From Clostridia bacterium (lineage in GTDB: Bacteria > Bacillota > Clostridia > Oscillospirales > CAG-272): 64,000 bases of DNA. Every line of letters starts with the position of its first letter. Positions within the stretch are counted from its first letter, which is position 1. The notes beneath the pieces were generated by a model that was not told the DNA's origin, did no database searches, and saw only the letters and a program-made list of their open reading frames with translations. The stretch covers positions 1-64,000 of the forward strand of contig JAFQDK010000038.1 of NCBI GenBank assembly GCA_017399305.1. The letters are read 5' to 3'. The position numbers and the translations under genes are program-made. This document shows, one piece after another, positions 1 through 64,000 of this stretch.

Positions 1-723
1 CGCAGATTGCCGCTTGGTTATAAAATAGACAACCTTGAGCCTATTAAAAGATACCCACGTTGCTCATTAAGAAGCGAAGCGGCTGACGCATTCAACAGAA
101 TGTTCGATGATATGGAAAAAGAAGGGCTGAAAGTGCCAACCGTGACAGATGCAATGCGTACATACGCAAAGCAGTATGCACTTTTCACCGGCTATCTTGG
201 CAGACTTCGCCGAACATTCGGATACACTTTTGAAGAGGCGCGCAGAGTTGTAATGCGTTCGTGTGCGGTACCCTGCTCTTCTGAGCATCAATGGGGTGTT
301 GCGGTTGATATGTACCACCTTGACATGACCGAATACGGCACAAAAAAGCACCACTACTTTGACATTACTCCCGAGTGGGCATGGGTGCATGAAAACGGCA
401 AAAAATACGGCATTGTACTGCGTTACCCTGCAGACAAGACCGATCTGACAGGCTGTATATATGAGGCATGGCATTTCAGATACGTAGGCAAAACTGTAGC
501 GCACATACTCATGGCAAGAGGCATTACGCTTGAAGAATACATGGGAGCAAAGCTCGGACTTTTAAACCTTGATTCAAGCGTTACGGTGAAGAGCGGAGCC
601 TTCCATTCGATAACCGCATTTTCACGCGATACAGGACTGCTTCAGCTTACAGGCAAGCATTTTATATCTGTATCTGACAATGTGACGATTACCGAAAAAA
701 GTAACGAGTTATCCGAATGCTAA
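1..723 (+). CDS. VanY-type D,D-carboxypeptidase (peptidase M15B), 5' end outside window
   Basis: Probable zinc D-alanyl-D-alanine carboxypeptidase that trims the terminal D-Ala of peptidoglycan stem peptides. The family signature is visible as SSEHQWGVAVDMY (zinc His and Asp) and, further on, EAWHFRYVG (catalytic Glu and third zinc His). The frame is open to the first base of the window and reads RRLPLGYKID. This resembles the conserved region just after the signal or anchor segment of VanY proteins, so the TTG at position 7 is unlikely to be the start and the N-terminus is missing. The C-terminal 60 residues after the catalytic domain are not recognised. A strong terminator follows the stop codon directly. 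Confidence 0.85.
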   Translation, partial: RRLPLGYKIDNLEPIKRYPRCSLRSEAADAFNRMFDDMEKEGLKVPTVTDAMRTYAKQYALFTGYLGRLRRTFGYTFEEARRVVMRSCAVPCSSEHQWGVAVDMYHLDMTEYGTKKHHYFDITPEWAWVHENGKKYGIVLRYPADKTDLTGCIYEAWHFRYVGKTVAHILMARGITLEEYMGAKLGLLNLDSSVTVKSGAFHSITAFSRDTGLLQLTGKHFISVSDNVTITEKSNELSEC

Positions 724-730
724 ATAAAAA

Positions 731-755
731 ACACCGCCAAATGGCGGTGTTTTTT
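731..755 (+). terminator. Intrinsic terminator after the VanY-like gene
   Basis: Perfect 8-bp stem (ACACCGCC / GGCGGTGT) with loop AAAT, followed by a T run. It also serves the convergent gene ending at 754. Confidence 0.85.
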
Positions 756-981
756 ATAGAGTGTCTTCAAGAACATCAATCAGGTGTATGGGGTCAAGCT
801 GCGCCTCTGTGCAGAGATTTGCAAAATGCAATGCATCTTCGTACTTGGCAAAAGCATCTGACACGTGCGCTTTAACCGCATTTTGCTTTTTGTCTTCACA
901 TATAACAAGAATACCGTACGAGCTATAGCGCCCGTTTTCTTTAGACACAAAAAACTCTTTAACGGGTAGATATCGGTACAA
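754..981 (-). CDS. DUF6514-like small protein
   Basis: A 75-residue protein of unknown function. The stretch YRYLPVKEFF...NGRYSSYGI recalls the small clostridial DUF6514 family (recognition from memory). I chose the TTG at 981 as start because an AGGGAGGAGG site at 991-1000 sits 9 bases upstream. The in-frame ATG at 1014 would leave that site inside the gene. With the TTG start, the gene overlaps the 3' end of the upstream XRE gene by 23 bases, so the two are co-transcribed and probably translationally coupled. The function is not known. Confidence 0.6.
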   Translation of the reverse strand: MYRYLPVKEFFVSKENGRYSSYGILVICEDKKQNAVKAHVSDAFAKYEDALHFANLCTEAQLDPIHLIDVLEDTL

Positions 982-1195
982 GCAGCCCAACCTCCTCCCT
1001 GAATGTTTCAACATCTAATTTAAGAAATAATATCAAACGAAGCATTACTAAAGAACCTGGAAGTTTTTCGCCCTTTTCAACACGCTGATACCAGCGAACC
1101 GAAACTGAAACAGCCTCTGCCACTTGCCGTTGTGTATATCCCATAGCATCTCTGGCATGATACACTTCTGTGGAGAACTTTGAATTGATTGGCAT
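959..1195 (-). CDS. XRE-family helix-turn-helix regulator
   Basis: A 78-residue protein that is essentially one HTH_3 domain. The recognition region reads MGYTQRQVAEAVSVSVRWYQ RVEKGEK-like, with the typical second-helix Gln and Glu-Lys-Gly ending. There is no sensor domain, so it is probably a simple DNA-binding repressor. An AAGGAGGTGG site lies 6 bases before the ATG. It is the first gene of a two-gene unit with the DUF6514-like gene. The target is unknown; autoregulation is the usual guess for such stand-alone XRE proteins. Confidence 0.8.
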   Translation of the reverse strand: MPINSKFSTEVYHARDAMGYTQRQVAEAVSVSVRWYQRVEKGEKLPGSLVMLRLILFLKLDVETFREEVGLLVPISTR

Positions 1196-1454
1196 ATTAT
1201 ACCACCTCCTTTTTGGGTAAGAGGAATAATATACCTATTCATGCGAGAGGCAAACGGCGCAGTAGTTCGCCTTGTGAAAAATGACGAAAAATTTCTTTTT
1301 CAGTCGATAAAAAATCAGCAGCAAAAGAGGGTTATTCCTCAAAAATTCAGCGGGTTTTTGTAGAGTTCCGCTAAAAAACAAATAGGCGTGGGACTTTCCC
1401 ACGCCTATTTGTTTTGCTTGCTTAAATTTTGTCTTTGATGATTTTTAAAAAGGA
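1196..1454. other. Intergenic region (259 bp)
   Basis: Holds the ribosome site of the XRE gene, a possible -10 (TATATT on the minus strand at 1228-1233) without a convincing -35, and the terminator at 1375-1415. No small gene with a ribosome site was seen. Confidence 0.5.
1375..1415 (-). terminator. Bidirectional intrinsic terminator
   Basis: Perfect 18-bp stem (arms 1375-1392 and 1398-1415) with loop ACTTT. The A and T ends of the arms give a U run in either direction. It lies 40 bp after the stop of the small exported protein gene. Confidence 0.85.
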
Positions 1455-1874
1455 TTAATAGATTGCGTCACACGCCTGACTTATGTAGTCACAAACACCG
1501 TTGCGCCATACCTCACACTGGAAAACAAGCTGATAACCGTTTCCGGGAACGATGTTTGGCACCGTTCCATGGAAAGAATACATATTAAATGAGTCAACCG
1601 TCATGGTAGGATCGGTCCACTCTTTAACAATGCGCTGAGGATTCTCGTCCATCGCGATAAGGCGGATGGAGGTGTTCATCATTGTTGCGCCTGTGCGAAT
1701 TGCAATATCAACATAGCAATGCGCGGTGGTACCGTCAGCATCATGTGACAATGTCACAGTTGATGTGTTGCTCCACTGTGGCTCAATAATATCGGGCAGA
1801 GCTGCAAAAGAATTGCAGGTAAAGCAAGAAAGCATCAGAAGACAAGCAAGCAATAAGCAGTTGATTTTTCTCAT
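1455..1874 (-). CDS. Small exported protein of unknown function
   Basis: A 139-residue protein with a clear signal peptide (MRKINCLLLACLLMLSCF..., cleavage probably after ...SFA near residue 24). The mature part is beta-rich and has three cysteines after the signal (in TAHCYVD, FQCEVW and SQACDA, plus one in GVCDY). No catalytic motif is recognised. It lies downstream of the ECF sigma/anti-sigma pair on the same strand. Its only Shine-Dalgarno-like sequence (GTGAGG) is buried in the 3' arm of a terminator-like hairpin whose T run touches the start codon, so expression may depend on opening that hairpin. Confidence 0.65.
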   Translation of the reverse strand: MRKINCLLLACLLMLSCFTCNSFAALPDIIEPQWSNTSTVTLSHDADGTTAHCYVDIAIRTGATMMNTSIRLIAMDENPQRIVKEWTDPTMTVDSFNMYSFHGTVPNIVPGNGYQLVFQCEVWRNGVCDYISQACDAIY

Positions 1875-1922
1875 AAAAAAACCTCACTTTCGCTATATTC
1901 ATTAATATATACGAAAGTGAGG
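1875..1922 (-). terminator. Terminator-like hairpin abutting the start codon of the exported protein
   Basis: On the minus strand: CCTCACTTTCG (1922-1912), a loop, CGAAAGTGAGG (1892-1882), then seven T and the ATG at 1874. It may end the sigma/anti-sigma transcript or act as an attenuator or ribosome-site sequestering hairpin. Confidence 0.65.
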
Positions 1923-1938
1923 CTCGAATTTTGACAGA

Positions 1939-2619
1939 TTATTTGATATTTTTTGCTATTTTTGTAATTTCTTTTTCAGGAAGTGAAGCGGTTATGGTAA
2001 AAGTACGGTTATCATCACCATAAATCAGCTTAATATAATTCATTTCTTGCTCATTAAGAATATATCCACTCATACCGTCCACTTCAAAAGGTTTAGCCAA
2101 CATATCCTCTGTATCAACGCTTGATTTACTGAAAGGGCTAAGATACAATAGTATTTTTATTTCTTTTTCCCCATTGCTAAACACCTTTTCGTTCCTAGAA
2201 TAAGTTTCATTTTCACTTGATAAATAATACCCACTGGGGAGATATGTTATTGTGTAATCGCCAATCTTATACTCAAGGCTTGTTGTTTTATCATTGAAAG
2301 CGAAAAGTACATATTTTTCAAAGAACGAAACTACGGTTTCGATTACGGTTGCGCGAACGGTGGGCTGGAACATCAGCACTGCAAACGTTATGCTGAAAGC
2401 AATCGCTATCACTGCAACAGCACGGCTGATTCCTTTAAATGACGTTCCCTTTTTCTCGGCGCGGCGAATCTCGCGCGCAATCTCGCGGCGCTGTTTATCG
2501 GTGGGAGGTATTACCTCAACGTCCATTGCCTCAAGCTCGGCAATATCCAGCTCGGCGGCTTCTTGAATAGCTCTTTTCAAAAACGCCTCTTGGAGAGCAT
2601 CATCATATTTATTTTTCAT
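1939..2619 (-). CDS. Membrane-anchored anti-sigma-like protein
   Basis: A 226-residue single-pass membrane protein that is probably the anti-sigma factor of the ECF sigma encoded just upstream. The first ~90 residues are cytoplasmic, charged and helical. A membrane segment (GISRAVAVIAIAFSITFAVL) follows near residues 65-84, then an extracellular domain of ~140 residues resembling DUF4367-type sensor domains (TYLPSGYYLSS..., MSGYILNEQE). There is no ZAS zinc motif (HxxxCxxC), so it would be a non-zinc type. Its ATG overlaps the sigma stop codon in ATGA, which argues for 1:1 coupled synthesis. Assignment rests on gene order and topology. Confidence 0.7.
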   Translation of the reverse strand: MKNKYDDALQEAFLKRAIQEAAELDIAELEAMDVEVIPPTDKQRREIAREIRRAEKKGTSFKGISRAVAVIAIAFSITFAVLMFQPTVRATVIETVVSFFEKYVLFAFNDKTTSLEYKIGDYTITYLPSGYYLSSENETYSRNEKVFSNGEKEIKILLYLSPFSKSSVDTEDMLAKPFEVDGMSGYILNEQEMNYIKLIYGDDNRTFTITASLPEKEITKIAKNIK

Positions 2620-3173
2620 TTGTTATGCACCTCCATTTTCTTTTTCAAAAGTTTCTTTGCGCGGTATAACCTTGTTGCAACATTCTCATATGAGATGTTC
2701 AACATTTTTGAAATCTCTTTTTCGTCAACTTCGCAAAGATATTTTAAATACAATATATTCTTATATGTATCGGGCAACGAATATATACACCGCACCAAAT
2801 TTTTGTATCCCTCGTTGTTTATCACAACGTCAAGCGCGGATTCCTGCTTTTCGTCTATAGTTGAGGCATCAAAAACGCTTTCCATATCGACCGTCTGCTT
2901 GCCGCTTTGCGAACGGAGAAAATCAATTGCCATGTTCTTGGTAGCTACAGTAACATATGTTTTAACCGACTTTTCATTGTCAATCTGCAATTTACTGCTG
3001 CTTTTAATAAGCTTTAGCATAGTGTCATGCACTACATCTGCCGCGGTCTCCCTATTGCAGGTAACCTTATATGCCGCCGCAAACATGATATTATAATACT
3101 TCTCATAAACATATTCAATTTTTCGCTTTTCTTCTGCAGAAGAACACAGGGACAAATATAATTGAATCATCAC
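2616..3173 (-). CDS. ECF-type RNA polymerase sigma factor
   Basis: A 185-residue sigma-70 family factor of extracytoplasmic-function type. Region 2 is visible as AAYKVTCNRETAADVVHDTMLKL followed by TYVTVATKNMAIDFLR. Region 4 is ...SLPDTYKNILYLKYLCEVDE KEISKMLNISYENVATRLYRAKK. There is no region 1 or 3. It is followed at once by its presumed anti-sigma. The promoter is of sigma-A type, but a 26-bp perfect palindrome covers the -35, so another DNA-binding protein may gate it. The regulon cannot be read from this window. Confidence 0.85.
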   Translation of the reverse strand: MMIQLYLSLCSSAEEKRKIEYVYEKYYNIMFAAAYKVTCNRETAADVVHDTMLKLIKSSSKLQIDNEKSVKTYVTVATKNMAIDFLRSQSGKQTVDMESVFDASTIDEKQESALDVVINNEGYKNLVRCIYSLPDTYKNILYLKYLCEVDEKEISKMLNISYENVATRLYRAKKLLKKKMEVHNK

Positions 3174-3201
3174 GTGTTACCTCTCCTATTTCTTCAATTA
3201 T

Positions 3202-3229
3202 ATTATACAATATTTGACACTTTTGTCAA
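3202..3229 (-). promoter_or_regulatory. Promoter of the ECF sigma/anti-sigma operon
   Basis: On the minus strand, TTGACA (3229-3224) and TATAAT (3207-3202), spacing 16. Confidence 0.7.
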
Positions 3230-3234
3230 ATATT
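3209..3234. promoter_or_regulatory. Perfect 26-bp palindrome over the ECF sigma promoter
   Basis: AATATTTGACA (3209-3219), CTTT spacer, TGTCAAATATT (3224-3234). The arms contain TTGACA in both orientations. It is a likely operator. Confidence 0.5.
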
Positions 3235-3263
3235 AAAGCACCGTATAACTTATACGGTGCTTT
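3235..3263 (-). terminator. Hairpin overlapping the 3' end of the activase gene
   Basis: 13-bp stem AAAGCACCGTATA / TATACGGTGCTTT with a 3-base loop. The stop codon of the activase is inside the hairpin. The U tract on the minus strand is weak. Confidence 0.6.
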
Positions 3264-4182
3264 TTACGTTTACCGGCACTGCATTTGAAAGAATCGGCAT
3301 AAGTTCGTTTTTAATATATTCTTTAAATGTTTTAGCATCAAAGTCTTGTGGGATAAAAATATCGTCTTTGCCAATATCCCGCGCCTTTGCAAGTCCTGTC
3401 GTGTGGTATGGCTGTATATTGATTTCAAGCAGATTATCAAGAGAATTTGCAAGAGAGGCAATATACTTAAAATGCTCGGCTGTGTCATTGACACTTGGAA
3501 TTATCGGGCAGCGCAAAATGATTTTTGCCCCACTTTTATCAAGCATCTTCAAGTTGGCATGAAGCTTTACGCCGTCGCTGCCGATATACTTTCTGTGTTT
3601 TTCGCCCGGCATCATTTTGCAATCAAACAAAAAGATATCGGTGTATTCCTTTGCACGAAGCATATCTTCAATGTCGGCCGCGCCTGATGTTTCAACTGCG
3701 GTGTGCAGACCTGCCGCCTTTGCCGCTTTAAGCAGCTCTATCAAAAACGCGCTTTGTAAAAACGGTTCGCCGCCGCTTACCGTCATGCCACCGCCATTTT
3801 TATAAAAATCTGCATCACGGAGTACCGCAGAGATTACCTCATCAACGCTTTTTTCTCCACCGGTGACCTCAAGCGCACCAGTGGGACAAGCATCGGCACA
3901 AGCAAGGCAACCAACGCATTTTGCGCGGTCTATGGTATGTTTTCCGCCGCTAATAATATGCGCGCCATGCTGACAAACGGTTGCACATTCGCCACAGCCA
4001 ATGCAGCTGCCTGCGTGATAAAAAAGCTCTGATTCTTTTTTCCACGATTCGGGATTGTGGCACCACGCGCATTTCAAGGGGCATCCCTTTAAAAACACCG
4101 TTGTGCGTATACCGGGTCCGTCATGAAGGCTAAAGCGCTGAATGTCAAACACTCTGCCCATAATATCAGATACTGTGCTCAT
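3250..4182 (-). CDS. Glycyl radical enzyme activating enzyme (radical SAM)
   Basis: A 310-residue activase that uses S-adenosylmethionine to place the glycyl radical on the enzyme encoded just upstream. The radical-SAM cluster is C34-x3-C38-x2-C41 (GCPLKCAWCHNP). A ferredoxin-like insert follows with two CxxCxxCxxxC sets (C60-C70 and C89-C99), the mark of activases of non-PFL glycyl radical enzymes. The SAM-binding GGEP is in TVSGGEPFLQ. The ATG at 4182 overlaps the end of the partner gene. The ATG at 4161 fits the usual N-terminus MGRVFDIQRFSLHDGPG better but lacks its own ribosome site, so the start is uncertain. Confidence 0.93.
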   Translation of the reverse strand: MSTVSDIMGRVFDIQRFSLHDGPGIRTTVFLKGCPLKCAWCHNPESWKKESELFYHAGSCIGCGECATVCQHGAHIISGGKHTIDRAKCVGCLACADACPTGALEVTGGEKSVDEVISAVLRDADFYKNGGGMTVSGGEPFLQSAFLIELLKAAKAAGLHTAVETSGAADIEDMLRAKEYTDIFLFDCKMMPGEKHRKYIGSDGVKLHANLKMLDKSGAKIILRCPIIPSVNDTAEHFKYIASLANSLDNLLEINIQPYHTTGLAKARDIGKDDIFIPQDFDAKTFKEYIKNELMPILSNAVPVNVKSTV

Positions 4183-6292
4183 TTCGGTCTATAATCTCCT
4201 GCTGCATTTCCGGCGACAGCTTGGTGAAATATGCAGAAAATCCGCCAACGCGCACAAGCAGGTCACTGTGGTTCTCGGGATGCTCGCGTGCGTCAAGCAA
4301 GGTTTCTCTATCAACGGCGTTAAGCTGAAGCTGAAAACCGCCAAGTCGCATAAATGTACGCACAAACTCAAGCATTTTATCCTCGTTTTCGCCCTGCATA
4401 CAGCTTGGCGTAAACTTCATATTAACGGCAATACCACCAAGGAAATTGCGATGATCCCAAGAAAGGGTTGATAGCATTGCGGCGGTCGGGCCTTTGGTTT
4501 CTCTGCCCTGCACCGGACTTGAGCCTGACGAAAGTGGATAGCCTGCGTGTCTGCCATCGGGCGTCGCTCCGGTTCTTCTACCAAAACGAGCATGCTCATA
4601 ATACGAAAATGCGCCCGGTATCAATGTTGCGCCACGATAGGTATAAAGCCCCTTGCAGCCAGAAAGGATGCTGTCAGAGAGACGCTTTGCAAGAGAATTT
4701 GTAAACTCGTCATCCGTTCCGTAATGCGGCAATTTATTGACAATGCGCAAACGCAATGCCTCGTTACCATCAAAATTATTCTTCAGGATTTCAAGCAGTG
4801 ATTCAACTGTATATTCGCCGTTTTCATACACAAGTACATTTATCGCGGCAAGTGAGTCTACCACATTTGAAAATCCAAGGAAATTGGGTTCAACAAAATT
4901 ATATATCGCGCCGCCTGCATCAACCGCTTTGCCAAGCTTAAGACAATCATCGGTAAGGCAGGAAACTCTCGCGCTCTCCTGACCGTTGCGTGCACGCTCC
5001 ATCTGTGCACGGTTCATATCTATATTGCGGCGCGCAATCTCGCTGTGAAGCACACCTTCAAATACACGGTAAAAGTCATCAAACGACTTTGTCCCACTTC
5101 CGTTTTCCATAGCGGTGAGCAACATTGCGGCAAGATTGTGATAAGGCGAGACAACGTGTATGCCCGACTTGCCCACAGGGGTTATCTCAACGCAACCTGT
5201 GTTGCAATAATTATTTGCATCACTGCGCGGCATACCTGCACGCATAAGTCCCTCTATGATTATGCGGTCATTAAAAAGCGCCGGCTGTGCACAGCCAATG
5301 GCATTGAGTCTGATAGCCTTTTTAATCAGCTCATCACTCATATCATCAGTGACGGCAAGGCTGACCTTGCCATTTGCACTACGCGCATATTCGATAGCCT
5401 CGATTGCAATATGTGTGACCTCGTTCTCCACGGTTTTGCCGTCCTCGGTTGTACCGCCGACCATTGCATCAAGTGCAACATTTGGCAGTATGTATGCTTC
5501 AGGCATCAGCAAAAAGCACGCATATAGCTCAACAGCATCCTCATGCGTGAGCCTGCCTGCGGCAACATCGGCATTGTAAAGGTCAATGAGATAGCGGTCA
5601 ACTCTGCCAAAGTAGTAAAGATCCCACATTGTAACATTGTAAAAATGTATTGCTTCAAGCCCCTCGCGGAAGGTGCGCGGCGGCTGTGCAGGAACTCTGT
5701 CCATCATCTCGGCGATATCAAGCAGTTCCTTTTTCTTTTCGCCATCGGCTTCTTCGGCAAGCGCTCTTGCCTTTTCAGCATAGCGATGCTGAAGGCGGAT
5801 AAGTGCTTCAAGCTCTACCTTGCAACACTCGTAAAACTCACATTTTTCAATGTTTTCGGGAATGTTCATATCAAGCGCCGCCATGCGACAGTTTACTTCG
5901 TCAAGCAAACCGTTTACGCCGACACGCACAAGCTTTGCATAGTCAAGTGCCATGTGCGCCGCGGTGATGTGCGCCCCTTGGGGTGAAAACTTCATGCCCT
6001 TGGCGAGCTCGTCATATTCCTTTTGTTCCTCATCAGTGAGCGGTGAAAGATCAGGAAGACCGACAATCAACTCGCCGTCATTGATGACAGGCTCCATGTT
6101 GTCAAGCAAATATGCCTCGGCATGCGCACGGCGAAGTCGGTATGAATAAAGATTTCCGTTCTGCGACAGCGCGCGCATATAATTTAACCTCTGGCGGCGC
6201 TGGCGATTAAAGTTTACCCACTCTGTAAAGACAGGCCCTGTCTTATAAAAGGCGCGAAGCGAGTTTATTCTATCTATTGCAGACTGTTTCAT
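4166..6292 (-). CDS. Glycyl radical enzyme, substrate unknown (dehydratase/lyase type)
   Basis: A 708-residue member of the PFL-like superfamily. The active-site loop is NTGCVEI with Cys367 and Glu369. The radical loop is RVGGF with the radical on Gly684. Cys followed by x-Glu is typical of glycyl radical eliminases (glycerol/diol dehydratase, CutC, HypD) rather than formate lyase, which has CC. It is shorter than those families, which run about 790-850 residues, and Ile rather than the common Pro follows the GCVE. It sits between an SDR (1-base gap) and its activase. The substrate is not assignable by eye; an alcohol or carbonyl handled by the SDR is the natural guess. Confidence 0.88.
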   Translation of the reverse strand: MKQSAIDRINSLRAFYKTGPVFTEWVNFNRQRRQRLNYMRALSQNGNLYSYRLRRAHAEAYLLDNMEPVINDGELIVGLPDLSPLTDEEQKEYDELAKGMKFSPQGAHITAAHMALDYAKLVRVGVNGLLDEVNCRMAALDMNIPENIEKCEFYECCKVELEALIRLQHRYAEKARALAEEADGEKKKELLDIAEMMDRVPAQPPRTFREGLEAIHFYNVTMWDLYYFGRVDRYLIDLYNADVAAGRLTHEDAVELYACFLLMPEAYILPNVALDAMVGGTTEDGKTVENEVTHIAIEAIEYARSANGKVSLAVTDDMSDELIKKAIRLNAIGCAQPALFNDRIIIEGLMRAGMPRSDANNYCNTGCVEITPVGKSGIHVVSPYHNLAAMLLTAMENGSGTKSFDDFYRVFEGVLHSEIARRNIDMNRAQMERARNGQESARVSCLTDDCLKLGKAVDAGGAIYNFVEPNFLGFSNVVDSLAAINVLVYENGEYTVESLLEILKNNFDGNEALRLRIVNKLPHYGTDDEFTNSLAKRLSDSILSGCKGLYTYRGATLIPGAFSYYEHARFGRRTGATPDGRHAGYPLSSGSSPVQGRETKGPTAAMLSTLSWDHRNFLGGIAVNMKFTPSCMQGENEDKMLEFVRTFMRLGGFQLQLNAVDRETLLDAREHPENHSDLLVRVGGFSAYFTKLSPEMQQEIIDRNEHSI

Positions 6293-6293
6293 A

Positions 6294-7028
6294 TTAATAA
6301 TTCAAGCCTCCGTTTATGTATATCGGCATACCTGCAATCCTATTGCTTTTATCCGATGCGAGAAATGCCGCAAGGTCGGCAATTTCGTCGGGATGCGCCA
6401 TTCTGCCAAAAGCACTGTTCCATGCATCCGACTTGCCCTCTTCCCACAGCATCATCTCGGTGGTGACGGGACCGGGGGCGATATTCTGGAGTACCACGCC
6501 GTGCTTGAACAGTACCTTGGCAAGCCCAAGACACATACCGCGCACGCTCCATTTTGATATGCCATAAGGCGTGATATGCGGCTGATGTCCGCACTCGGAA
6601 CCGATGACGATTATCTTACCCTTGAAATCGCCCTCGTTGTTTTCAAGATAGTAATTTGCGGCAGACTGACAGCAGAAATATGCACCTTTTACGTTTACGG
6701 AGAAGATTCTGTCCCATTCTTCCTCGCGTACCTGCAAAAACTTTTCACGGTCAATAACGCCTGCATTGTTGACTACCACATTCAGGCCGCCCATGTATTC
6801 GGCGGCTTTTTTCATTACGTCAGGACCTTTTGAAACGTCGGAAACATCCCACTCAATGGCATATGCATTTGCGCCAAGCGCCTTAAGTTTCTCTAACACC
6901 GGCACAAGAGTTTGCATATTTCTGCCTGTGATTACAAGGTCTGCCCCCTCTTTTGCATAGCAAAGTGCTATTGCCTCGCCAATACCGCGGCTTGCGCCTA
7001 CGATAAGCGCCTTTTTACCTTTCAGCAT
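6294..7028 (-). CDS. Short-chain dehydrogenase/reductase
   Basis: A 244-residue NAD(P)-dependent oxidoreductase. It shows the dinucleotide motif GASRGIG (11-17), NNAG (87-90), catalytic Ser144, and Tyr155-x3-Lys159 (YGISK). Length and motifs fit classical SDRs of the FabG/gluconate dehydrogenase class. It is first in an operon with the glycyl radical enzyme and its activase. The stop is followed after one base by the next ATG, so the three are expressed together. It probably interconverts the alcohol or ketone substrate or product of the radical enzyme. An alternative is that it only regenerates cofactor. Confidence 0.88.
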   Translation of the reverse strand: MLKGKKALIVGASRGIGEAIALCYAKEGADLVITGRNMQTLVPVLEKLKALGANAYAIEWDVSDVSKGPDVMKKAAEYMGGLNVVVNNAGVIDREKFLQVREEEWDRIFSVNVKGAYFCCQSAANYYLENNEGDFKGKIIVIGSECGHQPHITPYGISKWSVRGMCLGLAKVLFKHGVVLQNIAPGPVTTEMMLWEEGKSDAWNSAFGRMAHPDEIADLAAFLASDKSNRIAGMPIYINGGLNY

Positions 7029-7064
7029 ATCAAAACCTCCGAAAAGATATAATTATCCATATCT

Positions 7065-7093
7065 ATTATACATTGAAAGTATAACACCGTAAA
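7065..7093 (-). promoter_or_regulatory. Promoter of the SDR-glycyl radical operon
   Basis: On the minus strand TTTACG (7093-7088), 17-bp spacer, TATAAT (7070-7065). It has a weak -35 and a perfect -10. Confidence 0.55.
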
Positions 7094-7127
7094 TGCATTT
7101 TTCGGTTATATTTGTAAAAAAAGGACC

Positions 7128-7144
7128 TTCATTTGAAAAATGAA
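7128..7144. promoter_or_regulatory. Inverted repeat between divergent promoters
   Basis: TTCATTT-GAA-AAATGAA between the SDR and pncC promoters. It is a possible operator, but such AT-rich repeats can arise by chance. Confidence 0.3.
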
Positions 7145-7167
7145 TTCTCAAAAAATGTTGCTTTTCT

Positions 7168-7196
7168 TTGCATTTTTTGCTTTAATTGTATATAAG
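7168..7196 (+). promoter_or_regulatory. Promoter of pncC
   Basis: TTGCAT (7168-7173), 17-bp spacer, TATAAG (7191-7196), about 28 bp before the start codon. Confidence 0.6.
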
Positions 7197-7223
7197 ATAT
7201 ATTTGTTTAAAGGAACGTGAGAT

Positions 7224-7703
7224 ATGAAAAAACTCAACGAAAAACTTGTAGATTTGCTATGCGAAAAGGGCTGGCACATTTCATTTGCCGAATCTTGCAC
7301 CGGCGGAAAAGCCGCCGCAGGCATTGTTGATGTCGCAAATGCATCGGCGGTTCTCGATGCCTCGTTTGTAACCTACTCAAACGAAGCGAAAATCAAGTAT
7401 CTTGGCGTTTCTCCCGACACTATTGCAAAAAACGGTGTTGTCAGTGAAGAGGTAGCAATTGAAATGGCAAAAGGCACAGCAAAAGCAAACAATGCCGAAG
7501 TCGGTGTCGGCATTACAGGCATTGCAGGTCCTACAGGAGCTACTAAAAACAAGCCAATCGGCATGGTGTGTTTCGGGTTCTATATAAACGGAGAATGCCA
7601 TACTGCAACAAAGCAATTTGGCGCAATTGGCAGAAATACCGTTCGCGACGCAAGTGTAGACTTTGTATACGATACGCTGTGTGCAATACTCTCTGAAAAC
7701 TAA
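7224..7703 (+). CDS. pncC: Nicotinamide-nucleotide amidase (CinA C-terminal domain protein)
   Basis: A 159-residue stand-alone CinA_C domain that deamidates nicotinamide mononucleotide to nicotinic acid mononucleotide in pyridine nucleotide salvage. The family signatures are AESCTGGK near residue 23 (catalytic Ser), VTYSNEAK, GVVSEEVA, and GITGIAGPTGAT near residue 98. Length is normal for the single-domain form. The ribosome site AGGAACGTGAG precedes the ATG. It is monocistronic: its own promoter and a strong terminator bracket it, and it is divergent from the SDR operon. Confidence 0.92.
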   Translation: MKKLNEKLVDLLCEKGWHISFAESCTGGKAAAGIVDVANASAVLDASFVTYSNEAKIKYLGVSPDTIAKNGVVSEEVAIEMAKGTAKANNAEVGVGITGIAGPTGATKNKPIGMVCFGFYINGECHTATKQFGAIGRNTVRDASVDFVYDTLCAILSEN

Positions 7704-7735
7704 AAAAACTGCAGCCCAAAGGCTGCAGTTTTTTT
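7702..7735. terminator. Bidirectional terminator between pncC and the secreted GH31 gene
   Basis: Stem AAAAAACTGCAGCC / GGCTGCAGTTTTTT with loop CAAA. It serves the convergent genes on both sides. Confidence 0.9.
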
Positions 7736-7737
7736 AG

Positions 7738-10700
7738 TTATTTTATCGAAAGTTTGATAATACGTACAACGTCAATCATATTGACTTTGCCGTCGCCGTT
7801 TACATCGGCATCTACAGGCTTTTTATTCAAAATGGCATTGAGCGTAAGCAATGCATCACCAACAGTAATTACTTCATTGCCGTCAACATCGCCGACAATG
7901 TTGGGGGTAAGCTCTTCTTCGCCGGTGGATACAACCACAACTTGCTCACGAGCCATATTTGCAGTAAATGTTATCTCATAAACATCGCTTTCAGGAGATG
8001 CGCCACTGTTAGCAAACGGAAGCGCGGATGCATCCTTAGCAATCTTTGTAACAGTGGCAAGCTTGCCATTTACAAGTGCTGATGTTACAGGCACATCAGA
8101 GTGAACACGAACCGTAACACTGCGCTCGGTATAATCTGTTGCAAATTCACCGTCTGTCACGCCGATATTTATGGTAGAAATTACACCCTCTGTAGTAACG
8201 CTTACATCCGTGGTGCGGAACTCGCCGTCAAGATAGCTTTCTGTTGCGCCGTCGTCCTCATAAAGAGTTGCACTTCCCTCTCCGAGACCGTAGACATTGA
8301 GCGAAACATTCTGCCAATCTGCACCGGAAAGAGGAGATTCAACAGCGGATGAAAGGACTACAGCTCCGCTTCGAACATAGATAGGCGAAGAATATACATC
8401 CTTTGTAACGGTAATTGTCTTAGGTCCTGTGATGACCTCGCCTGTGAACACGTCTATCCATTCGCCGTCAGGGATAAATACGCTTCTTGTGGATTCATCA
8501 GCCTCGGTAACAGGGTCATACACAAAGTGAAGCTGTGCCTTGGCAGCCGCCTCATAATACTCTATGACGATATCATAGGTTACGCCTGCTTTAAGTACAT
8601 CTGTCGTATTCATATCAGAGTCGGCAAACAGATTTGACCACGAGCCGGCAAAAAGCTCACCGTTGATAAAGATTCGTCCGCCGTCGTCAACGATAAGTCC
8701 GATATAGCAATCTACCTCAGGGGTGATCGTGCCGGTGTAGCGTGCAGCAAAATAGTCTGCATCCACTCCGTTTGGCGACCACTGATCCCAGAAGTTGCTT
8801 ATCTCTGAAACGGTTTCTGTATAAGCGGGAGTACCGTCAAAGTAGTTGTTCTTTGACAATCCCTCAATGTCATAATATGCGCCATCAAGTCCGTTTTCGC
8901 CCGCAGAATTCTTAAGCCATGATGACGGAACCACCGAAGTACCGTCACCGGGAGTGCCGTTAAACGGTGCAACAAGGATATCCTTACCCAGCAGATACTG
9001 AGTATTGTCCTTTGACTCCTCATATTCAGGATAGTGGAAATCAAGTCTGCGGATAAGCGGCATACCTGTCGCATGGTTTTCGTATGCAAGTGCGTAAGTA
9101 TACGGCATAAGGTGATAACGCATATGAAAATAATTGCGTACCGCCGTTTCCGCTACCTCAGTATAGCTCCAAGGATAGTGGGGATTCTTGGGGTTGATAT
9201 CCGAATGAACGCGGAGTGACGATGCGAACGCGCCAAACTGCATCCAACGGATAAATGCGTTTTCTGAAACGGTATCGTTGTTTCTAAAGCCGCCAAGGTC
9301 AGCCGAGATATATGGGCTGCCACCGACCACACCGGAAACTACCGTATTCTCGATTTCTCTGCCGAGCTGCAAAACGTCGCCGTAAATGTCGCCCGACCAC
9401 TGCATACCGTAGCGATGACCGATTACCGACGGGTCGCCCTCGATAAATCCGTGGCGTAACCAATCGGCATTGGTGAGCATAAGCACACGCTGTCCGTATT
9501 CACCTTCGACGGCGGAATCTGCATTATATTTTGCCATGGTGTCATAGTAGAGTACCTGACCGAGTGTGGAATAAAGAACATTGGTATAAGGCGATTTTAT
9601 TGTATACGACCAGTTGCGGTCATACCACCAGCCGTCAAGTCCCATTTCCATAAGCTTTGAAATGTTTGCACACTGCCACTTGAGTTCTGCCGGCGTGAGA
9701 ATTGTCATTGAAGTGTTGTGAGTATGGTCATTGAAGAGGACAAACACGCCTGCCTCCTGAGCTTTTGCAAGGAAGCCCTCCATATCAGGATAAAGCTCGG
9801 TATTTGTTTCATATCCTGTACCGTCAGTATTTGAGCGCCACTCTGTGTCAATAACAATTACATCAAGCGGAACATCGCGGTCACGGTATTCCTCAATCAT
9901 TGCAAGCTTTTGCTCATCTGAGAATTTTGACCAGCGTGAATACCACGAACCATGGAATTTGATATCCGACATCATGGTACTGCCCGTAAGCGTTACAAAA
10001 TCCTGTCTGAGCTTTGCGCTGTCACCATTGGTTGCAACTACATAATAATCAATATTATCGCTGACTGTCCATCCGCTGTTTTCTGCTTCACTGCCAACAT
10101 ATACCATGCCGCCCTCAGCAGGAACAACACCGTTGTCAACAAGTACATACACATCGGGAGTTTCGCTTGGAGCAGGAAGCGAAGAATAGAAGCCATGCTG
10201 ATATGAAGTGAAATAATCAAAGAGAATATTGCCCTCTTTGTCAAAAATCTTTACATCAGCAGCGGTTGCCCCCTCTAATGGAAGATTGATAACAAGCTTT
10301 GCAGTCTTGATTATTGCGGTTTCACCGTCATTGTCTACCGCCACTGCTGCACCGCCGAATTTTTCGCGATGAGGTACCATAAGAGTTTTTGAATCTACAA
10401 AGCTACCATTTACAGCTTCTTCAACGCGCACAGCAGTGTCAGAAAGCACAGTGATGCGCACATCACCATAGGTATATGAATGAATACCTGCCTCGCCAAA
10501 TGCCTTGTCAGTGTTCTTTGCAGTTACATTTTCCGCAATATATTTATCATTGTTGTAGCTTTCGATAGGATGAAGCTGCATTTCGCCCTGCATAAGGTCG
10601 GCAATAGTATTTGCGACATTGGGAATGGAGGTATCAACGTAGAGATCTGCGGTATATTTACCGTGGTATCTTACGCCGATGTAATTGGAAATACTGCCGC

Positions 10701-12978
10701 TAAAGATAATGTCCGCATCAAAATTACATCTTTCACCTCTCTGTGAACCGCTTAGTACATAGAGTGTACCTGTACCTGCAAAGTCAATCGCGCCGTCAAT
10801 TGTAAGTGTAAGCTTTGCATCGGTTGCATAGTCATTGCCGAGGGATGCGGCGCAAAGTATCTTTGTAATGGTAAGAGTGTCATCTGCATCAGTTGCGCCG
10901 ACGGTGATATTTATTTTTCCTCTGTACTCTGCCTTTAGGTCGCGATTACCGCCGCTTACATAATTGTACTTACCCGAACGGATAGTTACGTCAGTTGAAT
11001 AACCGTGTGACGGCACGTCACCCGTAGAGGAAAAATGTGAATCCCAGCCGCCGACAACATACATGGGGGTACTGTTGCCCATGGTGATACCCTCGCCCAT
11101 GACAAGCTTGTTTCCGCGTGCCTCAAATACCGTGGAAGCAGAAGGAACAATTGTGATATTCTCAACTGTAAATGCGCCGCCGAGCGAGAACTGATTTGCG
11201 GTGTTCAATGTGCCGCCACTGACTGTTATGTTGCCTTTATATTCTGGTGAAATATATCCACTTGGTACACTTGCACTGTCAACAATGTGAATATTAACGG
11301 TCACACCGTCGCTCGCAACAGCTGCAGCGTGTATCATTGCATCGGTAAAGGTTGCAAAAGGAGTATCGGAAGTACCAACAGTAGCAATGTTATCCGTGGT
11401 GAAGCTTGTCACACCATTTGCAGAAACGTATACCTCGGTTTCGCTACGCGAAAGATAAACATATCCGCAACCGGAACATACATAGCTTGCCTTGGCATTG
11501 ACTGCTGTGGCTGAAAGAACAATGCTACCTTTGTGGTTGTCTGCATCCCTTTCACTTGCAACTTCAAAATCATGGCCGCATTTGCCGCAGGTATATATAT
11601 CTGTACCGCCGGCAATACAGGTTGCCGCAACTTTCACGCTCTTGAAAGTCGCCTCTCCGTCATGCGCGCATGACGATGCACCGCAAACAGTGCAGATCGT
11701 ATTTTCAAATGTGTGCTCCTCGATTTCGGTTTCATATCCGCAATAGCAAGTCTTGTAGTGACCGTCACTGCTTGTTGAAACATATTCGCCGAGAGTGTGG
11801 GTGTGATAAACCGCAAGCTCGGGAACGCCGTTTCCGATTATCCAGCCTTCTTCTTTGGTGAGTCTTGATGCAAGGTCTGCTTCTTCGGTGATAAGAATAC
11901 CGTGCGTAGCAGTACCGCCGACTCCGCTTGCGTAAAAGCAATCAACAACCTCGCAACTGCGGATAACGCCGCCTATAGGTTCAACATAATTTGTTGCGGT
12001 TGTGACTATCTTGCCCGCGCTGTAGCAGTTTTCAAACGTGCCCTTATACGCGGTTGTGCCGCTATTGCCGCAGTAGGACATGATACCGCCTACATAGCCG
12101 CCGCTTACTGTAAGAGTACCGTTATTGATACAGTTTTTGAATACAAGCTTTTCTGCATCTGTTGAATAATTGCGGATAAAGCCGACAATGCCGCCTGTGC
12201 GACCGGGAGTTGTCATATCACCGTCATTCTGACAGTTTGTAAAGCTTACGGGAGAAGCATTTGAGGATGCAAGTGCTACGATACCACCGTAATAGTTGCC
12301 CGATGTAACGGTAGCGGTGATGTCGCCTGCGTTGTAAAGGTTTTCGTAGGTTATAGTGATATCCTGTGAAGAGGAAATTGCCCTTGCTACTACACCGCCA
12401 ATCATAGTTTCACCGGTGATGTTGCCGTAGTTTTTCACATTGCGGACAACCTTTGTCTGGTCGCCTGTCGAGGTGTTGGAATGGACACCGCCGACAATGC
12501 CGCCTACCTTGTTTACACCGCTTACCGTACAATAATTTGTAAGGTTTTCAAGCGTTGTATTTCCCCATGCACAGCCCACAATAGAGCCTGTGCCGGCTGT
12601 ATCAACGCCAGAACCAGACGCCTCTGTTGAAGTAACAGAGCCATATGTTGCAAAATTTTTTATAGTTGCCGAATCCACATATCCGAAAAGTCCGAACGCC
12701 GGAAGTGTGGAGTTTTCAAGCTTAATACCTTTAATGCTATAGCCTTTACCGTCAAAACTACCTGAAAAAGGAGTTTCTACAGTACCGATAGCGGTCTGCC
12801 CTGCACATGATGCAAGGTCTATATCCCCGGACAATATATAGTCTCCACTCCACGCTGACGGTGTGTTCATCAGCAAGAGAAATTCTTCTGCCGAGTCAAT
12901 GCTCTCATCAAGCTCGACTGCATAAACAGAAAAAGCAAGGAGTAAAAGCATCAATAGAAATACTATTATTTTTTTCAT
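7738..12978 (-). CDS. Secreted multidomain GH31 glycosidase with GLUG repeats, PA14-like and dockerin modules
   Basis: A 1746-residue extracellular enzyme. The ATG at 12978 (MKKIIVFLLMLLLLAFSVYA, signal peptide) has AAAGGA upstream, so more upstream starts are unlikely. In order: GLUG-type beta-helical repeats (about 25-390), a Cys-rich CxxC segment (about 400-510), a VYVSANG beta-helix-like region to ~830, the GH31 core, a PA14-like domain (about 1430-1540), a beta domain, and a type I dockerin at the C-terminus (GDVDGNEVITVGD and ADVNGDGKVNMID). The GH31 nucleophile is probably Asp1120 (WWYDRN) and the acid/base Asp1197 (WSGDIYG). WWYD is unlike the WxDMNE of classic alpha-glucosidases, so specificity is open. 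Cotranscribed with the next GH31. Confidence 0.85.
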   Translation of the reverse strand: MKKIIVFLLMLLLLAFSVYAVELDESIDSAEEFLLLMNTPSAWSGDYILSGDIDLASCAGQTAIGTVETPFSGSFDGKGYSIKGIKLENSTLPAFGLFGYVDSATIKNFATYGSVTSTEASGSGVDTAGTGSIVGCAWGNTTLENLTNYCTVSGVNKVGGIVGGVHSNTSTGDQTKVVRNVKNYGNITGETMIGGVVARAISSSQDITITYENLYNAGDITATVTSGNYYGGIVALASSNASPVSFTNCQNDGDMTTPGRTGGIVGFIRNYSTDAEKLVFKNCINNGTLTVSGGYVGGIMSYCGNSGTTAYKGTFENCYSAGKIVTTATNYVEPIGGVIRSCEVVDCFYASGVGGTATHGILITEEADLASRLTKEEGWIIGNGVPELAVYHTHTLGEYVSTSSDGHYKTCYCGYETEIEEHTFENTICTVCGASSCAHDGEATFKSVKVAATCIAGGTDIYTCGKCGHDFEVASERDADNHKGSIVLSATAVNAKASYVCSGCGYVYLSRSETEVYVSANGVTSFTTDNIATVGTSDTPFATFTDAMIHAAAVASDGVTVNIHIVDSASVPSGYISPEYKGNITVSGGTLNTANQFSLGGAFTVENITIVPSASTVFEARGNKLVMGEGITMGNSTPMYVVGGWDSHFSSTGDVPSHGYSTDVTIRSGKYNYVSGGNRDLKAEYRGKINITVGATDADDTLTITKILCAASLGNDYATDAKLTLTIDGAIDFAGTGTLYVLSGSQRGERCNFDADIIFSGSISNYIGVRYHGKYTADLYVDTSIPNVANTIADLMQGEMQLHPIESYNNDKYIAENVTAKNTDKAFGEAGIHSYTYGDVRITVLSDTAVRVEEAVNGSFVDSKTLMVPHREKFGGAAVAVDNDGETAIIKTAKLVINLPLEGATAADVKIFDKEGNILFDYFTSYQHGFYSSLPAPSETPDVYVLVDNGVVPAEGGMVYVGSEAENSGWTVSDNIDYYVVATNGDSAKLRQDFVTLTGSTMMSDIKFHGSWYSRWSKFSDEQKLAMIEEYRDRDVPLDVIVIDTEWRSNTDGTGYETNTELYPDMEGFLAKAQEAGVFVLFNDHTHNTSMTILTPAELKWQCANISKLMEMGLDGWWYDRNWSYTIKSPYTNVLYSTLGQVLYYDTMAKYNADSAVEGEYGQRVLMLTNADWLRHGFIEGDPSVIGHRYGMQWSGDIYGDVLQLGREIENTVVSGVVGGSPYISADLGGFRNNDTVSENAFIRWMQFGAFASSLRVHSDINPKNPHYPWSYTEVAETAVRNYFHMRYHLMPYTYALAYENHATGMPLIRRLDFHYPEYEESKDNTQYLLGKDILVAPFNGTPGDGTSVVPSSWLKNSAGENGLDGAYYDIEGLSKNNYFDGTPAYTETVSEISNFWDQWSPNGVDADYFAARYTGTITPEVDCYIGLIVDDGGRIFINGELFAGSWSNLFADSDMNTTDVLKAGVTYDIVIEYYEAAAKAQLHFVYDPVTEADESTRSVFIPDGEWIDVFTGEVITGPKTITVTKDVYSSPIYVRSGAVVLSSAVESPLSGADWQNVSLNVYGLGEGSATLYEDDGATESYLDGEFRTTDVSVTTEGVISTINIGVTDGEFATDYTERSVTVRVHSDVPVTSALVNGKLATVTKIAKDASALPFANSGASPESDVYEITFTANMAREQVVVVSTGEEELTPNIVGDVDGNEVITVGDALLTLNAILNKKPVDADVNGDGKVNMIDVVRIIKLSIK

Positions 12979-13015
12979 TGTTATGACCATTCCTTTCTTA
13001 GAAGCACGTAACTTT

Positions 13016-15394
13016 TTAAATTGCAGATAAAATTTCAATAAGTGCGCCTTTGAGATATTCATTTTGGGCTACAGTGCAAACTTCCATTACACGTGATGCC
13101 GCGCTATCGGTCTTATTGACGATTCGATTCAGTGCTTCAAGTGACATTGCCGGTAGACCTTTCATGCTAATCATCAAGTCGTACACGGTCTCCTTCACCT
13201 CATTTTCAGGTAATACACCGCTTGTTTTTACTATAACGGTCATAGTTGAATCCTCGGTTACAGCAAAGCTGGATGTAGTGACAGTATGGCACTTGTCCGA
13301 ATATACAAAATCAATCGGATCACCGTCTAAAGTAACCTCACTTGGCTTTTCAAAAGCAACAAAGCTAACCGCATACTCACGCTTTTTCGGTATTCCCTCG
13401 GTTGCTTTGGGCGCTTTGACAGTAAGAACAGAATTCTCGCCGTAAGCAAATGTATATTCGGTGCGACAAATAACATTGTTTTTCTTATTACCGCCGTTAT
13501 CTTCAACCATTGTAAAGCTGCCGTCTGCACCGCCGAATACGCGAAGCTCGATTGCGTCAGGATTATCAGTACCATTTTTTACACCGTCGTTTGAGAGCGG
13601 TATTATCGAACCTGCCTTGGCAAACAGTGGGAATGTATCAAGAGTGCGATACGCCTTGAACTTCTTATTTCCGCTATATACTCTGCCGTTGAAAAAGTCA
13701 ATATATATTCCCTCGGGAAGCCATACCTGGACACTTGCAAGTCCGCTTTCGGTATCGCGCTTTGAGGTGATGGGTGCGGCAATAAGCGATGAACCATACC
13801 AATACTCATTCTTCACCTCTAAAACCTCACCTGCCAATGGGTGAGTGTGATACATCGGGCGTACGAGCGGTATGCCTTCCTCATGATTGCGATACATCAT
13901 GGTATAGATATAAGGTATGAGTCTATGGCGAAGTCGCATAAAATCGCCAACGATACTAAGGGCTTCATTACCCCATTTCCAAGGTTCTTTCGAAACGAAC
14001 TGATGGGGCGTTGAATGGAGACGCATTATCGGAGAAAATACACCGAGCTGTGCCCAGCGGGTATAGAGCTCGGCATCGCGGATACCCGGTTTAAAACCTC
14101 CGATATCATGGCTCCACCAAGAAAATCCAACATTTGATGCGGTGGCTGTGAAATACGGCTGGAACTGCAAGCTCTCCCACGAAATAACAGTATCACCGGA
14201 AAAACCTATCGGATAGCGATGCGATCCAACCTCGGCATAACGCGAAAAATTCAGCGCGCGCTTCTCGCCGCGAGCCCCATCAAGATAGTGACAATGATTG
14301 AGCATCCAAAGTGCATCATAGCCCGCAATTTTTGAACCGCCCGGCTGCTGCCAGTCTACCCACCAAAAGTCTACACCGTCATCCTCATATGGATGAAGTA
14401 CCTTGTCAAAATAGCTTTGCATAAATGCTCGGTCAGACACATCAAACTCAACGGGCTTGCCGTTTTTCTCCTTGCCAAGAGTTTCGCACATATCATCATA
14501 CTGCGCCTCGTCTGACAGAATTCCGTCACGCGGATGAAGATTGAGTGCAGTCTTTATGCCTCGGTCGTGAAGAGATGTGAGGAACTTCTTATAGTCAGGG
14601 AAAAGTTCCTTGTTCCAGGTAAAGCCTGTCCACTTTCTTACGCCGTCTGCCGCTTTTGTAATATGCCAATCCATATCAACGATGCCAACCGCAAGAGGAA
14701 TATTCTCCTCAGCGAATTTATCCATAAGCTCGAGGTACTCTTTGTCAGAATATCTGTAATAACGGCTCCACCAGTTACCAAGCGCATAACGAGGGAGTAA
14801 CGGTACAGGTGCGGACAGCTTATAGAAATCCTTGATGCACGCTTCGGGGAACTGTGCATTGCCAAAGAAATACAAGTCTATACGGCCGTTACCTCCAACG
14901 GGGACAGGCCAGCCGTCCTCACCTATTGCAATAGTATTGCTGTCATCAAGCAAGCTGAACGCTCTTGTTCTTCCTACAAGTCCGTCAGGCAGAGGAATAG
15001 CACCGTTTACACCGTCGAGCGTGCGTACTGTTCCGCCATAGTTGTGCGGCAATTCCCTGCCATAAAACCAGTACTGCGCCTGATAACGTTTTGTAGCTTT
15101 GACCGAAATCTGAAGTCCTGTCTTTGAAAAAGGTTTTTCATCATATGTAAGATGCAGGTATTCGGTAACGATATGCAAATACCCGTCTTCAAAATAGCTT
15201 TCGTACTTCGGCTCAGCAAACGCACGGTTGAAGGCAATACGGGTAGCCCTATCCTCAAACACACCATCGGGACTGTATTCAAGGCGAAGAAGCTGCTCGG
15301 TAAGCACGGTAAAGCGGTATTTATCGCCCTTTACAACAAAGCGCTCATCCGCTTTAGGGTGCATTTCAAATATAGAGGTATCGCAGATTGACAT
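13016..15394 (-). CDS. Intracellular GH31 alpha-glycosidase
   Basis: A 792-residue GH31 enzyme without a signal peptide. The start at 15394 (MSICDTSIF) has GGGAGGAAAGG immediately upstream. An N-terminal beta-sandwich (LLRLEYSPDG) is followed by the barrel with IVDMDWH, the nucleophile motif FWWVDWQQ (Asp347), the acid/base in GFSGDTV (Asp401) and SHDIGGF. FWWVDW differs from the usual GH31 W-x-D-M/F-N/G-E, so alpha-glucosidase is a default label; activity on another alpha-linked sugar is possible. It lies 37 bp before the secreted dockerin GH31, first in that operon and divergent from an AraC regulator. It may hydrolyse oligosaccharides released outside by its neighbour. Confidence 0.88.
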   Translation of the reverse strand: MSICDTSIFEMHPKADERFVVKGDKYRFTVLTEQLLRLEYSPDGVFEDRATRIAFNRAFAEPKYESYFEDGYLHIVTEYLHLTYDEKPFSKTGLQISVKATKRYQAQYWFYGRELPHNYGGTVRTLDGVNGAIPLPDGLVGRTRAFSLLDDSNTIAIGEDGWPVPVGGNGRIDLYFFGNAQFPEACIKDFYKLSAPVPLLPRYALGNWWSRYYRYSDKEYLELMDKFAEENIPLAVGIVDMDWHITKAADGVRKWTGFTWNKELFPDYKKFLTSLHDRGIKTALNLHPRDGILSDEAQYDDMCETLGKEKNGKPVEFDVSDRAFMQSYFDKVLHPYEDDGVDFWWVDWQQPGGSKIAGYDALWMLNHCHYLDGARGEKRALNFSRYAEVGSHRYPIGFSGDTVISWESLQFQPYFTATASNVGFSWWSHDIGGFKPGIRDAELYTRWAQLGVFSPIMRLHSTPHQFVSKEPWKWGNEALSIVGDFMRLRHRLIPYIYTMMYRNHEEGIPLVRPMYHTHPLAGEVLEVKNEYWYGSSLIAAPITSKRDTESGLASVQVWLPEGIYIDFFNGRVYSGNKKFKAYRTLDTFPLFAKAGSIIPLSNDGVKNGTDNPDAIELRVFGGADGSFTMVEDNGGNKKNNVICRTEYTFAYGENSVLTVKAPKATEGIPKKREYAVSFVAFEKPSEVTLDGDPIDFVYSDKCHTVTTSSFAVTEDSTMTVIVKTSGVLPENEVKETVYDLMISMKGLPAMSLEALNRIVNKTDSAASRVMEVCTVAQNEYLKGALIEILSAI

Positions 15395-15459
15395 ATCCTT
15401 TCCTCCCATAATATCATTTTCTAGTTTAATAGTAACATGAAAAAGCACTTTTGAAAATC

Positions 15460-15479
15460 AATAACATTTGCCTGTTATT
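15460..15479. promoter_or_regulatory. Inverted repeat in the GH31/AraC intergenic region
   Basis: AATAACA-N6-TGTTATT. Its AACATTT core recurs at about 15484 (21 bp on) and 15537. It is a candidate AraC-protein binding site. Confidence 0.4.
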
Positions 15480-15524
15480 AAAAAACATTTGGATTTTTCA
15501 AACAAAAAAAGCCGCCACTTCCTC

Positions 15525-15553
15525 TTGCAATTCAAAAACATTTCGGTTAAAAT
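15525..15553 (+). promoter_or_regulatory. Promoter of the AraC-family gene
   Basis: TTGCAA (15525-15530), 17-bp spacer, TAAAAT (15548-15553). One AACATTT copy falls inside the spacer. Confidence 0.65.
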
Positions 15554-15571
15554 AGATGTGAGGTGATAGTG

Positions 15572-16339
15572 ATGGTTTATCAATTACATCGCGACAACGA
15601 AGAATACTTTTGCTACGGAAGATGCCTGTCAAATCTGCATTTTCACCGTGCGATAGAACTTATCTACTGCATCACAAATCAAAAACCTATAATAATAAGC
15701 GGAAAAGAAATGACTCTTGAAGAAGGTGAACTGCTATTTGTCCCTCCGCTTGTGCCACACCTGTATGTGCCTGTAAAAACACACCGCTCACTATGCGTTG
15801 TAATGCCTGTATCATACAGTGATATACTTGAAGAGCATATCAAAGGAAAAAGCTTTAGCGAATACATCGTACATGACAAAGCACTTGCAAAAGATATATT
15901 TGACCATATGTGCATGCTTGAAAACTGCACAGAGCCGCTACTTAAGCAAGGTATATATACTTACATCATTGCGCGTATTATTTCTCATCTTCCGCTCTCA
16001 GAATCAGAGGACAAGCGCAAAGCCGATTTCTCTGTCAATGTGCTAATTTATATTGAAAAGCACTATGCAGAAAAGCTATCGTCCAAAACAGTAGCCAAAG
16101 CTCTCGGCTACAATCACTGCTATTTCTCTTCGCTGTTCAACCAGGCTTTTCGCAGTAATTTTACATACTATCTCAACATGGTACGCATCAACAAAGCATT
16201 ACCTCTTTTAAAAAAACATACTGTTTCGCATACAGCAGAAGCAGTCGGATTTAACAATCTGCAGTCCTTTTACTCTAATTTCAAAAAGGTAACAGGAAAA
16301 ACACCGTCTGAATACTTGCATGGCATAAATAAAAAATAA
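15572..16339 (+). CDS. AraC-family transcriptional regulator
   Basis: A 255-residue regulator with an N-terminal cupin-like sugar-sensing domain (LHFHRAIELIYC, EGELLFVPPLVPHLY) and two C-terminal HTH motifs (residues ~155-250, including LSSKTVAKALGYNHCYFSSLFNQ in the first and HTAEAVGFNNLQSFYSNFKKVTGKTPSEYL in the second). The ATG at 15572 is preceded by GAGGTGAT. It is divergent from the GH31 pair, a typical arrangement for a local activator of carbohydrate genes. The direct repeats in the 178-bp spacer are likely targets. The inducer is presumably a sugar, but that is inference. Confidence 0.88.
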   Translation: MVYQLHRDNEEYFCYGRCLSNLHFHRAIELIYCITNQKPIIISGKEMTLEEGELLFVPPLVPHLYVPVKTHRSLCVVMPVSYSDILEEHIKGKSFSEYIVHDKALAKDIFDHMCMLENCTEPLLKQGIYTYIIARIISHLPLSESEDKRKADFSVNVLIYIEKHYAEKLSSKTVAKALGYNHCYFSSLFNQAFRSNFTYYLNMVRINKALPLLKKHTVSHTAEAVGFNNLQSFYSNFKKVTGKTPSEYLHGINKK

Positions 16340-16365
16340 GACCACGGCCGTGGTCTTATTTTTTA
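16332..16365. terminator. Bidirectional terminator
   Basis: Self-complementary AATAAGACCACGG / CCGTGGTCTTATT with flanking A and T runs, between the convergent AraC and nitroreductase genes. Confidence 0.85.
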
Positions 16366-16884
16366 AACATAGAATATACGCTGTCCCTTACGCGGAGGTG
16401 CATCTGGGGTTTCAATATCGGCATAACCTATAATACAGTTTCCAATGCCCTCATAGTCGCCCTCAATGCCGCACTCACGTAAAATCGCCTTGCCCTCATC
16501 ACACTCAAACACTTCTTTTGCACGATGGATCCAACAGCTTCCAAGCCCAAGCTCATATGCGGCAAGCATCATATTGCCCATTGTAAGACTTCCGTCATAA
16601 AGATATGTTGGATACTGCTTATCGGCAAGCACCACAAGCACGACCGGCGCACCGTAAAACGGGTCAAAGTCTTCTTTGCCGAGGAACTTTGCATTGAGCG
16701 CCGACAGCCTATCACGAAGTGCTTTATCTGTAACCGCAAGCACTATAGGCGACTGAAAGTTGCGCCCATTTGCCGCATAAATTCCGGCAGTGCAGATTCG
16801 CTTGATGAGTTCAATATCAACAGCATCGGGCTTATATTTTTTTATACTGCGGCGTTTAAGTGCCGCTTCATAGATCTCATTCAT
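16363..16884 (-). CDS. Nitroreductase-family flavoprotein
   Basis: A 173-residue FMN-dependent oxidoreductase of the nitroreductase fold. Family marks: RRSIKKYKPDAV at the N-terminus (FMN phosphate contact), AANGRNFQSPIVLAVTD, DGSLTMGNMMLAAYELGLGSCWI and IIGYAD. The ATG at 16884 has AAAGGAGTG 8 bases upstream. It is monocistronic, with a convergent terminator downstream and the WYL regulator divergent upstream. The substrate cannot be told from sequence; it may be a quinone, nitro compound or flavin. The TCGAC elements in the spacer suggest control, possibly by the WYL protein. Confidence 0.85.
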   Translation of the reverse strand: MNEIYEAALKRRSIKKYKPDAVDIELIKRICTAGIYAANGRNFQSPIVLAVTDKALRDRLSALNAKFLGKEDFDPFYGAPVVLVVLADKQYPTYLYDGSLTMGNMMLAAYELGLGSCWIHRAKEVFECDEGKAILRECGIEGDYEGIGNCIIGYADIETPDAPPRKGQRIFYV

Positions 16885-16905
16885 CAGTATCACTCCTTTT
16901 AGTTT

Positions 16906-16935
16906 ATTTTAGCATCTGTGTAGCACTCATGTCAA
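16906..16935 (-). promoter_or_regulatory. Promoter of the nitroreductase gene
   Basis: TTGACA (16935-16930), 18-bp spacer, extended -10 TGCTAAAAT (TAAAAT at 16911-16906). Confidence 0.65.
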
Positions 16936-16937
16936 CC

Positions 16938-16964
16938 TCGACTTATTGTCGATTTTTTTCGACA
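16938..16964. promoter_or_regulatory. Three TCGAC/GTCGA elements
   Basis: TCGAC at ~16938, GTCGA at ~16949 and TCGAC at ~16960 are spaced 11 bp apart, just upstream of the nitroreductase -35. They are a possible operator array shared with the divergent WYL gene. Confidence 0.4.
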
Positions 16965-17000
16965 CCTTGCCAAAACTGTATGGAAATAGTAATAATTATA

Positions 17001-17009
17001 TGCTATAAT
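17001..17009 (+). promoter_or_regulatory. Extended -10 promoter of the WYL regulator
   Basis: TGCTATAAT with TATAAT at 17004-17009. There is no good -35, as is usual for extended -10 promoters. Confidence 0.5.
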
Positions 17010-17039
17010 CGATACAAAGAAAATACACAAGGAGAAATC

Positions 17040-18017
17040 ATGGAAAACGAAGGCAAATTCAGATTACTGTATATATGCAAAATACTATACGAACTGACAG
17101 ATGAGAACAATCCCCTCTCCACAGTGCAGATAATGGATATACTTAAAAACAAATATGGCATATCATCGCACCGCATCACTGTTGGCAATGATATCGAAAT
17201 CCTGAGAGAATTCGGAATTGACATATACAAAATAGAATCAACACAGAATAAATACTTTATTTCGTCACGAGCCTTTGAATTGCCGGAGCTTAAGCTGATG
17301 ATTGACGCAATAGAGTCATCAAGACTTATTACAAAAAGCAAAACAAAAAAGCTTATCGACAAAATATCAGAGCTTTCAAGCATCAATCAGGCAAAAACGC
17401 TGAAGAGAAATACGCATACCGATGATCGCCTTAAGCCCAAGAACGAAAAAATATATTACATAATTGATACTATAAATGAAGCGATAAACACCAATCACCA
17501 GATATCGTTCAAATACTTTAAGCACGATGTAAATATGCAAAAACAACTTCGCCACGGCGGCGAAACATACACGTTCAGCCCATATTCGCTTGTCTGGAGC
17601 GATGACTATTATTACATGGTCGGATACTCACACAAGTATGAAAGCATAGGTTGCTTCAGGATTGACCGCATTGCAGGAACTCCGCAAATACTGCCAAACA
17701 TATCCGAACCGATGCCAAAAGGTTTTTCTGTATCCGAACACCTGAAAGCCGCTTTCAGAATGTTTGGCGGCGAATACACCAGGGTGGAGCTTCTTTGTGA
17801 GAATGACATGATGGATGCCCTTATAGATAAGTTTGGAGAAAACATCCACACAAGCAATCACTGTACTAATACCTTTAAAGCAAGAGTTGAGGTATGCGTC
17901 AATCCGATATTCTTCCGTTGGGTATTCGGCTTTGGCGGAAAAATCAAAATACTATCACCGCAGAGCGTGAAGGAAAAATACGCCGATATGGTAAAAAAAG
18001 CATACGAAAACATATAA
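17040..18017 (+). CDS. WYL-domain transcriptional regulator
   Basis: A 325-residue regulator with an N-terminal winged HTH (STVQIMDILKNKYGISSHRITVGNDIEIL, residues ~27-58) and a WYL domain (FSPYSLVWSDDYYYMVGYSH, FRIDRI), which in this family senses nucleotides or nucleic acid. A WCX-like C-terminal domain follows. The ATG at 17040 has AAGGAG 6 bases upstream. It is divergent from the nitroreductase gene and followed by a terminator, so it stands alone. The ligand is unknown. Other WYL proteins control DNA repair, metabolism or defence genes, but no such neighbour is seen here. Confidence 0.85.
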   Translation: MENEGKFRLLYICKILYELTDENNPLSTVQIMDILKNKYGISSHRITVGNDIEILREFGIDIYKIESTQNKYFISSRAFELPELKLMIDAIESSRLITKSKTKKLIDKISELSSINQAKTLKRNTHTDDRLKPKNEKIYYIIDTINEAINTNHQISFKYFKHDVNMQKQLRHGGETYTFSPYSLVWSDDYYYMVGYSHKYESIGCFRIDRIAGTPQILPNISEPMPKGFSVSEHLKAAFRMFGGEYTRVELLCENDMMDALIDKFGENIHTSNHCTNTFKARVEVCVNPIFFRWVFGFGGKIKILSPQSVKEKYADMVKKAYENI

Positions 18018-18046
18018 AAAAATCCCGCCAAAAGGCGGGATTTTTA
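18018..18046. terminator. Bidirectional terminator
   Basis: AAAAATCCCGCC / GGCGGGATTTTT with loop AAAA, between convergent genes. Confidence 0.9.
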
Positions 18047-18052
18047 CTTTTA

Positions 18053-18841
18053 TTACTGAGCTGCTGCTACAGCAGTGATGTGAGTGTTAACACCCTCATA
18101 CCAATAAAGGAAGCCATCAATGTCTACAACGTCGCCAGCAGTGAGTGCCTGAACCGCCTTGTATACATCGGTATCTGTACCGGTGAGATAATACTCAACG
18201 CAGAAGCTGTAATTGTTGCCGTCCTTAGAAACGGTAACATAGATATCATCGCCAGGCTCGCCATTCTTGTACTCAAGAGACTCGAATGTCATACCCTTGA
18301 AAGAAACGAGCTTGTTCTGGTGAGCGATAAGCTCATCAGTGCCGAGAAGAGCGGTAACATCAGTAGGCTCTGCAACAAAGTTGCCTTCGAGGATCTCAAA
18401 TGTTGCATCAACGATCTCGAGCTCACCTGACCACTCTGCCTTAAAGCCGGTTACTCTGATCTTTGTACCGGGAACGAGCTTTGCAGCATCCTCCTCGGAG
18501 CAAGCCATCTCATAAAGGAAGTATGCGCCTTCCTCGTTCTGAGTGTAAGCGGTGATCTTGTTGTCCCACCAGGACTGAGTAGCCTGAATGTAGGTTTCAA
18601 CGGTAACCTCGGTGTCAAGGTCAGCTGCTACGAACTCTTCGTAGGTCATAACCTTAACCTCTGCAGGAGCCTCTGTAGTTTCAACAGGAGCCTCTGTAGT
18701 CTCAACAGGAACTTCAGTTGTTTCAACGGGAGCTTCGGTTGTTGTAACTGCATCATCTGTAGTTACTGCGGTCTCGCCCTGGCATGCTGCGAAAGCAAAT
18801 ACCAGTGTAAGTGCCATAAGCATAGCAATAATCTTTTTCAT
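18053..18841 (-). CDS. Lipoprotein with Thr/Glu/Pro linker
   Basis: A 262-residue predicted lipoprotein: signal peptide with lipobox FAFAAC (Cys20). A ~40-residue linker of repeated TTEAPVE units follows, then a ~190-residue beta-rich domain. That domain looks like two OB-fold-type units (DTEVTVETYIQATQSWWDNKITAY...GTKIRVTGFKAEWSGEL and NKLVSFKGMTFESLEYKNG...AGDVVDIDGFLYWYEG). The arrangement suggests a surface-displayed binding protein held away from the membrane by the linker. No enzyme motif is seen. AAGGAG precedes the ATG, and it has its own promoter just after the ABC importer operon. Confidence 0.7.
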   Translation of the reverse strand: MKKIIAMLMALTLVFAFAACQGETAVTTDDAVTTTEAPVETTEVPVETTEAPVETTEAPAEVKVMTYEEFVAADLDTEVTVETYIQATQSWWDNKITAYTQNEEGAYFLYEMACSEEDAAKLVPGTKIRVTGFKAEWSGELEIVDATFEILEGNFVAEPTDVTALLGTDELIAHQNKLVSFKGMTFESLEYKNGEPGDDIYVTVSKDGNNYSFCVEYYLTGTDTDVYKAVQALTAGDVVDIDGFLYWYEGVNTHITAVAAAQ

Positions 18842-18878
18842 TTTTTGTTCTCCTTATGTAAAAAATTACATTGTAATA

Positions 18879-18906
18879 ATTATACAACTTTTTATCCGCA
18901 AGTCAA
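18879..18906 (-). promoter_or_regulatory. Promoter of the lipoprotein gene
   Basis: TTGACT (18906-18901), 16-bp spacer, TATAAT (18884-18879). Confidence 0.65.
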
Positions 18907-18915
18907 TACGTAAAA

Positions 18916-20508
18916 CTATTTTTTTCGTTTTTTTATTACGTCAACCAGAACTGCCGAGATTATAAGGACCCAAGCCGCCCCCAATGATGCAATGAGAACA
19001 ACTGCTGTCCTTGGGAGAGGGCCAAGAGCGGTCTTTACTCCGGCGCCACCAGCGGCTGCAGATATCTGATCAAGTCGGTACAAAGACATCATATCGCTGT
19101 ATAGGTTCTCGATGTATGCATCATCAACATTTTCTTTACGGCGAACCGACTTTGTAACATTTTCAATCATCTGTCCTGCCGCATCGCGAAGCGAAGCCGA
19201 ACCGTTAAACACCGGCGTTACAAAGGTATCATCCGTATGCTCGATCAGCATCTTTGTTGTATCAATCTTTACATCATAGTAAAGCTGATTGTCCTCGCCG
19301 CTACGTGACAAATAATCCCTGTACTCATCCGACTCCTGAGCCATTTTGGTAACGGGAACATATCCTTCTGTTGACGAATATGATATCTGTACATCATTGG
19401 TCAGAAGATACTGCACAAACAGCCATGACGCAAGCACTTCTCCGCTGTCTTCCTTATTAAATACGCAAACAGACGGTCCCTGTGAAATCATCTGCACATT
19501 CTCAGGATCGAATTGAGGTATCGGCATTACTGCGGTTTCAAACTCGACAAGGTTATCCTCGCTGATATCACAAAGAGGAGCATTTGTACCCATCCATGTT
19601 GCTCCGGCTGTAGAGTCAATCGCAAATATACACTGCCCTGCATTTAAAAAGTTTGCAGGATAACTCGATATCTTAAAAGTCGAAAAAGCGCGTGTATTTG
19701 CGTGAGAAGCTATAGTGAAAAGCAACTCCTTTGCCGTATCATTAAACATAAGAATATCGCCGTTTTCGGTAGAATAGTCTGCGCCTTTCTGCTTTAACAT
19801 TGATATCATCATATTATCTGTAGACTTGTAGATAAACGGAATCATTGTCTTTTGACCGTTAATCTTATAATTGCCGCTTTCATCCTTGGCAATCGCCGCC
19901 TCGGATACCTCCCACACAAAATCCCACGTCAGTACATCAGGAAGTGTGTATCCAAGTGCTTCAACATAAGTCTTGTTTACATAGCATGCCTCTGTAGAAC
20001 GCATAAACGGCAATGCATAATAAGAACCGTCTATTATACATTCGGCAAGAAACTTATCGATAATATCATCTCTACCGGGTGCATCAAAACGCACATCGCT
20101 GCCGCCAAGCCCGTATTTTGGATCTACCATGAGTGAATCAAGCGGTACAATTACATTATCGCCCTGCATATACTCAGCAACGTGGTCCGGATACGTAATA
20201 CAGACATTCGGTGTGGTATTGGTTGCAAGGTTTGTAAGCACGTCATTTCTTATTTGACCGTAATCGGTATATGAAGAAAGCGTAACATTGATGTTTGGAT
20301 AAATCTCCTCAAATCCTGCAACAGCCTGTGCATAAATGTCGCGCTGAGTCTGATTATTCTCATTCTTAGCCCAGAAAGTTATCTCATACTGCTTTTCTGT
20401 ATCAAAGCTCTCGGGCAGCTCAAATATGGCATGTTCTACCTTGCCGTGACATCCCACAAGTGATACAGCGAACAATAATGCAAGCATGATACAAATAACT
20501 TTTCTCAT
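18916..20508 (-). CDS. Sugar ABC transporter substrate-binding protein with extra C-terminal membrane anchor
   Basis: A 530-residue extracytoplasmic binding protein of the carbohydrate family 1 type. The lipobox is SLVGC (Cys19), followed by YEITFWAKNENN...FEEIYPNINV and a two-lobe body with DVLTWDFVWEVSEAA. It ends in an additional hydrophobic segment (TAVVLIASLGAAWVLIISAV, ~505-525) and a KKRKK tail, giving a second membrane anchor that usual members lack. It is about 80-100 residues longer than typical. The ATG overlaps the stop of the upstream permease by ATGA. The substrate is probably an oligosaccharide, judged only from the transporter class. Confidence 0.85.
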   Translation of the reverse strand: MRKVICIMLALLFAVSLVGCHGKVEHAIFELPESFDTEKQYEITFWAKNENNQTQRDIYAQAVAGFEEIYPNINVTLSSYTDYGQIRNDVLTNLATNTTPNVCITYPDHVAEYMQGDNVIVPLDSLMVDPKYGLGGSDVRFDAPGRDDIIDKFLAECIIDGSYYALPFMRSTEACYVNKTYVEALGYTLPDVLTWDFVWEVSEAAIAKDESGNYKINGQKTMIPFIYKSTDNMMISMLKQKGADYSTENGDILMFNDTAKELLFTIASHANTRAFSTFKISSYPANFLNAGQCIFAIDSTAGATWMGTNAPLCDISEDNLVEFETAVMPIPQFDPENVQMISQGPSVCVFNKEDSGEVLASWLFVQYLLTNDVQISYSSTEGYVPVTKMAQESDEYRDYLSRSGEDNQLYYDVKIDTTKMLIEHTDDTFVTPVFNGSASLRDAAGQMIENVTKSVRRKENVDDAYIENLYSDMMSLYRLDQISAAAGGAGVKTALGPLPRTAVVLIASLGAAWVLIISAVLVDVIKKRKK

Positions 20509-21338
20509 CCCTTTGTACCTCCTCTCGCAACGCCTGCCATTATCTTTTTGCGGAAGATGAGGAACAGCACAATAAGCGGAACAGATATAACAACTACCGC
20601 CGCCATCATTGCTGGAACATTTTCGCGACCGAAGCCGTTTTCTCTAATTTCCTGTATTCCGTTTGAAACAAGGTAGTACGCCGCATTATCGGTGATAAGG
20701 CGCGGCCACACATATGAGTTCCAGCACTCGATTACCTTGAGTATCGTAACTGTAACTATTGTCGGACGACAGATCGGTATCATGACGCGCATAAGATATC
20801 TAAAGTCTGACGTGCCATCAACCTTAGCCGCATAATAAAGATTATCCGGTATCTGAGAAAAATTCTCTTTCAGCAGATAAATGTAGAATACAGAGGTCAC
20901 CGAAGGGAGAATAAGTCCTGTGAAAGTATTTCTGAGTTCAAGATTTGTAACGGTGACATAATTTGTGATTATCACAAGCTCATTGGGTATCATCATAAGT
21001 GACAAAAAAAGTGTGAACAGAATGTTTTTACCCTTGAAATTGAGTCTTGCAAAAGCAAACGCCGCAGGAATTATTACTACAAGCATTATTGCAGTGGTTG
21101 CAACTGTAAAAATAATAGTATTTGTAAAATACTTTGCAAGCGGAACTGCGGTGAATGCATCTATATAGTTTTGCACTGTTGGCGACAACGTAATAAACTG
21201 CGGAATATACTCGGTATTATAAGCACCGTAACTCTTGAATGAAGTAAGTACCATCCAATAAAACGGGAACAGGACTATAAGTGCCCATACCGAAAGCAAG
21301 GTATAGACAATTGCCTTTGAAACAATATTCTTTCTCAT
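20505..21338 (-). CDS. Sugar ABC transporter permease (MalG/MsmG type)
   Basis: A 277-residue inner membrane permease with six hydrophobic segments. The ATG at 21338 (MRKNIVSKAIVYTL) lies 5 bases after the upstream permease stop, with GAGGTG before it. The ATPase-contact loop is YAAKVDGTSDFRYLMRVMIPICRP (the EAA-type motif of this family). The N-terminal segment WALIVLFPFYWMVLTSFK is characteristic of MalG-like subunits. It pairs with the next gene to form the heterodimeric channel of a CUT1-type importer. Confidence 0.9.
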   Translation of the reverse strand: MRKNIVSKAIVYTLLSVWALIVLFPFYWMVLTSFKSYGAYNTEYIPQFITLSPTVQNYIDAFTAVPLAKYFTNTIIFTVATTAIMLVVIIPAAFAFARLNFKGKNILFTLFLSLMMIPNELVIITNYVTVTNLELRNTFTGLILPSVTSVFYIYLLKENFSQIPDNLYYAAKVDGTSDFRYLMRVMIPICRPTIVTVTILKVIECWNSYVWPRLITDNAAYYLVSNGIQEIRENGFGRENVPAMMAAVVVISVPLIVLFLIFRKKIMAGVARGGTKG

Positions 21339-21343
21339 AGTCA

Positions 21344-22240
21344 TCACCTCGAGTAGTGAACATGCTTCTTGCTGACAATAAGGTTTATGCATGTTATTGT
21401 CAACACTATAGCAAACAGAATTATAGCTGCCGAAGAAGCATATGACGGATAGCCGCCGCCTGTACCGTAGAGCATATCATAAACATAACCTACGATTGTA
21501 TTCATCTCGGCTGCGTTAAGATTTGTGCCAAACAGTGCCACCGCATCGCTATACGCTTTGAATGCACCGATAAAGCCCGTTATAATAAGATAAAACAGCA
21601 TCGGAGATATCATCGGCAATGTTATCTTTGTAAATATTCTCAACTTTGATGTGCCGTCGACACGGGCTGCATTGTAGTAGTCCTGATTTACCGAGGCAAG
21701 CGCACTTGTGAGAATAAGTATTTTAAACGGCATTACCACCCACACTGTGTAAACGCACAGTACAAGCATCTTTGCCCAATACGGACCGTCAATAAAATCT
21801 ATCGATGAACCGCCAAAAAAGTTGATAATAAGATTTATCAGTCCGTCTGTATATGGTGTCTTTTTAAACAGTATCATAAAGACAAGTCCAACCGCGAGTG
21901 TGTTAGTCACGTATGGCAAAAAGAAGACCGTCTGATATAGTTCTCTCAGTGGCTTTATTGATGCAAGCCCCACTGAGATGAGAAGGGCAAGACCTGTGGA
22001 CACAGGCACAGTAATAATTACAAGAATAAAAGTATTCTTTACCGCCTGCAAAAAATACGGATCGTGCAACACATATGAAAAATTATATGCGCCCACACCA
22101 AATGAAGTCTGCGAGGCTGAGTTATACCCTTCTTCAAGTGAATAAATAAACACATCTATAAGCGGATATACCATGAATACACCGAGAAACAATATCGCCG
22201 GCATAAGGTATAGCCATGCTTTGTTGCTTTGCTTATCCAT
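21344..22240 (-). CDS. Sugar ABC transporter permease (MalF/MsmF type)
   Basis: A 298-residue permease with six predicted membrane segments, starting MDKQSNKAWLYLMPAIL, typical of short MalF-like subunits. The EAA loop is YYNAARVDGTSKLRIFTKIT. It overlaps the ATPase gene by 8 bases upstream and is followed after 5 bases by the second permease, so all four importer genes form one transcript. Confidence 0.9.
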   Translation of the reverse strand: MDKQSNKAWLYLMPAILFLGVFMVYPLIDVFIYSLEEGYNSASQTSFGVGAYNFSYVLHDPYFLQAVKNTFILVIITVPVSTGLALLISVGLASIKPLRELYQTVFFLPYVTNTLAVGLVFMILFKKTPYTDGLINLIINFFGGSSIDFIDGPYWAKMLVLCVYTVWVVMPFKILILTSALASVNQDYYNAARVDGTSKLRIFTKITLPMISPMLFYLIITGFIGAFKAYSDAVALFGTNLNAAEMNTIVGYVYDMLYGTGGGYPSYASSAAIILFAIVLTITCINLIVSKKHVHYSR

Positions 22241-23333
22241 TTGCGCCTCCTAAGTGAATACGCATCTCGGTTTCTTTGTCAAAAACATCAACCTTGAACG
22301 GTTTTACCGAGAATCTGACCTCATCGGATGCAAGATCAAGTTTATTCTCTGCGCTGATAATTGAGCGAACAACCGCATGTGCATGCTCATTTTCGCTGAC
22401 AACGCTGATATCACGTCCCATAACCTCAACACGACCAAGCTTGCAATGGAGAGGGCCGTTTGCATCAAGAACAAAACCTTCGGGACGTATGCCGACATAC
22501 ACTTTTCTGTCGTATGTATCTGCATCCATGATACAATCGTTACCAACATAAAGTTTGCCGCCACGAACTTCACCGTCAAATACATTTATCGGAGGTGTGC
22601 CGAGGAATTTTGCAACAAAAAGATTTATCGGATCATCATAAACATCCTGAGGCTTACCTATCTGCTGAAGCACACCGTCTTTCATGACAACTATCATGTC
22701 GGAGATGCTCATTGCCTCCTCTTGGTCATGCGTTACAAATACGGTTGTAATGCCTGTCTTTTGCTGAATACGTTTAATCTCCTCACGAGTCTGAAGTCTG
22801 AGGCGCGCATCAAGGTTTGAAAGCGGCTCGTCAAGAAGCAATACGCGCGGCATTTTGACAAGTGCACGTGCAATAGCAACTCTCTGCTGCTGACCGCCGG
22901 AAAGCTCGCTCGGCTTACGATCCATAAGCTGATCTATCTGCACAAGCTTTGCTATCTCAAGCGCCTTTTCATTCATCTGCGCTTTTGAAAGTTTGTCTTT
23001 TCCTTTAAGATTTTCAAGTGGGAAAATAATATTCTGACGTACGGTGAGGTGCGGGTAAAGTGCATAGTTCTGGAACACAAGCCCAACTCCGCGCTTTTCG
23101 GGTGCAAGGTCGGTGACATCATCATCGCCAAAATATATCTTGCCGCTTGTGGGCTTTTGAAGTCCGCAAATAAGATTAAGCGCGGTACTCTTACCGCATC
23201 CCGAAGGACCGAGAAGTCCTATCAGTTTGCCGTCTGGAATCTCAAAAGTAAAGTCATTAACAGCAATAACTTCTTTGCTTTTCTTATCGCGTGAAGGAAA
23301 CTTCTTTGTAAGATTTTCTAAATAAACTTTCAT
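22233..23333 (-). CDS. ABC transporter ATPase (MsmK/UgpC/MalK type)
   Basis: A 366-residue importer ATPase. Walker A is GPSGCGKST (residues ~41-49), the signature LSGGQQQRVAIARAL, Walker B VLLLDEPLSNLDA and the H-loop VTHDQEEA. The last ~110 residues form the TOBE regulatory domain (VGIRPEGF). Many Firmicutes encode a single shared MsmK away from the permeases. Here the ATPase is first in the operon with its own permeases and binding protein, so it is likely dedicated. Confidence 0.92.
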   Translation of the reverse strand: MKVYLENLTKKFPSRDKKSKEVIAVNDFTFEIPDGKLIGLLGPSGCGKSTALNLICGLQKPTSGKIYFGDDDVTDLAPEKRGVGLVFQNYALYPHLTVRQNIIFPLENLKGKDKLSKAQMNEKALEIAKLVQIDQLMDRKPSELSGGQQQRVAIARALVKMPRVLLLDEPLSNLDARLRLQTREEIKRIQQKTGITTVFVTHDQEEAMSISDMIVVMKDGVLQQIGKPQDVYDDPINLFVAKFLGTPPINVFDGEVRGGKLYVGNDCIMDADTYDRKVYVGIRPEGFVLDANGPLHCKLGRVEVMGRDISVVSENEHAHAVVRSIISAENKLDLASDEVRFSVKPFKVDVFDKETEMRIHLGGANG

Positions 23334-23364
23334 AGCCTCTTCCTCTGAATGCTAAAGTTGTTAA

Positions 23365-23393
23365 ATTATAGTATATCATACCATTTTACAAAA
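23365..23393 (-). promoter_or_regulatory. Likely promoter of the ABC importer operon
   Basis: TATAAT at 23370-23365 with a poor -35 (TTTTGT, 17-bp spacing). A weak -35 is common where an activator is needed. Confidence 0.4.
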
Positions 23394-23400
23394 ATAAATA

Positions 23401-23426
23401 TCCCACGGCAAAAAACTGCCGTGGGA
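23401..23426 (-). terminator. Terminator after the second Thr-linker lipoprotein gene
   Basis: 10-bp stem TCCCACGGCA / TGCCGTGGGA, loop AAAAAC, with a T-rich tail on the minus strand. Confidence 0.65.
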
Positions 23427-23431
23427 GTTCT

Positions 23432-24091
23432 CTATTTATGCTCAAAAACTTCTATCTGCGGAGAAGACTTGCTTCCGTCAGGATATTTCTCAACCGATGT
23501 CATAACGATACTCGGATACTCAAATTTAAACTCCAGAAGTATATCTATTCCCATCATGGGGTCATAGTATATACAACTATAGGTATCGTTTACAAGTTCG
23601 GATACATTAAACTCCTCTTCCAGTTCAAAGAACTGCCCCGTACATGAAAACTCACAGTTCCCGGTGTCACCGTTGGAAAAGATAATCTTATAGCCCGTTG
23701 CATACCAAATTCCTTCATATACAGAAAAATCGGGCAGCGGTGGCTCTGTAGTGGTTGCCTCCGTTGTAGTAATTTCGGGTGTTGTGATTTCAGTCGTAAC
23801 CACCTCAGTCGTTTCAGGCACAGTAGTTTCGGGAACGGTAGTTGTTTCAACTGCTATTGTGGTTTCAACCTGATGTGCCGCGGTTAGTCCTTCAAGCATT
23901 GCTTTCATCTCTGCATTGTCGGTTTCACCGATACCCTTTTCAAGCACATCTATCGCCGCGTCTATATCGCCTTTTTCGATAAAGTCACGTGCCATACCAA
24001 GATAGGTATCAGCATTGTCATTGGTTTCACCCGAACAGCCTGCAAAACAAAAAATTAATGCCGCAAGAAGTATCGCTATGTACTTTTTCAT
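23432..24091 (-). CDS. Lipoprotein with TPR-like and Thr-rich linker regions
   Basis: A 219-residue predicted lipoprotein (lipobox CFAGC, Cys19). Residues ~27-70 look like a single TPR-type helix pair (YLGMARDFIEKGDIDAAIDVLEKG). A ~45-residue linker rich in ETT/PETT repeats follows, then a ~100-residue beta domain (VYEGIWYATGYKIIFSNGDTG...). The linker resembles those of the lipoprotein at 18053-18841 and of the sigma-fusion protein, so these cell-surface proteins use a common spacer style. The function is unknown. Confidence 0.65.
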   Translation of the reverse strand: MKKYIAILLAALIFCFAGCSGETNDNADTYLGMARDFIEKGDIDAAIDVLEKGIGETDNAEMKAMLEGLTAAHQVETTIAVETTTVPETTVPETTEVVTTEITTPEITTTEATTTEPPLPDFSVYEGIWYATGYKIIFSNGDTGNCEFSCTGQFFELEEEFNVSELVNDTYSCIYYDPMMGIDILLEFKFEYPSIVMTSVEKYPDGSKSSPQIEVFEHK

Positions 24092-24125
24092 TATACTTTC
24101 TCCATATAAGAATTAATTCACTTTG

Positions 24126-24154
24126 ATTATACCACCATGGTTTTAACAAAACAA
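24126..24154 (-). promoter_or_regulatory. Promoter of the Thr-linker lipoprotein gene
   Basis: TTGTTT (24154-24149), 17-bp spacer, TATAAT (24131-24126). Confidence 0.6.
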
Positions 24155-24182
24155 GTACATTTTTATTTATGTTTCGCTACTC

Positions 24183-24211
24183 TTGACAAAACAGCACAAA
24201 ATCTGTTATCT
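24183..24211 (+). promoter_or_regulatory. Promoter of fumC
   Basis: TTGACA (24183-24188), 17-bp spacer, TTATCT (24206-24211). Confidence 0.65.
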
Positions 24212-24249
24212 TTTAAGAAAAGCATTTTATTCCGAAAGGACTTGATATA

Positions 24250-25626
24250 ATGGAATTCCGTATTGAGCATGACTCAATGGGCGAAGTGAAAGTCCCTGCA
24301 GACAAGCTGTGGGGCGCACAGACAGAGCGTAGTCGCATGAACTTTGAAATCGGTGCAGGAATAGAAACTATGCCGCGCGAAATAACTCATGCATTCGGCA
24401 TACTTAAAAAGGCGGCAGCAATAACAAATAACGCTTTTCGTCCCGAAAAGATGACCGACAAAAAGCTCGGTGCAATAATCAGTGCTTGTGACGAGGTAAT
24501 ATCAGGAGAGCTTTCAGATCACTTTCCTCTTGTTGTATGGCAGACAGGCTCAGGCACGCAGTCAAATATGAATGCAAACGAAGTCATTGCCAACCGAGCA
24601 AATGAAATTCTCGGTGAAAAATTGTTGCACCCAAATGACGATGTAAACATGAGTCAATCTTCAAACGATACTTTCCCCACCGCAATGCATATCGCGGCGG
24701 TGCTCGCAGTTGAAAACAAGCTTATCCCCGCGGCAAAAGAGCTTATCGCAACATTTATCCGCCTTGAAAAAGAGAATGACGGCGTTGTAAAAAGCGGTAG
24801 AACACATCTTCAGGATGCAACTCCGATAACATTTCCGCAGGAGATAAGCGGCTGGCGTTCAAGCCTTGAAAAAGATATCGAATTGCTTAGCCGCGCTGTA
24901 GAGCCGCTTTACGAGCTTGCGCTCGGCGGTACAGCCGTGGGCACCGGGCTGAATGCCCCCGATGGTTTTGCCGAAAAAGTAGCAGAAGAAACCGCAAAAC
25001 TTACAGGCAAACCGTTTGTCACTGCACAAAACAAATTTCACGCTCTCACTTCAAAAGACGAACTTGTATTTGCACACGGCGCGATAAAAGCCCTTGCTTG
25101 CGATATGATGAAGATAGCAAACGATATCCGCTGGCTTGCAAGCGGTCCGCGTGACGGCCTTGGTGAAATCTTTATCCCCGAAAACGAGCCCGGCTCATCA
25201 ATAATGCCCGGCAAAGTCAATCCCACACAGTGCGAAGCTGTTACTATGGTAGCCGTACAGGTAATAGGTAACGATGTTGCTGTAGGCATGGCGGCTTCAC
25301 AGGGCAACTTTGAACTTAATGTATTTATGCCTGTATGCATATACAACTTTCTGCAGTCGGCGCGCCTGCTTTCTGAGGCGATTGTATCTTTCAACAAAAA
25401 CTGCGCGGTAGGTATTAAAGCAAACCGCGAAAAGATGCATCACAATCTTCACAACTCGCTGATGCTTGTCACCGCACTCAATCCGTACATCGGATACGAA
25501 AACGCCGCAAAGACAGTTAAAAAAGCCTTTGCCGATAACATTTCGCTGAAAGAAGCTTGCATTGCACTCGGTTTTCTCACCGAAGAAGAGTTTGACAAAG
25601 TATTTAAACCTGAACAAATGGTATAA
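24250..25626 (+). CDS. fumC: Class II fumarate hydratase
   Basis: A 458-residue fumarase that interconverts fumarate and malate without an iron-sulfur cluster. Family marks: [13 protein letters not shown] near the N-terminus, [16 protein letters not shown], the catalytic region [31 protein letters not shown], and the superfamily signature [11 protein letters not shown]. Length is normal for FumC. AAGGAC precedes the ATG. It is monocistronic between its promoter and a convergent terminator. In an anaerobe it most likely works in the reductive TCA branch or amino-acid metabolism. Confidence 0.95.
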
Positions 25627-25627
25627 A

Positions 25628-25658
25628 AAAAGTCCATCGGTTTATCCGATGGACTTTT
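25628..25658. terminator. Bidirectional terminator
   Basis: Stem AAAAGTCCATCGG / CCGATGGACTTTT, between convergent fumC and the M48 protease gene. Confidence 0.88.
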
Positions 25659-25662
25659 CAAA

Positions 25663-26571
25663 TTACTTATTAAGCATACCTGCGGTTTCTGCCTGTCTGA
25701 GCTTTGCAACTCTCTGGCTGGTTTCAGGATGGCTTGCAGCAAGAGCTGCAAAGAGACCGGATTTACCAGAACCTGTGCCAAAGCTTTCAAGAACCTCACA
25801 AAGACCCACCGCATAACCGCGCTGTGCCGCATATGCATCTGCCTCAAACTCATTCTTTCTGCTGGAATGCATACAAAGAAGAACACCAATCTTGGTCCAG
25901 ATCCACATAAGTGCTGCAAGAACAACATTTGCAAACACCTTGCCGATACCGGTGAAGAAATATGCAAAAGTTCCTCCGGCACTGTCGCTGAAAGCGGCAG
26001 AAATAATCTGTCCGATTGTAAACATAATGTTCGCAACAACTCTGATAACAACAAAGATCGCGCTGACGATAAGGTTGCCGACTGCTACAACAAGAATAGT
26101 GTCGGTATCCTTGTGAGCAAGATGGCCGAACTCATGTGCAAGAACGCCCTTGATCTGCTCATCAGAATATGTAAGCAAGCCGCGTGTAACGCAAACGGTC
26201 TTTCTGCCGGTTGCAAATGCGTTGGGATCTTCACTGTCAGAAATAAACATCTTGATATTGTCAGGAAGTTCGGGATTAGCTACCTTTGCCTTGGCATACA
26301 CTTCTTTGAAAAGCGCAGTAAGTCTTTCAAGCTCTGCGCCGTCTTTTATCTCTTTGCATCCGTTTTGCATACGAAGTATCCACTCACCGATAGGGGAAAG
26401 CGCAATCATAAGTGACACAACATAAATGCCAAGACCGAGGAAAATTCCGCTAATGCTCTGGAATCCGCCGCTGAACAGCGCAACAATCAAAAGAGTATTG
26501 AGTATAAGATAAATAATTATACCGATATTACTCTTTTTCACAAGATTTTTGAAAAAGTCAAATAAGTACAT
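25663..26571 (-). CDS. HtpX-like M48 membrane zinc metalloprotease
   Basis: A 302-residue integral membrane protease. It has two N-terminal membrane segments (~17-60), then the zinc motif HEFGH (146-150) and the third ligand in RKNEFEADAYA (Glu241-Asp245 region). Two further membrane segments lie between them. HtpX proteases clear misfolded membrane proteins and face the cytoplasm. The C-terminal SHPETSQRVAKLRQ is typical of the family. It is monocistronic, divergent from the phosphoribosyltransferase-like gene. The htpX assignment is at family level only. Confidence 0.88.
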   Translation of the reverse strand: MYLFDFFKNLVKKSNIGIIIYLILNTLLIVALFSGGFQSISGIFLGLGIYVVSLMIALSPIGEWILRMQNGCKEIKDGAELERLTALFKEVYAKAKVANPELPDNIKMFISDSEDPNAFATGRKTVCVTRGLLTYSDEQIKGVLAHEFGHLAHKDTDTILVVAVGNLIVSAIFVVIRVVANIMFTIGQIISAAFSDSAGGTFAYFFTGIGKVFANVVLAALMWIWTKIGVLLCMHSSRKNEFEADAYAAQRGYAVGLCEVLESFGTGSGKSGLFAALAASHPETSQRVAKLRQAETAGMLNK

Positions 26572-26627
26572 AAAAGCTCCTTTTGCTACGAATATTTATG
26601 TATAGACAGAGTCACACATATGCGTAT

Positions 26628-26657
26628 ATAATATCATTTATTGCCTATATTTGTCAA
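26628..26657 (-). promoter_or_regulatory. Promoter of the M48 protease gene
   Basis: TTGACA (26657-26652), 18-bp spacer, TATTAT (26633-26628). Confidence 0.55.
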
Positions 26658-26696
26658 CGCTAACATTCAATTACAGTAAAAATTTAACATAATATA

Positions 26697-26725
26697 TTGC
26701 ATTGAGAAGCATTTTATTGTACAAT
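26697..26725 (+). promoter_or_regulatory. Promoter of the phosphoribosyltransferase-like gene
   Basis: TTGCAT (26697-26702), 17-bp spacer, TACAAT (26720-26725). Confidence 0.6.
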
Positions 26726-26758
26726 AATAGCATAAACATCCCCTAAGGAGAAAAACAT

Positions 26759-27394
26759 ATGCCAACTACCAACACATTGAAACTCGGAACGAAACGCAAG
26801 AACCTCTTTCTTCGCGTTGTTAAAGGTCATTTTGCAACAAACAATGCACATTCCAACTATTATATAGATGTTGCTGCTCAGAAATCACGTCTCACTGAGG
26901 CACAGGCAGTAGCAGAAGAACTCAGCACATACTACCACACCACCATCGTTGATACAATCCTCTGCCTTGACGGTACCGAGGTTGTGGGAACATGCCTTGC
27001 TGACAAGCTTACCAAGGGCAGCTACATCAGCATGAATGCACACCAGACAATCTATATTGTCACTCCTGAAATGTCAAACGGACAGCTTCTTTTCAGAGAT
27101 AACATTGTCCCCATGATTCAGGGCAAGCACGTGCTTGTGCTGGCTGTATCAGTTGCATCAGGCAACACTGTGCGCAATGCTATTGAAGCTATAAAATATT
27201 ATGGCGGTCAGCCGACAGGTGTCGCTTCTATCTTTGCAACAAAAGCCGAGATTGACGACCTTGCAGTTCACTCGGTATTCGACCCCAACGACCTTGACGG
27301 ATACGGTAGCTATGCTCCGCACGAGTGTCCCCTTTGTAAAAAAGGCGAAAAAATCGACGCGCTTATCAATTGCTACGGATTTTCAAAACTTTAA
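26759..27394 (+). CDS. Phosphoribosyltransferase-fold protein (orotate PRTase-like)
   Basis: A 211-residue protein with the type I PRTase fold, related to orotate phosphoribosyltransferase-like proteins. The PRPP-binding loop reads VLVLAVSVASGNT (125-137). The canonical loop has an acidic pair before a Thr-Thr-Gly, and here that pair is Ala-Val. A C-terminal HECPLCKKG (Cys190, Cys193) could bind zinc or form a half-site. It may therefore bind a nucleotide or act as a regulator rather than make one. AAGGAG precedes the ATG. It lies 70 bp before scfA, which has its own strong promoter. Confidence 0.65.
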   Translation: MPTTNTLKLGTKRKNLFLRVVKGHFATNNAHSNYYIDVAAQKSRLTEAQAVAEELSTYYHTTIVDTILCLDGTEVVGTCLADKLTKGSYISMNAHQTIYIVTPEMSNGQLLFRDNIVPMIQGKHVLVLAVSVASGNTVRNAIEAIKYYGGQPTGVASIFATKAEIDDLAVHSVFDPNDLDGYGSYAPHECPLCKKGEKIDALINCYGFSKL

Positions 27395-27403
27395 ACTAAA
27401 TTG

Positions 27404-27432
27404 TTGACTTTAGCATATTGGTATGCTATAAT
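27404..27432 (+). promoter_or_regulatory. Strong promoter of the SCIFF operon
   Basis: TTGACT (27404-27409), 17-bp spacer, extended -10 TGCTATAAT (TATAAT at 27427-27432). It is the best sigma-A match in the window. Confidence 0.8.
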
Positions 27433-27463
27433 TTTCTTAATCATTTCTGTGGAGGTTACTACA

Positions 27464-27613
27464 ATGGAACATATCAAGACTATTGAAACCCGTAATCTGT
27501 GCGACAGCGCAAAGAACGGCGGTTGCGGCGAGTGCCAGACTTCCTGCCAGTCTGCTTGCAAGACAAGTTGCGGTATTGCTAATCAGCAGTGCGAAAACAC
27601 TGAGAGCAAGTAA
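27464..27613 (+). CDS. scfA: SCIFF peptide (six-cysteine ranthipeptide precursor)
   Basis: A 49-residue precursor of the near-universal clostridial ranthipeptide. The core GGCGECQTSCQSACKTSC, followed by QQCE, matches the SCIFF family. The leader MEHIKTIETRN matches the conserved KHIKT start. Cysteines are at 13, 21, 24, 28, 32, 36 and 43. The first, in NLCDSAK, lies outside the usual six. GGAGG at 27451-27455 precedes the ATG. The maturase gene follows after a hairpin. Known scfB products carry Cys-to-Thr/other alpha or beta/gamma thioethers. Its physiological role is still unsettled in the literature as I know it. Confidence 0.95.
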   Translation: MEHIKTIETRNLCDSAKNGGCGECQTSCQSACKTSCGIANQQCENTESK

Positions 27614-27625
27614 GTTTTAAAAATA

Positions 27626-27651
27626 AAATGCCGCCGCATGGCGGCATTTTT
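27626..27651 (+). terminator. Terminator/attenuator between scfA and scfB
   Basis: Stem AAAATGCCGCC / GGCGGCATTTT with loop GCAT and a T run. It ends 4 bases before the scfB ribosome site. Likely sets a high peptide-to-enzyme ratio. Confidence 0.8.
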
Positions 27652-27663
27652 TATGGAGTAAAT

Positions 27664-29040
27664 ATGATACATCAATACAAACTCGGCGGCTATAATATCG
27701 TGCTTGACATATGCTCGGGTGCAGTGCATGCCGTTGACGAAGTTGCTTATGACATAATCGAAAGATTTGAAGCAAACGACCGCGGTACGGTCATATCCGA
27801 AGTGCAAAAAATGCACCCTGAAATCACCGCAAGCGACATAGAAGAATGTTATGCACAGGTTGTATCGCTTAAAGAAAGCGGAAAGCTGTTTGCGCCCGAC
27901 ACCTTTGAGCCAATGGCCGGTACGCTTAAAGCAAAAACAGCAGGCGTTGTAAAAGCACTATGTCTACACATTGCACACACCTGCAATCTCAACTGCGAAT
28001 ACTGCTTTGCAAGTCAGGGCAACTATCACGGCGAGCGCGCTGTGATGAGCTTTGAAGTTGGCAAGGCTGCACTTGATTTTCTCGTTGAAAACTCCGGCAC
28101 ACGCCGCAACCTTGAGGTTGACTTTTTCGGCGGCGAACCGCTGATGAACTTTGACGTTGTAAAGCAGCTTGTTGCATACGCACGCTCAATTGAAAAAGAA
28201 AAGAACAAGAACTTCCGCTTCACTCTGACCACAAACGGCATCCTCATTGACGATGACGTTATCGACTTTGCGAACCGCGAGATGAGCAATGTTGTGCTCT
28301 CACTTGACGGACGCAAGGAGATTCACGACCGCTATCGCGTTGACTATGCCGGAAACGGAAGTAGGGAGCGCATCGTTCCCAAGTTCAAAAAGCTGGTTGA
28401 CGCGCGCGGCGGCAAAAACTATTATATGCGCGGCACATTTACACACGCAAACCCGGATTTTCTTGAGGACATCAAGGTTATGCTCGACCTTGGCTTCACA
28501 GAACTCAGCATGGAGCCGGTTGTATGTGCTTCGGGCGACAAATCTGAGTTGACCGAGGAAGACAAACCCATCGTAATGGAGCAATATGAAAAGCTTGCAG
28601 AGCTTATGCTTAAGCGCGACAAAGAAGGCAAGCCTTTCACCTTCTACCACTATATGATAGACCTCACCGGCGGTCCTTGTATATACAAGCGTATCTCCGG
28701 TTGCGGAAGCGGAACAGAATACATGGCTGTTACCCCATGGGGCGACCTCTATCCCTGTCACCAGTTTGTCGGCGACGAAAAATTCAAGCTTGGCAACGTA
28801 TTTGACGGTGTTGACAACAAAGAAATTCAGGACGAGTTCATGTCCTGCAACGTATACTCGCGCCCCGAATGTCGCGATTGCTGGGCAAGACTTTACTGCT
28901 CAGGCGGATGTGCGGCTAACGCATACCATGCCACAGGCTCGGTAAAAGGAATATACAAATACGGTTGCGACCTTTTCCGCAAGAGAATGGAATGTGCCAT
29001 AATGGTTCAGGTTGCACGCATTTTTGAAGGTCAGAAGTAA
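27664..29040 (+). CDS. scfB: SCIFF maturase, radical SAM/SPASM thioether enzyme
   Basis: A 458-residue radical-SAM peptide maturase. The N-terminal ~90 residues (MIHQYKLGGYNIVLDICSGAV...) form a RiPP-recognition/PqqD-like region. The SAM cluster is C107-x3-C111-x2-C114 (CNLNCEYC), with FFGGEPLMNF as SAM-contact. The C-terminal SPASM domain has the cysteines in ISGCGSG, LYPCHQF, MSCNVYSRPECRDCWARLYC SGGC and YGCDLF. The ATG at 27664 has GGAG at 27655; the conserved MIHQYK start confirms the choice. Its stop overlaps the next gene (TAATG). Confidence 0.95.
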   Translation: MIHQYKLGGYNIVLDICSGAVHAVDEVAYDIIERFEANDRGTVISEVQKMHPEITASDIEECYAQVVSLKESGKLFAPDTFEPMAGTLKAKTAGVVKALCLHIAHTCNLNCEYCFASQGNYHGERAVMSFEVGKAALDFLVENSGTRRNLEVDFFGGEPLMNFDVVKQLVAYARSIEKEKNKNFRFTLTTNGILIDDDVIDFANREMSNVVLSLDGRKEIHDRYRVDYAGNGSRERIVPKFKKLVDARGGKNYYMRGTFTHANPDFLEDIKVMLDLGFTELSMEPVVCASGDKSELTEEDKPIVMEQYEKLAELMLKRDKEGKPFTFYHYMIDLTGGPCIYKRISGCGSGTEYMAVTPWGDLYPCHQFVGDEKFKLGNVFDGVDNKEIQDEFMSCNVYSRPECRDCWARLYCSGGCAANAYHATGSVKGIYKYGCDLFRKRMECAIMVQVARIFEGQK

Positions 29041-30341
29041 TGAATACTCCGATTTTCGACTTTGTAAAACGGTACATAAAAAGCGATGCATTACGTATGC
29101 ATATGCCGGGACACAAGGGCGTTGGCAGTCTTGGAGCAGAACAGTTTGACATTACCGAAATTGGTGGCGCCGACAGTCTTTACGAGGCGAACGGAATAAT
29201 AAAGCAAAGTGAAGATAACGCATCGTCACTTTTCGGATGTGACACATTTTACTCAACCGAAGGATCATCGCAATGCATCCGCGCAATGCTATATCTTGTT
29301 GCCATAAATTCAGACAAGAAGCCACTTATCGCGGCGGCACGAAACGCGCACAAGACATTTATCAGTGCGGCGGCGCTGTGCGGATTTGATATCTGTTGGC
29401 TTTACGGAAATGACAGCTCATATCTCTCATGCGACATTGACGTTTGTGAACTTGAGTCTGTTTTGTCAGAACAGCAGCCGGCGGCGCTCTATATCACAAG
29501 CCCGGATTATCTCGGCAAAACCGCAGATATAAAAGCTATTGCGGAAATCTGCCACCGCCACGGTGTGTTGCTGTTGGTTGACAATGCTCATGGCGCATAT
29601 CTTAGATTTCTGAACGAGTCAAAACATCCGATAGACCTCGGCGCTGATATATGCTGCGATTCTGCACACAAAACATTGCCTGTTCTGACAGGAGGTGCAT
29701 ATTTGCACATTGCTGACAATAGGCTCAGTGCCAATGCGAAGAACGCACTTGCAATGTTTGGCTCCACTTCCCCGTCATACCTGATTTTGGAGTCGCTTGA
29801 TCTTGCAAACAAATACATCGCAGACGGATATCGCGAAAAGCTTGACGATTTTTGTAAAAAATCGAACGCGCTTAAAGCTCGCCTTGGCGAATACGGGTAC
29901 ACGCTTTACGGTGATGAGCCGATAAAAATTACCGTTTGCACAAAGCCTTTCGGATACATCGGCACTGACTTTGCCGCCTGCCTTGAAGACCGTGGCGTTG
30001 TCTGCGAATTTGCCGACAACGATTTTACAGTGATGATGCTGACACCGGAAAGCGATATTACAAAACTTGAGGTTGCTCTATGCAGCATAGAAAAAAAGCA
30101 AAAAATAAATACGGCTCCTCCTGTTTTAGCAAAATGCGAAAAGGTATTGACAGCACGCGAAGCAATGTTTTCACAGTGCGAAACGGTCAAAGCAAGCGCA
30201 AGCCTTGGCAGAATACTTGCCGCAACAACAGTTGGTTGCCCGCCTGCGGTACCGATAGTCGTATCAGGTGAACGCATAAACGAATCGGCAATCAAATGCT
30301 TTGAATACTATAAAATAACAACCGTATCGGTTGTAAAATAA
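29040..30341 (+). CDS. Orn/Lys/Arg decarboxylase-like PLP enzyme
   Basis: A 433-residue fold-type I PLP enzyme of the Orn/Lys/Arg decarboxylase family. It shows RMHMPGHKG (19-27), YSTEGSSQCIRAML, VDNAHGAYL (PLP-ring Asp) and the Schiff-base lysine in DSAHKTLPVLTGGA (Lys211). It belongs to the short form (usual ~430-490 residues). Its ATG shares one base with the scfB stop (TAATG), so it is translationally coupled to the SCIFF maturase. Whether it decarboxylates an amino acid for polyamine synthesis or takes part in peptide-linked metabolism is not clear; the coupling is the unusual part. Confidence 0.85.
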   Translation: MNTPIFDFVKRYIKSDALRMHMPGHKGVGSLGAEQFDITEIGGADSLYEANGIIKQSEDNASSLFGCDTFYSTEGSSQCIRAMLYLVAINSDKKPLIAAARNAHKTFISAAALCGFDICWLYGNDSSYLSCDIDVCELESVLSEQQPAALYITSPDYLGKTADIKAIAEICHRHGVLLLVDNAHGAYLRFLNESKHPIDLGADICCDSAHKTLPVLTGGAYLHIADNRLSANAKNALAMFGSTSPSYLILESLDLANKYIADGYREKLDDFCKKSNALKARLGEYGYTLYGDEPIKITVCTKPFGYIGTDFAACLEDRGVVCEFADNDFTVMMLTPESDITKLEVALCSIEKKQKINTAPPVLAKCEKVLTAREAMFSQCETVKASASLGRILAATTVGCPPAVPIVVSGERINESAIKCFEYYKITTVSVVK

Positions 30342-30375
30342 AAGAAGCTGTCTTTCGACAGCTTCTTTTATTTTA
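30334..30375. terminator. Bidirectional terminator overlapping two stop codons
   Basis: Perfect 19-bp stem (30334-30352 / 30357-30375), loop TTTC. It contains the stop codons of both convergent genes. Confidence 0.9.
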
Positions 30376-31606
30376 CAGGTGTATACCCTACTTTTTCGAT
30401 TATACTTTGTCCCTCGGCAGAAAGAATCCACTCAAGCAGTAGTTTTGTATTCTCGCTTGCATCACTGCGCGTCACCGCGTAGAAATATGACGCTATGGGA
30501 TATGTACCGTTTTCTATATTCTCAAGTGTAGGTGCAACGCCATTAATACTGAGCAATTTGATCTGATTATTCTTCACCATCTCGGTTGAATAAAAACGGA
30601 AAGAATATCCAATTGCATTTTTATAATTCTTGTAATCGGCAACACGGCGAATAATGCCTCCCATGCCATCAATCAACTCGTTACGCTCCGGCTCTATAAG
30701 TTCCTTACCAGCCATAAGTTTTTGAAGTGAAGTCTGGCTTCCGCTTCCCTCATCACGCTGAAAAGGACGTATATCGCCAAGACCGGCTACACCAAGCTCA
30801 CTCCATTTTGTTATCTCGCCGCTGTAAATTCCCTGAATATCGGCAAGGCTAATATTGTCAATAGGATTTTCGCTGTTCACAAAAAATACAAACGCTTCTT
30901 TGCCTATCGGAGTGTAGACAAGCTCAACTCCCTTTTTCTCGGCAAAAGCTTCTTGCTCCTCTGACGGGCCTGCGACAAAGATTATATCTGCCTCGCCTGT
31001 CACGATTCGCTCATACGCTTCGGTAGTGGTTCTGCAAACAACAGTTTCATCAATTATATTTTGCTCTGCCTCGTTTGACATAGGATATACCGCCTTGGCA
31101 AATGACGCATATATGGGATAAAGTGCTGTTGCACCATCCATCCGCGGAAGATTTTCAGCGATGGTAAAAGCAGAAGGAGCATCAAGCGACACCGCCATTG
31201 TATCATCCAGATACGGGCGATATTTGTAAAGCAGATCCTCACTTTCGCCAACAGTAGGAATACTGTCATCATATACACGGTGCGCATACTTTACACCGAC
31301 GGCAGTAGCACATACAAGGATTCCCACAATAAGCGGAATAGCAAGAATCTTCTTTTTAAACTTTCCAAATATGGCAAGCGGTATAGCCGTCATCAAAAGT
31401 ATTGTACCAATGAAAATAAATATTGAGTACCCCTCTGCATCGGGGGTAGAAAAAGCTATAAGCAATAAAGCGATTATCATTGAGATAAACAAAAACACGT
31501 CAATACTTATCGACACAAGCCATTTTCCAATTTTAACATCGTTTTTGGATATCAAAAAATAAAGACCAACTGCTAAAAACAACAGATCTAATAATATAAT
31601 AGCCAT
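30368..31606 (-). CDS. Membrane-anchored PstS-like phosphate-binding protein
   Basis: A 412-residue protein with three to four N-terminal membrane segments (residues ~4-110) followed by a PstS-type binding domain (~125-412). The domain shows DGATALYPIYASFA, EADIIFVAGPSEEQ, AFVFFVNSENPIDN, IYSGEITKW, and QRDEGSGSQTSLQKL, the phosphate-contact loop. There is no lipobox. The usual PstS is a lipoprotein, so here the domain is held by a membrane bundle. No pstC/A/B genes are adjacent, which suggests a sensor or scavenging role instead of a transporter subunit. AAAGGGG precedes the ATG. Confidence 0.75.
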   Translation of the reverse strand: MAIILLDLLFLAVGLYFLISKNDVKIGKWLVSISIDVFLFISMIIALLLIAFSTPDAEGYSIFIFIGTILLMTAIPLAIFGKFKKKILAIPLIVGILVCATAVGVKYAHRVYDDSIPTVGESEDLLYKYRPYLDDTMAVSLDAPSAFTIAENLPRMDGATALYPIYASFAKAVYPMSNEAEQNIIDETVVCRTTTEAYERIVTGEADIIFVAGPSEEQEAFAEKKGVELVYTPIGKEAFVFFVNSENPIDNISLADIQGIYSGEITKWSELGVAGLGDIRPFQRDEGSGSQTSLQKLMAGKELIEPERNELIDGMGGIIRRVADYKNYKNAIGYSFRFYSTEMVKNNQIKLLSINGVAPTLENIENGTYPIASYFYAVTRSDASENTKLLLEWILSAEGQSIIEKVGYTPVK

Positions 31607-31655
31607 GCAGTTTCCCCTTTTCCAATTTATATTTCAATTATAACATATAAAACAT

Positions 31656-31683
31656 AAAAAGAACCGCTTTCGCGGTTCTTTTT
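31656..31683 (-). terminator. Terminator after the sigma-fusion gene
   Basis: Stem AAAAAGAACCGC / GCGGTTCTTTTT, loop TTTC. Confidence 0.88.
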
Positions 31684-31699
31684 AAACAAATCTTAAATT

Positions 31700-34081
31700 T
31701 TACGGTTTTATATAATCCAATGTCGAAGGATCGGCAATACACATACAATTCTCTGTATACTCGTCATGCTTTTTAGCTATCGCATGGCATCTGTCTATTT
31801 CCTCCCACGTTGCCTCCATGCCTTCTACCGAGCAGCTTTCCTCTCTGAGAATAATAGGAGCGCCGTCATCATCGAGATGATAAATCTTGTAAAAATACCA
31901 AGGGTAGCCATGTCTTTCAAAAAATGCCGCAGTAATAAGATATGCCATGCCGTTTTCATAATAAAGATGATGATAATACATATCAACATTTGCAGGACCG
32001 GAACTGTCAGTATAAATGCTTTCTATACGTCCATCTTTGACCGTCAGAACTTCATATTGCGCCAAATAGTATTCAGTAGGATATGTAATAATCATTTCAT
32101 TAACACCGTCATGTGTCAGGTCTGCACGTGTAACAAAATAGTTTCTGCCAATTACCTTGTCGGGGAAATGCTTGAAATGGTATTCCTCAAGCATTGCGTG
32201 TTCGCTCTTGTAAAGAGGTGCATCATTAAGCTGAACCAATTCAAAATTTGTACCATTTTCAGCAGTATAAAACATAGCTTTTTCCTTGCATATAAAAGTG
32301 GCATTGCTACTGCTATCCTGATGACGGATGGTGAAATCATTTTCGTTCATCATGTCATAAAGCTCAACCTTACAATTATAAAGCGTGTATCCGTCCGATT
32401 CCTCTTTTGTCCAAATACCGTTCAAATCAATAATAGTATAAAGAAAATTGGATCTGAAGATTATAGTACCGTCGCTATATAAGGTTACCTGTGGTATATT
32501 CTCCTCGGGAAGGTCTATTACCCACGAATCATTTTGTCTGAATACAGCAACGACCTGCTTTTCTCCTTTAGTAACTACTGTTGTTTCTTCGGGAGTCTCG
32601 GTTTGCACAGGAGCTTCGGTTTCTATAGGAGCTTCGGTTTCCACAGGAGCTTCTGTTTCTATAGGAGCTTCGGTTTCCACAAGAGCTTCTGTAATACTTT
32701 CTTCCATTTCATCTTCTACATCCATATAGTGCAACTCACTGGGGCTCAAAATATAATTAAAAACCAGCTCATCAGCTTCTTCATATGCCAAATGAAAGTC
32801 GACCTTTGAAGGATCATTGTGATACCAACTTTGTTCAAAAGTACCCGGATAAAATTCATTTTCATCAGCGTCTTCATGAGGCTGGTATCCGTTCTCTTTC
32901 AAAATCCTTCTTACTTCATCAACGTGCATTCCACGTTGTATGCCACAATAATCAAACAGCGTTCCTGTTGGCTGTACGTTGACAGGATAAGCTGTTCCAT
33001 CGTTTGAAAATCGGATATAAACACATTCGTCATATTTATCATCGTTGTCGTTTATAAACTTATAAAAATATTCTATTGCATATCCGTCATTCCCATACAC
33101 GTCTTTCTGATATACATCACCGAATTTTGCAATTATCTCAGCTTCGGTCATATCAAGAATCTGTTCGACATTAAACTCGCGGTATTCCTCAACCTGCTCC
33201 GGCGTGAGATAGTTGATATAATCTTCTCTCTTCTCAACTACTGTTGTATCATTGCCACCTATTGTAGTAGCAACTGCCGCTCCTGCACCGAACAACACTG
33301 CGACGCTGGCTATACCCGCGATAACCTTTGTAAGCACCGGCAAAGCCATAATCTTTGCAATGATGCCACCTGTTGCGGTAACTGTTGCTGCAGTTGCGGT
33401 TGCCGCGGTTGCTGTAGCAAACATACCGGCGATAGACGCTGCTGCACCTTTTGCAAGAGGATAATCCTTTGCAGCCTCTCTGAGTACAAGACCGAGGAAA
33501 GGAACAGCGGCATGAAGCTTGGTACCCTTCTTTTCCAATTCTTCCACCTGCTCTTTTATCTGCGCTCTGGCATAATTCAAGCGGCTTTTGACGGTATTTT
33601 CGCTTACACCCATTATTTTTGCAATGTCGGCAACAGGTATCTCATTATAATAATACATAATAACTGCCAGACGTTGCTTTTCGGGCAATGAATCTATAAT
33701 GCGCATGATAATGCGGCATGTTTCGCGGCGCGATGCATAATCCTCGGGTAGGAAGCCCTCTTCAACCTCTGGCATGTTTTCAATCAACGCGTCGGTTTCA
33801 TCACTGCCAAAGATTTCCGGCTTGCGCTTTGCAAGGTAGTTGCGGCTGACATTGACAGCAATCTGACGCATCCATACAACAAATGCTTCAGGTGAGCGCA
33901 AAGCACCAAGATTCTCCATGGCCTTTACATATGCTTCCTGTGTCAAATCCTCAGCTACTGTAGAATCTCCGCACAGCTTCAATATTGTAAAATATACCAT
34001 GTCTTTTGTCTGCTCAAAAAGCACTGTCCATGCTTTGGTATCACCTTTTTGAGCAAGCTCTACTGCATTTTTAAGTTCCAT
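31700..34081 (-). CDS. ECF sigma factor fused to membrane and extracellular domains
   Basis: A 793-residue fusion. Residues ~1-75 are sigma region 2 (CGDSTVAEDLTQEAYVKAM, AFVVWMRQIAVNVSRNYLA). Residues ~128-175 are region 4 (DSLPEKQRLAVIMYYYNEIP VADIAKIMGVSENTVKSRL). An Ala/Thr-rich stretch and a membrane segment follow (~245-273, VLTKVIAGIASVAVLFGAGA). Then come ~210 outside residues, a linker of six-residue ETEAPx repeats (~465-500), and a ~290-residue C-terminal domain. The ATG at 34081 has GGAGG 8 bases upstream. A sigma factor with its own tethering sensor needs no separate anti-sigma; release by proteolysis would be required (inference). Confidence 0.85.
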   Translation of the reverse strand: MELKNAVELAQKGDTKAWTVLFEQTKDMVYFTILKLCGDSTVAEDLTQEAYVKAMENLGALRSPEAFVVWMRQIAVNVSRNYLAKRKPEIFGSDETDALIENMPEVEEGFLPEDYASRRETCRIIMRIIDSLPEKQRLAVIMYYYNEIPVADIAKIMGVSENTVKSRLNYARAQIKEQVEELEKKGTKLHAAVPFLGLVLREAAKDYPLAKGAAASIAGMFATATAATATAATVTATGGIIAKIMALPVLTKVIAGIASVAVLFGAGAAVATTIGGNDTTVVEKREDYINYLTPEQVEEYREFNVEQILDMTEAEIIAKFGDVYQKDVYGNDGYAIEYFYKFINDNDDKYDECVYIRFSNDGTAYPVNVQPTGTLFDYCGIQRGMHVDEVRRILKENGYQPHEDADENEFYPGTFEQSWYHNDPSKVDFHLAYEEADELVFNYILSPSELHYMDVEDEMEESITEALVETEAPIETEAPVETEAPIETEAPVQTETPEETTVVTKGEKQVVAVFRQNDSWVIDLPEENIPQVTLYSDGTIIFRSNFLYTIIDLNGIWTKEESDGYTLYNCKVELYDMMNENDFTIRHQDSSSNATFICKEKAMFYTAENGTNFELVQLNDAPLYKSEHAMLEEYHFKHFPDKVIGRNYFVTRADLTHDGVNEMIITYPTEYYLAQYEVLTVKDGRIESIYTDSSGPANVDMYYHHLYYENGMAYLITAAFFERHGYPWYFYKIYHLDDDGAPIILREESCSVEGMEATWEEIDRCHAIAKKHDEYTENCMCIADPSTLDYIKP
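32595..32695. repeat. 18-bp tandem repeat coding the ETEAPx linker
   Basis: Units of about GGAGCTTCGGTTTCTATA repeat five to six times with few changes, coding ETEAP(V/I). The copy number may vary between strains. Confidence 0.75.
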
Positions 34082-34115
34082 TGCGAAATCCTCCAAAAGT
34101 CGTTTCTACTAATAA

Positions 34116-34140
34116 AGACAAGTCTGACATGAGAAAGGTT
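34116..34140 (-). promoter_or_regulatory. Possible ECF-type promoter of the sigma-fusion gene
   Basis: On the minus strand AACC (34140-34137), 17-bp spacer, GTCT (34119-34116). It loosely resembles ECF promoters and would allow autoregulation. Confidence 0.25.
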
Positions 34141-34156
34141 TTATTATTTTGCAAAA

Positions 34157-34188
34157 AATTTATCTGCATGATAGCATGCAGATAAATT
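34157..34188 (-). terminator. Terminator after the FAD oxidoreductase gene
   Basis: Perfect 14-bp stem AATTTATCTGCATG / CATGCAGATAAATT, loop ATAG, T run on the minus strand. Confidence 0.85.
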
Positions 34189-34189
34189 C

Positions 34190-35371
34190 TTAAATTTTAT
34201 CTTCAAAGTGGATTCTATGGCCGTTTTTGCGCAATATACTTTGCAACTCAGAAACGTCAACTTTACGTGCAGGGACATTATTATCAATCGCAATTACCGC
34301 AGCTCTTGCCGCAATTTCGGCGGTCTGACATGCAACAGGAATAACTCGTGTTGCATCCCAAGCATCGCCGTGGGCGGAGATGATTCTGCCTGCGGCAAAC
34401 ATATTGGGATATTCGGGCGAATAGAGCGTGCCGTATGGAATTTCAAACCAATATCCCTTATGACCGAAATACGGACAGGTGCCGACAGAATCGGCATGAG
34501 ATTTATACAGATCGTCCATGGTCATCTCATAGTCACCGACAATATGGCGGATCATGCGGAACTGCGGCATCATCGGCAAAGCCACAATCTCCTGTGCCAA
34601 CGGATCCTTTGCTTTTATTTCATCAAGAAGCATTGACTGCCCCTTGATAATATAATTATTGACCTCATCCCCTGTTACACCAGCATAATATGGGAATCCC
34701 TCGGGATGTCCTTTACCGGTCATACCTGAGCCTGTAATATGCCATCCGCGCACTTTAAGCATATTATACTCCTTGCCTGGGGCAAAATCGGTTATGTGAG
34801 AATAATATGACATATAGTTCTCACCGTTTTTGCAAAGTGCACCTGCACGGTCAAACATGAGACATGTTCCGCTTGCGTCAATCAATGCACGGCATGAATA
34901 ATACTCTGTTCCGCCAACTGTTTCAACAGCAATTCCCTTGACAGTTTTACCATCCATATCGGGATATGTAACAAGCGCATCATAACGGAGATCAGCACCT
35001 GCTTCGAGTAACATATCCTGCAAAACAAGTGACATAACCGTGGGCGAAAAGTGTGTGACATAGCGGCTTTCGGTATCCTGTTCCCACACATTTTCCTTTT
35101 GCCAGCACTCAGGTAAACGGTGCATACAATACTTTATCGTACGACGAAGTATCTCCTCTGAAACTCCGCCGATAAGCTTTTTGCCCTCGGCATTGCAAAG
35201 CGGCTCCCACCAGTTAATAAGCCCGATAGTGGCAAGACCGCCGAGTGCTGCCGTCTTTTCGAGAAGCAACACCTTTTTGCCAAGTCGCGCCGCCGTAACC
35301 GCAGACGCCACACCGGCTACACCGCCACCGACAACAACTATATCATAATCTTTTTTTAATATATAATTCAT
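34190..35371 (-). CDS. FAD-dependent oxidoreductase
   Basis: A 393-residue flavoprotein of the FAD_oxidored (pfam12831-like) type. The N-terminal dinucleotide motif is DYDIVVVGGGVAGVASAVTA with LLLEK as the ribose-binding acid. GGLATIGLINWWEPLC follows, then ALIDASGTCLMFDRAG and the C-terminal FAD motif MFAAGRIISAHGDAW. The start MNYILKKDYD at 35371 has GGAGAGC upstream and lies one base after the stop of the C39-like gene. The substrate is unknown. Relatives are often found with glycan or tungsten/anaerobic metabolism genes, but the partner here is an exported protease-like protein. Confidence 0.8.
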   Translation of the reverse strand: MNYILKKDYDIVVVGGGVAGVASAVTAARLGKKVLLLEKTAALGGLATIGLINWWEPLCNAEGKKLIGGVSEEILRRTIKYCMHRLPECWQKENVWEQDTESRYVTHFSPTVMSLVLQDMLLEAGADLRYDALVTYPDMDGKTVKGIAVETVGGTEYYSCRALIDASGTCLMFDRAGALCKNGENYMSYYSHITDFAPGKEYNMLKVRGWHITGSGMTGKGHPEGFPYYAGVTGDEVNNYIIKGQSMLLDEIKAKDPLAQEIVALPMMPQFRMIRHIVGDYEMTMDDLYKSHADSVGTCPYFGHKGYWFEIPYGTLYSPEYPNMFAAGRIISAHGDAWDATRVIPVACQTAEIAARAAVIAIDNNVPARKVDVSELQSILRKNGHRIHFEDKI

Positions 35372-35372
35372 A

Positions 35373-36374
35373 TCAGCTCTCCGGAACAATATCAATTACT
35401 ATCATACACGTCATACTTGCAAAGCGATAACCGAGCGAAGCGTAGGAAATCGACTGCTCAAATGTGACATAGTCACCCTGCGAACGGCGAAGCCCGGCAG
35501 AATCATACATCATAAATCTATAATCGCTGGGGGCGGCTTCGGGATTTAAGCACTCTGTAAAAACAATGTAATGCGATGCACCCGGCTTTCGCATACCGAC
35601 GATAACGCCTTCGGGATGTTTGTCAAGCTGCTCTTTTATCGCCTGCTTTGTAACATAATTATACTGTGTCACCTTGATTGGGCGACCGTGAAGTGTAAAG
35701 TTTGCGGAAACAGCACTGTTGACAAGTGAAATCGGATTTCCGTAAATAGTGCCGCTTGATGTAGTCAAGCCGTAGTTATTGCTGTTGCCGAGCGATGCAA
35801 CATATGGGTCAACCTCAAGATTGCCTTCTTTCTCAAATCTGAAGTCGTAGCCCTCGGTCAGGCGCGCGCCCATGTTGTAAAGCACCATCGCCACAGATGT
35901 AACGGCGCATCCTTCGTCCATCCAGTCAATGTTGCGATTATATCCGTTTATGATATAACGCTCATGTACGCCCGAATAGAAATAAACATCTTTAAGATCA
36001 TCGCCGCGCCAACCGCCGTCAGCAGTCAGATGCTGGCTAAACCATGCAATGCCGTCCTTATCAATAACATTTATGTCAATGCTTTCGGTAAGCCCACCAA
36101 CGCTTGCGGTAACGGTTGCGGTTCCCTCTGAAAGTGCACAAAAACTACCGTCATCATCAATAAGAACGATGCTTTCATCGCTTGATGACCACTCTATCTG
36201 CTCTTTCAAATGCGACGGAGTCACAATCGCATACACATTTCTCACGCTGTTGACATTGACACGCTCACCAACCGTTTTAAGAGTAAGCGATGTTGCAACC
36301 TCAGTTTCATCGGCAAAAGCACTGAAACATAATATAGAGGCTATAATAAATGCTAAAATACTGTATTTTTTCAA
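35373..36374 (-). CDS. Exported Ig-like plus C39-like cysteine peptidase-fold protein
   Basis: A 333-residue secreted protein: signal peptide (cleavage after SAFA, ~21), a bacterial Ig-like (BIG2) domain (~28-103, WSSSDESIVLIDDDG...GTATVTAS), then a C39-like papain-fold domain. The probable catalytic Cys156 is in DEGCAVTSVAMVL, His268 in GASHYIVF and Asp291 in MMYDSAG. All three look present, so it may be an active cell-wall or peptide-processing peptidase. It is first in a two-gene unit with the FAD oxidoreductase (stop and start separated by one base). Confidence 0.78.
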   Translation of the reverse strand: MKKYSILAFIIASILCFSAFADETEVATSLTLKTVGERVNVNSVRNVYAIVTPSHLKEQIEWSSSDESIVLIDDDGSFCALSEGTATVTASVGGLTESIDINVIDKDGIAWFSQHLTADGGWRGDDLKDVYFYSGVHERYIINGYNRNIDWMDEGCAVTSVAMVLYNMGARLTEGYDFRFEKEGNLEVDPYVASLGNSNNYGLTTSSGTIYGNPISLVNSAVSANFTLHGRPIKVTQYNYVTKQAIKEQLDKHPEGVIVGMRKPGASHYIVFTECLNPEAAPSDYRFMMYDSAGLRRSQGDYVTFEQSISYASLGYRFASMTCMIVIDIVPES

Positions 36375-36432
36375 AACATATCCTCACATTTTTAAAATTA
36401 CCCACAGATACCCATTATAATAGGTTATGTGT

Positions 36433-36461
36433 ATTTTAGCACAAATATGTACCATTGTCAA
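36433..36461 (-). promoter_or_regulatory. Promoter of the C39-like/FAD oxidoreductase operon
   Basis: TTGACA (36461-36456), 17-bp spacer, TAAAAT (36438-36433). Confidence 0.75.
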
Positions 36462-36470
36462 CTTAAGCAA

Positions 36471-36500
36471 AAAAGCCCAAGCCGTAAGGCTTGGGCTTTT
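36471..36500. terminator. Terminator after the SLH/trypsin-fold gene
   Basis: Stem AAAAGCCCAAGCC / GGCTTGGGCTTTT, loop GTAA. Confidence 0.88.
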
Positions 36501-36506
36501 AATCAA

Positions 36507-38897
36507 TTACTCATATAAGCTGAGTGACTCTTTTAGTGAAACAAATCCGAGATCGGAAATATCAAAACCGGGTACAAGAATCGGGAATATATCTTCACCC
36601 ATGCTGACAAGATATCCTGCGATAAAACCTGCAAGAAGATCGCTGACTTCTTCTTTATATATTTCTGGGCACTCAAGAGTTTCATGCTTCATATTTTCAA
36701 GGTTTTTACCAAAATTCTTGAAATCTGTAATCTTTCCTGTACACTTCATATCAATGCCAAACAGGAGAAGTGCAATATCATATGAAAGCTTTTTACCCTT
36801 GGTGAGTGTGAAGTTTATCGAACCTGAAACATCCCCACCGGCAATATCAGATGAAACAACATCATAGTTAAAAAGAATATCCTCGCTGTTTGGGTCTACA
36901 TACAGATTAACCGACTCGTCTTCATATTCGGGAACTGCCACTTTATAGAAATAGAATCCGTTGTACTTGTCATCAGCGTTATCTATAATCTCGCCTTTTT
37001 CCTTAATGGCAGTGACTATATTGGAATATGTATCATCATACTTTTCACGAACAGTGACATTGATGACGAGAGTATCCTTTGTCTTTTTATTTGAAAGTGT
37101 CACTGTACCTGTTGCAGCTCTTTCGCCTGTAATTTTCAGCGTAATATATGGCAAATTATGAAGATCAAACGAAAGTGATGCCTTGATTTTAGTTGTAGAG
37201 CTCTTGACAGTGTATTCTCCGGCAAGGTTGCCGTCGGGCGCATCCGTAATACCGTATTCAAAAACTTCAACATCTACCGTTTTTGTTGCACCTATCTGAA
37301 TATCAAGTTCGGTTGCACTCGCGGTATATTTAACCGATGGCGCTGTGAGCTCGGGATTTTCCTCAACAGTTACTGATATTTTATGAGTATCTTCGGTAAG
37401 GTTATTGCTAAACACGATTTCGGTTGTACCTGCCTTGTGTCCAGCTATACGAAGCTCACGATAATTATTTGATTTTGTAACAGTTGCAACAGTATTATCG
37501 CCCGATTTAAATGAAACAGTCGGGAATGAATACTCAACTGTATCGTAATCATAACCGTACTTAAGATTTACAACTTCGCCTGCTTTCAAGGTAACTTCAT
37601 CTGTATCGGTAGTATACCAGACGGTATTCCACTTATACTCTGCAACAGGAGTAACCTCTGAGAGATCAGCTATTGCAATGACAGATATCGGTATTACAAA
37701 ATTGATATTCTGCCCCTCGTAATAAGTATCGTAAACAATACCGATAACCTCGCCGTATCTGTTTACAAGTGCGCCGCCATAACTTCCTTCAGAAACAGCC
37801 GCAGTTGTCTGGATATAAGAGTAGCCGTACATAAAGCGACGTGAATTTGAAACGATGCCCTCAGAAACTGTGTTCTGCAGTCCGGCAGGGCTACCTATAG
37901 CATACACACTTGATGCTCCTTTTACAGGCAGGGGATTTGTTTTAATTGCATCAAAACCAGTGCCGTCAATCTTCAGTATCGCCCACTGATAATCCCTCGA
38001 CATATCGTAAATGCCGCTTACCTCATGCTTTGCACCGGTTGAAGGAATGGTTACTTCAATCTTTGCAGCACCGTCGATAATATGTGTGGCTGTAACACCT
38101 ATACCGCTTTCATCAATAAAAAATCCGCTTCCTATATTCTCAACCTTGCCATCCTTATCATATGCGGTGATATAGAACACAGCATTCGCAGCATCAGAGT
38201 AGATCTGCTCTGCTGTAAGCTTGGTCTTGCCCTCATTTTCTTTATCGGTTATCTTGGTGCCGAGGTAGTTTTTACCGTAAACCTCCGCAGTAAATGCACC
38301 TTGTTCGACGAGTTTTTCAGCAAGGATATCCGTAGAATCCTTAATATTGACAGAAAGCGCGGCATACGAAACGGTAACTATATCAGCGCGAAGAAAATTC
38401 TCGGTATCTACAATTGACGGAAGTAGTCCAAGTCCCTTTGCAAGCGCATGCGGTGCATCCCACTTGAAGTCGCCGTCTGCATCGGAATAGCCAAGTGCGC
38501 GGAGCATGAATGTAATATATGTGGCAGAATTTGCATTGTCGGTGCCGAACTTTGTATCAGACACTCCCTTGGTAAGCGTCTTTTCATAAGCATATCCCAC
38601 ATATTTATCTGCCCATGCAGGAACATCTGTGAAAGGATGCTTCCACTCGCCCTCAAGTGCGGTTTTCTCTTCGCCAAGCACGCGAATAAGCATAACCAAT
38701 ACTTCAAGTCGTGTGGGTACACGCTCAAGATCAAAGTCTGTATCTGACACGCCTGAGAAAAGCCCCAGCGCTTTGAGGTCTGCGGCAAGCTCGGTTTCAA
38801 AAGTGAAATCACGAGTTTCGCTATCTGCCGCAAAGGCGATAATGCTAAATGCAAATACAAGTGCCAATGTAAAAAACAAGAATCTTAGTTTTTTCAT
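36507..38897 (-). CDS. SLH-domain surface protein with degenerate trypsin-like (HtrA-type) domain
   Basis: A 796-residue exported protein. The ATG at 38897 (MKKLRFLFFTLALVFAF, signal peptide) has GGAGG 5 bases upstream. SLH-like repeats (~40-205, FTDVPAWADKYVGYAYE, TYITFMLRALGYSD) should bind the wall polymer. A trypsin fold (~235-410) keeps His272 (GVTATHIIDGA). The position expected for the Asp is Gln304 (RDYQWAIL) and the nucleophile position is Tyr373 (EGSYGGALVN), with Ser372 just before it. The remaining ~380 residues are beta domains with two BIG2-like units. It is probably a pseudoprotease that binds peptide or folds as a scaffold, unless Ser372 substitutes. Confidence 0.78.
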   Translation of the reverse strand: MKKLRFLFFTLALVFAFSIIAFAADSETRDFTFETELAADLKALGLFSGVSDTDFDLERVPTRLEVLVMLIRVLGEEKTALEGEWKHPFTDVPAWADKYVGYAYEKTLTKGVSDTKFGTDNANSATYITFMLRALGYSDADGDFKWDAPHALAKGLGLLPSIVDTENFLRADIVTVSYAALSVNIKDSTDILAEKLVEQGAFTAEVYGKNYLGTKITDKENEGKTKLTAEQIYSDAANAVFYITAYDKDGKVENIGSGFFIDESGIGVTATHIIDGAAKIEVTIPSTGAKHEVSGIYDMSRDYQWAILKIDGTGFDAIKTNPLPVKGASSVYAIGSPAGLQNTVSEGIVSNSRRFMYGYSYIQTTAAVSEGSYGGALVNRYGEVIGIVYDTYYEGQNINFVIPISVIAIADLSEVTPVAEYKWNTVWYTTDTDEVTLKAGEVVNLKYGYDYDTVEYSFPTVSFKSGDNTVATVTKSNNYRELRIAGHKAGTTEIVFSNNLTEDTHKISVTVEENPELTAPSVKYTASATELDIQIGATKTVDVEVFEYGITDAPDGNLAGEYTVKSSTTKIKASLSFDLHNLPYITLKITGERAATGTVTLSNKKTKDTLVINVTVREKYDDTYSNIVTAIKEKGEIIDNADDKYNGFYFYKVAVPEYEDESVNLYVDPNSEDILFNYDVVSSDIAGGDVSGSINFTLTKGKKLSYDIALLLFGIDMKCTGKITDFKNFGKNLENMKHETLECPEIYKEEVSDLLAGFIAGYLVSMGEDIFPILVPGFDISDLGFVSLKESLSLYE

Positions 38898-38925
38898 TCT
38901 ATCCTCCACTATAATTTATAATTAT

Positions 38926-38954
38926 ATATTACCATTTTAGATATACACAGTCAA
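38926..38954 (-). promoter_or_regulatory. Promoter of the SLH/trypsin-fold gene
   Basis: TTGACT (38954-38949), 17-bp spacer, TAATAT (38931-38926). Confidence 0.6.
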
Positions 38955-38981
38955 TGCATTTGAAAATATAATACTTTAACA

Positions 38982-39010
38982 TTGACATCGTATTATTTTT
39001 TTGGTATATT
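38982..39010 (+). promoter_or_regulatory. Promoter of the EamA transporter gene
   Basis: TTGACA (38982-38987), 17-bp spacer, TATATT (39005-39010). Confidence 0.75.
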
Positions 39011-39040
39011 ACTTTTATATTTCAAAAAGAAGGCACAATT

Positions 39041-39934
39041 ATGGAAACACGCGAAAACAAAAAAGCAATGCTCGGTGTCATTATACCAATGCTTATTTTC
39101 GGCACCATCGGAATCTTCAGAGAATATACTCCCCTGCCATCAGGTCTGCTTTCCATGGCGCGAGGTCTTATTGGTGCGGCATTTCTCTTTTTGGTAATGA
39201 TTATCTCGCGCGCAAAGATAAACGGCGCAGCAGTAAAGAAAAACTTTTTGCTGTTGTTTGTTTCAGGCGCAATGATTGGTGTAAACTGGATACTGCTCTT
39301 TGAAGCCTACAAATACACCACAGTACCTGTAGCAACTCTCAGCTACTATATGGCTCCGATTTTTGTAATTTTGGGCGCGGCAGTTTTGCTTAAAGAAAAG
39401 CTCACACCGCTTAAAGCAATATGTGCACTCGTTGCTTTCGTAGGTATCGTGCTTGTCGCATTCGGCAGTGATGCCGGAGGCGAAAGCGTTGAGGGCAAAA
39501 ATCATCTGCTTGGCATACTGCTTGGTCTTGGTGCCGCGGCACTTTATGCAAGCGATATCCTGATAAACAAGGTTGTTGACGGTGTAAGTGCACAAGAACG
39601 CACATTGGTACAGCTTGCAACAGCAGGTGCTGTTTGTATTCCATATACATTCCTTGCAGAAAACCTTGACAAGGTAACTTTCACCGCGACAAGTGTGATA
39701 ATGCTTATCATCATGGGCGTTGTGCACACCGGTATTGCATATACACTCTACTTCGGTTCGATGAAACAATTAAAAGCGCAGACCGTTGCACTGCTCAGCT
39801 ACATAGATCCTGTTGCATCTGTGATACTTGCCGTTATGCTCATCCCCGGCTCGGTGCTCAGCGCCATGGGCTGGATCGGCGCTGTCCTCGTTCTCGGTGC
39901 CGCTGTTGTAAGTGAGCTCCCCAGTAAAAAATAG
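39041..39934 (+). CDS. EamA/DMT-family transporter
   Basis: A 297-residue inner membrane protein with ten hydrophobic segments in two homologous EamA halves (GTIGIFREYTPLPSGLLSMARGLIGAAFLF in the first; GILLGLGAAALYASDILINK and HTGIAYTLYFGSMKQLKAQTVALLSYIDPVAS in the second). It belongs to the drug/metabolite superfamily, mostly exporters of amino acids or small metabolites. It is monocistronic with a good promoter and terminator. The substrate cannot be told from sequence. Confidence 0.9.
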   Translation: METRENKKAMLGVIIPMLIFGTIGIFREYTPLPSGLLSMARGLIGAAFLFLVMIISRAKINGAAVKKNFLLLFVSGAMIGVNWILLFEAYKYTTVPVATLSYYMAPIFVILGAAVLLKEKLTPLKAICALVAFVGIVLVAFGSDAGGESVEGKNHLLGILLGLGAAALYASDILINKVVDGVSAQERTLVQLATAGAVCIPYTFLAENLDKVTFTATSVIMLIIMGVVHTGIAYTLYFGSMKQLKAQTVALLSYIDPVASVILAVMLIPGSVLSAMGWIGAVLVLGAAVVSELPSKK

Positions 39935-39940
39935 TTTTTA

Positions 39941-39967
39941 AAAACCAACCGTTATTCGGTTGGTTTT
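39941..39967 (+). terminator. Terminator after the EamA gene
   Basis: AAAACCAACCG / CGGTTGGTTTT, loop TTATT, T run. Confidence 0.88.
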
Positions 39968-40029
39968 TTTGTTGCGTAGATTGAAATTCTTATCTTTAAC
40001 ACAATAATACCGCAAATATATGTTAATGT

Positions 40030-40044
40030 CAAGAAAAATTCTTG
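40030..40044. promoter_or_regulatory. Inverted repeat before the first XRE gene
   Basis: CAAGAA-AAA-TTCTTG lies 26 bp before the XRE start. It is a possible self-operator. Confidence 0.3.
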
Positions 40045-40070
40045 TCTTTTGCGCTTTTTGCGGAGGAATT

Positions 40071-40313
40071 ATGAAAATCTATGACTATAACGGAAAGAAA
40101 AATATTTGCGGCGAAAGAATACATGAAGCGCGATGCAAACTGCGCATGACTCAAAGCGATCTTGCGGCACAGCTTCAGGTTGCCAATATCATCATTGAAC
40201 GCGACAGCATCTCACGCATTGAGATAGGCACTCGATTTGTCGCAGACTATGAACTGCGCGAAATTGCAAAAATACTTAAAGTCAGCGTAAGTTGGTTGCT
40301 TGGAATTGAATAG
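40071..40313 (+). CDS. XRE-family helix-turn-helix regulator
   Basis: An 80-residue protein, a single HTH_3 domain: GERIHEARCKLRMTQSDLAA as first helices, then VANIIIERDSISRIEIGTRF, which carries a short insertion before the recognition helix. It ends in LKVSVSWLLGIE. The ATG at 40071 has GGAGGAATT upstream; earlier starts lack a ribosome site. Proteins of this form are common in Clostridia and usually control a neighbouring gene. It is followed by the first copy of the 39-bp terminator repeat. Confidence 0.8.
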   Translation: MKIYDYNGKKNICGERIHEARCKLRMTQSDLAAQLQVANIIIERDSISRIEIGTRFVADYELREIAKILKVSVSWLLGIE

Positions 40314-40318
40314 CAAAT

Positions 40319-40357
40319 AAAAAATGCTTCCCATGTGGGAAGCATTTTTTATTATAC
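40319..40357. repeat. 39-bp direct repeat, copy 1 (also a terminator)
   Basis: Contains the hairpin AAAAAATGCTTCCC / GGGAAGCATTTTTT with loop ATGT. It is identical over 39 bases to 41565-41603. Confidence 0.9.
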
Positions 40358-40477
40358 CCTCATTAAATTAGTTTGCTATCACTTGATGGTAGCAAAGCTT
40401 TTTCACATAAACCAACCCAAACAACTTAAAATGTAACATGAAGATTCTAAAATTATATTGTTACTACCATGCTTATA

Positions 40478-41005
40478 CTACTGTTGTGGCGCTTTTGTAA
40501 TTTTTTCAACTTTCAATGACAAAACCTTTTCTGCTGTAATAGTCCACTCGGGAAGTTTTACCCATTCAAACGAATTACACCACGGTCCTCTGTACCATAG
40601 CTTACCCGAATCTACAAGTCTACTGAAAGTCATATCCTTGGCAGAAGGGCAAACAATTATTTCATACGTTTTATTGGCAGAAAGGTTTATTGTTGCAGAT
40701 TTTTTCATGTAACAATTGTACATTTTCGAACGTTCTTTCCCGCTCATATCTTTAACATAAATAAAGAAATCGCCATATGTATTGAGATAGCTTGTTCCCA
40801 TCGCGGCGTTTGAATACGATATTTTCCCTTTAATCTGCGAGAACTTCAATTTGGTTGCCTTTTTTGTTTTTACAACCATAACTTTTGATACATTACCATA
40901 ACCGCCTGTAGTATAATTCTTAGCAGTTGCTGCAGAAACAGGTAATAACAATGAAAAAACCAATGCCAACAAGGTAAAAATTGATGCGACTCTGTTTTTT
41001 ATCAT
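40478..41005 (-). CDS. Small exported protein of unknown function
   Basis: A 175-residue secreted protein: signal peptide MIKNRVASIFTLLALVFSLL (cleavage near SAATA, ~27). It is followed by a beta-rich, lysine-rich basic domain (VMVVKTKKATKLKFSQIKGK, YCMKKSATINLSANKTYEI). It has one cysteine in MYNCYMK and one in IIVCPSA. The fold resembles small jelly-roll exported proteins, but no family is recognised. AAAGGAG precedes the ATG. It lies in the AT-rich segment between the two 39-bp repeats, divergent from the second XRE gene. Confidence 0.65.
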   Translation of the reverse strand: MIKNRVASIFTLLALVFSLLLPVSAATAKNYTTGGYGNVSKVMVVKTKKATKLKFSQIKGKISYSNAAMGTSYLNTYGDFFIYVKDMSGKERSKMYNCYMKKSATINLSANKTYEIIVCPSAKDMTFSRLVDSGKLWYRGPWCNSFEWVKLPEWTITAEKVLSLKVEKITKAPQQ

Positions 41006-41037
41006 GATTTAAGTCTCCTTTCTAAAACTACATTTCC

Positions 41038-41066
41038 ATTTTACACCACAAGTTGCAATTTTTCAA
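41038..41066 (-). promoter_or_regulatory. Promoter of the exported protein in the 39-bp flanked segment
   Basis: TTGAAA (41066-41061), 17-bp spacer, TAAAAT (41043-41038). Confidence 0.6.
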
Positions 41067-41152
41067 CACTAAAAGTTATTTTTATATCACCCTGAGAGTT
41101 CCTTTAAAAAAATAATTGGCTACACTAAAATAATAATAAGGGATGTGAAAAA

Positions 41153-41467
41153 ATGATAAACAAAGAAATTGGGCTACGTATTCGAAAACAACGTGAACTT
41201 TTAGGGTACACTAGAGAAGAACTCGCCGAAAAACTAAACGTTTCTCCTAAATTCTGTGCAGATATTGAGCACGGCACAAAAGGTATGAGCACTGATACAT
41301 TATGCAAATTATCTAAAGAATTATTAATGTCAACCGACTATATTCTTTTTGGACTCTGTAACGATGATAAAAATTCCGAAATAGAGAATCTTATTAATTT
41401 ATGTAGTTCGGACAAAAAAGACTACCTCAAGAATATAATATTCAATTTTATAAAAGCTTCACAATAA
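41153..41467 (+). CDS. XRE-family regulator with C-terminal extension
   Basis: A 104-residue protein. The HTH domain covers residues ~6-62 (LRIRKQRELLGYTREELAEK, SPKFCADIEHGTKGMSTDTL), followed by a ~40-residue acidic helical tail that probably dimerises. Codons are more AT-rich (TTA, AAA, AAT) than in the flanking genes. It is divergent from the exported protein and lies inside the segment bounded by 39-bp repeats, which suggests a small regulator/cargo unit acquired together. Confidence 0.8.
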   Translation: MINKEIGLRIRKQRELLGYTREELAEKLNVSPKFCADIEHGTKGMSTDTLCKLSKELLMSTDYILFGLCNDDKNSEIENLINLCSSDKKDYLKNIIFNFIKASQ

Positions 41468-41490
41468 CCTTGCATATTTGTGAAGCTTTT
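41452..41490 (+). terminator. Terminator overlapping the 3' end of the second XRE gene
   Basis: Stem AAAAGCTTCACAA / TTGTGAAGCTTTT with a T run after it. The stop codon lies in the hairpin. Confidence 0.8.
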
Positions 41491-41564
41491 ATTTTTTTAC
41501 ACTATTAAATTGAATAGTTAAGACAATTGATAAATCATCAGCGGCTTCCGCACGTCTATAGAAC

Positions 41565-41603
41565 AAAAAATGCTTCCCATGTGGGAAGCATTTTTTATTA
41601 TAC
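41565..41603. repeat. 39-bp direct repeat, copy 2 (also a terminator)
   Basis: Identical to 40319-40357. Its last 6 bases overlap the 3' end of the ParE-like gene on the minus strand. Confidence 0.9.
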
Positions 41604-43604
41604 ATCTGCCATCGCGATATACTTTGCACCGTTGTCAGCGATATACTGGCGGCGGCGGGCGACATTGTCGCCGAGCATAAGCTCAAACATATCATCTGTT
41701 GCCGCGGCATCGGTAGCAGTTACCGAGATAAGGCGGCGTGTTTCAGGATTCATGGTGGTCTTGGACATCATCTCTGCCTCATTTTCACCAAGTCCCTTTG
41801 AACGCTGGAGCTTATATTTTATCTTCTCTGCATCAAGCTTTGCAAGGATATCCGCCTTTTCAAACTCATTATACGCAAAGTAGGTATCATTCTTTGTGGT
41901 TATCTCGAACAGAGGCGACTCTGCGATAAACACTTTTCCCTTTTCGATAAGCGTGGGCAGTAACTGATAAAACAGTGTAAGAAGCAAAGTTCTTATCTGG
42001 AATCCGTCCTCATCGGCATCGGTACAAATGATTATCTTATTCCAGCGAAGCGCATCGTAATTGAACATTGCAAGGTCGCCACGCTCTTTGCCTTTAAACT
42101 CAACGCCACAACCGATAACGCGAAGAAGGTCTGTGATAATCTCACTTTCAAAAATACGCTTTGTCGAAGCCTTAAGGCAATTGAGAGTTTTACCTCTTAC
42201 AGGGATTATCGCCTGAAACTCCGCATTGCGCGCCTGCTTACATGAGGACATAGCACTGTCACCCTCAACTATATAAAGCTCACGCACTGCAGGGTCTTTT
42301 GAGCGGCAACCGACAAACTTTTCAACGCGGTTAGAAAAATCAGTTGTTGCTTGAAGCTTCTTTTTAATATCACTTCTCGTCTGCTCTGCACTTTCACGTG
42401 CGCGCTTATTGGTCATAACCTGCTTTGCAAACACCTCTGCATCTGCAGGATGCTCAGCAAAATAAACCTCAAGATTATGCTTGATAAACTCGGTCAGCGC
42501 ATCCTTGATAAAGACATTGGTTATTGCTTTTTTCGTCTGATTCTCATAGGAAACTTGAGTAGACATACTGTTTATAATCAGAATAAGACTGTCCTCAATA
42601 TCGGCAAAGCCAATCTTGCTCTCATTCTTTTTATAGTGACCGTTTGCTTTCAAATACTTATCAAGCGCATACACAAATCCAAGGCGCACCGCTTTATCCG
42701 GGGAGCCACCATGCTCCAGAAAACTTGAGTTGTGATAATACTCAAGTCGGCTTGCGGTCTTTGACAGACAGAATACGATATCTGCTTCAAGCTTATAGTC
42801 TTCTTTGTCCTCGCGGTCACGTCCGCTTGTTTCAAGATGCCAGCGTGTCGGCTCGGTAAGTGCAGTTTCACCTGCAAGCTCCCTGATATAATCCGAAATA
42901 CCGTTTTCGTATACGAATTCCTCTGTATCAAACTTTCCGTCCTCATTCTCGGTTTTCAGAATGAATTTCAATCCGGCATTTGCAACAGACTGCTGCTGAA
43001 GCACGCCGCGGAAAGAATCATAAGGTATTGCAATATCGGTGAAAACCTCAAGGTCTGGACGCCAACGTATAATGGTGCCGTGCTTTTTTTCACGCTTTTC
43101 TATCGGGCGACTTTTGAGTTTTGACGACGGAGAACCCTTTTTAAAACTAATAGTGTGAACCTCTGTACCGTCATACGAAGCTACCTCCATGAACTCAGAC
43201 GAATACTGAGTTGCGCATGCGCCAAGACCGTTGAGTCCAAGCGAATAGCTGTATGCCGAGTTGTCATCATTATTGGAATACTTGCCGCCTGCATAAAGCT
43301 CACAGAAAACAAGCTCCCAGTTAAAGCGCTTTTCCTTTTCATTATATCCAAGCGGAACACCGCGGCCAAAGTCCTCAACTTCAATTGTATGGTCACGCCA
43401 TACAGTAATAATTATCTCACTGCCGTGTCCTTCTTTTGCCTCATCGACCGAGTTTGAAAGTATCTCAAAGAAGGAATGCTCACATCCCTCAAGTCCGTCA
43501 GAACCAAATATTACCGCGGGGCGTTTACGCACGCGGTCAGCACCCTTAAGCATTGAAATACTTTGGTTATTATACTGTGCTGTATTCTTGTCACTCTGCG
43601 CCAT
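41598..43604 (-). CDS. Type IIA topoisomerase B subunit (ParE/GyrB-like)
   Basis: A 668-residue ATPase/TOPRIM subunit. The GHKL ATPase has EILSNSVDEA (N-box), VEDFGRGVP and LGLNGLGACA. The TOPRIM has ELYIVEGDSAMSSCKQ and ICTDADEDGFQIRTLLLTLFY. RSKGLGENEAEMMSKTTMNP follows. The EGDSA is followed by MSSCKQARN rather than the usual GGSAKQGRD, placing it in the divergent clostridial ParE-like group. The ATG at 43604 (MAQSDKN) has AGGAG upstream. The matching A subunit usually lies directly downstream, but here a terminator repeat and the 1.2 kb segment follow instead. Confidence 0.85.
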   Translation of the reverse strand: MAQSDKNTAQYNNQSISMLKGADRVRKRPAVIFGSDGLEGCEHSFFEILSNSVDEAKEGHGSEIIITVWRDHTIEVEDFGRGVPLGYNEKEKRFNWELVFCELYAGGKYSNNDDNSAYSYSLGLNGLGACATQYSSEFMEVASYDGTEVHTISFKKGSPSSKLKSRPIEKREKKHGTIIRWRPDLEVFTDIAIPYDSFRGVLQQQSVANAGLKFILKTENEDGKFDTEEFVYENGISDYIRELAGETALTEPTRWHLETSGRDREDKEDYKLEADIVFCLSKTASRLEYYHNSSFLEHGGSPDKAVRLGFVYALDKYLKANGHYKKNESKIGFADIEDSLILIINSMSTQVSYENQTKKAITNVFIKDALTEFIKHNLEVYFAEHPADAEVFAKQVMTNKRARESAEQTRSDIKKKLQATTDFSNRVEKFVGCRSKDPAVRELYIVEGDSAMSSCKQARNAEFQAIIPVRGKTLNCLKASTKRIFESEIITDLLRVIGCGVEFKGKERGDLAMFNYDALRWNKIIICTDADEDGFQIRTLLLTLFYQLLPTLIEKGKVFIAESPLFEITTKNDTYFAYNEFEKADILAKLDAEKIKYKLQRSKGLGENEAEMMSKTTMNPETRRLISVTATDAAATDDMFELMLGDNVARRRQYIADNGAKYIAMADV

Positions 43605-43640
43605 GTGCATCTCCTGCAAATGTATTTTTTCTTATCTTAT

Positions 43641-43669
43641 ATTATACAATATCTATGAATTTTTGTCAA
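43641..43669 (-). promoter_or_regulatory. Promoter of the ParE-like gene
   Basis: TTGACA (43669-43664), 17-bp spacer, TATAAT (43646-43641). Confidence 0.75.
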
Positions 43670-43703
43670 TCGGCAATCAATATGTAGTTTTTGTCGCAAT
43701 CGG

Positions 43704-43732
43704 TTGCTAATGATAGTATTTTTTGATATACT
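43704..43732 (+). promoter_or_regulatory. Promoter of the membrane protein-addBA operon
   Basis: TTGCTA (43704-43709), 17-bp spacer, TATACT (43727-43732). The -10 is inside a 26-bp palindrome. Confidence 0.65.
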
Positions 43733-43748
43733 ATATATAGTATATCAA
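43723..43748. promoter_or_regulatory. Perfect 26-bp palindrome over the addBA promoter
   Basis: Half-site TTGATATACTATA and its exact complement, no spacer. It spans the -10 and probable transcription start and ends 3 bases before the ribosome site. A repressor operator is likely. Confidence 0.65.
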
Positions 43749-43762
43749 TAGGAGGTTAGAGA

Positions 43763-44455
43763 ATGATAGACCGCGACGAAGTCAAACGTCTTAAAAAAGA
43801 GAATCACGACCTCAAAAAGAAACTGTACAAACTTGAAATGGAATCTCATGCAGAAGATGAGTCAGGCGACGGCATGAAGGATTGCTTCGGCGCAACAAAT
43901 TATTTTTCATATCTACTTGCGAAAATGCGCCGTAAAAACGGTTTTTCAACCTTTGAAAAATACTTTAAAAACTCTTTATGGATAACAAGCATTCTCCGCT
44001 GGGGAGTTCTCATATACCAGTATTTACAGGCAGGTGCATTTATGATCCTTTACACTGCCGCGTTCATTCTTGTTATTCCCGTTATTTTAGTGATATCTGC
44101 GCTCACACTTGCGCTCACACTGATTTTGAGAAGTCACAATGCATCCTTACTCTTAAAAGAAGCAAAGCGAAACATTCTGTTTATCATACCCAACAGCAAA
44201 GAAAACTTTAACAGAATGTTTTTACGACAAATTGCGGAAGAACACAAAACTTCCACTGTACTGATAGTTTCGCCTTTCTTTTTAAAACGGCATGGTATTG
44301 GTGAAAGCAATAAAATGTACGTCTGTTTCAGGAAAGAGAGCGACAATGTTTTTATTCTGAGAAACTATTTTTTCTTCTATTTCCGCAAGCGTTTAAAGAA
44401 AGAACAAAGGTTTGAAATAAAAGAAATTCACACTTTAGGAAGAAAGAAAATATAA
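43763..44455 (+). CDS. Membrane protein of unknown function upstream of addB
   Basis: A 230-residue protein. A charged helical N-terminus likely forms a coiled coil (DEVKRLKKENHDLKKKLYKLEME, residues ~3-26). Two membrane segments follow (~70-95 and ~95-120, AFILVIPVILVISALTLALTLIL), then a basic cytoplasmic domain (NILFIIPNSKENFNRMFLRQIAEEHKTSTVLIVSPFF). AGGAGG precedes the ATG. The stop overlaps addB (TAATG), so it is coupled to the recombination/repair operon. It may tether or regulate AddAB at the membrane, but nothing in the sequence proves that. Confidence 0.6.
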   Translation: MIDRDEVKRLKKENHDLKKKLYKLEMESHAEDESGDGMKDCFGATNYFSYLLAKMRRKNGFSTFEKYFKNSLWITSILRWGVLIYQYLQAGAFMILYTAAFILVIPVILVISALTLALTLILRSHNASLLLKEAKRNILFIIPNSKENFNRMFLRQIAEEHKTSTVLIVSPFFLKRHGIGESNKMYVCFRKESDNVFILRNYFFFYFRKRLKKEQRFEIKEIHTLGRKKI

Positions 44456-47400
44456 TGCTGACATTACTCTATGGAACACGCGCCGCGCGTGATGAAATAT
44501 TCTCCCTCATTGCAAAAGATGTTGCCGACGGACGCAGAGCATATCTCATCGTACCTGATCAGAAAGCGCTGCTCGCAGAAAACGCTCTTATGAATTATCT
44601 GCCCAAAAGTGCTGCACTGCTTGTCGATGCGGTTGGTTTTTCACGCCTTGCAAACCTCGTTTCAAGGCGGTACGGCGCGCTGACATACCAATATGCAAAC
44701 GACGGTGCAAAGTCGCTGACAATGTACCGCGCCATAAAAAAGCTTACGCCATATCTACACGTATTCGGCGGAGAAATGCAAAGCGGCACTCTTGATGCTC
44801 TTTGCTCGCTGATGGGCGAATTTCGCGCATGTTCGATAAAATCAAATGACCTTGACCTTGCCGCAAACGCTCTTGGTGATTCTCCGCTTGCAGAGAAGCT
44901 TCGCGACCTTGCGCTTATTTATACAGAATACGAAACGATTTTGCATGAGCGTTTCTGCGAACAGGCGGACGACATTGATACGCTTTGCGACTTACTTGCA
45001 GAAAATGACTTTTTCGGCGACTCGCACGTATATATCGACTCATTTATCAGCTTTACAAAGCAAGAAACAACCGTCCTTTCTCATATTCTCTCACGAGGAA
45101 GTAATGTTACACTGGCACTGCCATTCAGCCGCGTTGGTGCTCATATGGCGGAGTGTGCCGATACCAGAAAAAAACTGCTGTCGCTATGCGCCAAGCTTTC
45201 TGTTGAGGTTGAAGAAAAGTATACATACTCAAACGATCCTGAACCGCTTGAATTCGCAAAAGAGAATCTGTGGGATCTTTCGTGTGAAGACAAGTTTGAA
45301 GGTTCTACAAAAGGTTGTCTTGAACTTTATAAATGCGCTGACAAAAACGAAGAAGTTTCTCTTTGCCTTGGCGAAATATTCAAAGCTTTGCAAAACGGCA
45401 ATTCTTATTCCGATATTGCGATAATAGCGCGCAATGCTGAAAACTACTCCGGCACGCTTGACAGAGCATTAGATAGATGCGGTATTCCATTTTTCTTTTC
45501 CAAAAAATCAAGTGCAGAGCTTCTGCCACTGACACGTCTTATTCTTTCCGCACTCTCACTCTATGTATACAACTTTAAGCAAAGTGATGTTGCAGCGTAT
45601 ATCAAAACAGGTCTTGTCGGTCTATCTGACGATGAGTGCGACGTATTTGAAGAATACACAGATCGCTGGAATATTTGCGGCAGGCACAGATATCTCGACG
45701 GAGATGACTTTACCATGTCAGGACAAGGCTACACCGCAGAAGTGACCGACATGGCTACGCTTGAAGAAATCAACGAAATTAAACGGAAGATCGCTTCCCC
45801 ACTCTCTCGCCTGTGCGACTCGCTCGACGGTGCGCGCACTGTGCGCGACTTTTCTACAGCGATATATGAATACTTAAGTGAAACAGAAATACGTGAAAAA
45901 TCTGCCGATGCCAATTTCGTAAAGTTTTTCGGTACTGACAAAAGTGCAGATGCAATCCGCCTTTGGAACATGACGATGGAGGCACTCGATACAATGGTAG
46001 AAGCGGCTGGCGACGAAGAAACAACCGCATCCGACTTTTGCACGCTTGTTCGCCTTTTGTTTTCATCCATTGACATTGCAGAAATTCCTTCTTCAAAAGA
46101 CCAGATCATTATCGGCAGTGCGGATACTATCCGCATTGATGAAAGAAAAATAGTTTTAATAATCGGTGCAAACGAAGGCATTTTCCCCGCACCGGTATCC
46201 GAAAGTCCCACGCTTTGCGAAAGTGAACGCAATGCACTCAAAGAGGTTGGCGTTACCCTGTCACAAAATCTGCGTTTAAGAAGTGCACGTGAACTCTACC
46301 ACTTTGTGCGCTCAATTGATTTTGCAACTGACAAAGCTGTGATTTCTTACTACCTTTCCGACATTGACGGCAGCAAGCGTGAGCCGTCCTTCGCGATATC
46401 TCGCCTTAAAAAATTGTTCCCGGCGCTTGAAAAGTGTTCGTACACCGCGCTTGCACTGACCGACAGAGTGTTTTACCCCACATCTGCCGCAGACGCAATC
46501 GGTGTTTACGGAGACGAGGCTGAAAAAGTGCTGAAAGCAACACTGTCCGAAAAAGGTATGTATACGCCGCCAATCAAAGACGTAACTGCGCTTGGCAATG
46601 CGTATTCCGCAATATCAAGTGACATAGCAAAAGACATATACGGCGACAGTATGCGACTTTCACAAAGCAAGATAGATACCTACAGCGATTGCCGTCTTCG
46701 CCACTTCATGCAATACATCATCAATCTTGAAGACACTGCCCCATTTGAGTTTAATCCGGCAAACACCGGTACATTTGTTCACAGCGTGCTTGAAAACTTT
46801 CTCGGCGCGGTAAAGTCTGGCGGCAAGAGAATCGCAGATCTTGAAGAAGACGAAATAGAAATGCTTGCATCAACTCTATGCGCCGCGGAAACAGAAAAAA
46901 TAATGCGTTCTGCCGCAGGCAAAAATGCACGTATGCTATGTTTTTTCGACCGTATGAAGCGCAGCATTATCCTGATACTGCGAAGCCTTGTAAATGAGTT
47001 TAAAAACAGCTCATTTGAACCGTTTTTGCTTGAATACCGAATTGGTTCTGGCGGACACAAACCTCTTTCGGTTACACTGCCAGACGGAGCCGAAGTCAGC
47101 CTTAACGGTATTGCCGACCGAATTGACATATGCAAACAGGACGGGAAAGTTTTTTTGCGAGTTTCCGACTACAAGACCGGCAAAAAGCCTTTCTCAGAAG
47201 CCGACCTGAAAAAAGGCAAGAATCTGCAATTGCTCATTTATCTTTTTTCACTCTGCTATGTTGCAGACAAGCATTTCTTTGATCTTGTCGGAGTAGACAA
47301 AACAGACGACATTGTTCCGGCAAGCGTAACGTACTTTGTTGTAAAGCCGCCAAAGATATCGCTTGACACTCCTCCTACCGAGGATATCACTCCCGATGCT

Positions 47401-47694
47401 GAAAGTGCGCTTGAGCGCAAGGGCTTTATCTTTGATGCTGAAGCTATCGCCGGCATGATAGACCGCACTGCAGACAAAAAATTCATAAAAAAACTTATTG
47501 AGAAAAGCGGCGATGAAGTTTCTGCCCTTTTTGACACTGTAAAAGAAAGCATTACAAACGTTGCATGCGACATGCGCGCCGGCAAAATTGATACATATGA
47601 CACGGCGACAGGGCCTATGGCTCCTTGCCGTTACTGCGCTTACGCACGCATATGCCGTAAAGAAGATTTGAAAGGAGAGGATGGCAATGGCTAA
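44455..47694 (+). CDS. addB: Helicase-nuclease subunit AddB (RexB-like, no Walker A)
   Basis: A 1079-residue AddB-type subunit of the double-strand break repair helicase-nuclease. The C-terminal PD-(D/E)XK nuclease has VSDYKTGKK (Asp905, Lys907) and the iron-sulfur cysteines Cys746 and C1058-x2-C1061-x5-C1067. The N-terminus reads LLYGTRAARDEIF where AddB usually has a GxxGxGKT Walker A, so it cannot bind ATP there, as in RexB. It still shows VPDQKALLAENALM. It is coupled at both ends (TAATG upstream, 8-base overlap with addA). The AddA partner provides the motor. Confidence 0.85.
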   Translation: MLTLLYGTRAARDEIFSLIAKDVADGRRAYLIVPDQKALLAENALMNYLPKSAALLVDAVGFSRLANLVSRRYGALTYQYANDGAKSLTMYRAIKKLTPYLHVFGGEMQSGTLDALCSLMGEFRACSIKSNDLDLAANALGDSPLAEKLRDLALIYTEYETILHERFCEQADDIDTLCDLLAENDFFGDSHVYIDSFISFTKQETTVLSHILSRGSNVTLALPFSRVGAHMAECADTRKKLLSLCAKLSVEVEEKYTYSNDPEPLEFAKENLWDLSCEDKFEGSTKGCLELYKCADKNEEVSLCLGEIFKALQNGNSYSDIAIIARNAENYSGTLDRALDRCGIPFFFSKKSSAELLPLTRLILSALSLYVYNFKQSDVAAYIKTGLVGLSDDECDVFEEYTDRWNICGRHRYLDGDDFTMSGQGYTAEVTDMATLEEINEIKRKIASPLSRLCDSLDGARTVRDFSTAIYEYLSETEIREKSADANFVKFFGTDKSADAIRLWNMTMEALDTMVEAAGDEETTASDFCTLVRLLFSSIDIAEIPSSKDQIIIGSADTIRIDERKIVLIIGANEGIFPAPVSESPTLCESERNALKEVGVTLSQNLRLRSARELYHFVRSIDFATDKAVISYYLSDIDGSKREPSFAISRLKKLFPALEKCSYTALALTDRVFYPTSAADAIGVYGDEAEKVLKATLSEKGMYTPPIKDVTALGNAYSAISSDIAKDIYGDSMRLSQSKIDTYSDCRLRHFMQYIINLEDTAPFEFNPANTGTFVHSVLENFLGAVKSGGKRIADLEEDEIEMLASTLCAAETEKIMRSAAGKNARMLCFFDRMKRSIILILRSLVNEFKNSSFEPFLLEYRIGSGGHKPLSVTLPDGAEVSLNGIADRIDICKQDGKVFLRVSDYKTGKKPFSEADLKKGKNLQLLIYLFSLCYVADKHFFDLVGVDKTDDIVPASVTYFVVKPPKISLDTPPTEDITPDAESALERKGFIFDAEAIAGMIDRTADKKFIKKLIEKSGDEVSALFDTVKESITNVACDMRAGKIDTYDTATGPMAPCRYCAYARICRKEDLKGEDGNG

Positions 47695-50600
47695 TTTTAC
47701 CAAAGCGCAAGAAAAAGCCATATCAGAACAATCAAAAACTCTCCTTGTTTCTGCCGCAGCAGGCAGTGGTAAAACCACAACTCTCATTGAACGAATAATC
47801 CGTTCTGTCGCACGCGATGAAAACCCAATCATGCTTGACCGCTTGCTTGTGGTCACTTTCACAAAAGCTGCTGCAAGTGAGCTTCGCCTACGTATATCCG
47901 CCACCCTCTCCGATGCTATCGCAAAAAACGGTGGCAGTGAAGTTCTTGCAAAGCAATTTACTTTACTGAGTTCGGCAAAAATATCAACTATTGACAGCTT
48001 TTGCCTTGACCTTGTTCGCACAAACTATGCAACGCTTGGGCTCTCTCCATCATTCAGAATTGCTGATGACGGTGAATCTACTTTGCTTGCAAACGAAACC
48101 ATGGACATGCTCATAAATGAGTGCTATGACGATCCGAATAGCAAGCTCTGCGGCGGCGCAGAGGGATTTGCCGCTCTTGTCGACCTGATTGTCGGATCTG
48201 CAGACGATTCCCGTCTTTGCGACACTCTGCTATCCCTTTATGAAACTCTTTCATCATATCCTGAAGGAGCATCTGCACTCTATGATTGCGAAGCACTTCT
48301 ACGCGAATATGCCAAGCGCGATTTCTTTGAGTGCCCTCACGGAAAAAGAATCGAAAAGCATCTATCAGATGTATTCGAATACTTCAAAAAGGGATATATC
48401 CGCGCCCTTGATATAATACAAAGCGATGCCGCACTTGCAAAAGCATATGAAGTGGCATTTGCAGCCGATCTGCACGGTATTATCGAGGCGGAATCCGCGC
48501 TGAAATCAGGATATGCCGAAGGACGTGAAGCCATAAGCAAAATCGCCTTTGCACGACTTGGTTCTTTCCGCGGTGAGAAAACAGATGAGATTGAATTCGT
48601 TAAGGAACTGCGCACAAAATACAAAGATCAGATACAAAAAAGCATAAGCGGATACATAGCGTCCGATGCAAAAACCATCAGCAAATGCCTTATCGAAACT
48701 GCAGATGTCTGCCACTCGCTTGCCGAATTTCTCTGCGAATACGAGCGTCGCGCAGAAGCCGAAAAAAAGCGCCTTGGTGTTTGCGATTTTGACGACCTCA
48801 GTCGCTATACGCTAAGACTGCTTGTTGATGAAAACGGCAATGACACCCCTTTTGCCATATCACAAAAAGAGCTTTACGATGCAGTTTATATTGACGAATA
48901 TCAGGATGTAAACGCCGTGCAGGACCGCATATTTTCTGCTATTTCAAAGACAACCAACCGCTTTATGGTTGGTGATATCAAACAGAGCATATATGCTTTC
49001 CGCGGTGCTGAACCCACTATCTTTGCAAATCTCAGAAGTGAGTACCCGAATATCGAAAATGCAGGAAACAGCGACAATGCCACTATTTTCATGAGTGAAA
49101 ACTTTCGCTGTAGCAAAGAGGTGATCAACTTCACCAACATGATATTCGACAAACTGATGCCACTCGTTTCGCCTGACATGAACTACAAGGAAAGCGATTC
49201 GCTGGTTTTTCGCAAGAAATGCGAAACCGACCGCGCTATCCCTGCTGAAATCGTAATAACAGAAAAGCCGCCCAAGGGCTCGCCCGATGAAAACATGAAC
49301 ACCGAGGCTGACTTTATCGCGCGTGAAATATGCCGCCTTGTAAACAATGAAGTCAAGGACAACGGGGATAAGATCAGTTATGGTGACATAGCTATTCTGA
49401 TGCGTTCACCACGCGCAAAGATGGACATTTTTGCCGGCACGCTAAATGCGTACGGAATTCCCGTATACACTGAAACCAACGAAAATCTACTGCATCAAAG
49501 TGAGGTTGAGATAATCATTTGTCTGCTTGAGGCAATTGACAATCCTCGCCGCGATATTGCACTATGCGGAACACTGCTCTCCCCTATTTGCGGATTTGAC
49601 TGTAACTTTGTTGCCGCTCTTCGCAAAAACATACATGGAGAAAGATTATACACCACGCTGAAAAACTACATATCAAGCGATACACCGGACAGCGAAGAAA
49701 AGAGAAAGGCAACTTTCTTTGTAAATCAGCTTTCCGATTTTCGCCGTATGGCACGCTTCATGAGTGCAGGCGAAATGATTGACGAGGTTTATAACCGATA
49801 TGCTGCATATGCAAGGCTTGGTGCTTCGTCACCGCTCCGCCGTGCTAACCTTGAAAGATTGCGCCATGTTGCTTACTCTTTTTCGGGCGGTGCGCCACGC
49901 AGTCTTTCAGAATTCCTTCGATACATAAGAAATATCGAAAACAACGGCAAGACCCAACTTGCCGCCGCGCGTCCCGGTCTTGATACGCCTGATGCGGTAC
50001 GCATAATGAGTGTGCATCAATCAAAAGGTCTTGAATTTCCCGTTGTATTCTTTGCAGATACTGTTAAAGACTACAATCTGCAGGATGCCGCCGCATCACC
50101 GCTGTATTCAGGCAGTGCGGGATTTGGCGCAAAACTGCGCGATGACAGCGGATTTTGCGTATACGATACGCTTCTTAGAAAATCCATTGCGTTACACATC
50201 ACGCGTGCCACCAAAGAAGAGGAACTGCGACTGCTATACGTTGCACTGACACGTGCGCGCGAACGGCTTTACATGACAGCAATGCATCAAACCCCCGGCA
50301 AACTTATATCTGCCGCAAAAACAGAAAGCGAATTCTTAACCGAATACTCTGCTGTAAAGCTGACCAATCATATGTCGCTGGCACTGCTTGCGGCATGCGG
50401 AGAGGAAACTGAGTATCTAAAAATCCGAACAGTGCCATACGCACCTGCCAAGATAAATGAAAAAACCCAAGAAGAGCTATCAGTTGAAGAAACAGTATCG
50501 GTTGACATGGATGCAGTGAAGTTGCTGAGCGAACGTTTTGAATATCACTATCCGCACACAGCACGCTCGAAAATTCCCGCAAAACTTGCGATATCGCGCC

Positions 50601-51241
50601 TTTATCCTGATATCCTCGATGACACTATCTTAAGTGACACCATTGAGCAAAAAAAGCTTCCTAAAGCGGTTATAGCGCCAAAGTTTATTGAAAACACAGA
50701 AAACAGCGCGGCAAAGCGCGGCACTGCCACGCATTTGTTTATGCAATTCTTTGATTTTGACAATGCGGCAAAAAGCGGGGCGCGTGCTGAACTTGAACGG
50801 CTGACTAAAAAACACTTTATCACACCGGATGACTCTGCACTTGTCAACCTTGACGAAGTAGAAGTCTTCTTAAAATCAAAGCTGTTTTCCGACATGCGTG
50901 AAGCAAAAACCATATACCGTGAGCAACGTTTCAACTTGAATCTCGATGCTTCTGACTTTGCAAATGACGAAGGATTAAAAGCTGAGCTTTCGGGTGAAAA
51001 TGTTCTTGTGCAAGGTGTTATCGACTGCTTTTTCTATGATCAAAACGGCGATATTATCCTTGTCGACTATAAGACAGACCGCGTGTCAAAGTCTAACCGA
51101 GCCGAAGCTGAAGCCAAACTAAAAGAAGCGCACAGCGAACAGCTTGGCTACTATGCCCGTGCCATTGAAGAAATCTGCGGCAAAGCGCCAAAATCCACGC
51201 TTATATACTCACTTTGTCTTGGCGACACAGTTGAGATATAA
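47687..51241 (+). CDS. addA: Helicase-nuclease subunit AddA (UvrD-like)
   Basis: A 1184-residue SF1A helicase with C-terminal nuclease. The Walker A is VSAAAGSGKTTTL near residue 25. VYIDEYQDVNAVQDRIF is motif II and IMSVHQSKGLEFPVVFF motif V, with ALTRARERLYM motif VI. The C-terminal PD-(D/E)XK domain has VQGVIDCFFYDQNGDIILVD then YKTDRV. The second ATG (47687) has better spacing from GGAGAGG than that at 47681. It overlaps addB by 8 bases. Together they resect double-strand breaks and load RecA. Confidence 0.93.
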   Translation: MANFTKAQEKAISEQSKTLLVSAAAGSGKTTTLIERIIRSVARDENPIMLDRLLVVTFTKAAASELRLRISATLSDAIAKNGGSEVLAKQFTLLSSAKISTIDSFCLDLVRTNYATLGLSPSFRIADDGESTLLANETMDMLINECYDDPNSKLCGGAEGFAALVDLIVGSADDSRLCDTLLSLYETLSSYPEGASALYDCEALLREYAKRDFFECPHGKRIEKHLSDVFEYFKKGYIRALDIIQSDAALAKAYEVAFAADLHGIIEAESALKSGYAEGREAISKIAFARLGSFRGEKTDEIEFVKELRTKYKDQIQKSISGYIASDAKTISKCLIETADVCHSLAEFLCEYERRAEAEKKRLGVCDFDDLSRYTLRLLVDENGNDTPFAISQKELYDAVYIDEYQDVNAVQDRIFSAISKTTNRFMVGDIKQSIYAFRGAEPTIFANLRSEYPNIENAGNSDNATIFMSENFRCSKEVINFTNMIFDKLMPLVSPDMNYKESDSLVFRKKCETDRAIPAEIVITEKPPKGSPDENMNTEADFIAREICRLVNNEVKDNGDKISYGDIAILMRSPRAKMDIFAGTLNAYGIPVYTETNENLLHQSEVEIIICLLEAIDNPRRDIALCGTLLSPICGFDCNFVAALRKNIHGERLYTTLKNYISSDTPDSEEKRKATFFVNQLSDFRRMARFMSAGEMIDEVYNRYAAYARLGASSPLRRANLERLRHVAYSFSGGAPRSLSEFLRYIRNIENNGKTQLAAARPGLDTPDAVRIMSVHQSKGLEFPVVFFADTVKDYNLQDAAASPLYSGSAGFGAKLRDDSGFCVYDTLLRKSIALHITRATKEEELRLLYVALTRARERLYMTAMHQTPGKLISAAKTESEFLTEYSAVKLTNHMSLALLAACGEETEYLKIRTVPYAPAKINEKTQEELSVEETVSVDMDAVKLLSERFEYHYPHTARSKIPAKLAISRLYPDILDDTILSDTIEQKKLPKAVIAPKFIENTENSAAKRGTATHLFMQFFDFDNAAKSGARAELERLTKKHFITPDDSALVNLDEVEVFLKSKLFSDMREAKTIYREQRFNLNLDASDFANDEGLKAELSGENVLVQGVIDCFFYDQNGDIILVDYKTDRVSKSNRAEAEAKLKEAHSEQLGYYARAIEEICGKAPKSTLIYSLCLGDTVEI

Positions 51242-51291
51242 AAACAACCTATATCTTTGTTAAAAAATCGCATATTTTGTCAAATTAACAA

Positions 51292-51320
51292 TTGCATTTA
51301 ATTGAATTGTAAAGTATAAT
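51292..51320 (+). promoter_or_regulatory. Promoter of the split transketolase operon
   Basis: TTGCAT (51292-51297), 17-bp spacer, TATAAT (51315-51320). Confidence 0.7.
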
Positions 51321-51360
51321 AGTTTTGTAGTGATTTTAAACCCTACTAAAAGAGGTAATT

Positions 51361-52182
51361 ATGAACAACGAAAAACTTGCTATGCTTAAAGAAAAAGCCA
51401 CTCTTGTCCGCAAGGGCATAATTGAGGGAACCCACGCTGCTGGCTGTGGTCATCCCGGCGGCTCACTTTCTATCACAGATATTGTCACATATCTCTACTT
51501 TGCCGAGATGAATATTGACGTGAAAAACCCAAAAATGGCTAATCGCGACCGCTTTGTTATGTCCAAAGGACATGCGGCGCCCGCGCTCTACTCCGTTTTG
51601 GCTAATCGCGGTTTCTTCCCTGTAGAAGATCTTAAGACACTGCGCAAAACAAACAGCTATCTTCAGGGTCACCCCGATATGAAGGGCATCCCCGGTGTTG
51701 ATATGTCTACCGGTTCGCTTGGCCTTGGTATCTCTGCTGCATGCGGTATGGCTCTCGCGGCAAAAATCAATGACGAAAGCTACCGTGTATACTGTGCAGT
51801 TGGCGATGGCGAAAGCGAAGAAGGTCAGGTCTGGGAAGCAGCTATGTTTGCGGCTCATTACAAACTCGACAATCTAACTGTATTTATCGACTTTAACGGT
51901 CTTCAGATCGACGGTAAAGTAACAGACGTCATGAACCCCACTCCTCACGACACCAAATTTGAAGCATTTGGCTGGAATGTCATCACAATTGACGGTCACA
52001 ACTTTGAAGAGATCGAAAATGCTGTAAACGCCGCTAAGGCATGCAAGGGTAAGCCTACAGCCATTATTGCAAACACCGTTAAAGGTAAGGGTGTTTCATT
52101 TATGGAAGGCAAAGCTTCTTGGCATGGCAAGGCCCCCAATGATGACGAATATGCTATAGCTTTAACTGATCTTGATAAATAA
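51361..52182 (+). CDS. Transketolase, N-terminal subunit
   Basis: A 273-residue subunit carrying the thiamine diphosphate-binding half. It shows GTHAAGCGHPGGSLSITDI, SKGHAAPALYS, TGSLGLGISAACGMALA, the TPP motif VGDGESEEGQVWEAAMFA and DFNGLQIDG, and VKGKGVSFMEG. It forms an active enzyme with the next gene product in the pentose phosphate pathway. Splitting is common in Clostridia and archaea. AGAGGTAATT precedes the ATG, and 14 bases separate it from the C-terminal subunit gene. Confidence 0.93.
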   Translation: MNNEKLAMLKEKATLVRKGIIEGTHAAGCGHPGGSLSITDIVTYLYFAEMNIDVKNPKMANRDRFVMSKGHAAPALYSVLANRGFFPVEDLKTLRKTNSYLQGHPDMKGIPGVDMSTGSLGLGISAACGMALAAKINDESYRVYCAVGDGESEEGQVWEAAMFAAHYKLDNLTVFIDFNGLQIDGKVTDVMNPTPHDTKFEAFGWNVITIDGHNFEEIENAVNAAKACKGKPTAIIANTVKGKGVSFMEGKASWHGKAPNDDEYAIALTDLDK

Positions 52183-52196
52183 GGAGGACAAAAACA

Positions 52197-53141
52197 ATGG
52201 CTGAAAAGAAAGCAACCAGAGAAGCCTACGGCGATGCACTCGTCGAATTTGGCGCTACTAATAAAAACCTTGTTGTCCTCGACGCAGACCTTGCAGAGGC
52301 TACAAAAACATGCAAGTTTAAGGCTGCATACCCTGAACGTTTCTTCGACTGCGGTATCGCAGAGGGTAATATGATGGCTGTTGCAGCAGGTCTTGCCGCA
52401 TCGGGCATGGTTCCATTTGCTTCCAGCTTTGCAATGTTTGCAAGCGGCAGAGCATTTGAACAGGTTCGTAACACTATCGGTTATCCGCACCTCAATGTTA
52501 AAATAGGTGCTACACACGCAGGAATCACCGTCGGCGAAGACGGCGCAACCCATCAGTGCAACGAAGATATCGCTCTTATGCGTACTATCCCCGGTATGAC
52601 CATTATCAATCCTGCAGACGCAGTTGAGGCAAGAGCCGCTGTTAAAGCTGCAATTGACTTCAAGGGTCCTGTATATATGCGCTTTGGCAGATACGCTGTC
52701 CCCACTTTCAACAATGACAGCTATGAATTCGAAATTGGCAAAGGCATTGAGCTTTGCGACGGTAAAGACGTAGCAATTATTGCAACCGGCCTTATGGTAA
52801 GCATGGCAATGGAAGCGGCTGAAATGCTCAAGGAAGACGGCATCAATGCTCGCGTTATTAACATTCACACCATCAAACCAATTGATGCCGAGATCATCGT
52901 TAAAGCGGCAAGAGAAACCGGTGCTATAGTAACTGCCGAGGAACACAGCATTATCGGCGGTCTTGGAAGTGCAGTTGCAGAAGTGCTTTGCGAAAAATGT
53001 CCTGTTCCCATGCTTCGTGTAGGCGTTGAAGATAAATTTGGCAAGAGCGGTCAGGTTCCCGAACTGCTTAAAGAATACGGTCTCACTGCTGAGAACATTG
53101 CAAAAAAAGCAAAAGAAGCTATCAGCTTAAAGCTTAACTAA
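52197..53141 (+). CDS. Transketolase, C-terminal subunit
   Basis: A 314-residue subunit with the pyrimidine-binding (TPP-partner) domain. It shows REAYGDALVEFGATNKNLVVLDADLAEAT, FFDCGIAEGNMMAVAAGLAASG, FAMFASGRAFEQVRN, HAGITVGEDGATHQ, and the C-terminal transketolase domain DVAIIATGLMVSMAMEAA. Glu in CGIAEGN is the catalytic acid that activates TPP bound in the partner subunit. AAGGAGGAC precedes the ATG. The two genes form one operon ended by a strong terminator. Confidence 0.93.
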   Translation: MAEKKATREAYGDALVEFGATNKNLVVLDADLAEATKTCKFKAAYPERFFDCGIAEGNMMAVAAGLAASGMVPFASSFAMFASGRAFEQVRNTIGYPHLNVKIGATHAGITVGEDGATHQCNEDIALMRTIPGMTIINPADAVEARAAVKAAIDFKGPVYMRFGRYAVPTFNNDSYEFEIGKGIELCDGKDVAIIATGLMVSMAMEAAEMLKEDGINARVINIHTIKPIDAEIIVKAARETGAIVTAEEHSIIGGLGSAVAEVLCEKCPVPMLRVGVEDKFGKSGQVPELLKEYGLTAENIAKKAKEAISLKLN

Positions 53142-53148
53142 TTAACAT

Positions 53149-53184
53149 AAAAAAAGTCGTACTCTTTCGAGTACGACTTTTTTT
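53149..53184. terminator. Bidirectional terminator
   Basis: Perfect stem AAAAAAAGTCGTACTC / GAGTACGACTTTTTTT, loop TTTC, between convergent genes. Confidence 0.92.
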
Positions 53185-53190
53185 GTTGCT

Positions 53191-53349
53191 TTACTTAAAG
53201 AAATTTGGCAATACGTCAGCGTTTCTCTTCTTCTCTTCCTCCTCGATAAGCCGGAGTAACTCCGGCGTATCGGGAAGGCTGTCACTAACAAGAAGAATTG
53301 ACTCTGCCTCAAAATTAATTATTCGCGCCTCAGGGCTTATGTATTTCAT
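53191..53349 (-). CDS. 52-residue protein downstream of the giant surface protein
   Basis: A short gene with a canonical ribosome site (AAGGAG, 8 bases before the ATG), lying 12 bp after the stop of the giant GLUG protein. The product starts MKYISPEARIINFEAESILL, continues with VSDSLPDTPELLRLIEEEE and ends KKRNADVLPNFFK. It is acidic and helical with no signal peptide or membrane segment. The context suggests cotranscription with the giant gene. It may be a cytoplasmic partner or small modified peptide, but no motif decides this. Confidence 0.7.
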   Translation of the reverse strand: MKYISPEARIINFEAESILLVSDSLPDTPELLRLIEEEEKKRNADVLPNFFK

Positions 53350-53361
53350 TTTATCGACTCC

Positions 53362-56300
53362 TTAATCTACCTTTTTGAGATATTCTGCAGCAGCATCACT
53401 GTATGCAAGAGTAGCACGGCACACAGCCTTGAGTGCTGCGGGATTCGATATTCCCATAGCAAGAATTGTTTCGTCGTCTGCCGCAAGTACTGTTGCAGCA
53501 TAGGACTCGAAGCTTGTGGTAACAGTGGGGGATACCTGAGTATCGCCAATGTAAAGTGCACCGGTGAATTCCTGTCTGAGATCCTTGGCTGAAACTGTAT
53601 CAATATCTACGCAAAGACGTGTCTTGCCATCTTCGGTTACTGTATACATATTCTCACCGGAAATGTCAATAAATATCTTTGCTCCATTGATGTTTCTGTA
53701 ATTTCCTTTGAAGACAAGATTGCTTGTGTCAATATCTCCAGTTGCATCAAATACAAGTGTCATAAGTATGCGCTGTTCAAGCACTGCAAACTGGTTGTAA
53801 GGTGTATAAAGCTGACCTTCTACCGCCTCACCTATAACGCTTGAATTATCAGCATCAACATCTGTAACGGTATAATCTATAATCGCATCTGCAGGAATAT
53901 GCTCTGTTACGAGATTGTCCGCATTGTAATTGAAGTATGTCTGTGCGGCTGCACCGTAATTGAACATAGCATCAAGAACTTTCTTGAGTGCTGCATCACT
54001 GTTTGCCATTACATTATAGTAAGTTACAAGATTGTACTGCTTAGTGGGAGACTTGTAGCATACGCCGTCCTTGACATAATAATATGTGCCGGAAATAGTA
54101 TCATTCATTTCCTTGCCTGCAATACCGGGAACTTCAAAGCGCCACTTTCCGTCAACCTCTACAGGCTCAACGGTTACAGGCTCTTCTCCACTCTTTTCAA
54201 ATACCATCCAGCATTCGGAAACAGCAGAATCAACCTTTACTACATACTCAAGAACATACTCACTGAGAAGCGTTACGCCAAGAGAGAATCCCTGTTTAGC
54301 TTCAATAAATTCGATTTCTTCGGTCTTTGTACCGCTACATATCGAACATGTGTAAGTAACAATGCCCTTAGCATTAGGAGTAGGATTAGTGGTTACTACA
54401 CCCTCATCCCATTCACAGTTGCCGTCCTCAGTAGCACCGCAAACTGTACATGTGTGGGTGTGGGTTTCATCACCGTTGTATGCATAGTCGCCGTATGAGT
54501 GGTTGCCTGTTGCGGGAACCACCTCGGCGGTCTGGGTATAGTCACAGTGCATGCACTTGTATACCGCAGTGGAACCGTCCTTGCCGCAGGTAGGAGCAAC
54601 CGCTTCCGCAATAAGAACAGTCACAGTGTGGTTTCTCGTCTGTACATATCCGCAGGTCTTACATGTGCGTGAATGCTGGGTGTCGCTTACAGATGCCCAG
54701 TTTGTAAAGCCGTGCGATGCAGTAGAGGTTCTGCCGCATGTACATGTAGAGATATGAGTGCTGTCGTCATTCTCATCCCATGTTGTAAATGTACACTCGT
54801 TTGTAACATTCTCGGTAATGGTAAGATTTGTAGCTGTTGCCCCCTGGTTAACAGGATCAGTCAAGGTATATACAAATCCGTGAGTACCGTAGGAAACAGT
54901 TGCTTTTGTTTCCTCTTCCTGAACAGTACCGTTCATATAGAATGTAATATCTGTTGTAAGAGGAGTTGTTCTGCCATCCTTCTCAAGCGAAACATTTACA
55001 GTTGTATCGAGAACATTTGTAATGTCGATAGTTCCGCCTGTGGTATGAGAATTAGCATTGAGATTGAGAACAAGAGAAGCAAGGCTGTCAGTAACATCCG
55101 TTGTATCTTTGTTATAGCCGTTAACATTGGATGAACCTGTACGGAGCTGATAAAGCTCTGTATTGTCACTTAGATTTATGGTTGTATGACAATTTTCGGT
55201 AGTAACTCCGGTGACATTTGCATTGGTAGAACGTGACATTGCATTAAGCGTTCTGATGCTTGTTGCCACTTCACCGTTGTCGACAGTTTCAAGCTCTATT
55301 GTCTTATTCTCAACAGTAAACGGTCCTGTGTCATCCTTGATCCAGCTTCCGAGAACAACATTATAATAGAAGCTATCGGTAATATTTTCACCGTTGGTTA
55401 CACCGTACAGCTTAATCTTTGAAGTTGTAGCAGTGGTGTTGCTTGCATTGGGATAATACTCACCTGCGCAAATTATTGCACGTGCATAAGTATTAGCGGA
55501 GATATTCTGCATTGTAAGGTTGTGATAATTTGCTTCAAAGATAATATCTGAGCTTCCGCTTGTCGTTCCGACAAAGGTTACACCGTTATACTTGAGATTA
55601 CCGCGCTGAGTAATTCTTACGCCGTCTTTTGCGATATTGATTGTGCCGCCTTCAATGTAGATAGTATTTACCCAATCCTCAGCAAAGCTTACACTTGCAG
55701 AAAGATTATAGTCACCGACAATTTTAATATGTCCTGCAACCTTATGCAAACGGTGAACGGCTTCTTTAAGTGTCTTTACGGGAGTATCTGTAGTGATACC
55801 ATCATTTGCATCGCTGCCGTTATCATCGTCTACATACACGGTCGGCAACGAACCTGTATGCTCAACATAATGTTCACCGCAGGTAAGACAGGGGATGTAA
55901 TATGTGCTGCCCGACTTTTCCCATACGTAGTCATACTCATGAGGTACAGAAACTTCTGCAGAAACTGCTGTAGTTTCTATCTCATCCTCTGCAATATTGT
56001 AGCTCTGCGCATCATAAACCTCAATAATATGAACAGTATCGTGGTCAATATCGCTCACATCAAATGTGAGAGTAATAACCACAGTCTTTGTAACCTTTGC
56101 ATCTGCTGCAGGATTATTGAGAAGTGCAACTGTATAAGGCAGTGTGAGACCGCTTGTAACAGTAGCAGTGAGACCTGTGCCAGACTCTACAGTAGGAAGT
56201 TTGACCTCCGCCTTGGTAAGTTTGAATCCGTCAGGAGCGTTAATCTTGAAGGTAGCACCTGCAATAGCAGTAGTTGACTTATATGTAAAGTCTACGCTGA

Positions 56301-59300
56301 GAGTGCCGTCCTTCGATGTTGCAGGAACCGCTGCCGCAACTGCGGGAGTTGTGGGAGCACTGAGAGTGCATCCGTCTGCACAGTAATATGTGCCGTCAGC
56401 CTTTACAACATATGCATGCTCATGATATACCGCTTCTGTTCTGGTTCTGCCGCATTCAACACAGGTATATGTGATTACGCCTGCCTTACTTACTGTAGGC
56501 TTTGTGGTAATAACACCTTCGTCCCAATCACATTCGGGGTCGACATTCTCGGTAACAATGTAATTTGTCTTATTGATATTGCCTGTATTACCTTGCTCAA
56601 AGATAATATCATCACCAAACGAAGCAAGGAAGCCGTGTCTACCGTAGTTGAGAGTAACATTTGCGGTTGTGTTGGTGTCATTGAACGTACCGTTCTTGAA
56701 GAAGAACAGTCTGTGAATGAGAGGCTCTGTACGTGTGCCCTCGCCCTCGTAATCGTCAATGCCATCCTCGTCGGAAACGTTGATTACAGTGTTTTCAACG
56801 TTTCTGATATAGAATCTGCCGCTGTTTTCGAAAGTAATATCATCGGATGTACCTGCAGTAGCATTTGTACTTCCGTCAACGATATTGGAGTTGTCGTTGA
56901 AGTTGATATAGAGATTGTCGAGATGTGCATTACCGTCGGTAAATGTCATTTCAACTTTATTGCCGCTTGCATCTATAACAGTATCCGTGCCTGCTTCGCC
57001 TACGTTACGGAAACCGGAGCCAAATGCATGTACGCCTGTGTTATCATTAAGATTAACAATAGAAGTACAATTATCGGTGTATACATCCTCAAGTATCTCA
57101 GAGGTGGACATTGTATACAGGAAGTAAATCACAGCATCAAGTGTACGTGTGGTAGCATTTTTACCTGCATAACCGTCTTGAACATTAAGAGTAACCGTCT
57201 TGCTTGAGATTGTTGTTCCGTCAGGACAATCAACCGCAAATGCACTTCCGAGATAAACTCTCTCATAGAAGTAGCCGCGGAACTTGGAGGAACTTGTAAT
57301 AGCAGGACCGTCGATATTAACAGTAGTAGATATTTTAGTGCTGAGAGTTGCAGAATCTGCTTCCTCACCGTAAAGTCCAGCAAGAAGATAACATGTTGCG
57401 CCATTCTGTGAACGGATATATCCCATGTCAATATCGTTCCAGTTTGCAGAGATTATTACGCGGTAGTTTTCTTCGTCACCAGCCTTGAAGAGAAGGTCGT
57501 CAAATACTGCCTTACCGCCCATAACAAGCTGAACATCCATGGTCTTTATAAGGAAGCCTGTAGTTACTGAGCCGTATGAATCGTGGTATGAATCCCCTGC
57601 AGTAAATGTGATTGTATTGTCACCCCAGTCAGGAAGAATAACATCGTCATCGAGTACAATACCGCCGCAGATTGCAACAGTACCGCCAACATCTGCAATG
57701 CGGTTAACTGCCTCGTAAAGTGTACGAACCTTCTTTTCAGGTGACATACCTGTATTTACATCAATACCTACTTCTGAGCTGTTGCCGACATATACTGTGG
57801 GCTTGCTTGCCTGATGCGCATATGTCTCACCGCACTTAGAACAGGTGAGGTAATACTGCTTAGCAGATGAATCATATGCCCACTTATAGGTTTCATTTGA
57901 GCTATGCTCATCGTTGCAAGTATTTGTATACTGAGTAAGTACAGGTGTATTGAGTCCCATATACCATGCACTGGTCTTTACCATCGTTTCAACGCCAATA
58001 GCAATATCAGTGTTTGTGAGGTTAGGAACATCCAAAAGCTGAGCCTTGGTATCGCCGTTATCCTTAGCGGCTGTACCGTAATAGTTGCGAGTAAATGTAT
58101 GCTGTGTATTGTTTGCGCCTACCGCTACTCTACCAAAGGATGCGCGGATATAGTTTGTATCGCTGGAAGCGCTTCCGCTGACCTTGCTGGTAGACATGGT
58201 ATTGATAATGGAGATAGGTCCTTCGAAGCTTACACGTCCGGCAATACCGCCGACGTCAGTACCGCTGCCGGTTACCGAAATCGCGCCCTTGCTGTATGCA
58301 TCCTTAAGAGTGAGAGATGCTTTTTCGTTTGCGTAGCTACGGAGATAACCTGCGATACCGCCGGCATATGCATAGCCTGCAACTACCTTGTTTGTGTTAT
58401 AAAGTTCGGATACAGTAACAGGAACGGAAGTGGTAGATACAAGGCCGAAGATACCGCCGGCATTCTGTCCTGCAACCTCGCCAGCATACTCATCTGTTGC
58501 TGATGCGGTTATAACACCGGTGTTAGAGCACTTGGATACTGTCTGCTTACCGGTTGCGGTAAAGTAACCACGATTGTAGTAAGAACCGATGATACCGCCG
58601 GCATATGCACCGGTAGTAACATTTCCGGTATTCTTACATGTAGAAAGTGTAAGCGTTGTATCTTCCTGATTGCTTACAACACCGATAATACCGCCTGCAA
58701 AGTCATATATACCGGAAATAGCACCGCTATTGGTATTGCCGGTAATAGTAATCTTGTTGCCTGTGAGGGTACTTGTTGCATCGTTATTATCAACCTGCAG
58801 TCTGCCGATGATACCACCGATACAAGTCTGACCGTTTATTGCACCGCTATTTGTACAGTTTGTAACCTTTAATACATTGTTGTTAGAAAGTATTGCTACG
58901 CGGCCAATGATACCGCCGGTATCTGTTTCTTCATAGTGGTCACCGTAAAGTGTTGCTGATGATGTACATTTATCAACAGTAACAGTTGTGCCTGTAACCG
59001 GCGACGTTGCAAAAGGAAGTCTGTCGGCAGTTGTACGGATACGGCCGATGATACCGCCGACATGGCCATTGCCGGAAATTGTTCCGTCAACTTTACAGCT
59101 TGAAATGGTTGCAGCCTTGCTGTTTGCGCTGAACAAAAGATCACCGATGATGCCGCCAGCGCGTGCGCCTGTAGATCCAACAGTTGCATTTGTTACAGTG
59201 CAACCGCTGACGGTAACAGGAGCATATGCAATACCGATAAGAGCGGCGGATGCGTCCTTACCGCTGACATATGCATCTTTGATATTAACATTCTTCACAG

Positions 59301-62300
59301 TTGCATTCTTGACAACTCCAAAGAGACCTGCACCTGCCTCGGTTGTCTGAACGATATTAAGGCCGGTAACAGTATAACCCTGACCGTCAAATACACCTGT
59401 ATAAGGTGTATCATTGTTACCGATAGGCTGCTGACCTAAAACACCTGTAAGGTCGATGTTTGCATCAATAACGCAATCATGGTCCCAAAGATTTTCCTGA
59501 GTCATGAAGATAAGCATTTCTTCTACGTTTGAGATAGCGTAGTCGAATTCGTTGCTACATGCACATACGCCGTCAACATATACATGCTCATGGAATGCCT
59601 TAAGCATAGGAGCAGGTGCTTCGGATGTGCCTTCATTTACCCAGTTGGTCTTGCCACAAAGTCCTAAAAGACCGCCTGCGGTATTACCTGTGTTGCGGTA
59701 ATACTTATGGTTTTCGGTGATATATGAAGGAACGCTTGTGACATACTTGGTTCCTACTGCATTGTAGATATTGTTGGTAACAAGTGTTACAGCAGTACCG
59801 GTTGTAGTGGAATTACCTACTCTACCGATGAGACCTGCGTTGGTAGAAGCACCTGCACATACAGTAGCGCCTGCATGCATACAGTCCTCAAAGGTTACAG
59901 GGGCATTGCCGCTTGCATCTGCCTCCTGAATTCCGAGATAACCGATAATACCGCCGAGTCTGCCTGAAGCAGAAGAACTTTGGGTGGTAATGATACCCTT
60001 ATTGAGAAGTTCGGTGAATACCGCTGTAGCATGGAAAGGAGTTTCCTGCTGACCGACATAGTTGAAATATGCACCGAGTATACCGCCGGTAAATGCGTTT
60101 GATGTAACATTACCGTAGTTTGCACACTTGCTGATGGTGAACGTATTGGTGCCGGTTGTTCCAGAATAGTTGAGGAAGCCGTAAATACCGCCCGCAACGT
60201 TATTGGAAGTGGTAACATTACCGTAGTTCTTACAGTTTGTAATGCTCATGGTAACGCCTACAGAAGATCCGCTTGTACCGCCTGCAATACCGCCGGCAGA
60301 GTGTTTTGCCGTGATGTCGCCGTAGTTAATACAGTTGTCAATTGTGTTAGTAACACCGTCTACGAATGCAGTGTAACCCACAAAGCCGCCGACAAACTGT
60401 GAAGATGTACATGTAACATCAACATAAGATACACAATTTGTAATAGTGAAATCTCTACCGTATCCGATAAGGGCAGCAACATTATTGCCGCCGGAGGTAG
60501 CAGTAGAGGTAACCTTACCCTTGATGGTAAGATTCTTGATTTCTGCGCTTACAGCGTGACCGAAAAGAGCAATGTTAGCAGTATCGCCCGAAATATTGAT
60601 ACCGCTGATGGTAAATCCGTTACCGTCAAGACTACCGCTGAAGGTTTTGGTGGAATTACCGATAGTAGTCTGCGTATAGCCTGTGAGGTCGATATTTGCA
60701 ACAAGCTTGTAATCCTTAGCCCACAGATTAGTGCTTCCTACAGCCTGATTGTTCATGAGGAAGATGATTTCTTCCGCTGTAGCGATTTCTTCATCAAAGA
60801 TAGAAACTCCGCACGCACAGATACCTGTTGTTCCAAGATCATGGTCGTGAATAAAATCAAGCTCGGGCTTGCCGCTTGCATCGGTTACCCAGGATGTCGC
60901 CGCCGCAAGAAGTGCAAGACTGTCATCTGAGGAAGCGCTATTGCAATTGTATGCAAGATTTACAACATTGCCGTTTTTATCGGTAATCTTGCTGGTAGTG
61001 GTATTATTTATTATGCTTGCAAAATTGCTGATAATAGCAGTTCCGGTCTCATTGTACATGCGCACAATTGAGAACATGCCCATTACATCAGAGCTTCCGC
61101 CAAGAGTGCCAATCATTCCGTCTGTACCGGAAGCTGTGTTCTGCCAGTCGGACATAGTAACAGGAGCCTTGCCATTATCGCCGAGTAGCGGTACACGGAA
61201 AATACCGATGATTGCGCCATCATATGCAGAATCGGTTGTGACAGTAATCTTTCCGCTATTATAAAGCTCGGTCATAGATGTTGTAATGTCGTAAGCATTA
61301 CGGCTACCGAGATATGTACTGATGATACCTGCAGCGCAGTCGCCGGCTGAAGTAATAGCCGCATAGTTTGCACACTCATTGATTGTGAACTTGCCGCCTG
61401 CAGGACAGTTATAGCCAATAGTACCGAGAATACCTGCTGCAGAGTTGGTAGTAGCGTTTACTGTGCCGTAGTTGCTGTCACGAAGGAGACTTATAGTACC
61501 GTTTACGGGGTAAGCATCAGTACCGGAAACCTTGCCGCTGTAAATGTAACCGACAATACCTGCAACTCGCTGAACACCCTCGATTGCACCGTGGTTTATG
61601 CAGTCATTTATCGAAATTGACTGACCGTCATGCTGAACCTTGGATGCACCGACAATACCGCCGACAGCACCAACTGTGGCTGTAACATCCACGTATGAAA
61701 CAACGTCTTCAATAACGAGTGAGGGGCCGATATCCCAACCAACGAGACCGCCGGTATAGTTTCCGGAACCTGTAACCGTACCGTCAATAGTCAGGTTCTT
61801 GATAGTCGCACCTGAAACGACGCCGAAAAGGCCGGTATATGATGAGGTCGAAATATTAATACCGCTGATAGTGTGGCCGGCACCGTTAAACGTACCGGTA
61901 AAAGCATTTGCTCCTGCACCTGTACCTATAGGCTTCTGAGTGTAGCCTGTAAGGTCGATGTCTGCAGTGAGTGTATACTTTCCACCCCAGAGAGAGGAGT
62001 CATTCATAAGTGCAACAAGCTCGGACGCGGTGCCGATTTTACCGTCTGCAACTGACATACCGCAGCTACATACGCCGCTTACAAATGTATGAGAATCATG
62101 GGGCGCGATAGCAAGAGTAACAACTCCGTCAACGCCAGTTTCCCAGAGTGAATTTGCAGCAAGAGAAGAAAGCTCTGCATCGCTCGAATTTACATTACAG
62201 CTATCTGTAATAGTAACTGTATTGCCGTTGATAGTTGCCTTCGTGCTATTTACTGTGCCCAAGGCTGAACGGATTATCTTTGCGCCGACCGCGTTATAAA

Positions 62301-63405
62301 GACGGGTTGCAGTGATAACTGCCGCAGGCTGAGCCTCAGTAGTATCTGTCGCCGCTGCAGGAGCACCAAAACAGCCGAGGAGCGCCTCAGAAGTATCTGT
62401 ACCTGCATGCATCCAGTCGGAAATAGTAATAGGTGCTACATTATTTGTACCAAGCACGGGAATTCTGATGATACCCGCTATACCGCCAGAGCGAGTTACA
62501 ACAGTAGCGTTGATATTTCCCTCGTTATAAAGGCCTGTGAGTGTTACGCTTGATACTCGGCTATGGTTTGCCTGAAGATATCCGCCGATAATACCTGCAA
62601 CGTAGTCAGGACCGGTAATATCTCCGTAGTTTGCACAATTTTTGATATTGAGAACACCCTCATCGGTGGTGTTTGCATAGTCGTAGTAGCCAAGGATACC
62701 TGCAACAACATTACCTGTTGATGTAACGTTTCCGTTATTGATACAACCTGTAACGGTAAGTGTACTTGCCTGGTTCGCGCCTGAGACACCTCCGACACGT
62801 CCGATAAGACCGCCGACATACTTAAAGCCGCTTACAGTGCCGTTGTTTACACAGTTTGTAACAGTAACAACATCACCTGCGGAAATAAACGCAATATGTC
62901 CGATAAGACCACCGACGTCACTTCCGTCTGCGGTTACGTTGATGCTGGATTTGACATTTGTAAGAGTAAGGCTGTTTCTCGAACGACCAATAAGACCGCC
63001 GACAAAAGCATCATTATTACCGGAACCCGGATAATATGTACTCTTAACAGCACCGCTTACTGTGAGGTCCTTGATAGTTGCGTTTTTAGTCGCGCCAAAA
63101 AGACCTGCATAAGCAGTCGTAGCCGAAATGTTGATACCCTTAATGGTTTTATTATTACCGTTAAAGGTACCGACAAAAGGAGTCGAGTTACTACCGATAG
63201 GCGTTTGAGTCTGTCCGCTCATATCAATAGTAGCCGAAAGAGTATAGGTGTTACCTGCGCCCCACTGAGATGAATCCTCCATAAGTGCGACAAGGTCCGC
63301 TGCTGTGGCAATAGTGTACTCAGCCGCGCCTGCATATACTGCAAGTGCAAGTGTGAGTGCTGCTATCATCATAGCAACAAGAAGTATACGTAACTTCTTT
63401 TTCAT
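53362..63405 (-). CDS. Giant secreted GLUG-repeat surface protein with cohesin-like module
   Basis: A 3347-residue exported protein. The ATG at 63405 (MKKKLRILLVAMMIAALTLA, signal peptide) has AAGGAG 9 bases upstream. Four cassettes of about 420 residues (starting ~32, ~453, ~873 and ~1287) each open with an ADLVALM...YTLTADIDLTG...PIG unit, run through GLUG repeats (GGIIGR, GNVTS) and end in a His/Cys motif such as GVCSCG. Two VYVDDDNG-type beta-helix regions follow (~1868-2288, ~2512-2868), with a cohesin-like module between them (~2350-2487). Then CxxC segments (CTVCGATED) and a C-terminal domain with NYGAAAQTYFNYN. There is no LPXTG or SLH anchor. Probably an adhesin or scaffold. Confidence 0.82.
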   Translation of the reverse strand: MKKKLRILLVAMMIAALTLALAVYAGAAEYTIATAADLVALMEDSSQWGAGNTYTLSATIDMSGQTQTPIGSNSTPFVGTFNGNNKTIKGINISATTAYAGLFGATKNATIKDLTVSGAVKSTYYPGSGNNDAFVGGLIGRSRNSLTLTNVKSSINVTADGSDVGGLIGHIAFISAGDVVTVTNCVNNGTVSGFKYVGGLIGRVGGVSGANQASTLTVTGCINNGNVTSTGNVVAGILGYYDYANTTDEGVLNIKNCANYGDITGPDYVAGIIGGYLQANHSRVSSVTLTGLYNEGNINATVVTRSGGIAGIIRIPVLGTNNVAPITISDWMHAGTDTSEALLGCFGAPAAATDTTEAQPAAVITATRLYNAVGAKIIRSALGTVNSTKATINGNTVTITDSCNVNSSDAELSSLAANSLWETGVDGVVTLAIAPHDSHTFVSGVCSCGMSVADGKIGTASELVALMNDSSLWGGKYTLTADIDLTGYTQKPIGTGAGANAFTGTFNGAGHTISGINISTSSYTGLFGVVSGATIKNLTIDGTVTGSGNYTGGLVGWDIGPSLVIEDVVSYVDVTATVGAVGGIVGASKVQHDGQSISINDCINHGAIEGVQRVAGIVGYIYSGKVSGTDAYPVNGTISLLRDSNYGTVNATTNSAAGILGTIGYNCPAGGKFTINECANYAAITSAGDCAAGIISTYLGSRNAYDITTSMTELYNSGKITVTTDSAYDGAIIGIFRVPLLGDNGKAPVTMSDWQNTASGTDGMIGTLGGSSDVMGMFSIVRMYNETGTAIISNFASIINNTTTSKITDKNGNVVNLAYNCNSASSDDSLALLAAATSWVTDASGKPELDFIHDHDLGTTGICACGVSIFDEEIATAEEIIFLMNNQAVGSTNLWAKDYKLVANIDLTGYTQTTIGNSTKTFSGSLDGNGFTISGINISGDTANIALFGHAVSAEIKNLTIKGKVTSTATSGGNNVAALIGYGRDFTITNCVSYVDVTCTSSQFVGGFVGYTAFVDGVTNTIDNCINYGDITAKHSAGGIAGGTSGSSVGVTMSITNCKNYGNVTTSNNVAGGIYGFLNYSGTTGTNTFTISKCANYGNVTSNAFTGGILGAYFNYVGQQETPFHATAVFTELLNKGIITTQSSSASGRLGGIIGYLGIQEADASGNAPVTFEDCMHAGATVCAGASTNAGLIGRVGNSTTTGTAVTLVTNNIYNAVGTKYVTSVPSYITENHKYYRNTGNTAGGLLGLCGKTNWVNEGTSEAPAPMLKAFHEHVYVDGVCACSNEFDYAISNVEEMLIFMTQENLWDHDCVIDANIDLTGVLGQQPIGNNDTPYTGVFDGQGYTVTGLNIVQTTEAGAGLFGVVKNATVKNVNIKDAYVSGKDASAALIGIAYAPVTVSGCTVTNATVGSTGARAGGIIGDLLFSANSKAATISSCKVDGTISGNGHVGGIIGRIRTTADRLPFATSPVTGTTVTVDKCTSSATLYGDHYEETDTGGIIGRVAILSNNNVLKVTNCTNSGAINGQTCIGGIIGRLQVDNNDATSTLTGNKITITGNTNSGAISGIYDFAGGIIGVVSNQEDTTLTLSTCKNTGNVTTGAYAGGIIGSYYNRGYFTATGKQTVSKCSNTGVITASATDEYAGEVAGQNAGGIFGLVSTTSVPVTVSELYNTNKVVAGYAYAGGIAGYLRSYANEKASLTLKDAYSKGAISVTGSGTDVGGIAGRVSFEGPISIINTMSTSKVSGSASSDTNYIRASFGRVAVGANNTQHTFTRNYYGTAAKDNGDTKAQLLDVPNLTNTDIAIGVETMVKTSAWYMGLNTPVLTQYTNTCNDEHSSNETYKWAYDSSAKQYYLTCSKCGETYAHQASKPTVYVGNSSEVGIDVNTGMSPEKKVRTLYEAVNRIADVGGTVAICGGIVLDDDVILPDWGDNTITFTAGDSYHDSYGSVTTGFLIKTMDVQLVMGGKAVFDDLLFKAGDEENYRVIISANWNDIDMGYIRSQNGATCYLLAGLYGEEADSATLSTKISTTVNIDGPAITSSSKFRGYFYERVYLGSAFAVDCPDGTTISSKTVTLNVQDGYAGKNATTRTLDAVIYFLYTMSTSEILEDVYTDNCTSIVNLNDNTGVHAFGSGFRNVGEAGTDTVIDASGNKVEMTFTDGNAHLDNLYINFNDNSNIVDGSTNATAGTSDDITFENSGRFYIRNVENTVINVSDEDGIDDYEGEGTRTEPLIHRLFFFKNGTFNDTNTTANVTLNYGRHGFLASFGDDIIFEQGNTGNINKTNYIVTENVDPECDWDEGVITTKPTVSKAGVITYTCVECGRTRTEAVYHEHAYVVKADGTYYCADGCTLSAPTTPAVAAAVPATSKDGTLSVDFTYKSTTAIAGATFKINAPDGFKLTKAEVKLPTVESGTGLTATVTSGLTLPYTVALLNNPAADAKVTKTVVITLTFDVSDIDHDTVHIIEVYDAQSYNIAEDEIETTAVSAEVSVPHEYDYVWEKSGSTYYIPCLTCGEHYVEHTGSLPTVYVDDDNGSDANDGITTDTPVKTLKEAVHRLHKVAGHIKIVGDYNLSASVSFAEDWVNTIYIEGGTINIAKDGVRITQRGNLKYNGVTFVGTTSGSSDIIFEANYHNLTMQNISANTYARAIICAGEYYPNASNTTATTSKIKLYGVTNGENITDSFYYNVVLGSWIKDDTGPFTVENKTIELETVDNGEVATSIRTLNAMSRSTNANVTGVTTENCHTTINLSDNTELYQLRTGSSNVNGYNKDTTDVTDSLASLVLNLNANSHTTGGTIDITNVLDTTVNVSLEKDGRTTPLTTDITFYMNGTVQEEETKATVSYGTHGFVYTLTDPVNQGATATNLTITENVTNECTFTTWDENDDSTHISTCTCGRTSTASHGFTNWASVSDTQHSRTCKTCGYVQTRNHTVTVLIAEAVAPTCGKDGSTAVYKCMHCDYTQTAEVVPATGNHSYGDYAYNGDETHTHTCTVCGATEDGNCEWDEGVVTTNPTPNAKGIVTYTCSICSGTKTEEIEFIEAKQGFSLGVTLLSEYVLEYVVKVDSAVSECWMVFEKSGEEPVTVEPVEVDGKWRFEVPGIAGKEMNDTISGTYYYVKDGVCYKSPTKQYNLVTYYNVMANSDAALKKVLDAMFNYGAAAQTYFNYNADNLVTEHIPADAIIDYTVTDVDADNSSVIGEAVEGQLYTPYNQFAVLEQRILMTLVFDATGDIDTSNLVFKGNYRNINGAKIFIDISGENMYTVTEDGKTRLCVDIDTVSAKDLRQEFTGALYIGDTQVSPTVTTSFESYAATVLAADDETILAMGISNPAALKAVCRATLAYSDAAAEYLKKVD

Positions 63406-63587
63406 AGTGCATTTCTCCTTCAAATATATTAATTTTTTGTTATAATTATCTAAAGAATATATTTCATCCACTATACTTTTTATATTAATTTTACACCATT
63501 TTATCACCAAAATCAATGCAAAATATGCGTTATTTGTTCTTCTTTTTTTATAATATTATATTTTTTACATTCACTAAAGTAGCAAAT

Positions 63588-63619
63588 AAAAAACGCATCG
63601 GAAAACCGATGCGTTTTTT
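63588..63619 (-). terminator. Terminator after rplQ
   Basis: Stem AAAAAACGCATCGG / CCGATGCGTTTTTT, loop AAAA. It separates the ribosomal operon from the giant surface gene. Confidence 0.9.
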
Positions 63620-63631
63620 ATTTAAACCGAC

Positions 63632-64000
63632 TTATTTGTCAGCTTTCTCCTCAGTAGCGGGAGCGTTTGCAATCAGACGGATGATTGCCATCTCTGCTGC
63701 GTCACCGCGGCGGGGACCGATCTTGTAGATCTGAGTATAACCACCGTTACGATCAGCATACTCGGGAGCGATAGTGTCGAAAAGCTTCTTAACAACGCTC
63801 TCCTTTGTGATAAAAGCAAGTGCCTGACGGCGGGAAGCGAGAGTGTTCTTCTTGCCGAGAGTAATCATCTTCTCAGCGAGAGGTCTTACTTCCTTTGCTC
63901 TGGTGAGAGTAGTCTCAACAGAACCGTTCTCAAGCAAATATGTTACCATACCTCTGAGCATAGCTTTTCTATGATCAGAAGTTCTGCCAAGTTTTCTTGT
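63632..64000 (-). CDS. rplQ: 50S ribosomal protein L17, 5' end outside window
   Basis: The frame runs to the last base of the window and reads [20 protein letters not shown], the conserved L17 N-terminus, so only about three residues are missing. ATLV-like continuation [31 protein letters not shown] and [20 protein letters not shown] complete the family. In Firmicutes rplQ is the last gene of the rpsM-rpsK-rpsD-rpoA-rplQ group, so that group should lie to the right. A strong terminator follows the stop. Confidence 0.95.

Follow-up and report, generated by a model that had tools for sequence, protein, structure and literature searches.

A strongly diverged, cohesin-related module in repeat-bearing surface proteins of a Clostridia genus

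The cohesin domain, the socket to which dockerins are the plug, folds as a nine-strand jelly-roll and binds dockerins in a calcium-dependent manner. Cohesins that are too diverged for the Pfam and CDD models, and that were recognised otherwise, are known from Ruminococcus, as the section of PMC11557425 devoted to them describes. The same source, where it treats Paenibacillus guangzhouensis, reports 28 proteins combining a cohesin and a dockerin (Coh-Doc) that are monovalent adaptor scaffoldins. Genomes in which dozens of dockerins face next to no cohesins are puzzling. The Clostridia bacterium (CAG-272) from which the window originates, the window being the whole stretch of 64,000 nucleotides analysed here (contig JAFQDK010000038.1), harbors 66 dockerin matches at E <= 0.01 and one Pfam-level cohesin. 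This shortage may partly reflect missing sequence, as the genome is 64% complete. An orthologue of the SLH cohesins was sought in it and none was found, the search returning only SLH-half matches, the Pfam cohesin C27, and copies of the module described below. Within the genus, the four genomes that carry this module possess 66, 50, 32, and 21 dockerins, with 1, 3, 0, and 1 Pfam-level cohesins, respectively (module G119:C26 not counted), while two module-free genomes possess 7 and 8 dockerins.

The module belongs to a giant surface protein (Table 1), the reading frame of which is uninterrupted across its whole length. Its originally announced size is obtained from the ATG start, ahead of which an AGGAG-type ribosome site is visible by eye; the N-terminus is, also by eye, signal-peptide-like. 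Residues 1024-1186 are similar to the solved chain 3n6z, a putative IgA1 protease (E 1.5e-6). The stretch initially quoted as cohesin-like, TPAVAAAVPATSKDGTLSVD...TAVSAEVSV, does exist in an open frame on the minus strand (56349-55945), as residues 2353-2487 counted from the ATG or 2390-2524 from the TTG. It is followed by a segment containing VYVDDDNGSDANDG, and the same order of module and VYVDDDNGSDANDG-type segment is repeated in the paralogue G000:C13 (L023), the C-terminal end of which is a dockerin. In the window protein, a Pfam scan found neither a dockerin nor an SLH, sortase motif, or Cu-amine-oxidase-like attachment domain. Its C-terminal domain, of the YGAAAQxYFNY type, is found at the C-terminus of 23 of 29 ORFs examined, and profile comparison also detects it in dockerin-less Pfam-type single-cohesin proteins from other genera. 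Compared with L118, this domain gives a weak match when its profile has three rows (Prob 10.7; score 28.8, the best of 100 shuffles reaching 21.1) and a firmer one with seven rows, two of which stem from a single protein (E 1.2e-8, among the fetched loci).

Table 1. Positions of the features discussed, numbered from the first nucleotide of the window.
Feature	Position	Strand	Remark
Giant surface protein ORF	53362..63405	minus	3347 aa counted from ATG at 63405
Same ORF, upstream start	TTG at 63516	minus	3384 aa
GG[LIVA][IVLA]G repeats, n=18	58200..63000 (limits approximate)	minus	N-terminal half; TTG residues 173-1756
Divergent cohesin-related module	55942..56352	minus	quoted stretch 55945-56349
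Segment C-terminal to the module, contains VYVDDDNGSDANDG	54900..55840 (limits approximate)	minus	beta-helix type by eye
C-terminal domain without name, YGAAAQxYFNY signature	53365..54306	minus	occupies the position held by the dockerin in 13/17 sister proteins
GH31 protein ORF	7738-13062	minus	PF01055 E 1.9e-35, Dockerin_1 E 7.9e-08
Type I dockerin, C-terminus of the GH31 protein	7753..7893	minus	one of 66 in the genome

Judged by its sequence profile, the module is homologous to cohesins, though strongly diverged. A profile of 10 module copies aligns end to end with 12 Pfam-type cohesins of related Clostridia in hhalign (Prob 98.3, E 1.3e-14, 130 columns), with a score of 86.4 versus at most 20.7 for 100 column-shuffled decoys. 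Module and cohesins are aligned in register at the YNIAE-type motif, close to the C-terminal strand; NNPGIAS and SPVTLNW, nearly invariant among the 12 relatives, are absent from the modules. When a 26-row family profile was compared with 193 protein tiles, the top 23 (score >=21.7) overlapped cohesins by coordinates, the best other tile scoring 21.0. Family-profile matches also coincide with PF00963 hits at 16 of 17 places, 12 of them above the cut-off; this re-search covered 10 of the 17 non-own genomes having such matches. The Pfam model itself barely reaches the family. It gives no hit for the window copy at E <= 1, one among the 10 module copies (E 0.0035, under the curated cut-off), and 24.1 bits for family member G119:C26, which attains the cut-off. 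The cohesin-like nature of the stretch, as originally predicted, is thus borne out by profile-profile comparison and not by PF00963 applied to the window copy. Because it stays under the curated threshold, the module was filed as a cohesin-related branch rather than as a plain PF00963 member; this threshold is a detection rule and not a biological criterion. Against the PDB, profile A1 matched no cohesin, just two ferredoxins, taken as chance matches because a mere fragment aligned. PDB cohesins were retrieved with another profile, but these matches say little on the module itself as 12 of its 13 rows are Pfam-type cohesins.

Searching the window's genome with the single sequence uncovered nine further module places (E 7.9e-22 to 3.5e-6), and a profile search brought the total to 13, one being a fragment. 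The family amounts to 27 modules across four of the six genomes examined of the genus. Outside the genus, matches of the family profile, searched in 118 genomes drawn from larger groups, are weak and nearly all correspond to ordinary cohesins; two further searches, the second concerning the C-terminal domain, covered 394 and 116 genomes, likewise drawn from larger groups. A first search of genome contigs gave no matches; a bridge alignment of four cohesins led to nine loci, eight of which supplied the 12 cohesins of profile A5. In a tree of 25 of the 27 modules (fragments G119:C89 and G000:C3 omitted) and 46 cohesins, selected from the fetched loci with profile A5 on coverage and length and not individually by PF00963, the modules form one side with a support of 100/100 and a long stem (1.04 changes per column); this tree does not cover the SLH cohesins of the genus, nor the cohesins of G030, G091, or G118:C100. 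The family is undescribed in the open-access literature searched.

The proteins carrying the module suggest what it may do. In eight module ORFs, the contig stops before the reading frame does. Among the 17 with an intact C-terminus, 13 also bear a dockerin, directly after the module in 10, while four, including the window protein, have none. The original prediction was blind to this setting, in which most sister modules reside in dockerin-bearing proteins. We lean, with measured confidence, towards a genus-specific, diverged cohesin branch that still grips calcium-loaded dockerins and occurs in adaptor and terminal-receiver forms on repeat-bearing surface proteins. This reading is also favoured by the presence of modules in the dockerin-rich genomes of the genus, where Pfam-level cohesins are scarce, and by dockerin-less cohesins elsewhere that share the C-terminal domain of the window protein. 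The carriers ending in a dockerin would be monovalent adaptors, plugging their own dockerin into an anchor and offering their module to the next protein. For the dockerin-less window protein, a role as terminal receiver is proposed, in which the cell surface would retain it, perhaps via its C-terminal domain, and its one socket would be open to dockerin proteins encoded in the genome.

An unlikely alternative is that the module, though of cohesin descent, no longer binds dockerins and either accompanies the adjoining dockerin structurally, in the way that the X module does in X-dockerin pairs, or simply separates repeat blocks from one another. Such a loss would agree with the long branch, with the missing motifs of the Pfam-type relatives, and with the gap of only 4-8 residues between module and dockerin in 10 of the 13 dockerin-bearing complete proteins. 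This adjacency is however no sign of lost function, since cohesins of related genomes show it equally (at least 13 of 46 lie immediately ahead of dockerins); moreover, the four dockerin-less proteins, and the two modules with linkers in each of G000:C49 and G118:C133, speak against this alternative. If, as we prefer, the module does bind dockerins, it might do so head to tail with dockerins of its own class, yielding a surface fibre or aggregate of repeat proteins rather than an enzyme complex. Just one of the 25 carriers has a catalytic domain (the GH43 of G000:C42; Pfam scan of all 25, E <= 0.001 or 0.01), GGxxG repeats occur in 21 of 25, and a precedent is offered by R. bromii Amy4, with both halves in one protein, for which a self-aggregation potential is proposed in the relevant part of PMC5814915. 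Yet no private code was seen by eye among the listed dockerins, the dockerins of module proteins resembling the ones carried by the genome's other large proteins, and this arrangement is improbable. An unrelated Ig-like or carbohydrate-binding beta-sandwich, suggested by the weak, non-cohesin best Pfam matches of the window copy alone (NPCBM_assoc, 0.026; SpaA, 0.13), is highly improbable, the full-length cohesin profile match and the clean decoys, on which the Ig-like option was rejected, being joined by the in-register motif.

The dockerin-bearing GH31 protein is indeed encoded in the window, but a scaffold-enzyme pair between it and the module receives no specific support: with 66 dockerins in the genome, a 64-kb stretch should contain ~2.0 on average, with a probability of 0.86 of containing at least one, and the window has one, so that special pairing was rejected. 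The GH31 dockerin is a possible, non-specific partner, and the module would not be dedicated to it. A wider picture, rather unlikely as a whole, is that the genus evolved a cohesin class of its own, which standard models overlook, for a mostly non-enzymatic surface coat: Coh-Doc contacts would join GGxxG-repeat proteins to one another, and giant proteins without a dockerin, such as that of the window, would cap or anchor them, with LamG-phosphoesterase-dockerin proteins encoded next to some of them. If the modules are working cohesins, part of the dockerin/cohesin imbalance is a detection failure, and the surface complexes of such uncultured Clostridia exceed their annotation and include repeat proteins in addition to enzymes. 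Provided that it does not cross-react with known cohesins, such a distinct class could also serve protein assembly.

Compared to the scaffoldin cohesins of PF00963, the module has a similar length (~137 aa), aligns in register over its full length, occupies a dockerin-adjacent position as in relatives, and co-occurs with many type I dockerins; it differs by a window copy lying under Pfam detection, a separate side in the tree (100/100), the lost motifs, and a dockerin binding that is putative. Like the divergent Ruminococcus cohesins, it is missed by HMM profiles, but those belong, in the pages of PMC11557425 on them, to multi-cohesin cellulosomal scaffoldins, whereas here the modules sit mostly in non-catalytic, one-module repeat proteins. 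The R. bromii Amy4/amylosome (PMC5814915) and the Limousia mucinolysome (PMC12997984) are likewise cohesin-dockerin surface complexes of Firmicutes outside cellulose degradation; there, the cohesins were recognised directly and their dockerins on enzymes were either tested or modelled. The P. guangzhouensis adaptors, in the portion of PMC11557425 concerned, often have glycoside hydrolases as N-terminal parts where repeats are found here, and the window protein lacks the dockerin in the same protein that defines an adaptor scaffoldin; its sisters nonetheless share with them a cohesin-related module and a dockerin per protein, in many copies per genome (here 13/17 complete proteins).

The original prediction, made by eye, took a stretch of the giant surface protein encoded in the window for a cohesin-like module. 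Searched alone, this stretch finds no PF00963 match at E ≤ 1; its top Pfam matches are NPCBM_assoc (E 0.026) and SpaA (0.13), and its sole phmmer match in the PDB is 5mkd (E 0.93). A profile of 10 module copies (A1) retrieves no cohesin from the PDB but two ferredoxins instead, and PF00963 matches one of the 10 copies (E 0.0035). No tool names the window module a cohesin directly, and the link runs through intermediates. A1 matches at E ≤ 1e-3 in 18 of 118 sampled family genomes, the window's genome included. A PF00963 re-search covered 10 of the 17 others, and there 16 of 17 A1 matches overlap a PF00963 match (12 above the cut-off, 4 below), the one without being G060:C169. One module copy, G119:C26 (A1 E 7.6e-33), itself attains the PF00963 cut-off (24.1 bits). 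Compared profile to profile with 12 Pfam-type cohesins from Clostridia MAGs (L117-L124, several from ruminant guts by title), A1 gives Prob 98.3 and E 1.3e-14 over 130 columns, with a score of 86.4 versus at most 20.7 for 100 column shuffles and 16.0 for the reversed profile. Used singly, the window sequence reaches 40.1 (Prob 89). With a 26-row family profile run against 193 tiles, the top 23 all coincide with cohesins, and the remaining tiles reach no more than 21.0. A profile joining the window copy to the 12 cohesins (A4) matches, at E ≤ 1, 22 chains in the PDB, the strongest at 8.7e-5; they are titled as cohesin, scaffoldin or anchoring proteins and, for two, as Endoglucanase. Since Pfam-type cohesins make up 12 of the 13 rows in A4, these matches chiefly reflect those rows. 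At the level of sequence comparison, homology of the module to cohesins is established, which bears out the reading by eye, and a cohesin fold is probable.

The window's genome (G000) holds 10 module places by single-sequence search, window copy counted, and 13 by profile. Across six genomes of the genus, A1 finds 28 places, confined to four genomes: the window's own with 13 (of which one is fragmentary), G118 with 7, G120 with 5 and G119 with 3. G091 and G030 have none. One place, G120:C65, is a Pfam-type cohesin, so that 27 modules remain. Genus copies score at least 44 bits, the single fragment excepted; outside the genus, the ceiling is 40.5 bits among 394 sampled genomes of the order (E ≤ 1e-6) and 35.4 bits among 118 of the family. 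Most of the outside matches examined are identified as cohesins, either through PF00963 or through a profile of the 12 Pfam-type cohesins (A5); L182 and L183, from the order sample, match A1 only partially and fall below the A5 threshold applied. When 25 modules and 46 family cohesins are placed in one tree, a single branch with 100/100 support and a stem of 1.04 sets the modules apart from the cohesins. Given this branch and the low outside scores, the modules are a genus-specific, long branch in the samples searched.

The 27 modules are spread over 25 ORFs, C49 and G118:C133 carrying two each. Eight ORFs (L021, L022, L097, L098, L101, L102, L106, L107) are truncated by the contig end downstream of the module, in five cases within CTHEN...TCTE-type linkers, which may cause the assembly breaks. 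The modules come in two architectural forms: among the 17 proteins with a complete C-terminus, 13 bear a dockerin, 4-8 residues from the module in 10 of these, and four are dockerin-less (the window protein, G000:C37, G120:C30 and G119:C81). Adjacency of cohesin and dockerin is not peculiar to the modules, since at least 13 of 46 relatives' cohesins also directly precede a dockerin (three further by eye); the scaffoldin G009:C12 has seven cohesins and a dockerin. A Pfam scan of all 25 carriers reveals a catalytic domain in one (GH43, C42) and the GLUG motif (PF07581) in three (C22, G118:C74, G120:C81). GGxxG repeats occur in 21 carriers, the remaining four being without their N-terminus. Of the 20 ORFs that begin within their contig, 18 show by eye a signal-peptide-like start; L106 has none and L021 is not displayed far enough. 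At four places, a protein of ~590 aa with LamG (PF13385), calcineurin-like phosphoesterase (PF00149) and dockerin domains adjoins a module-dockerin gene; the domains come from a scan of two of the four genes, the other two being alike by their printed ends. Their dockerins have the GERS-GD...VKGE form in three and a variant in C22.

Coordinates of the window protein, its parts and the phosphoesterase genes
Feature	Location	Strand	Remarks
Giant surface protein ORF	53362-63516	minus	3384 aa from TTG; single open frame
Cohesin-related module	55945-56349	minus	residues 2390-2524, TTG numbering
18 GG[LIVA][IVLA]G repeats			residues 173-1756, TTG numbering; N-terminal to module
Unnamed C-terminal domain, YGAAAQ-type signature	53365-54306		last 314 residues of window protein
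LamG-phosphoesterase-dockerin gene	L024 1664-3433		window's genome, C16
LamG-phosphoesterase-dockerin gene	L028 249-2006		window's genome, C26
LamG-phosphoesterase-dockerin gene	L093 887-2659		window's genome, C26
LamG-phosphoesterase-dockerin gene	L094 98-1846		window's genome, C22

An alternative ATG at 63405, which by eye has a credible ribosome site and opens a signal-peptide-like sequence, gives the window protein the 3347 residues originally stated. CxxC motifs flank the module on both sides. The protein matches nothing in Pfam above cut-offs (best Peptidase_M26_N, 0.011), and residues 1024-1186 resemble a putative IgA1 protease of solved structure (chain 3n6z, E 1.5e-6). For the protein's C-terminal domain, Pfam gives no meaningful match. 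Of 116 family genomes, 32 encode the domain, on large ORFs; among 29 ORFs from 30 retrieved loci, 23 have its end at most 40 residues before the stop codon. The domain accompanies a cohesin with no detected dockerin in L118 (signal peptide-cohesin-domain), L188 (cohesin-domain), L065 and L043 (both domain-cohesin). Gene pairs in Clostridia MAGs (L117, L118, L119, L123, L124) encode a cohesin and dockerin protein, then a second cohesin protein, which ends in this domain (L118), a dockerin (L124) or a sortase-like signal by eye (L119, L123), L117 being cut there. Tentatively, the domain might retain the window protein at the surface. That four of the seven genus ORFs it matches, one fragment apart, have no module (the window protein, C37 and G120:C30 have one) speaks against its being closely tied to the module; it is absent from the dockerin-less G119:C81. 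At 44455-53141 of the window, an AddB/AddA-like pair precedes a transketolase split over two adjacent genes, an ordinary arrangement.

The modules co-occur with many dockerins, being confined to the four dockerin-rich genomes of the six compared. Dockerin matches (E ≤ 0.01) number 66 in G000, 50 in G118, 32 in G119, 21 in G120, 7 in G091 and 8 in G030, versus 1, 3, 0, 1, 1 and 1 PF00963 matches above cut-off, module G119:C26 set aside. The window's genome (2.13 Mb, 64% complete) thus has 66 dockerin matches for one Pfam-level cohesin. N-terminal rather than C-terminal dockerin-like repeats, right behind a signal-peptide-like start, are found in L158 (C35), L130 (C11), L161 (C51) and L029 (C27). 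Counting modules as cohesins brings the four genomes to ~4-11 dockerins per cohesin, versus up to 66, which is suggestive of the modules acting as cohesins but, at a genome completeness of 53-84%, not proof. On the favored reading, the module would grip a dockerin, module-dockerin proteins would serve as adaptors, and the window protein would be a terminal or anchored member. The main rival to this dockerin-binding reading holds that the module derives from a cohesin and has lost binding. As for the partner, two GH31 genes lie in tandem at 7738-15448, the first alone (7738-13062) with a PA14 domain and a dockerin. The scaffold-enzyme pair proposed earlier with this enzyme is possible but non-specific, since a 64-kb stretch is expected to contain 1.98 dockerins (probability of at least one, 0.86) and one is observed.

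Anchoring scaffoldins listed in the excerpted text of PMC11557425 include SLH-cohesin and Cu-amine-oxidase-like-cohesin types. G120:C65 is of the former (PF00395 1.1e-16, PF00963 1.1e-14) and C27 of the window's genome combines a Cu-amine-oxidase-like domain with a cohesin; a search of that genome turned up no SLH-cohesin. The same excerpts describe Ruminococcus cohesins undetected by HMM profiles and a Paenibacillus guangzhouensis genome with 28 monovalent cohesin-dockerin adaptors. Amy4 of R. bromii carries both a cohesin and a dockerin, with a proposed self-aggregation potential (excerpts of PMC5814915), and non-cellulosic gut complexes are described in Limousia (excerpts of PMC12997984). 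Compared with these known systems, what is new here, as the sequence comparisons indicate, is a separate cohesin branch carried by mainly non-catalytic repeat proteins.
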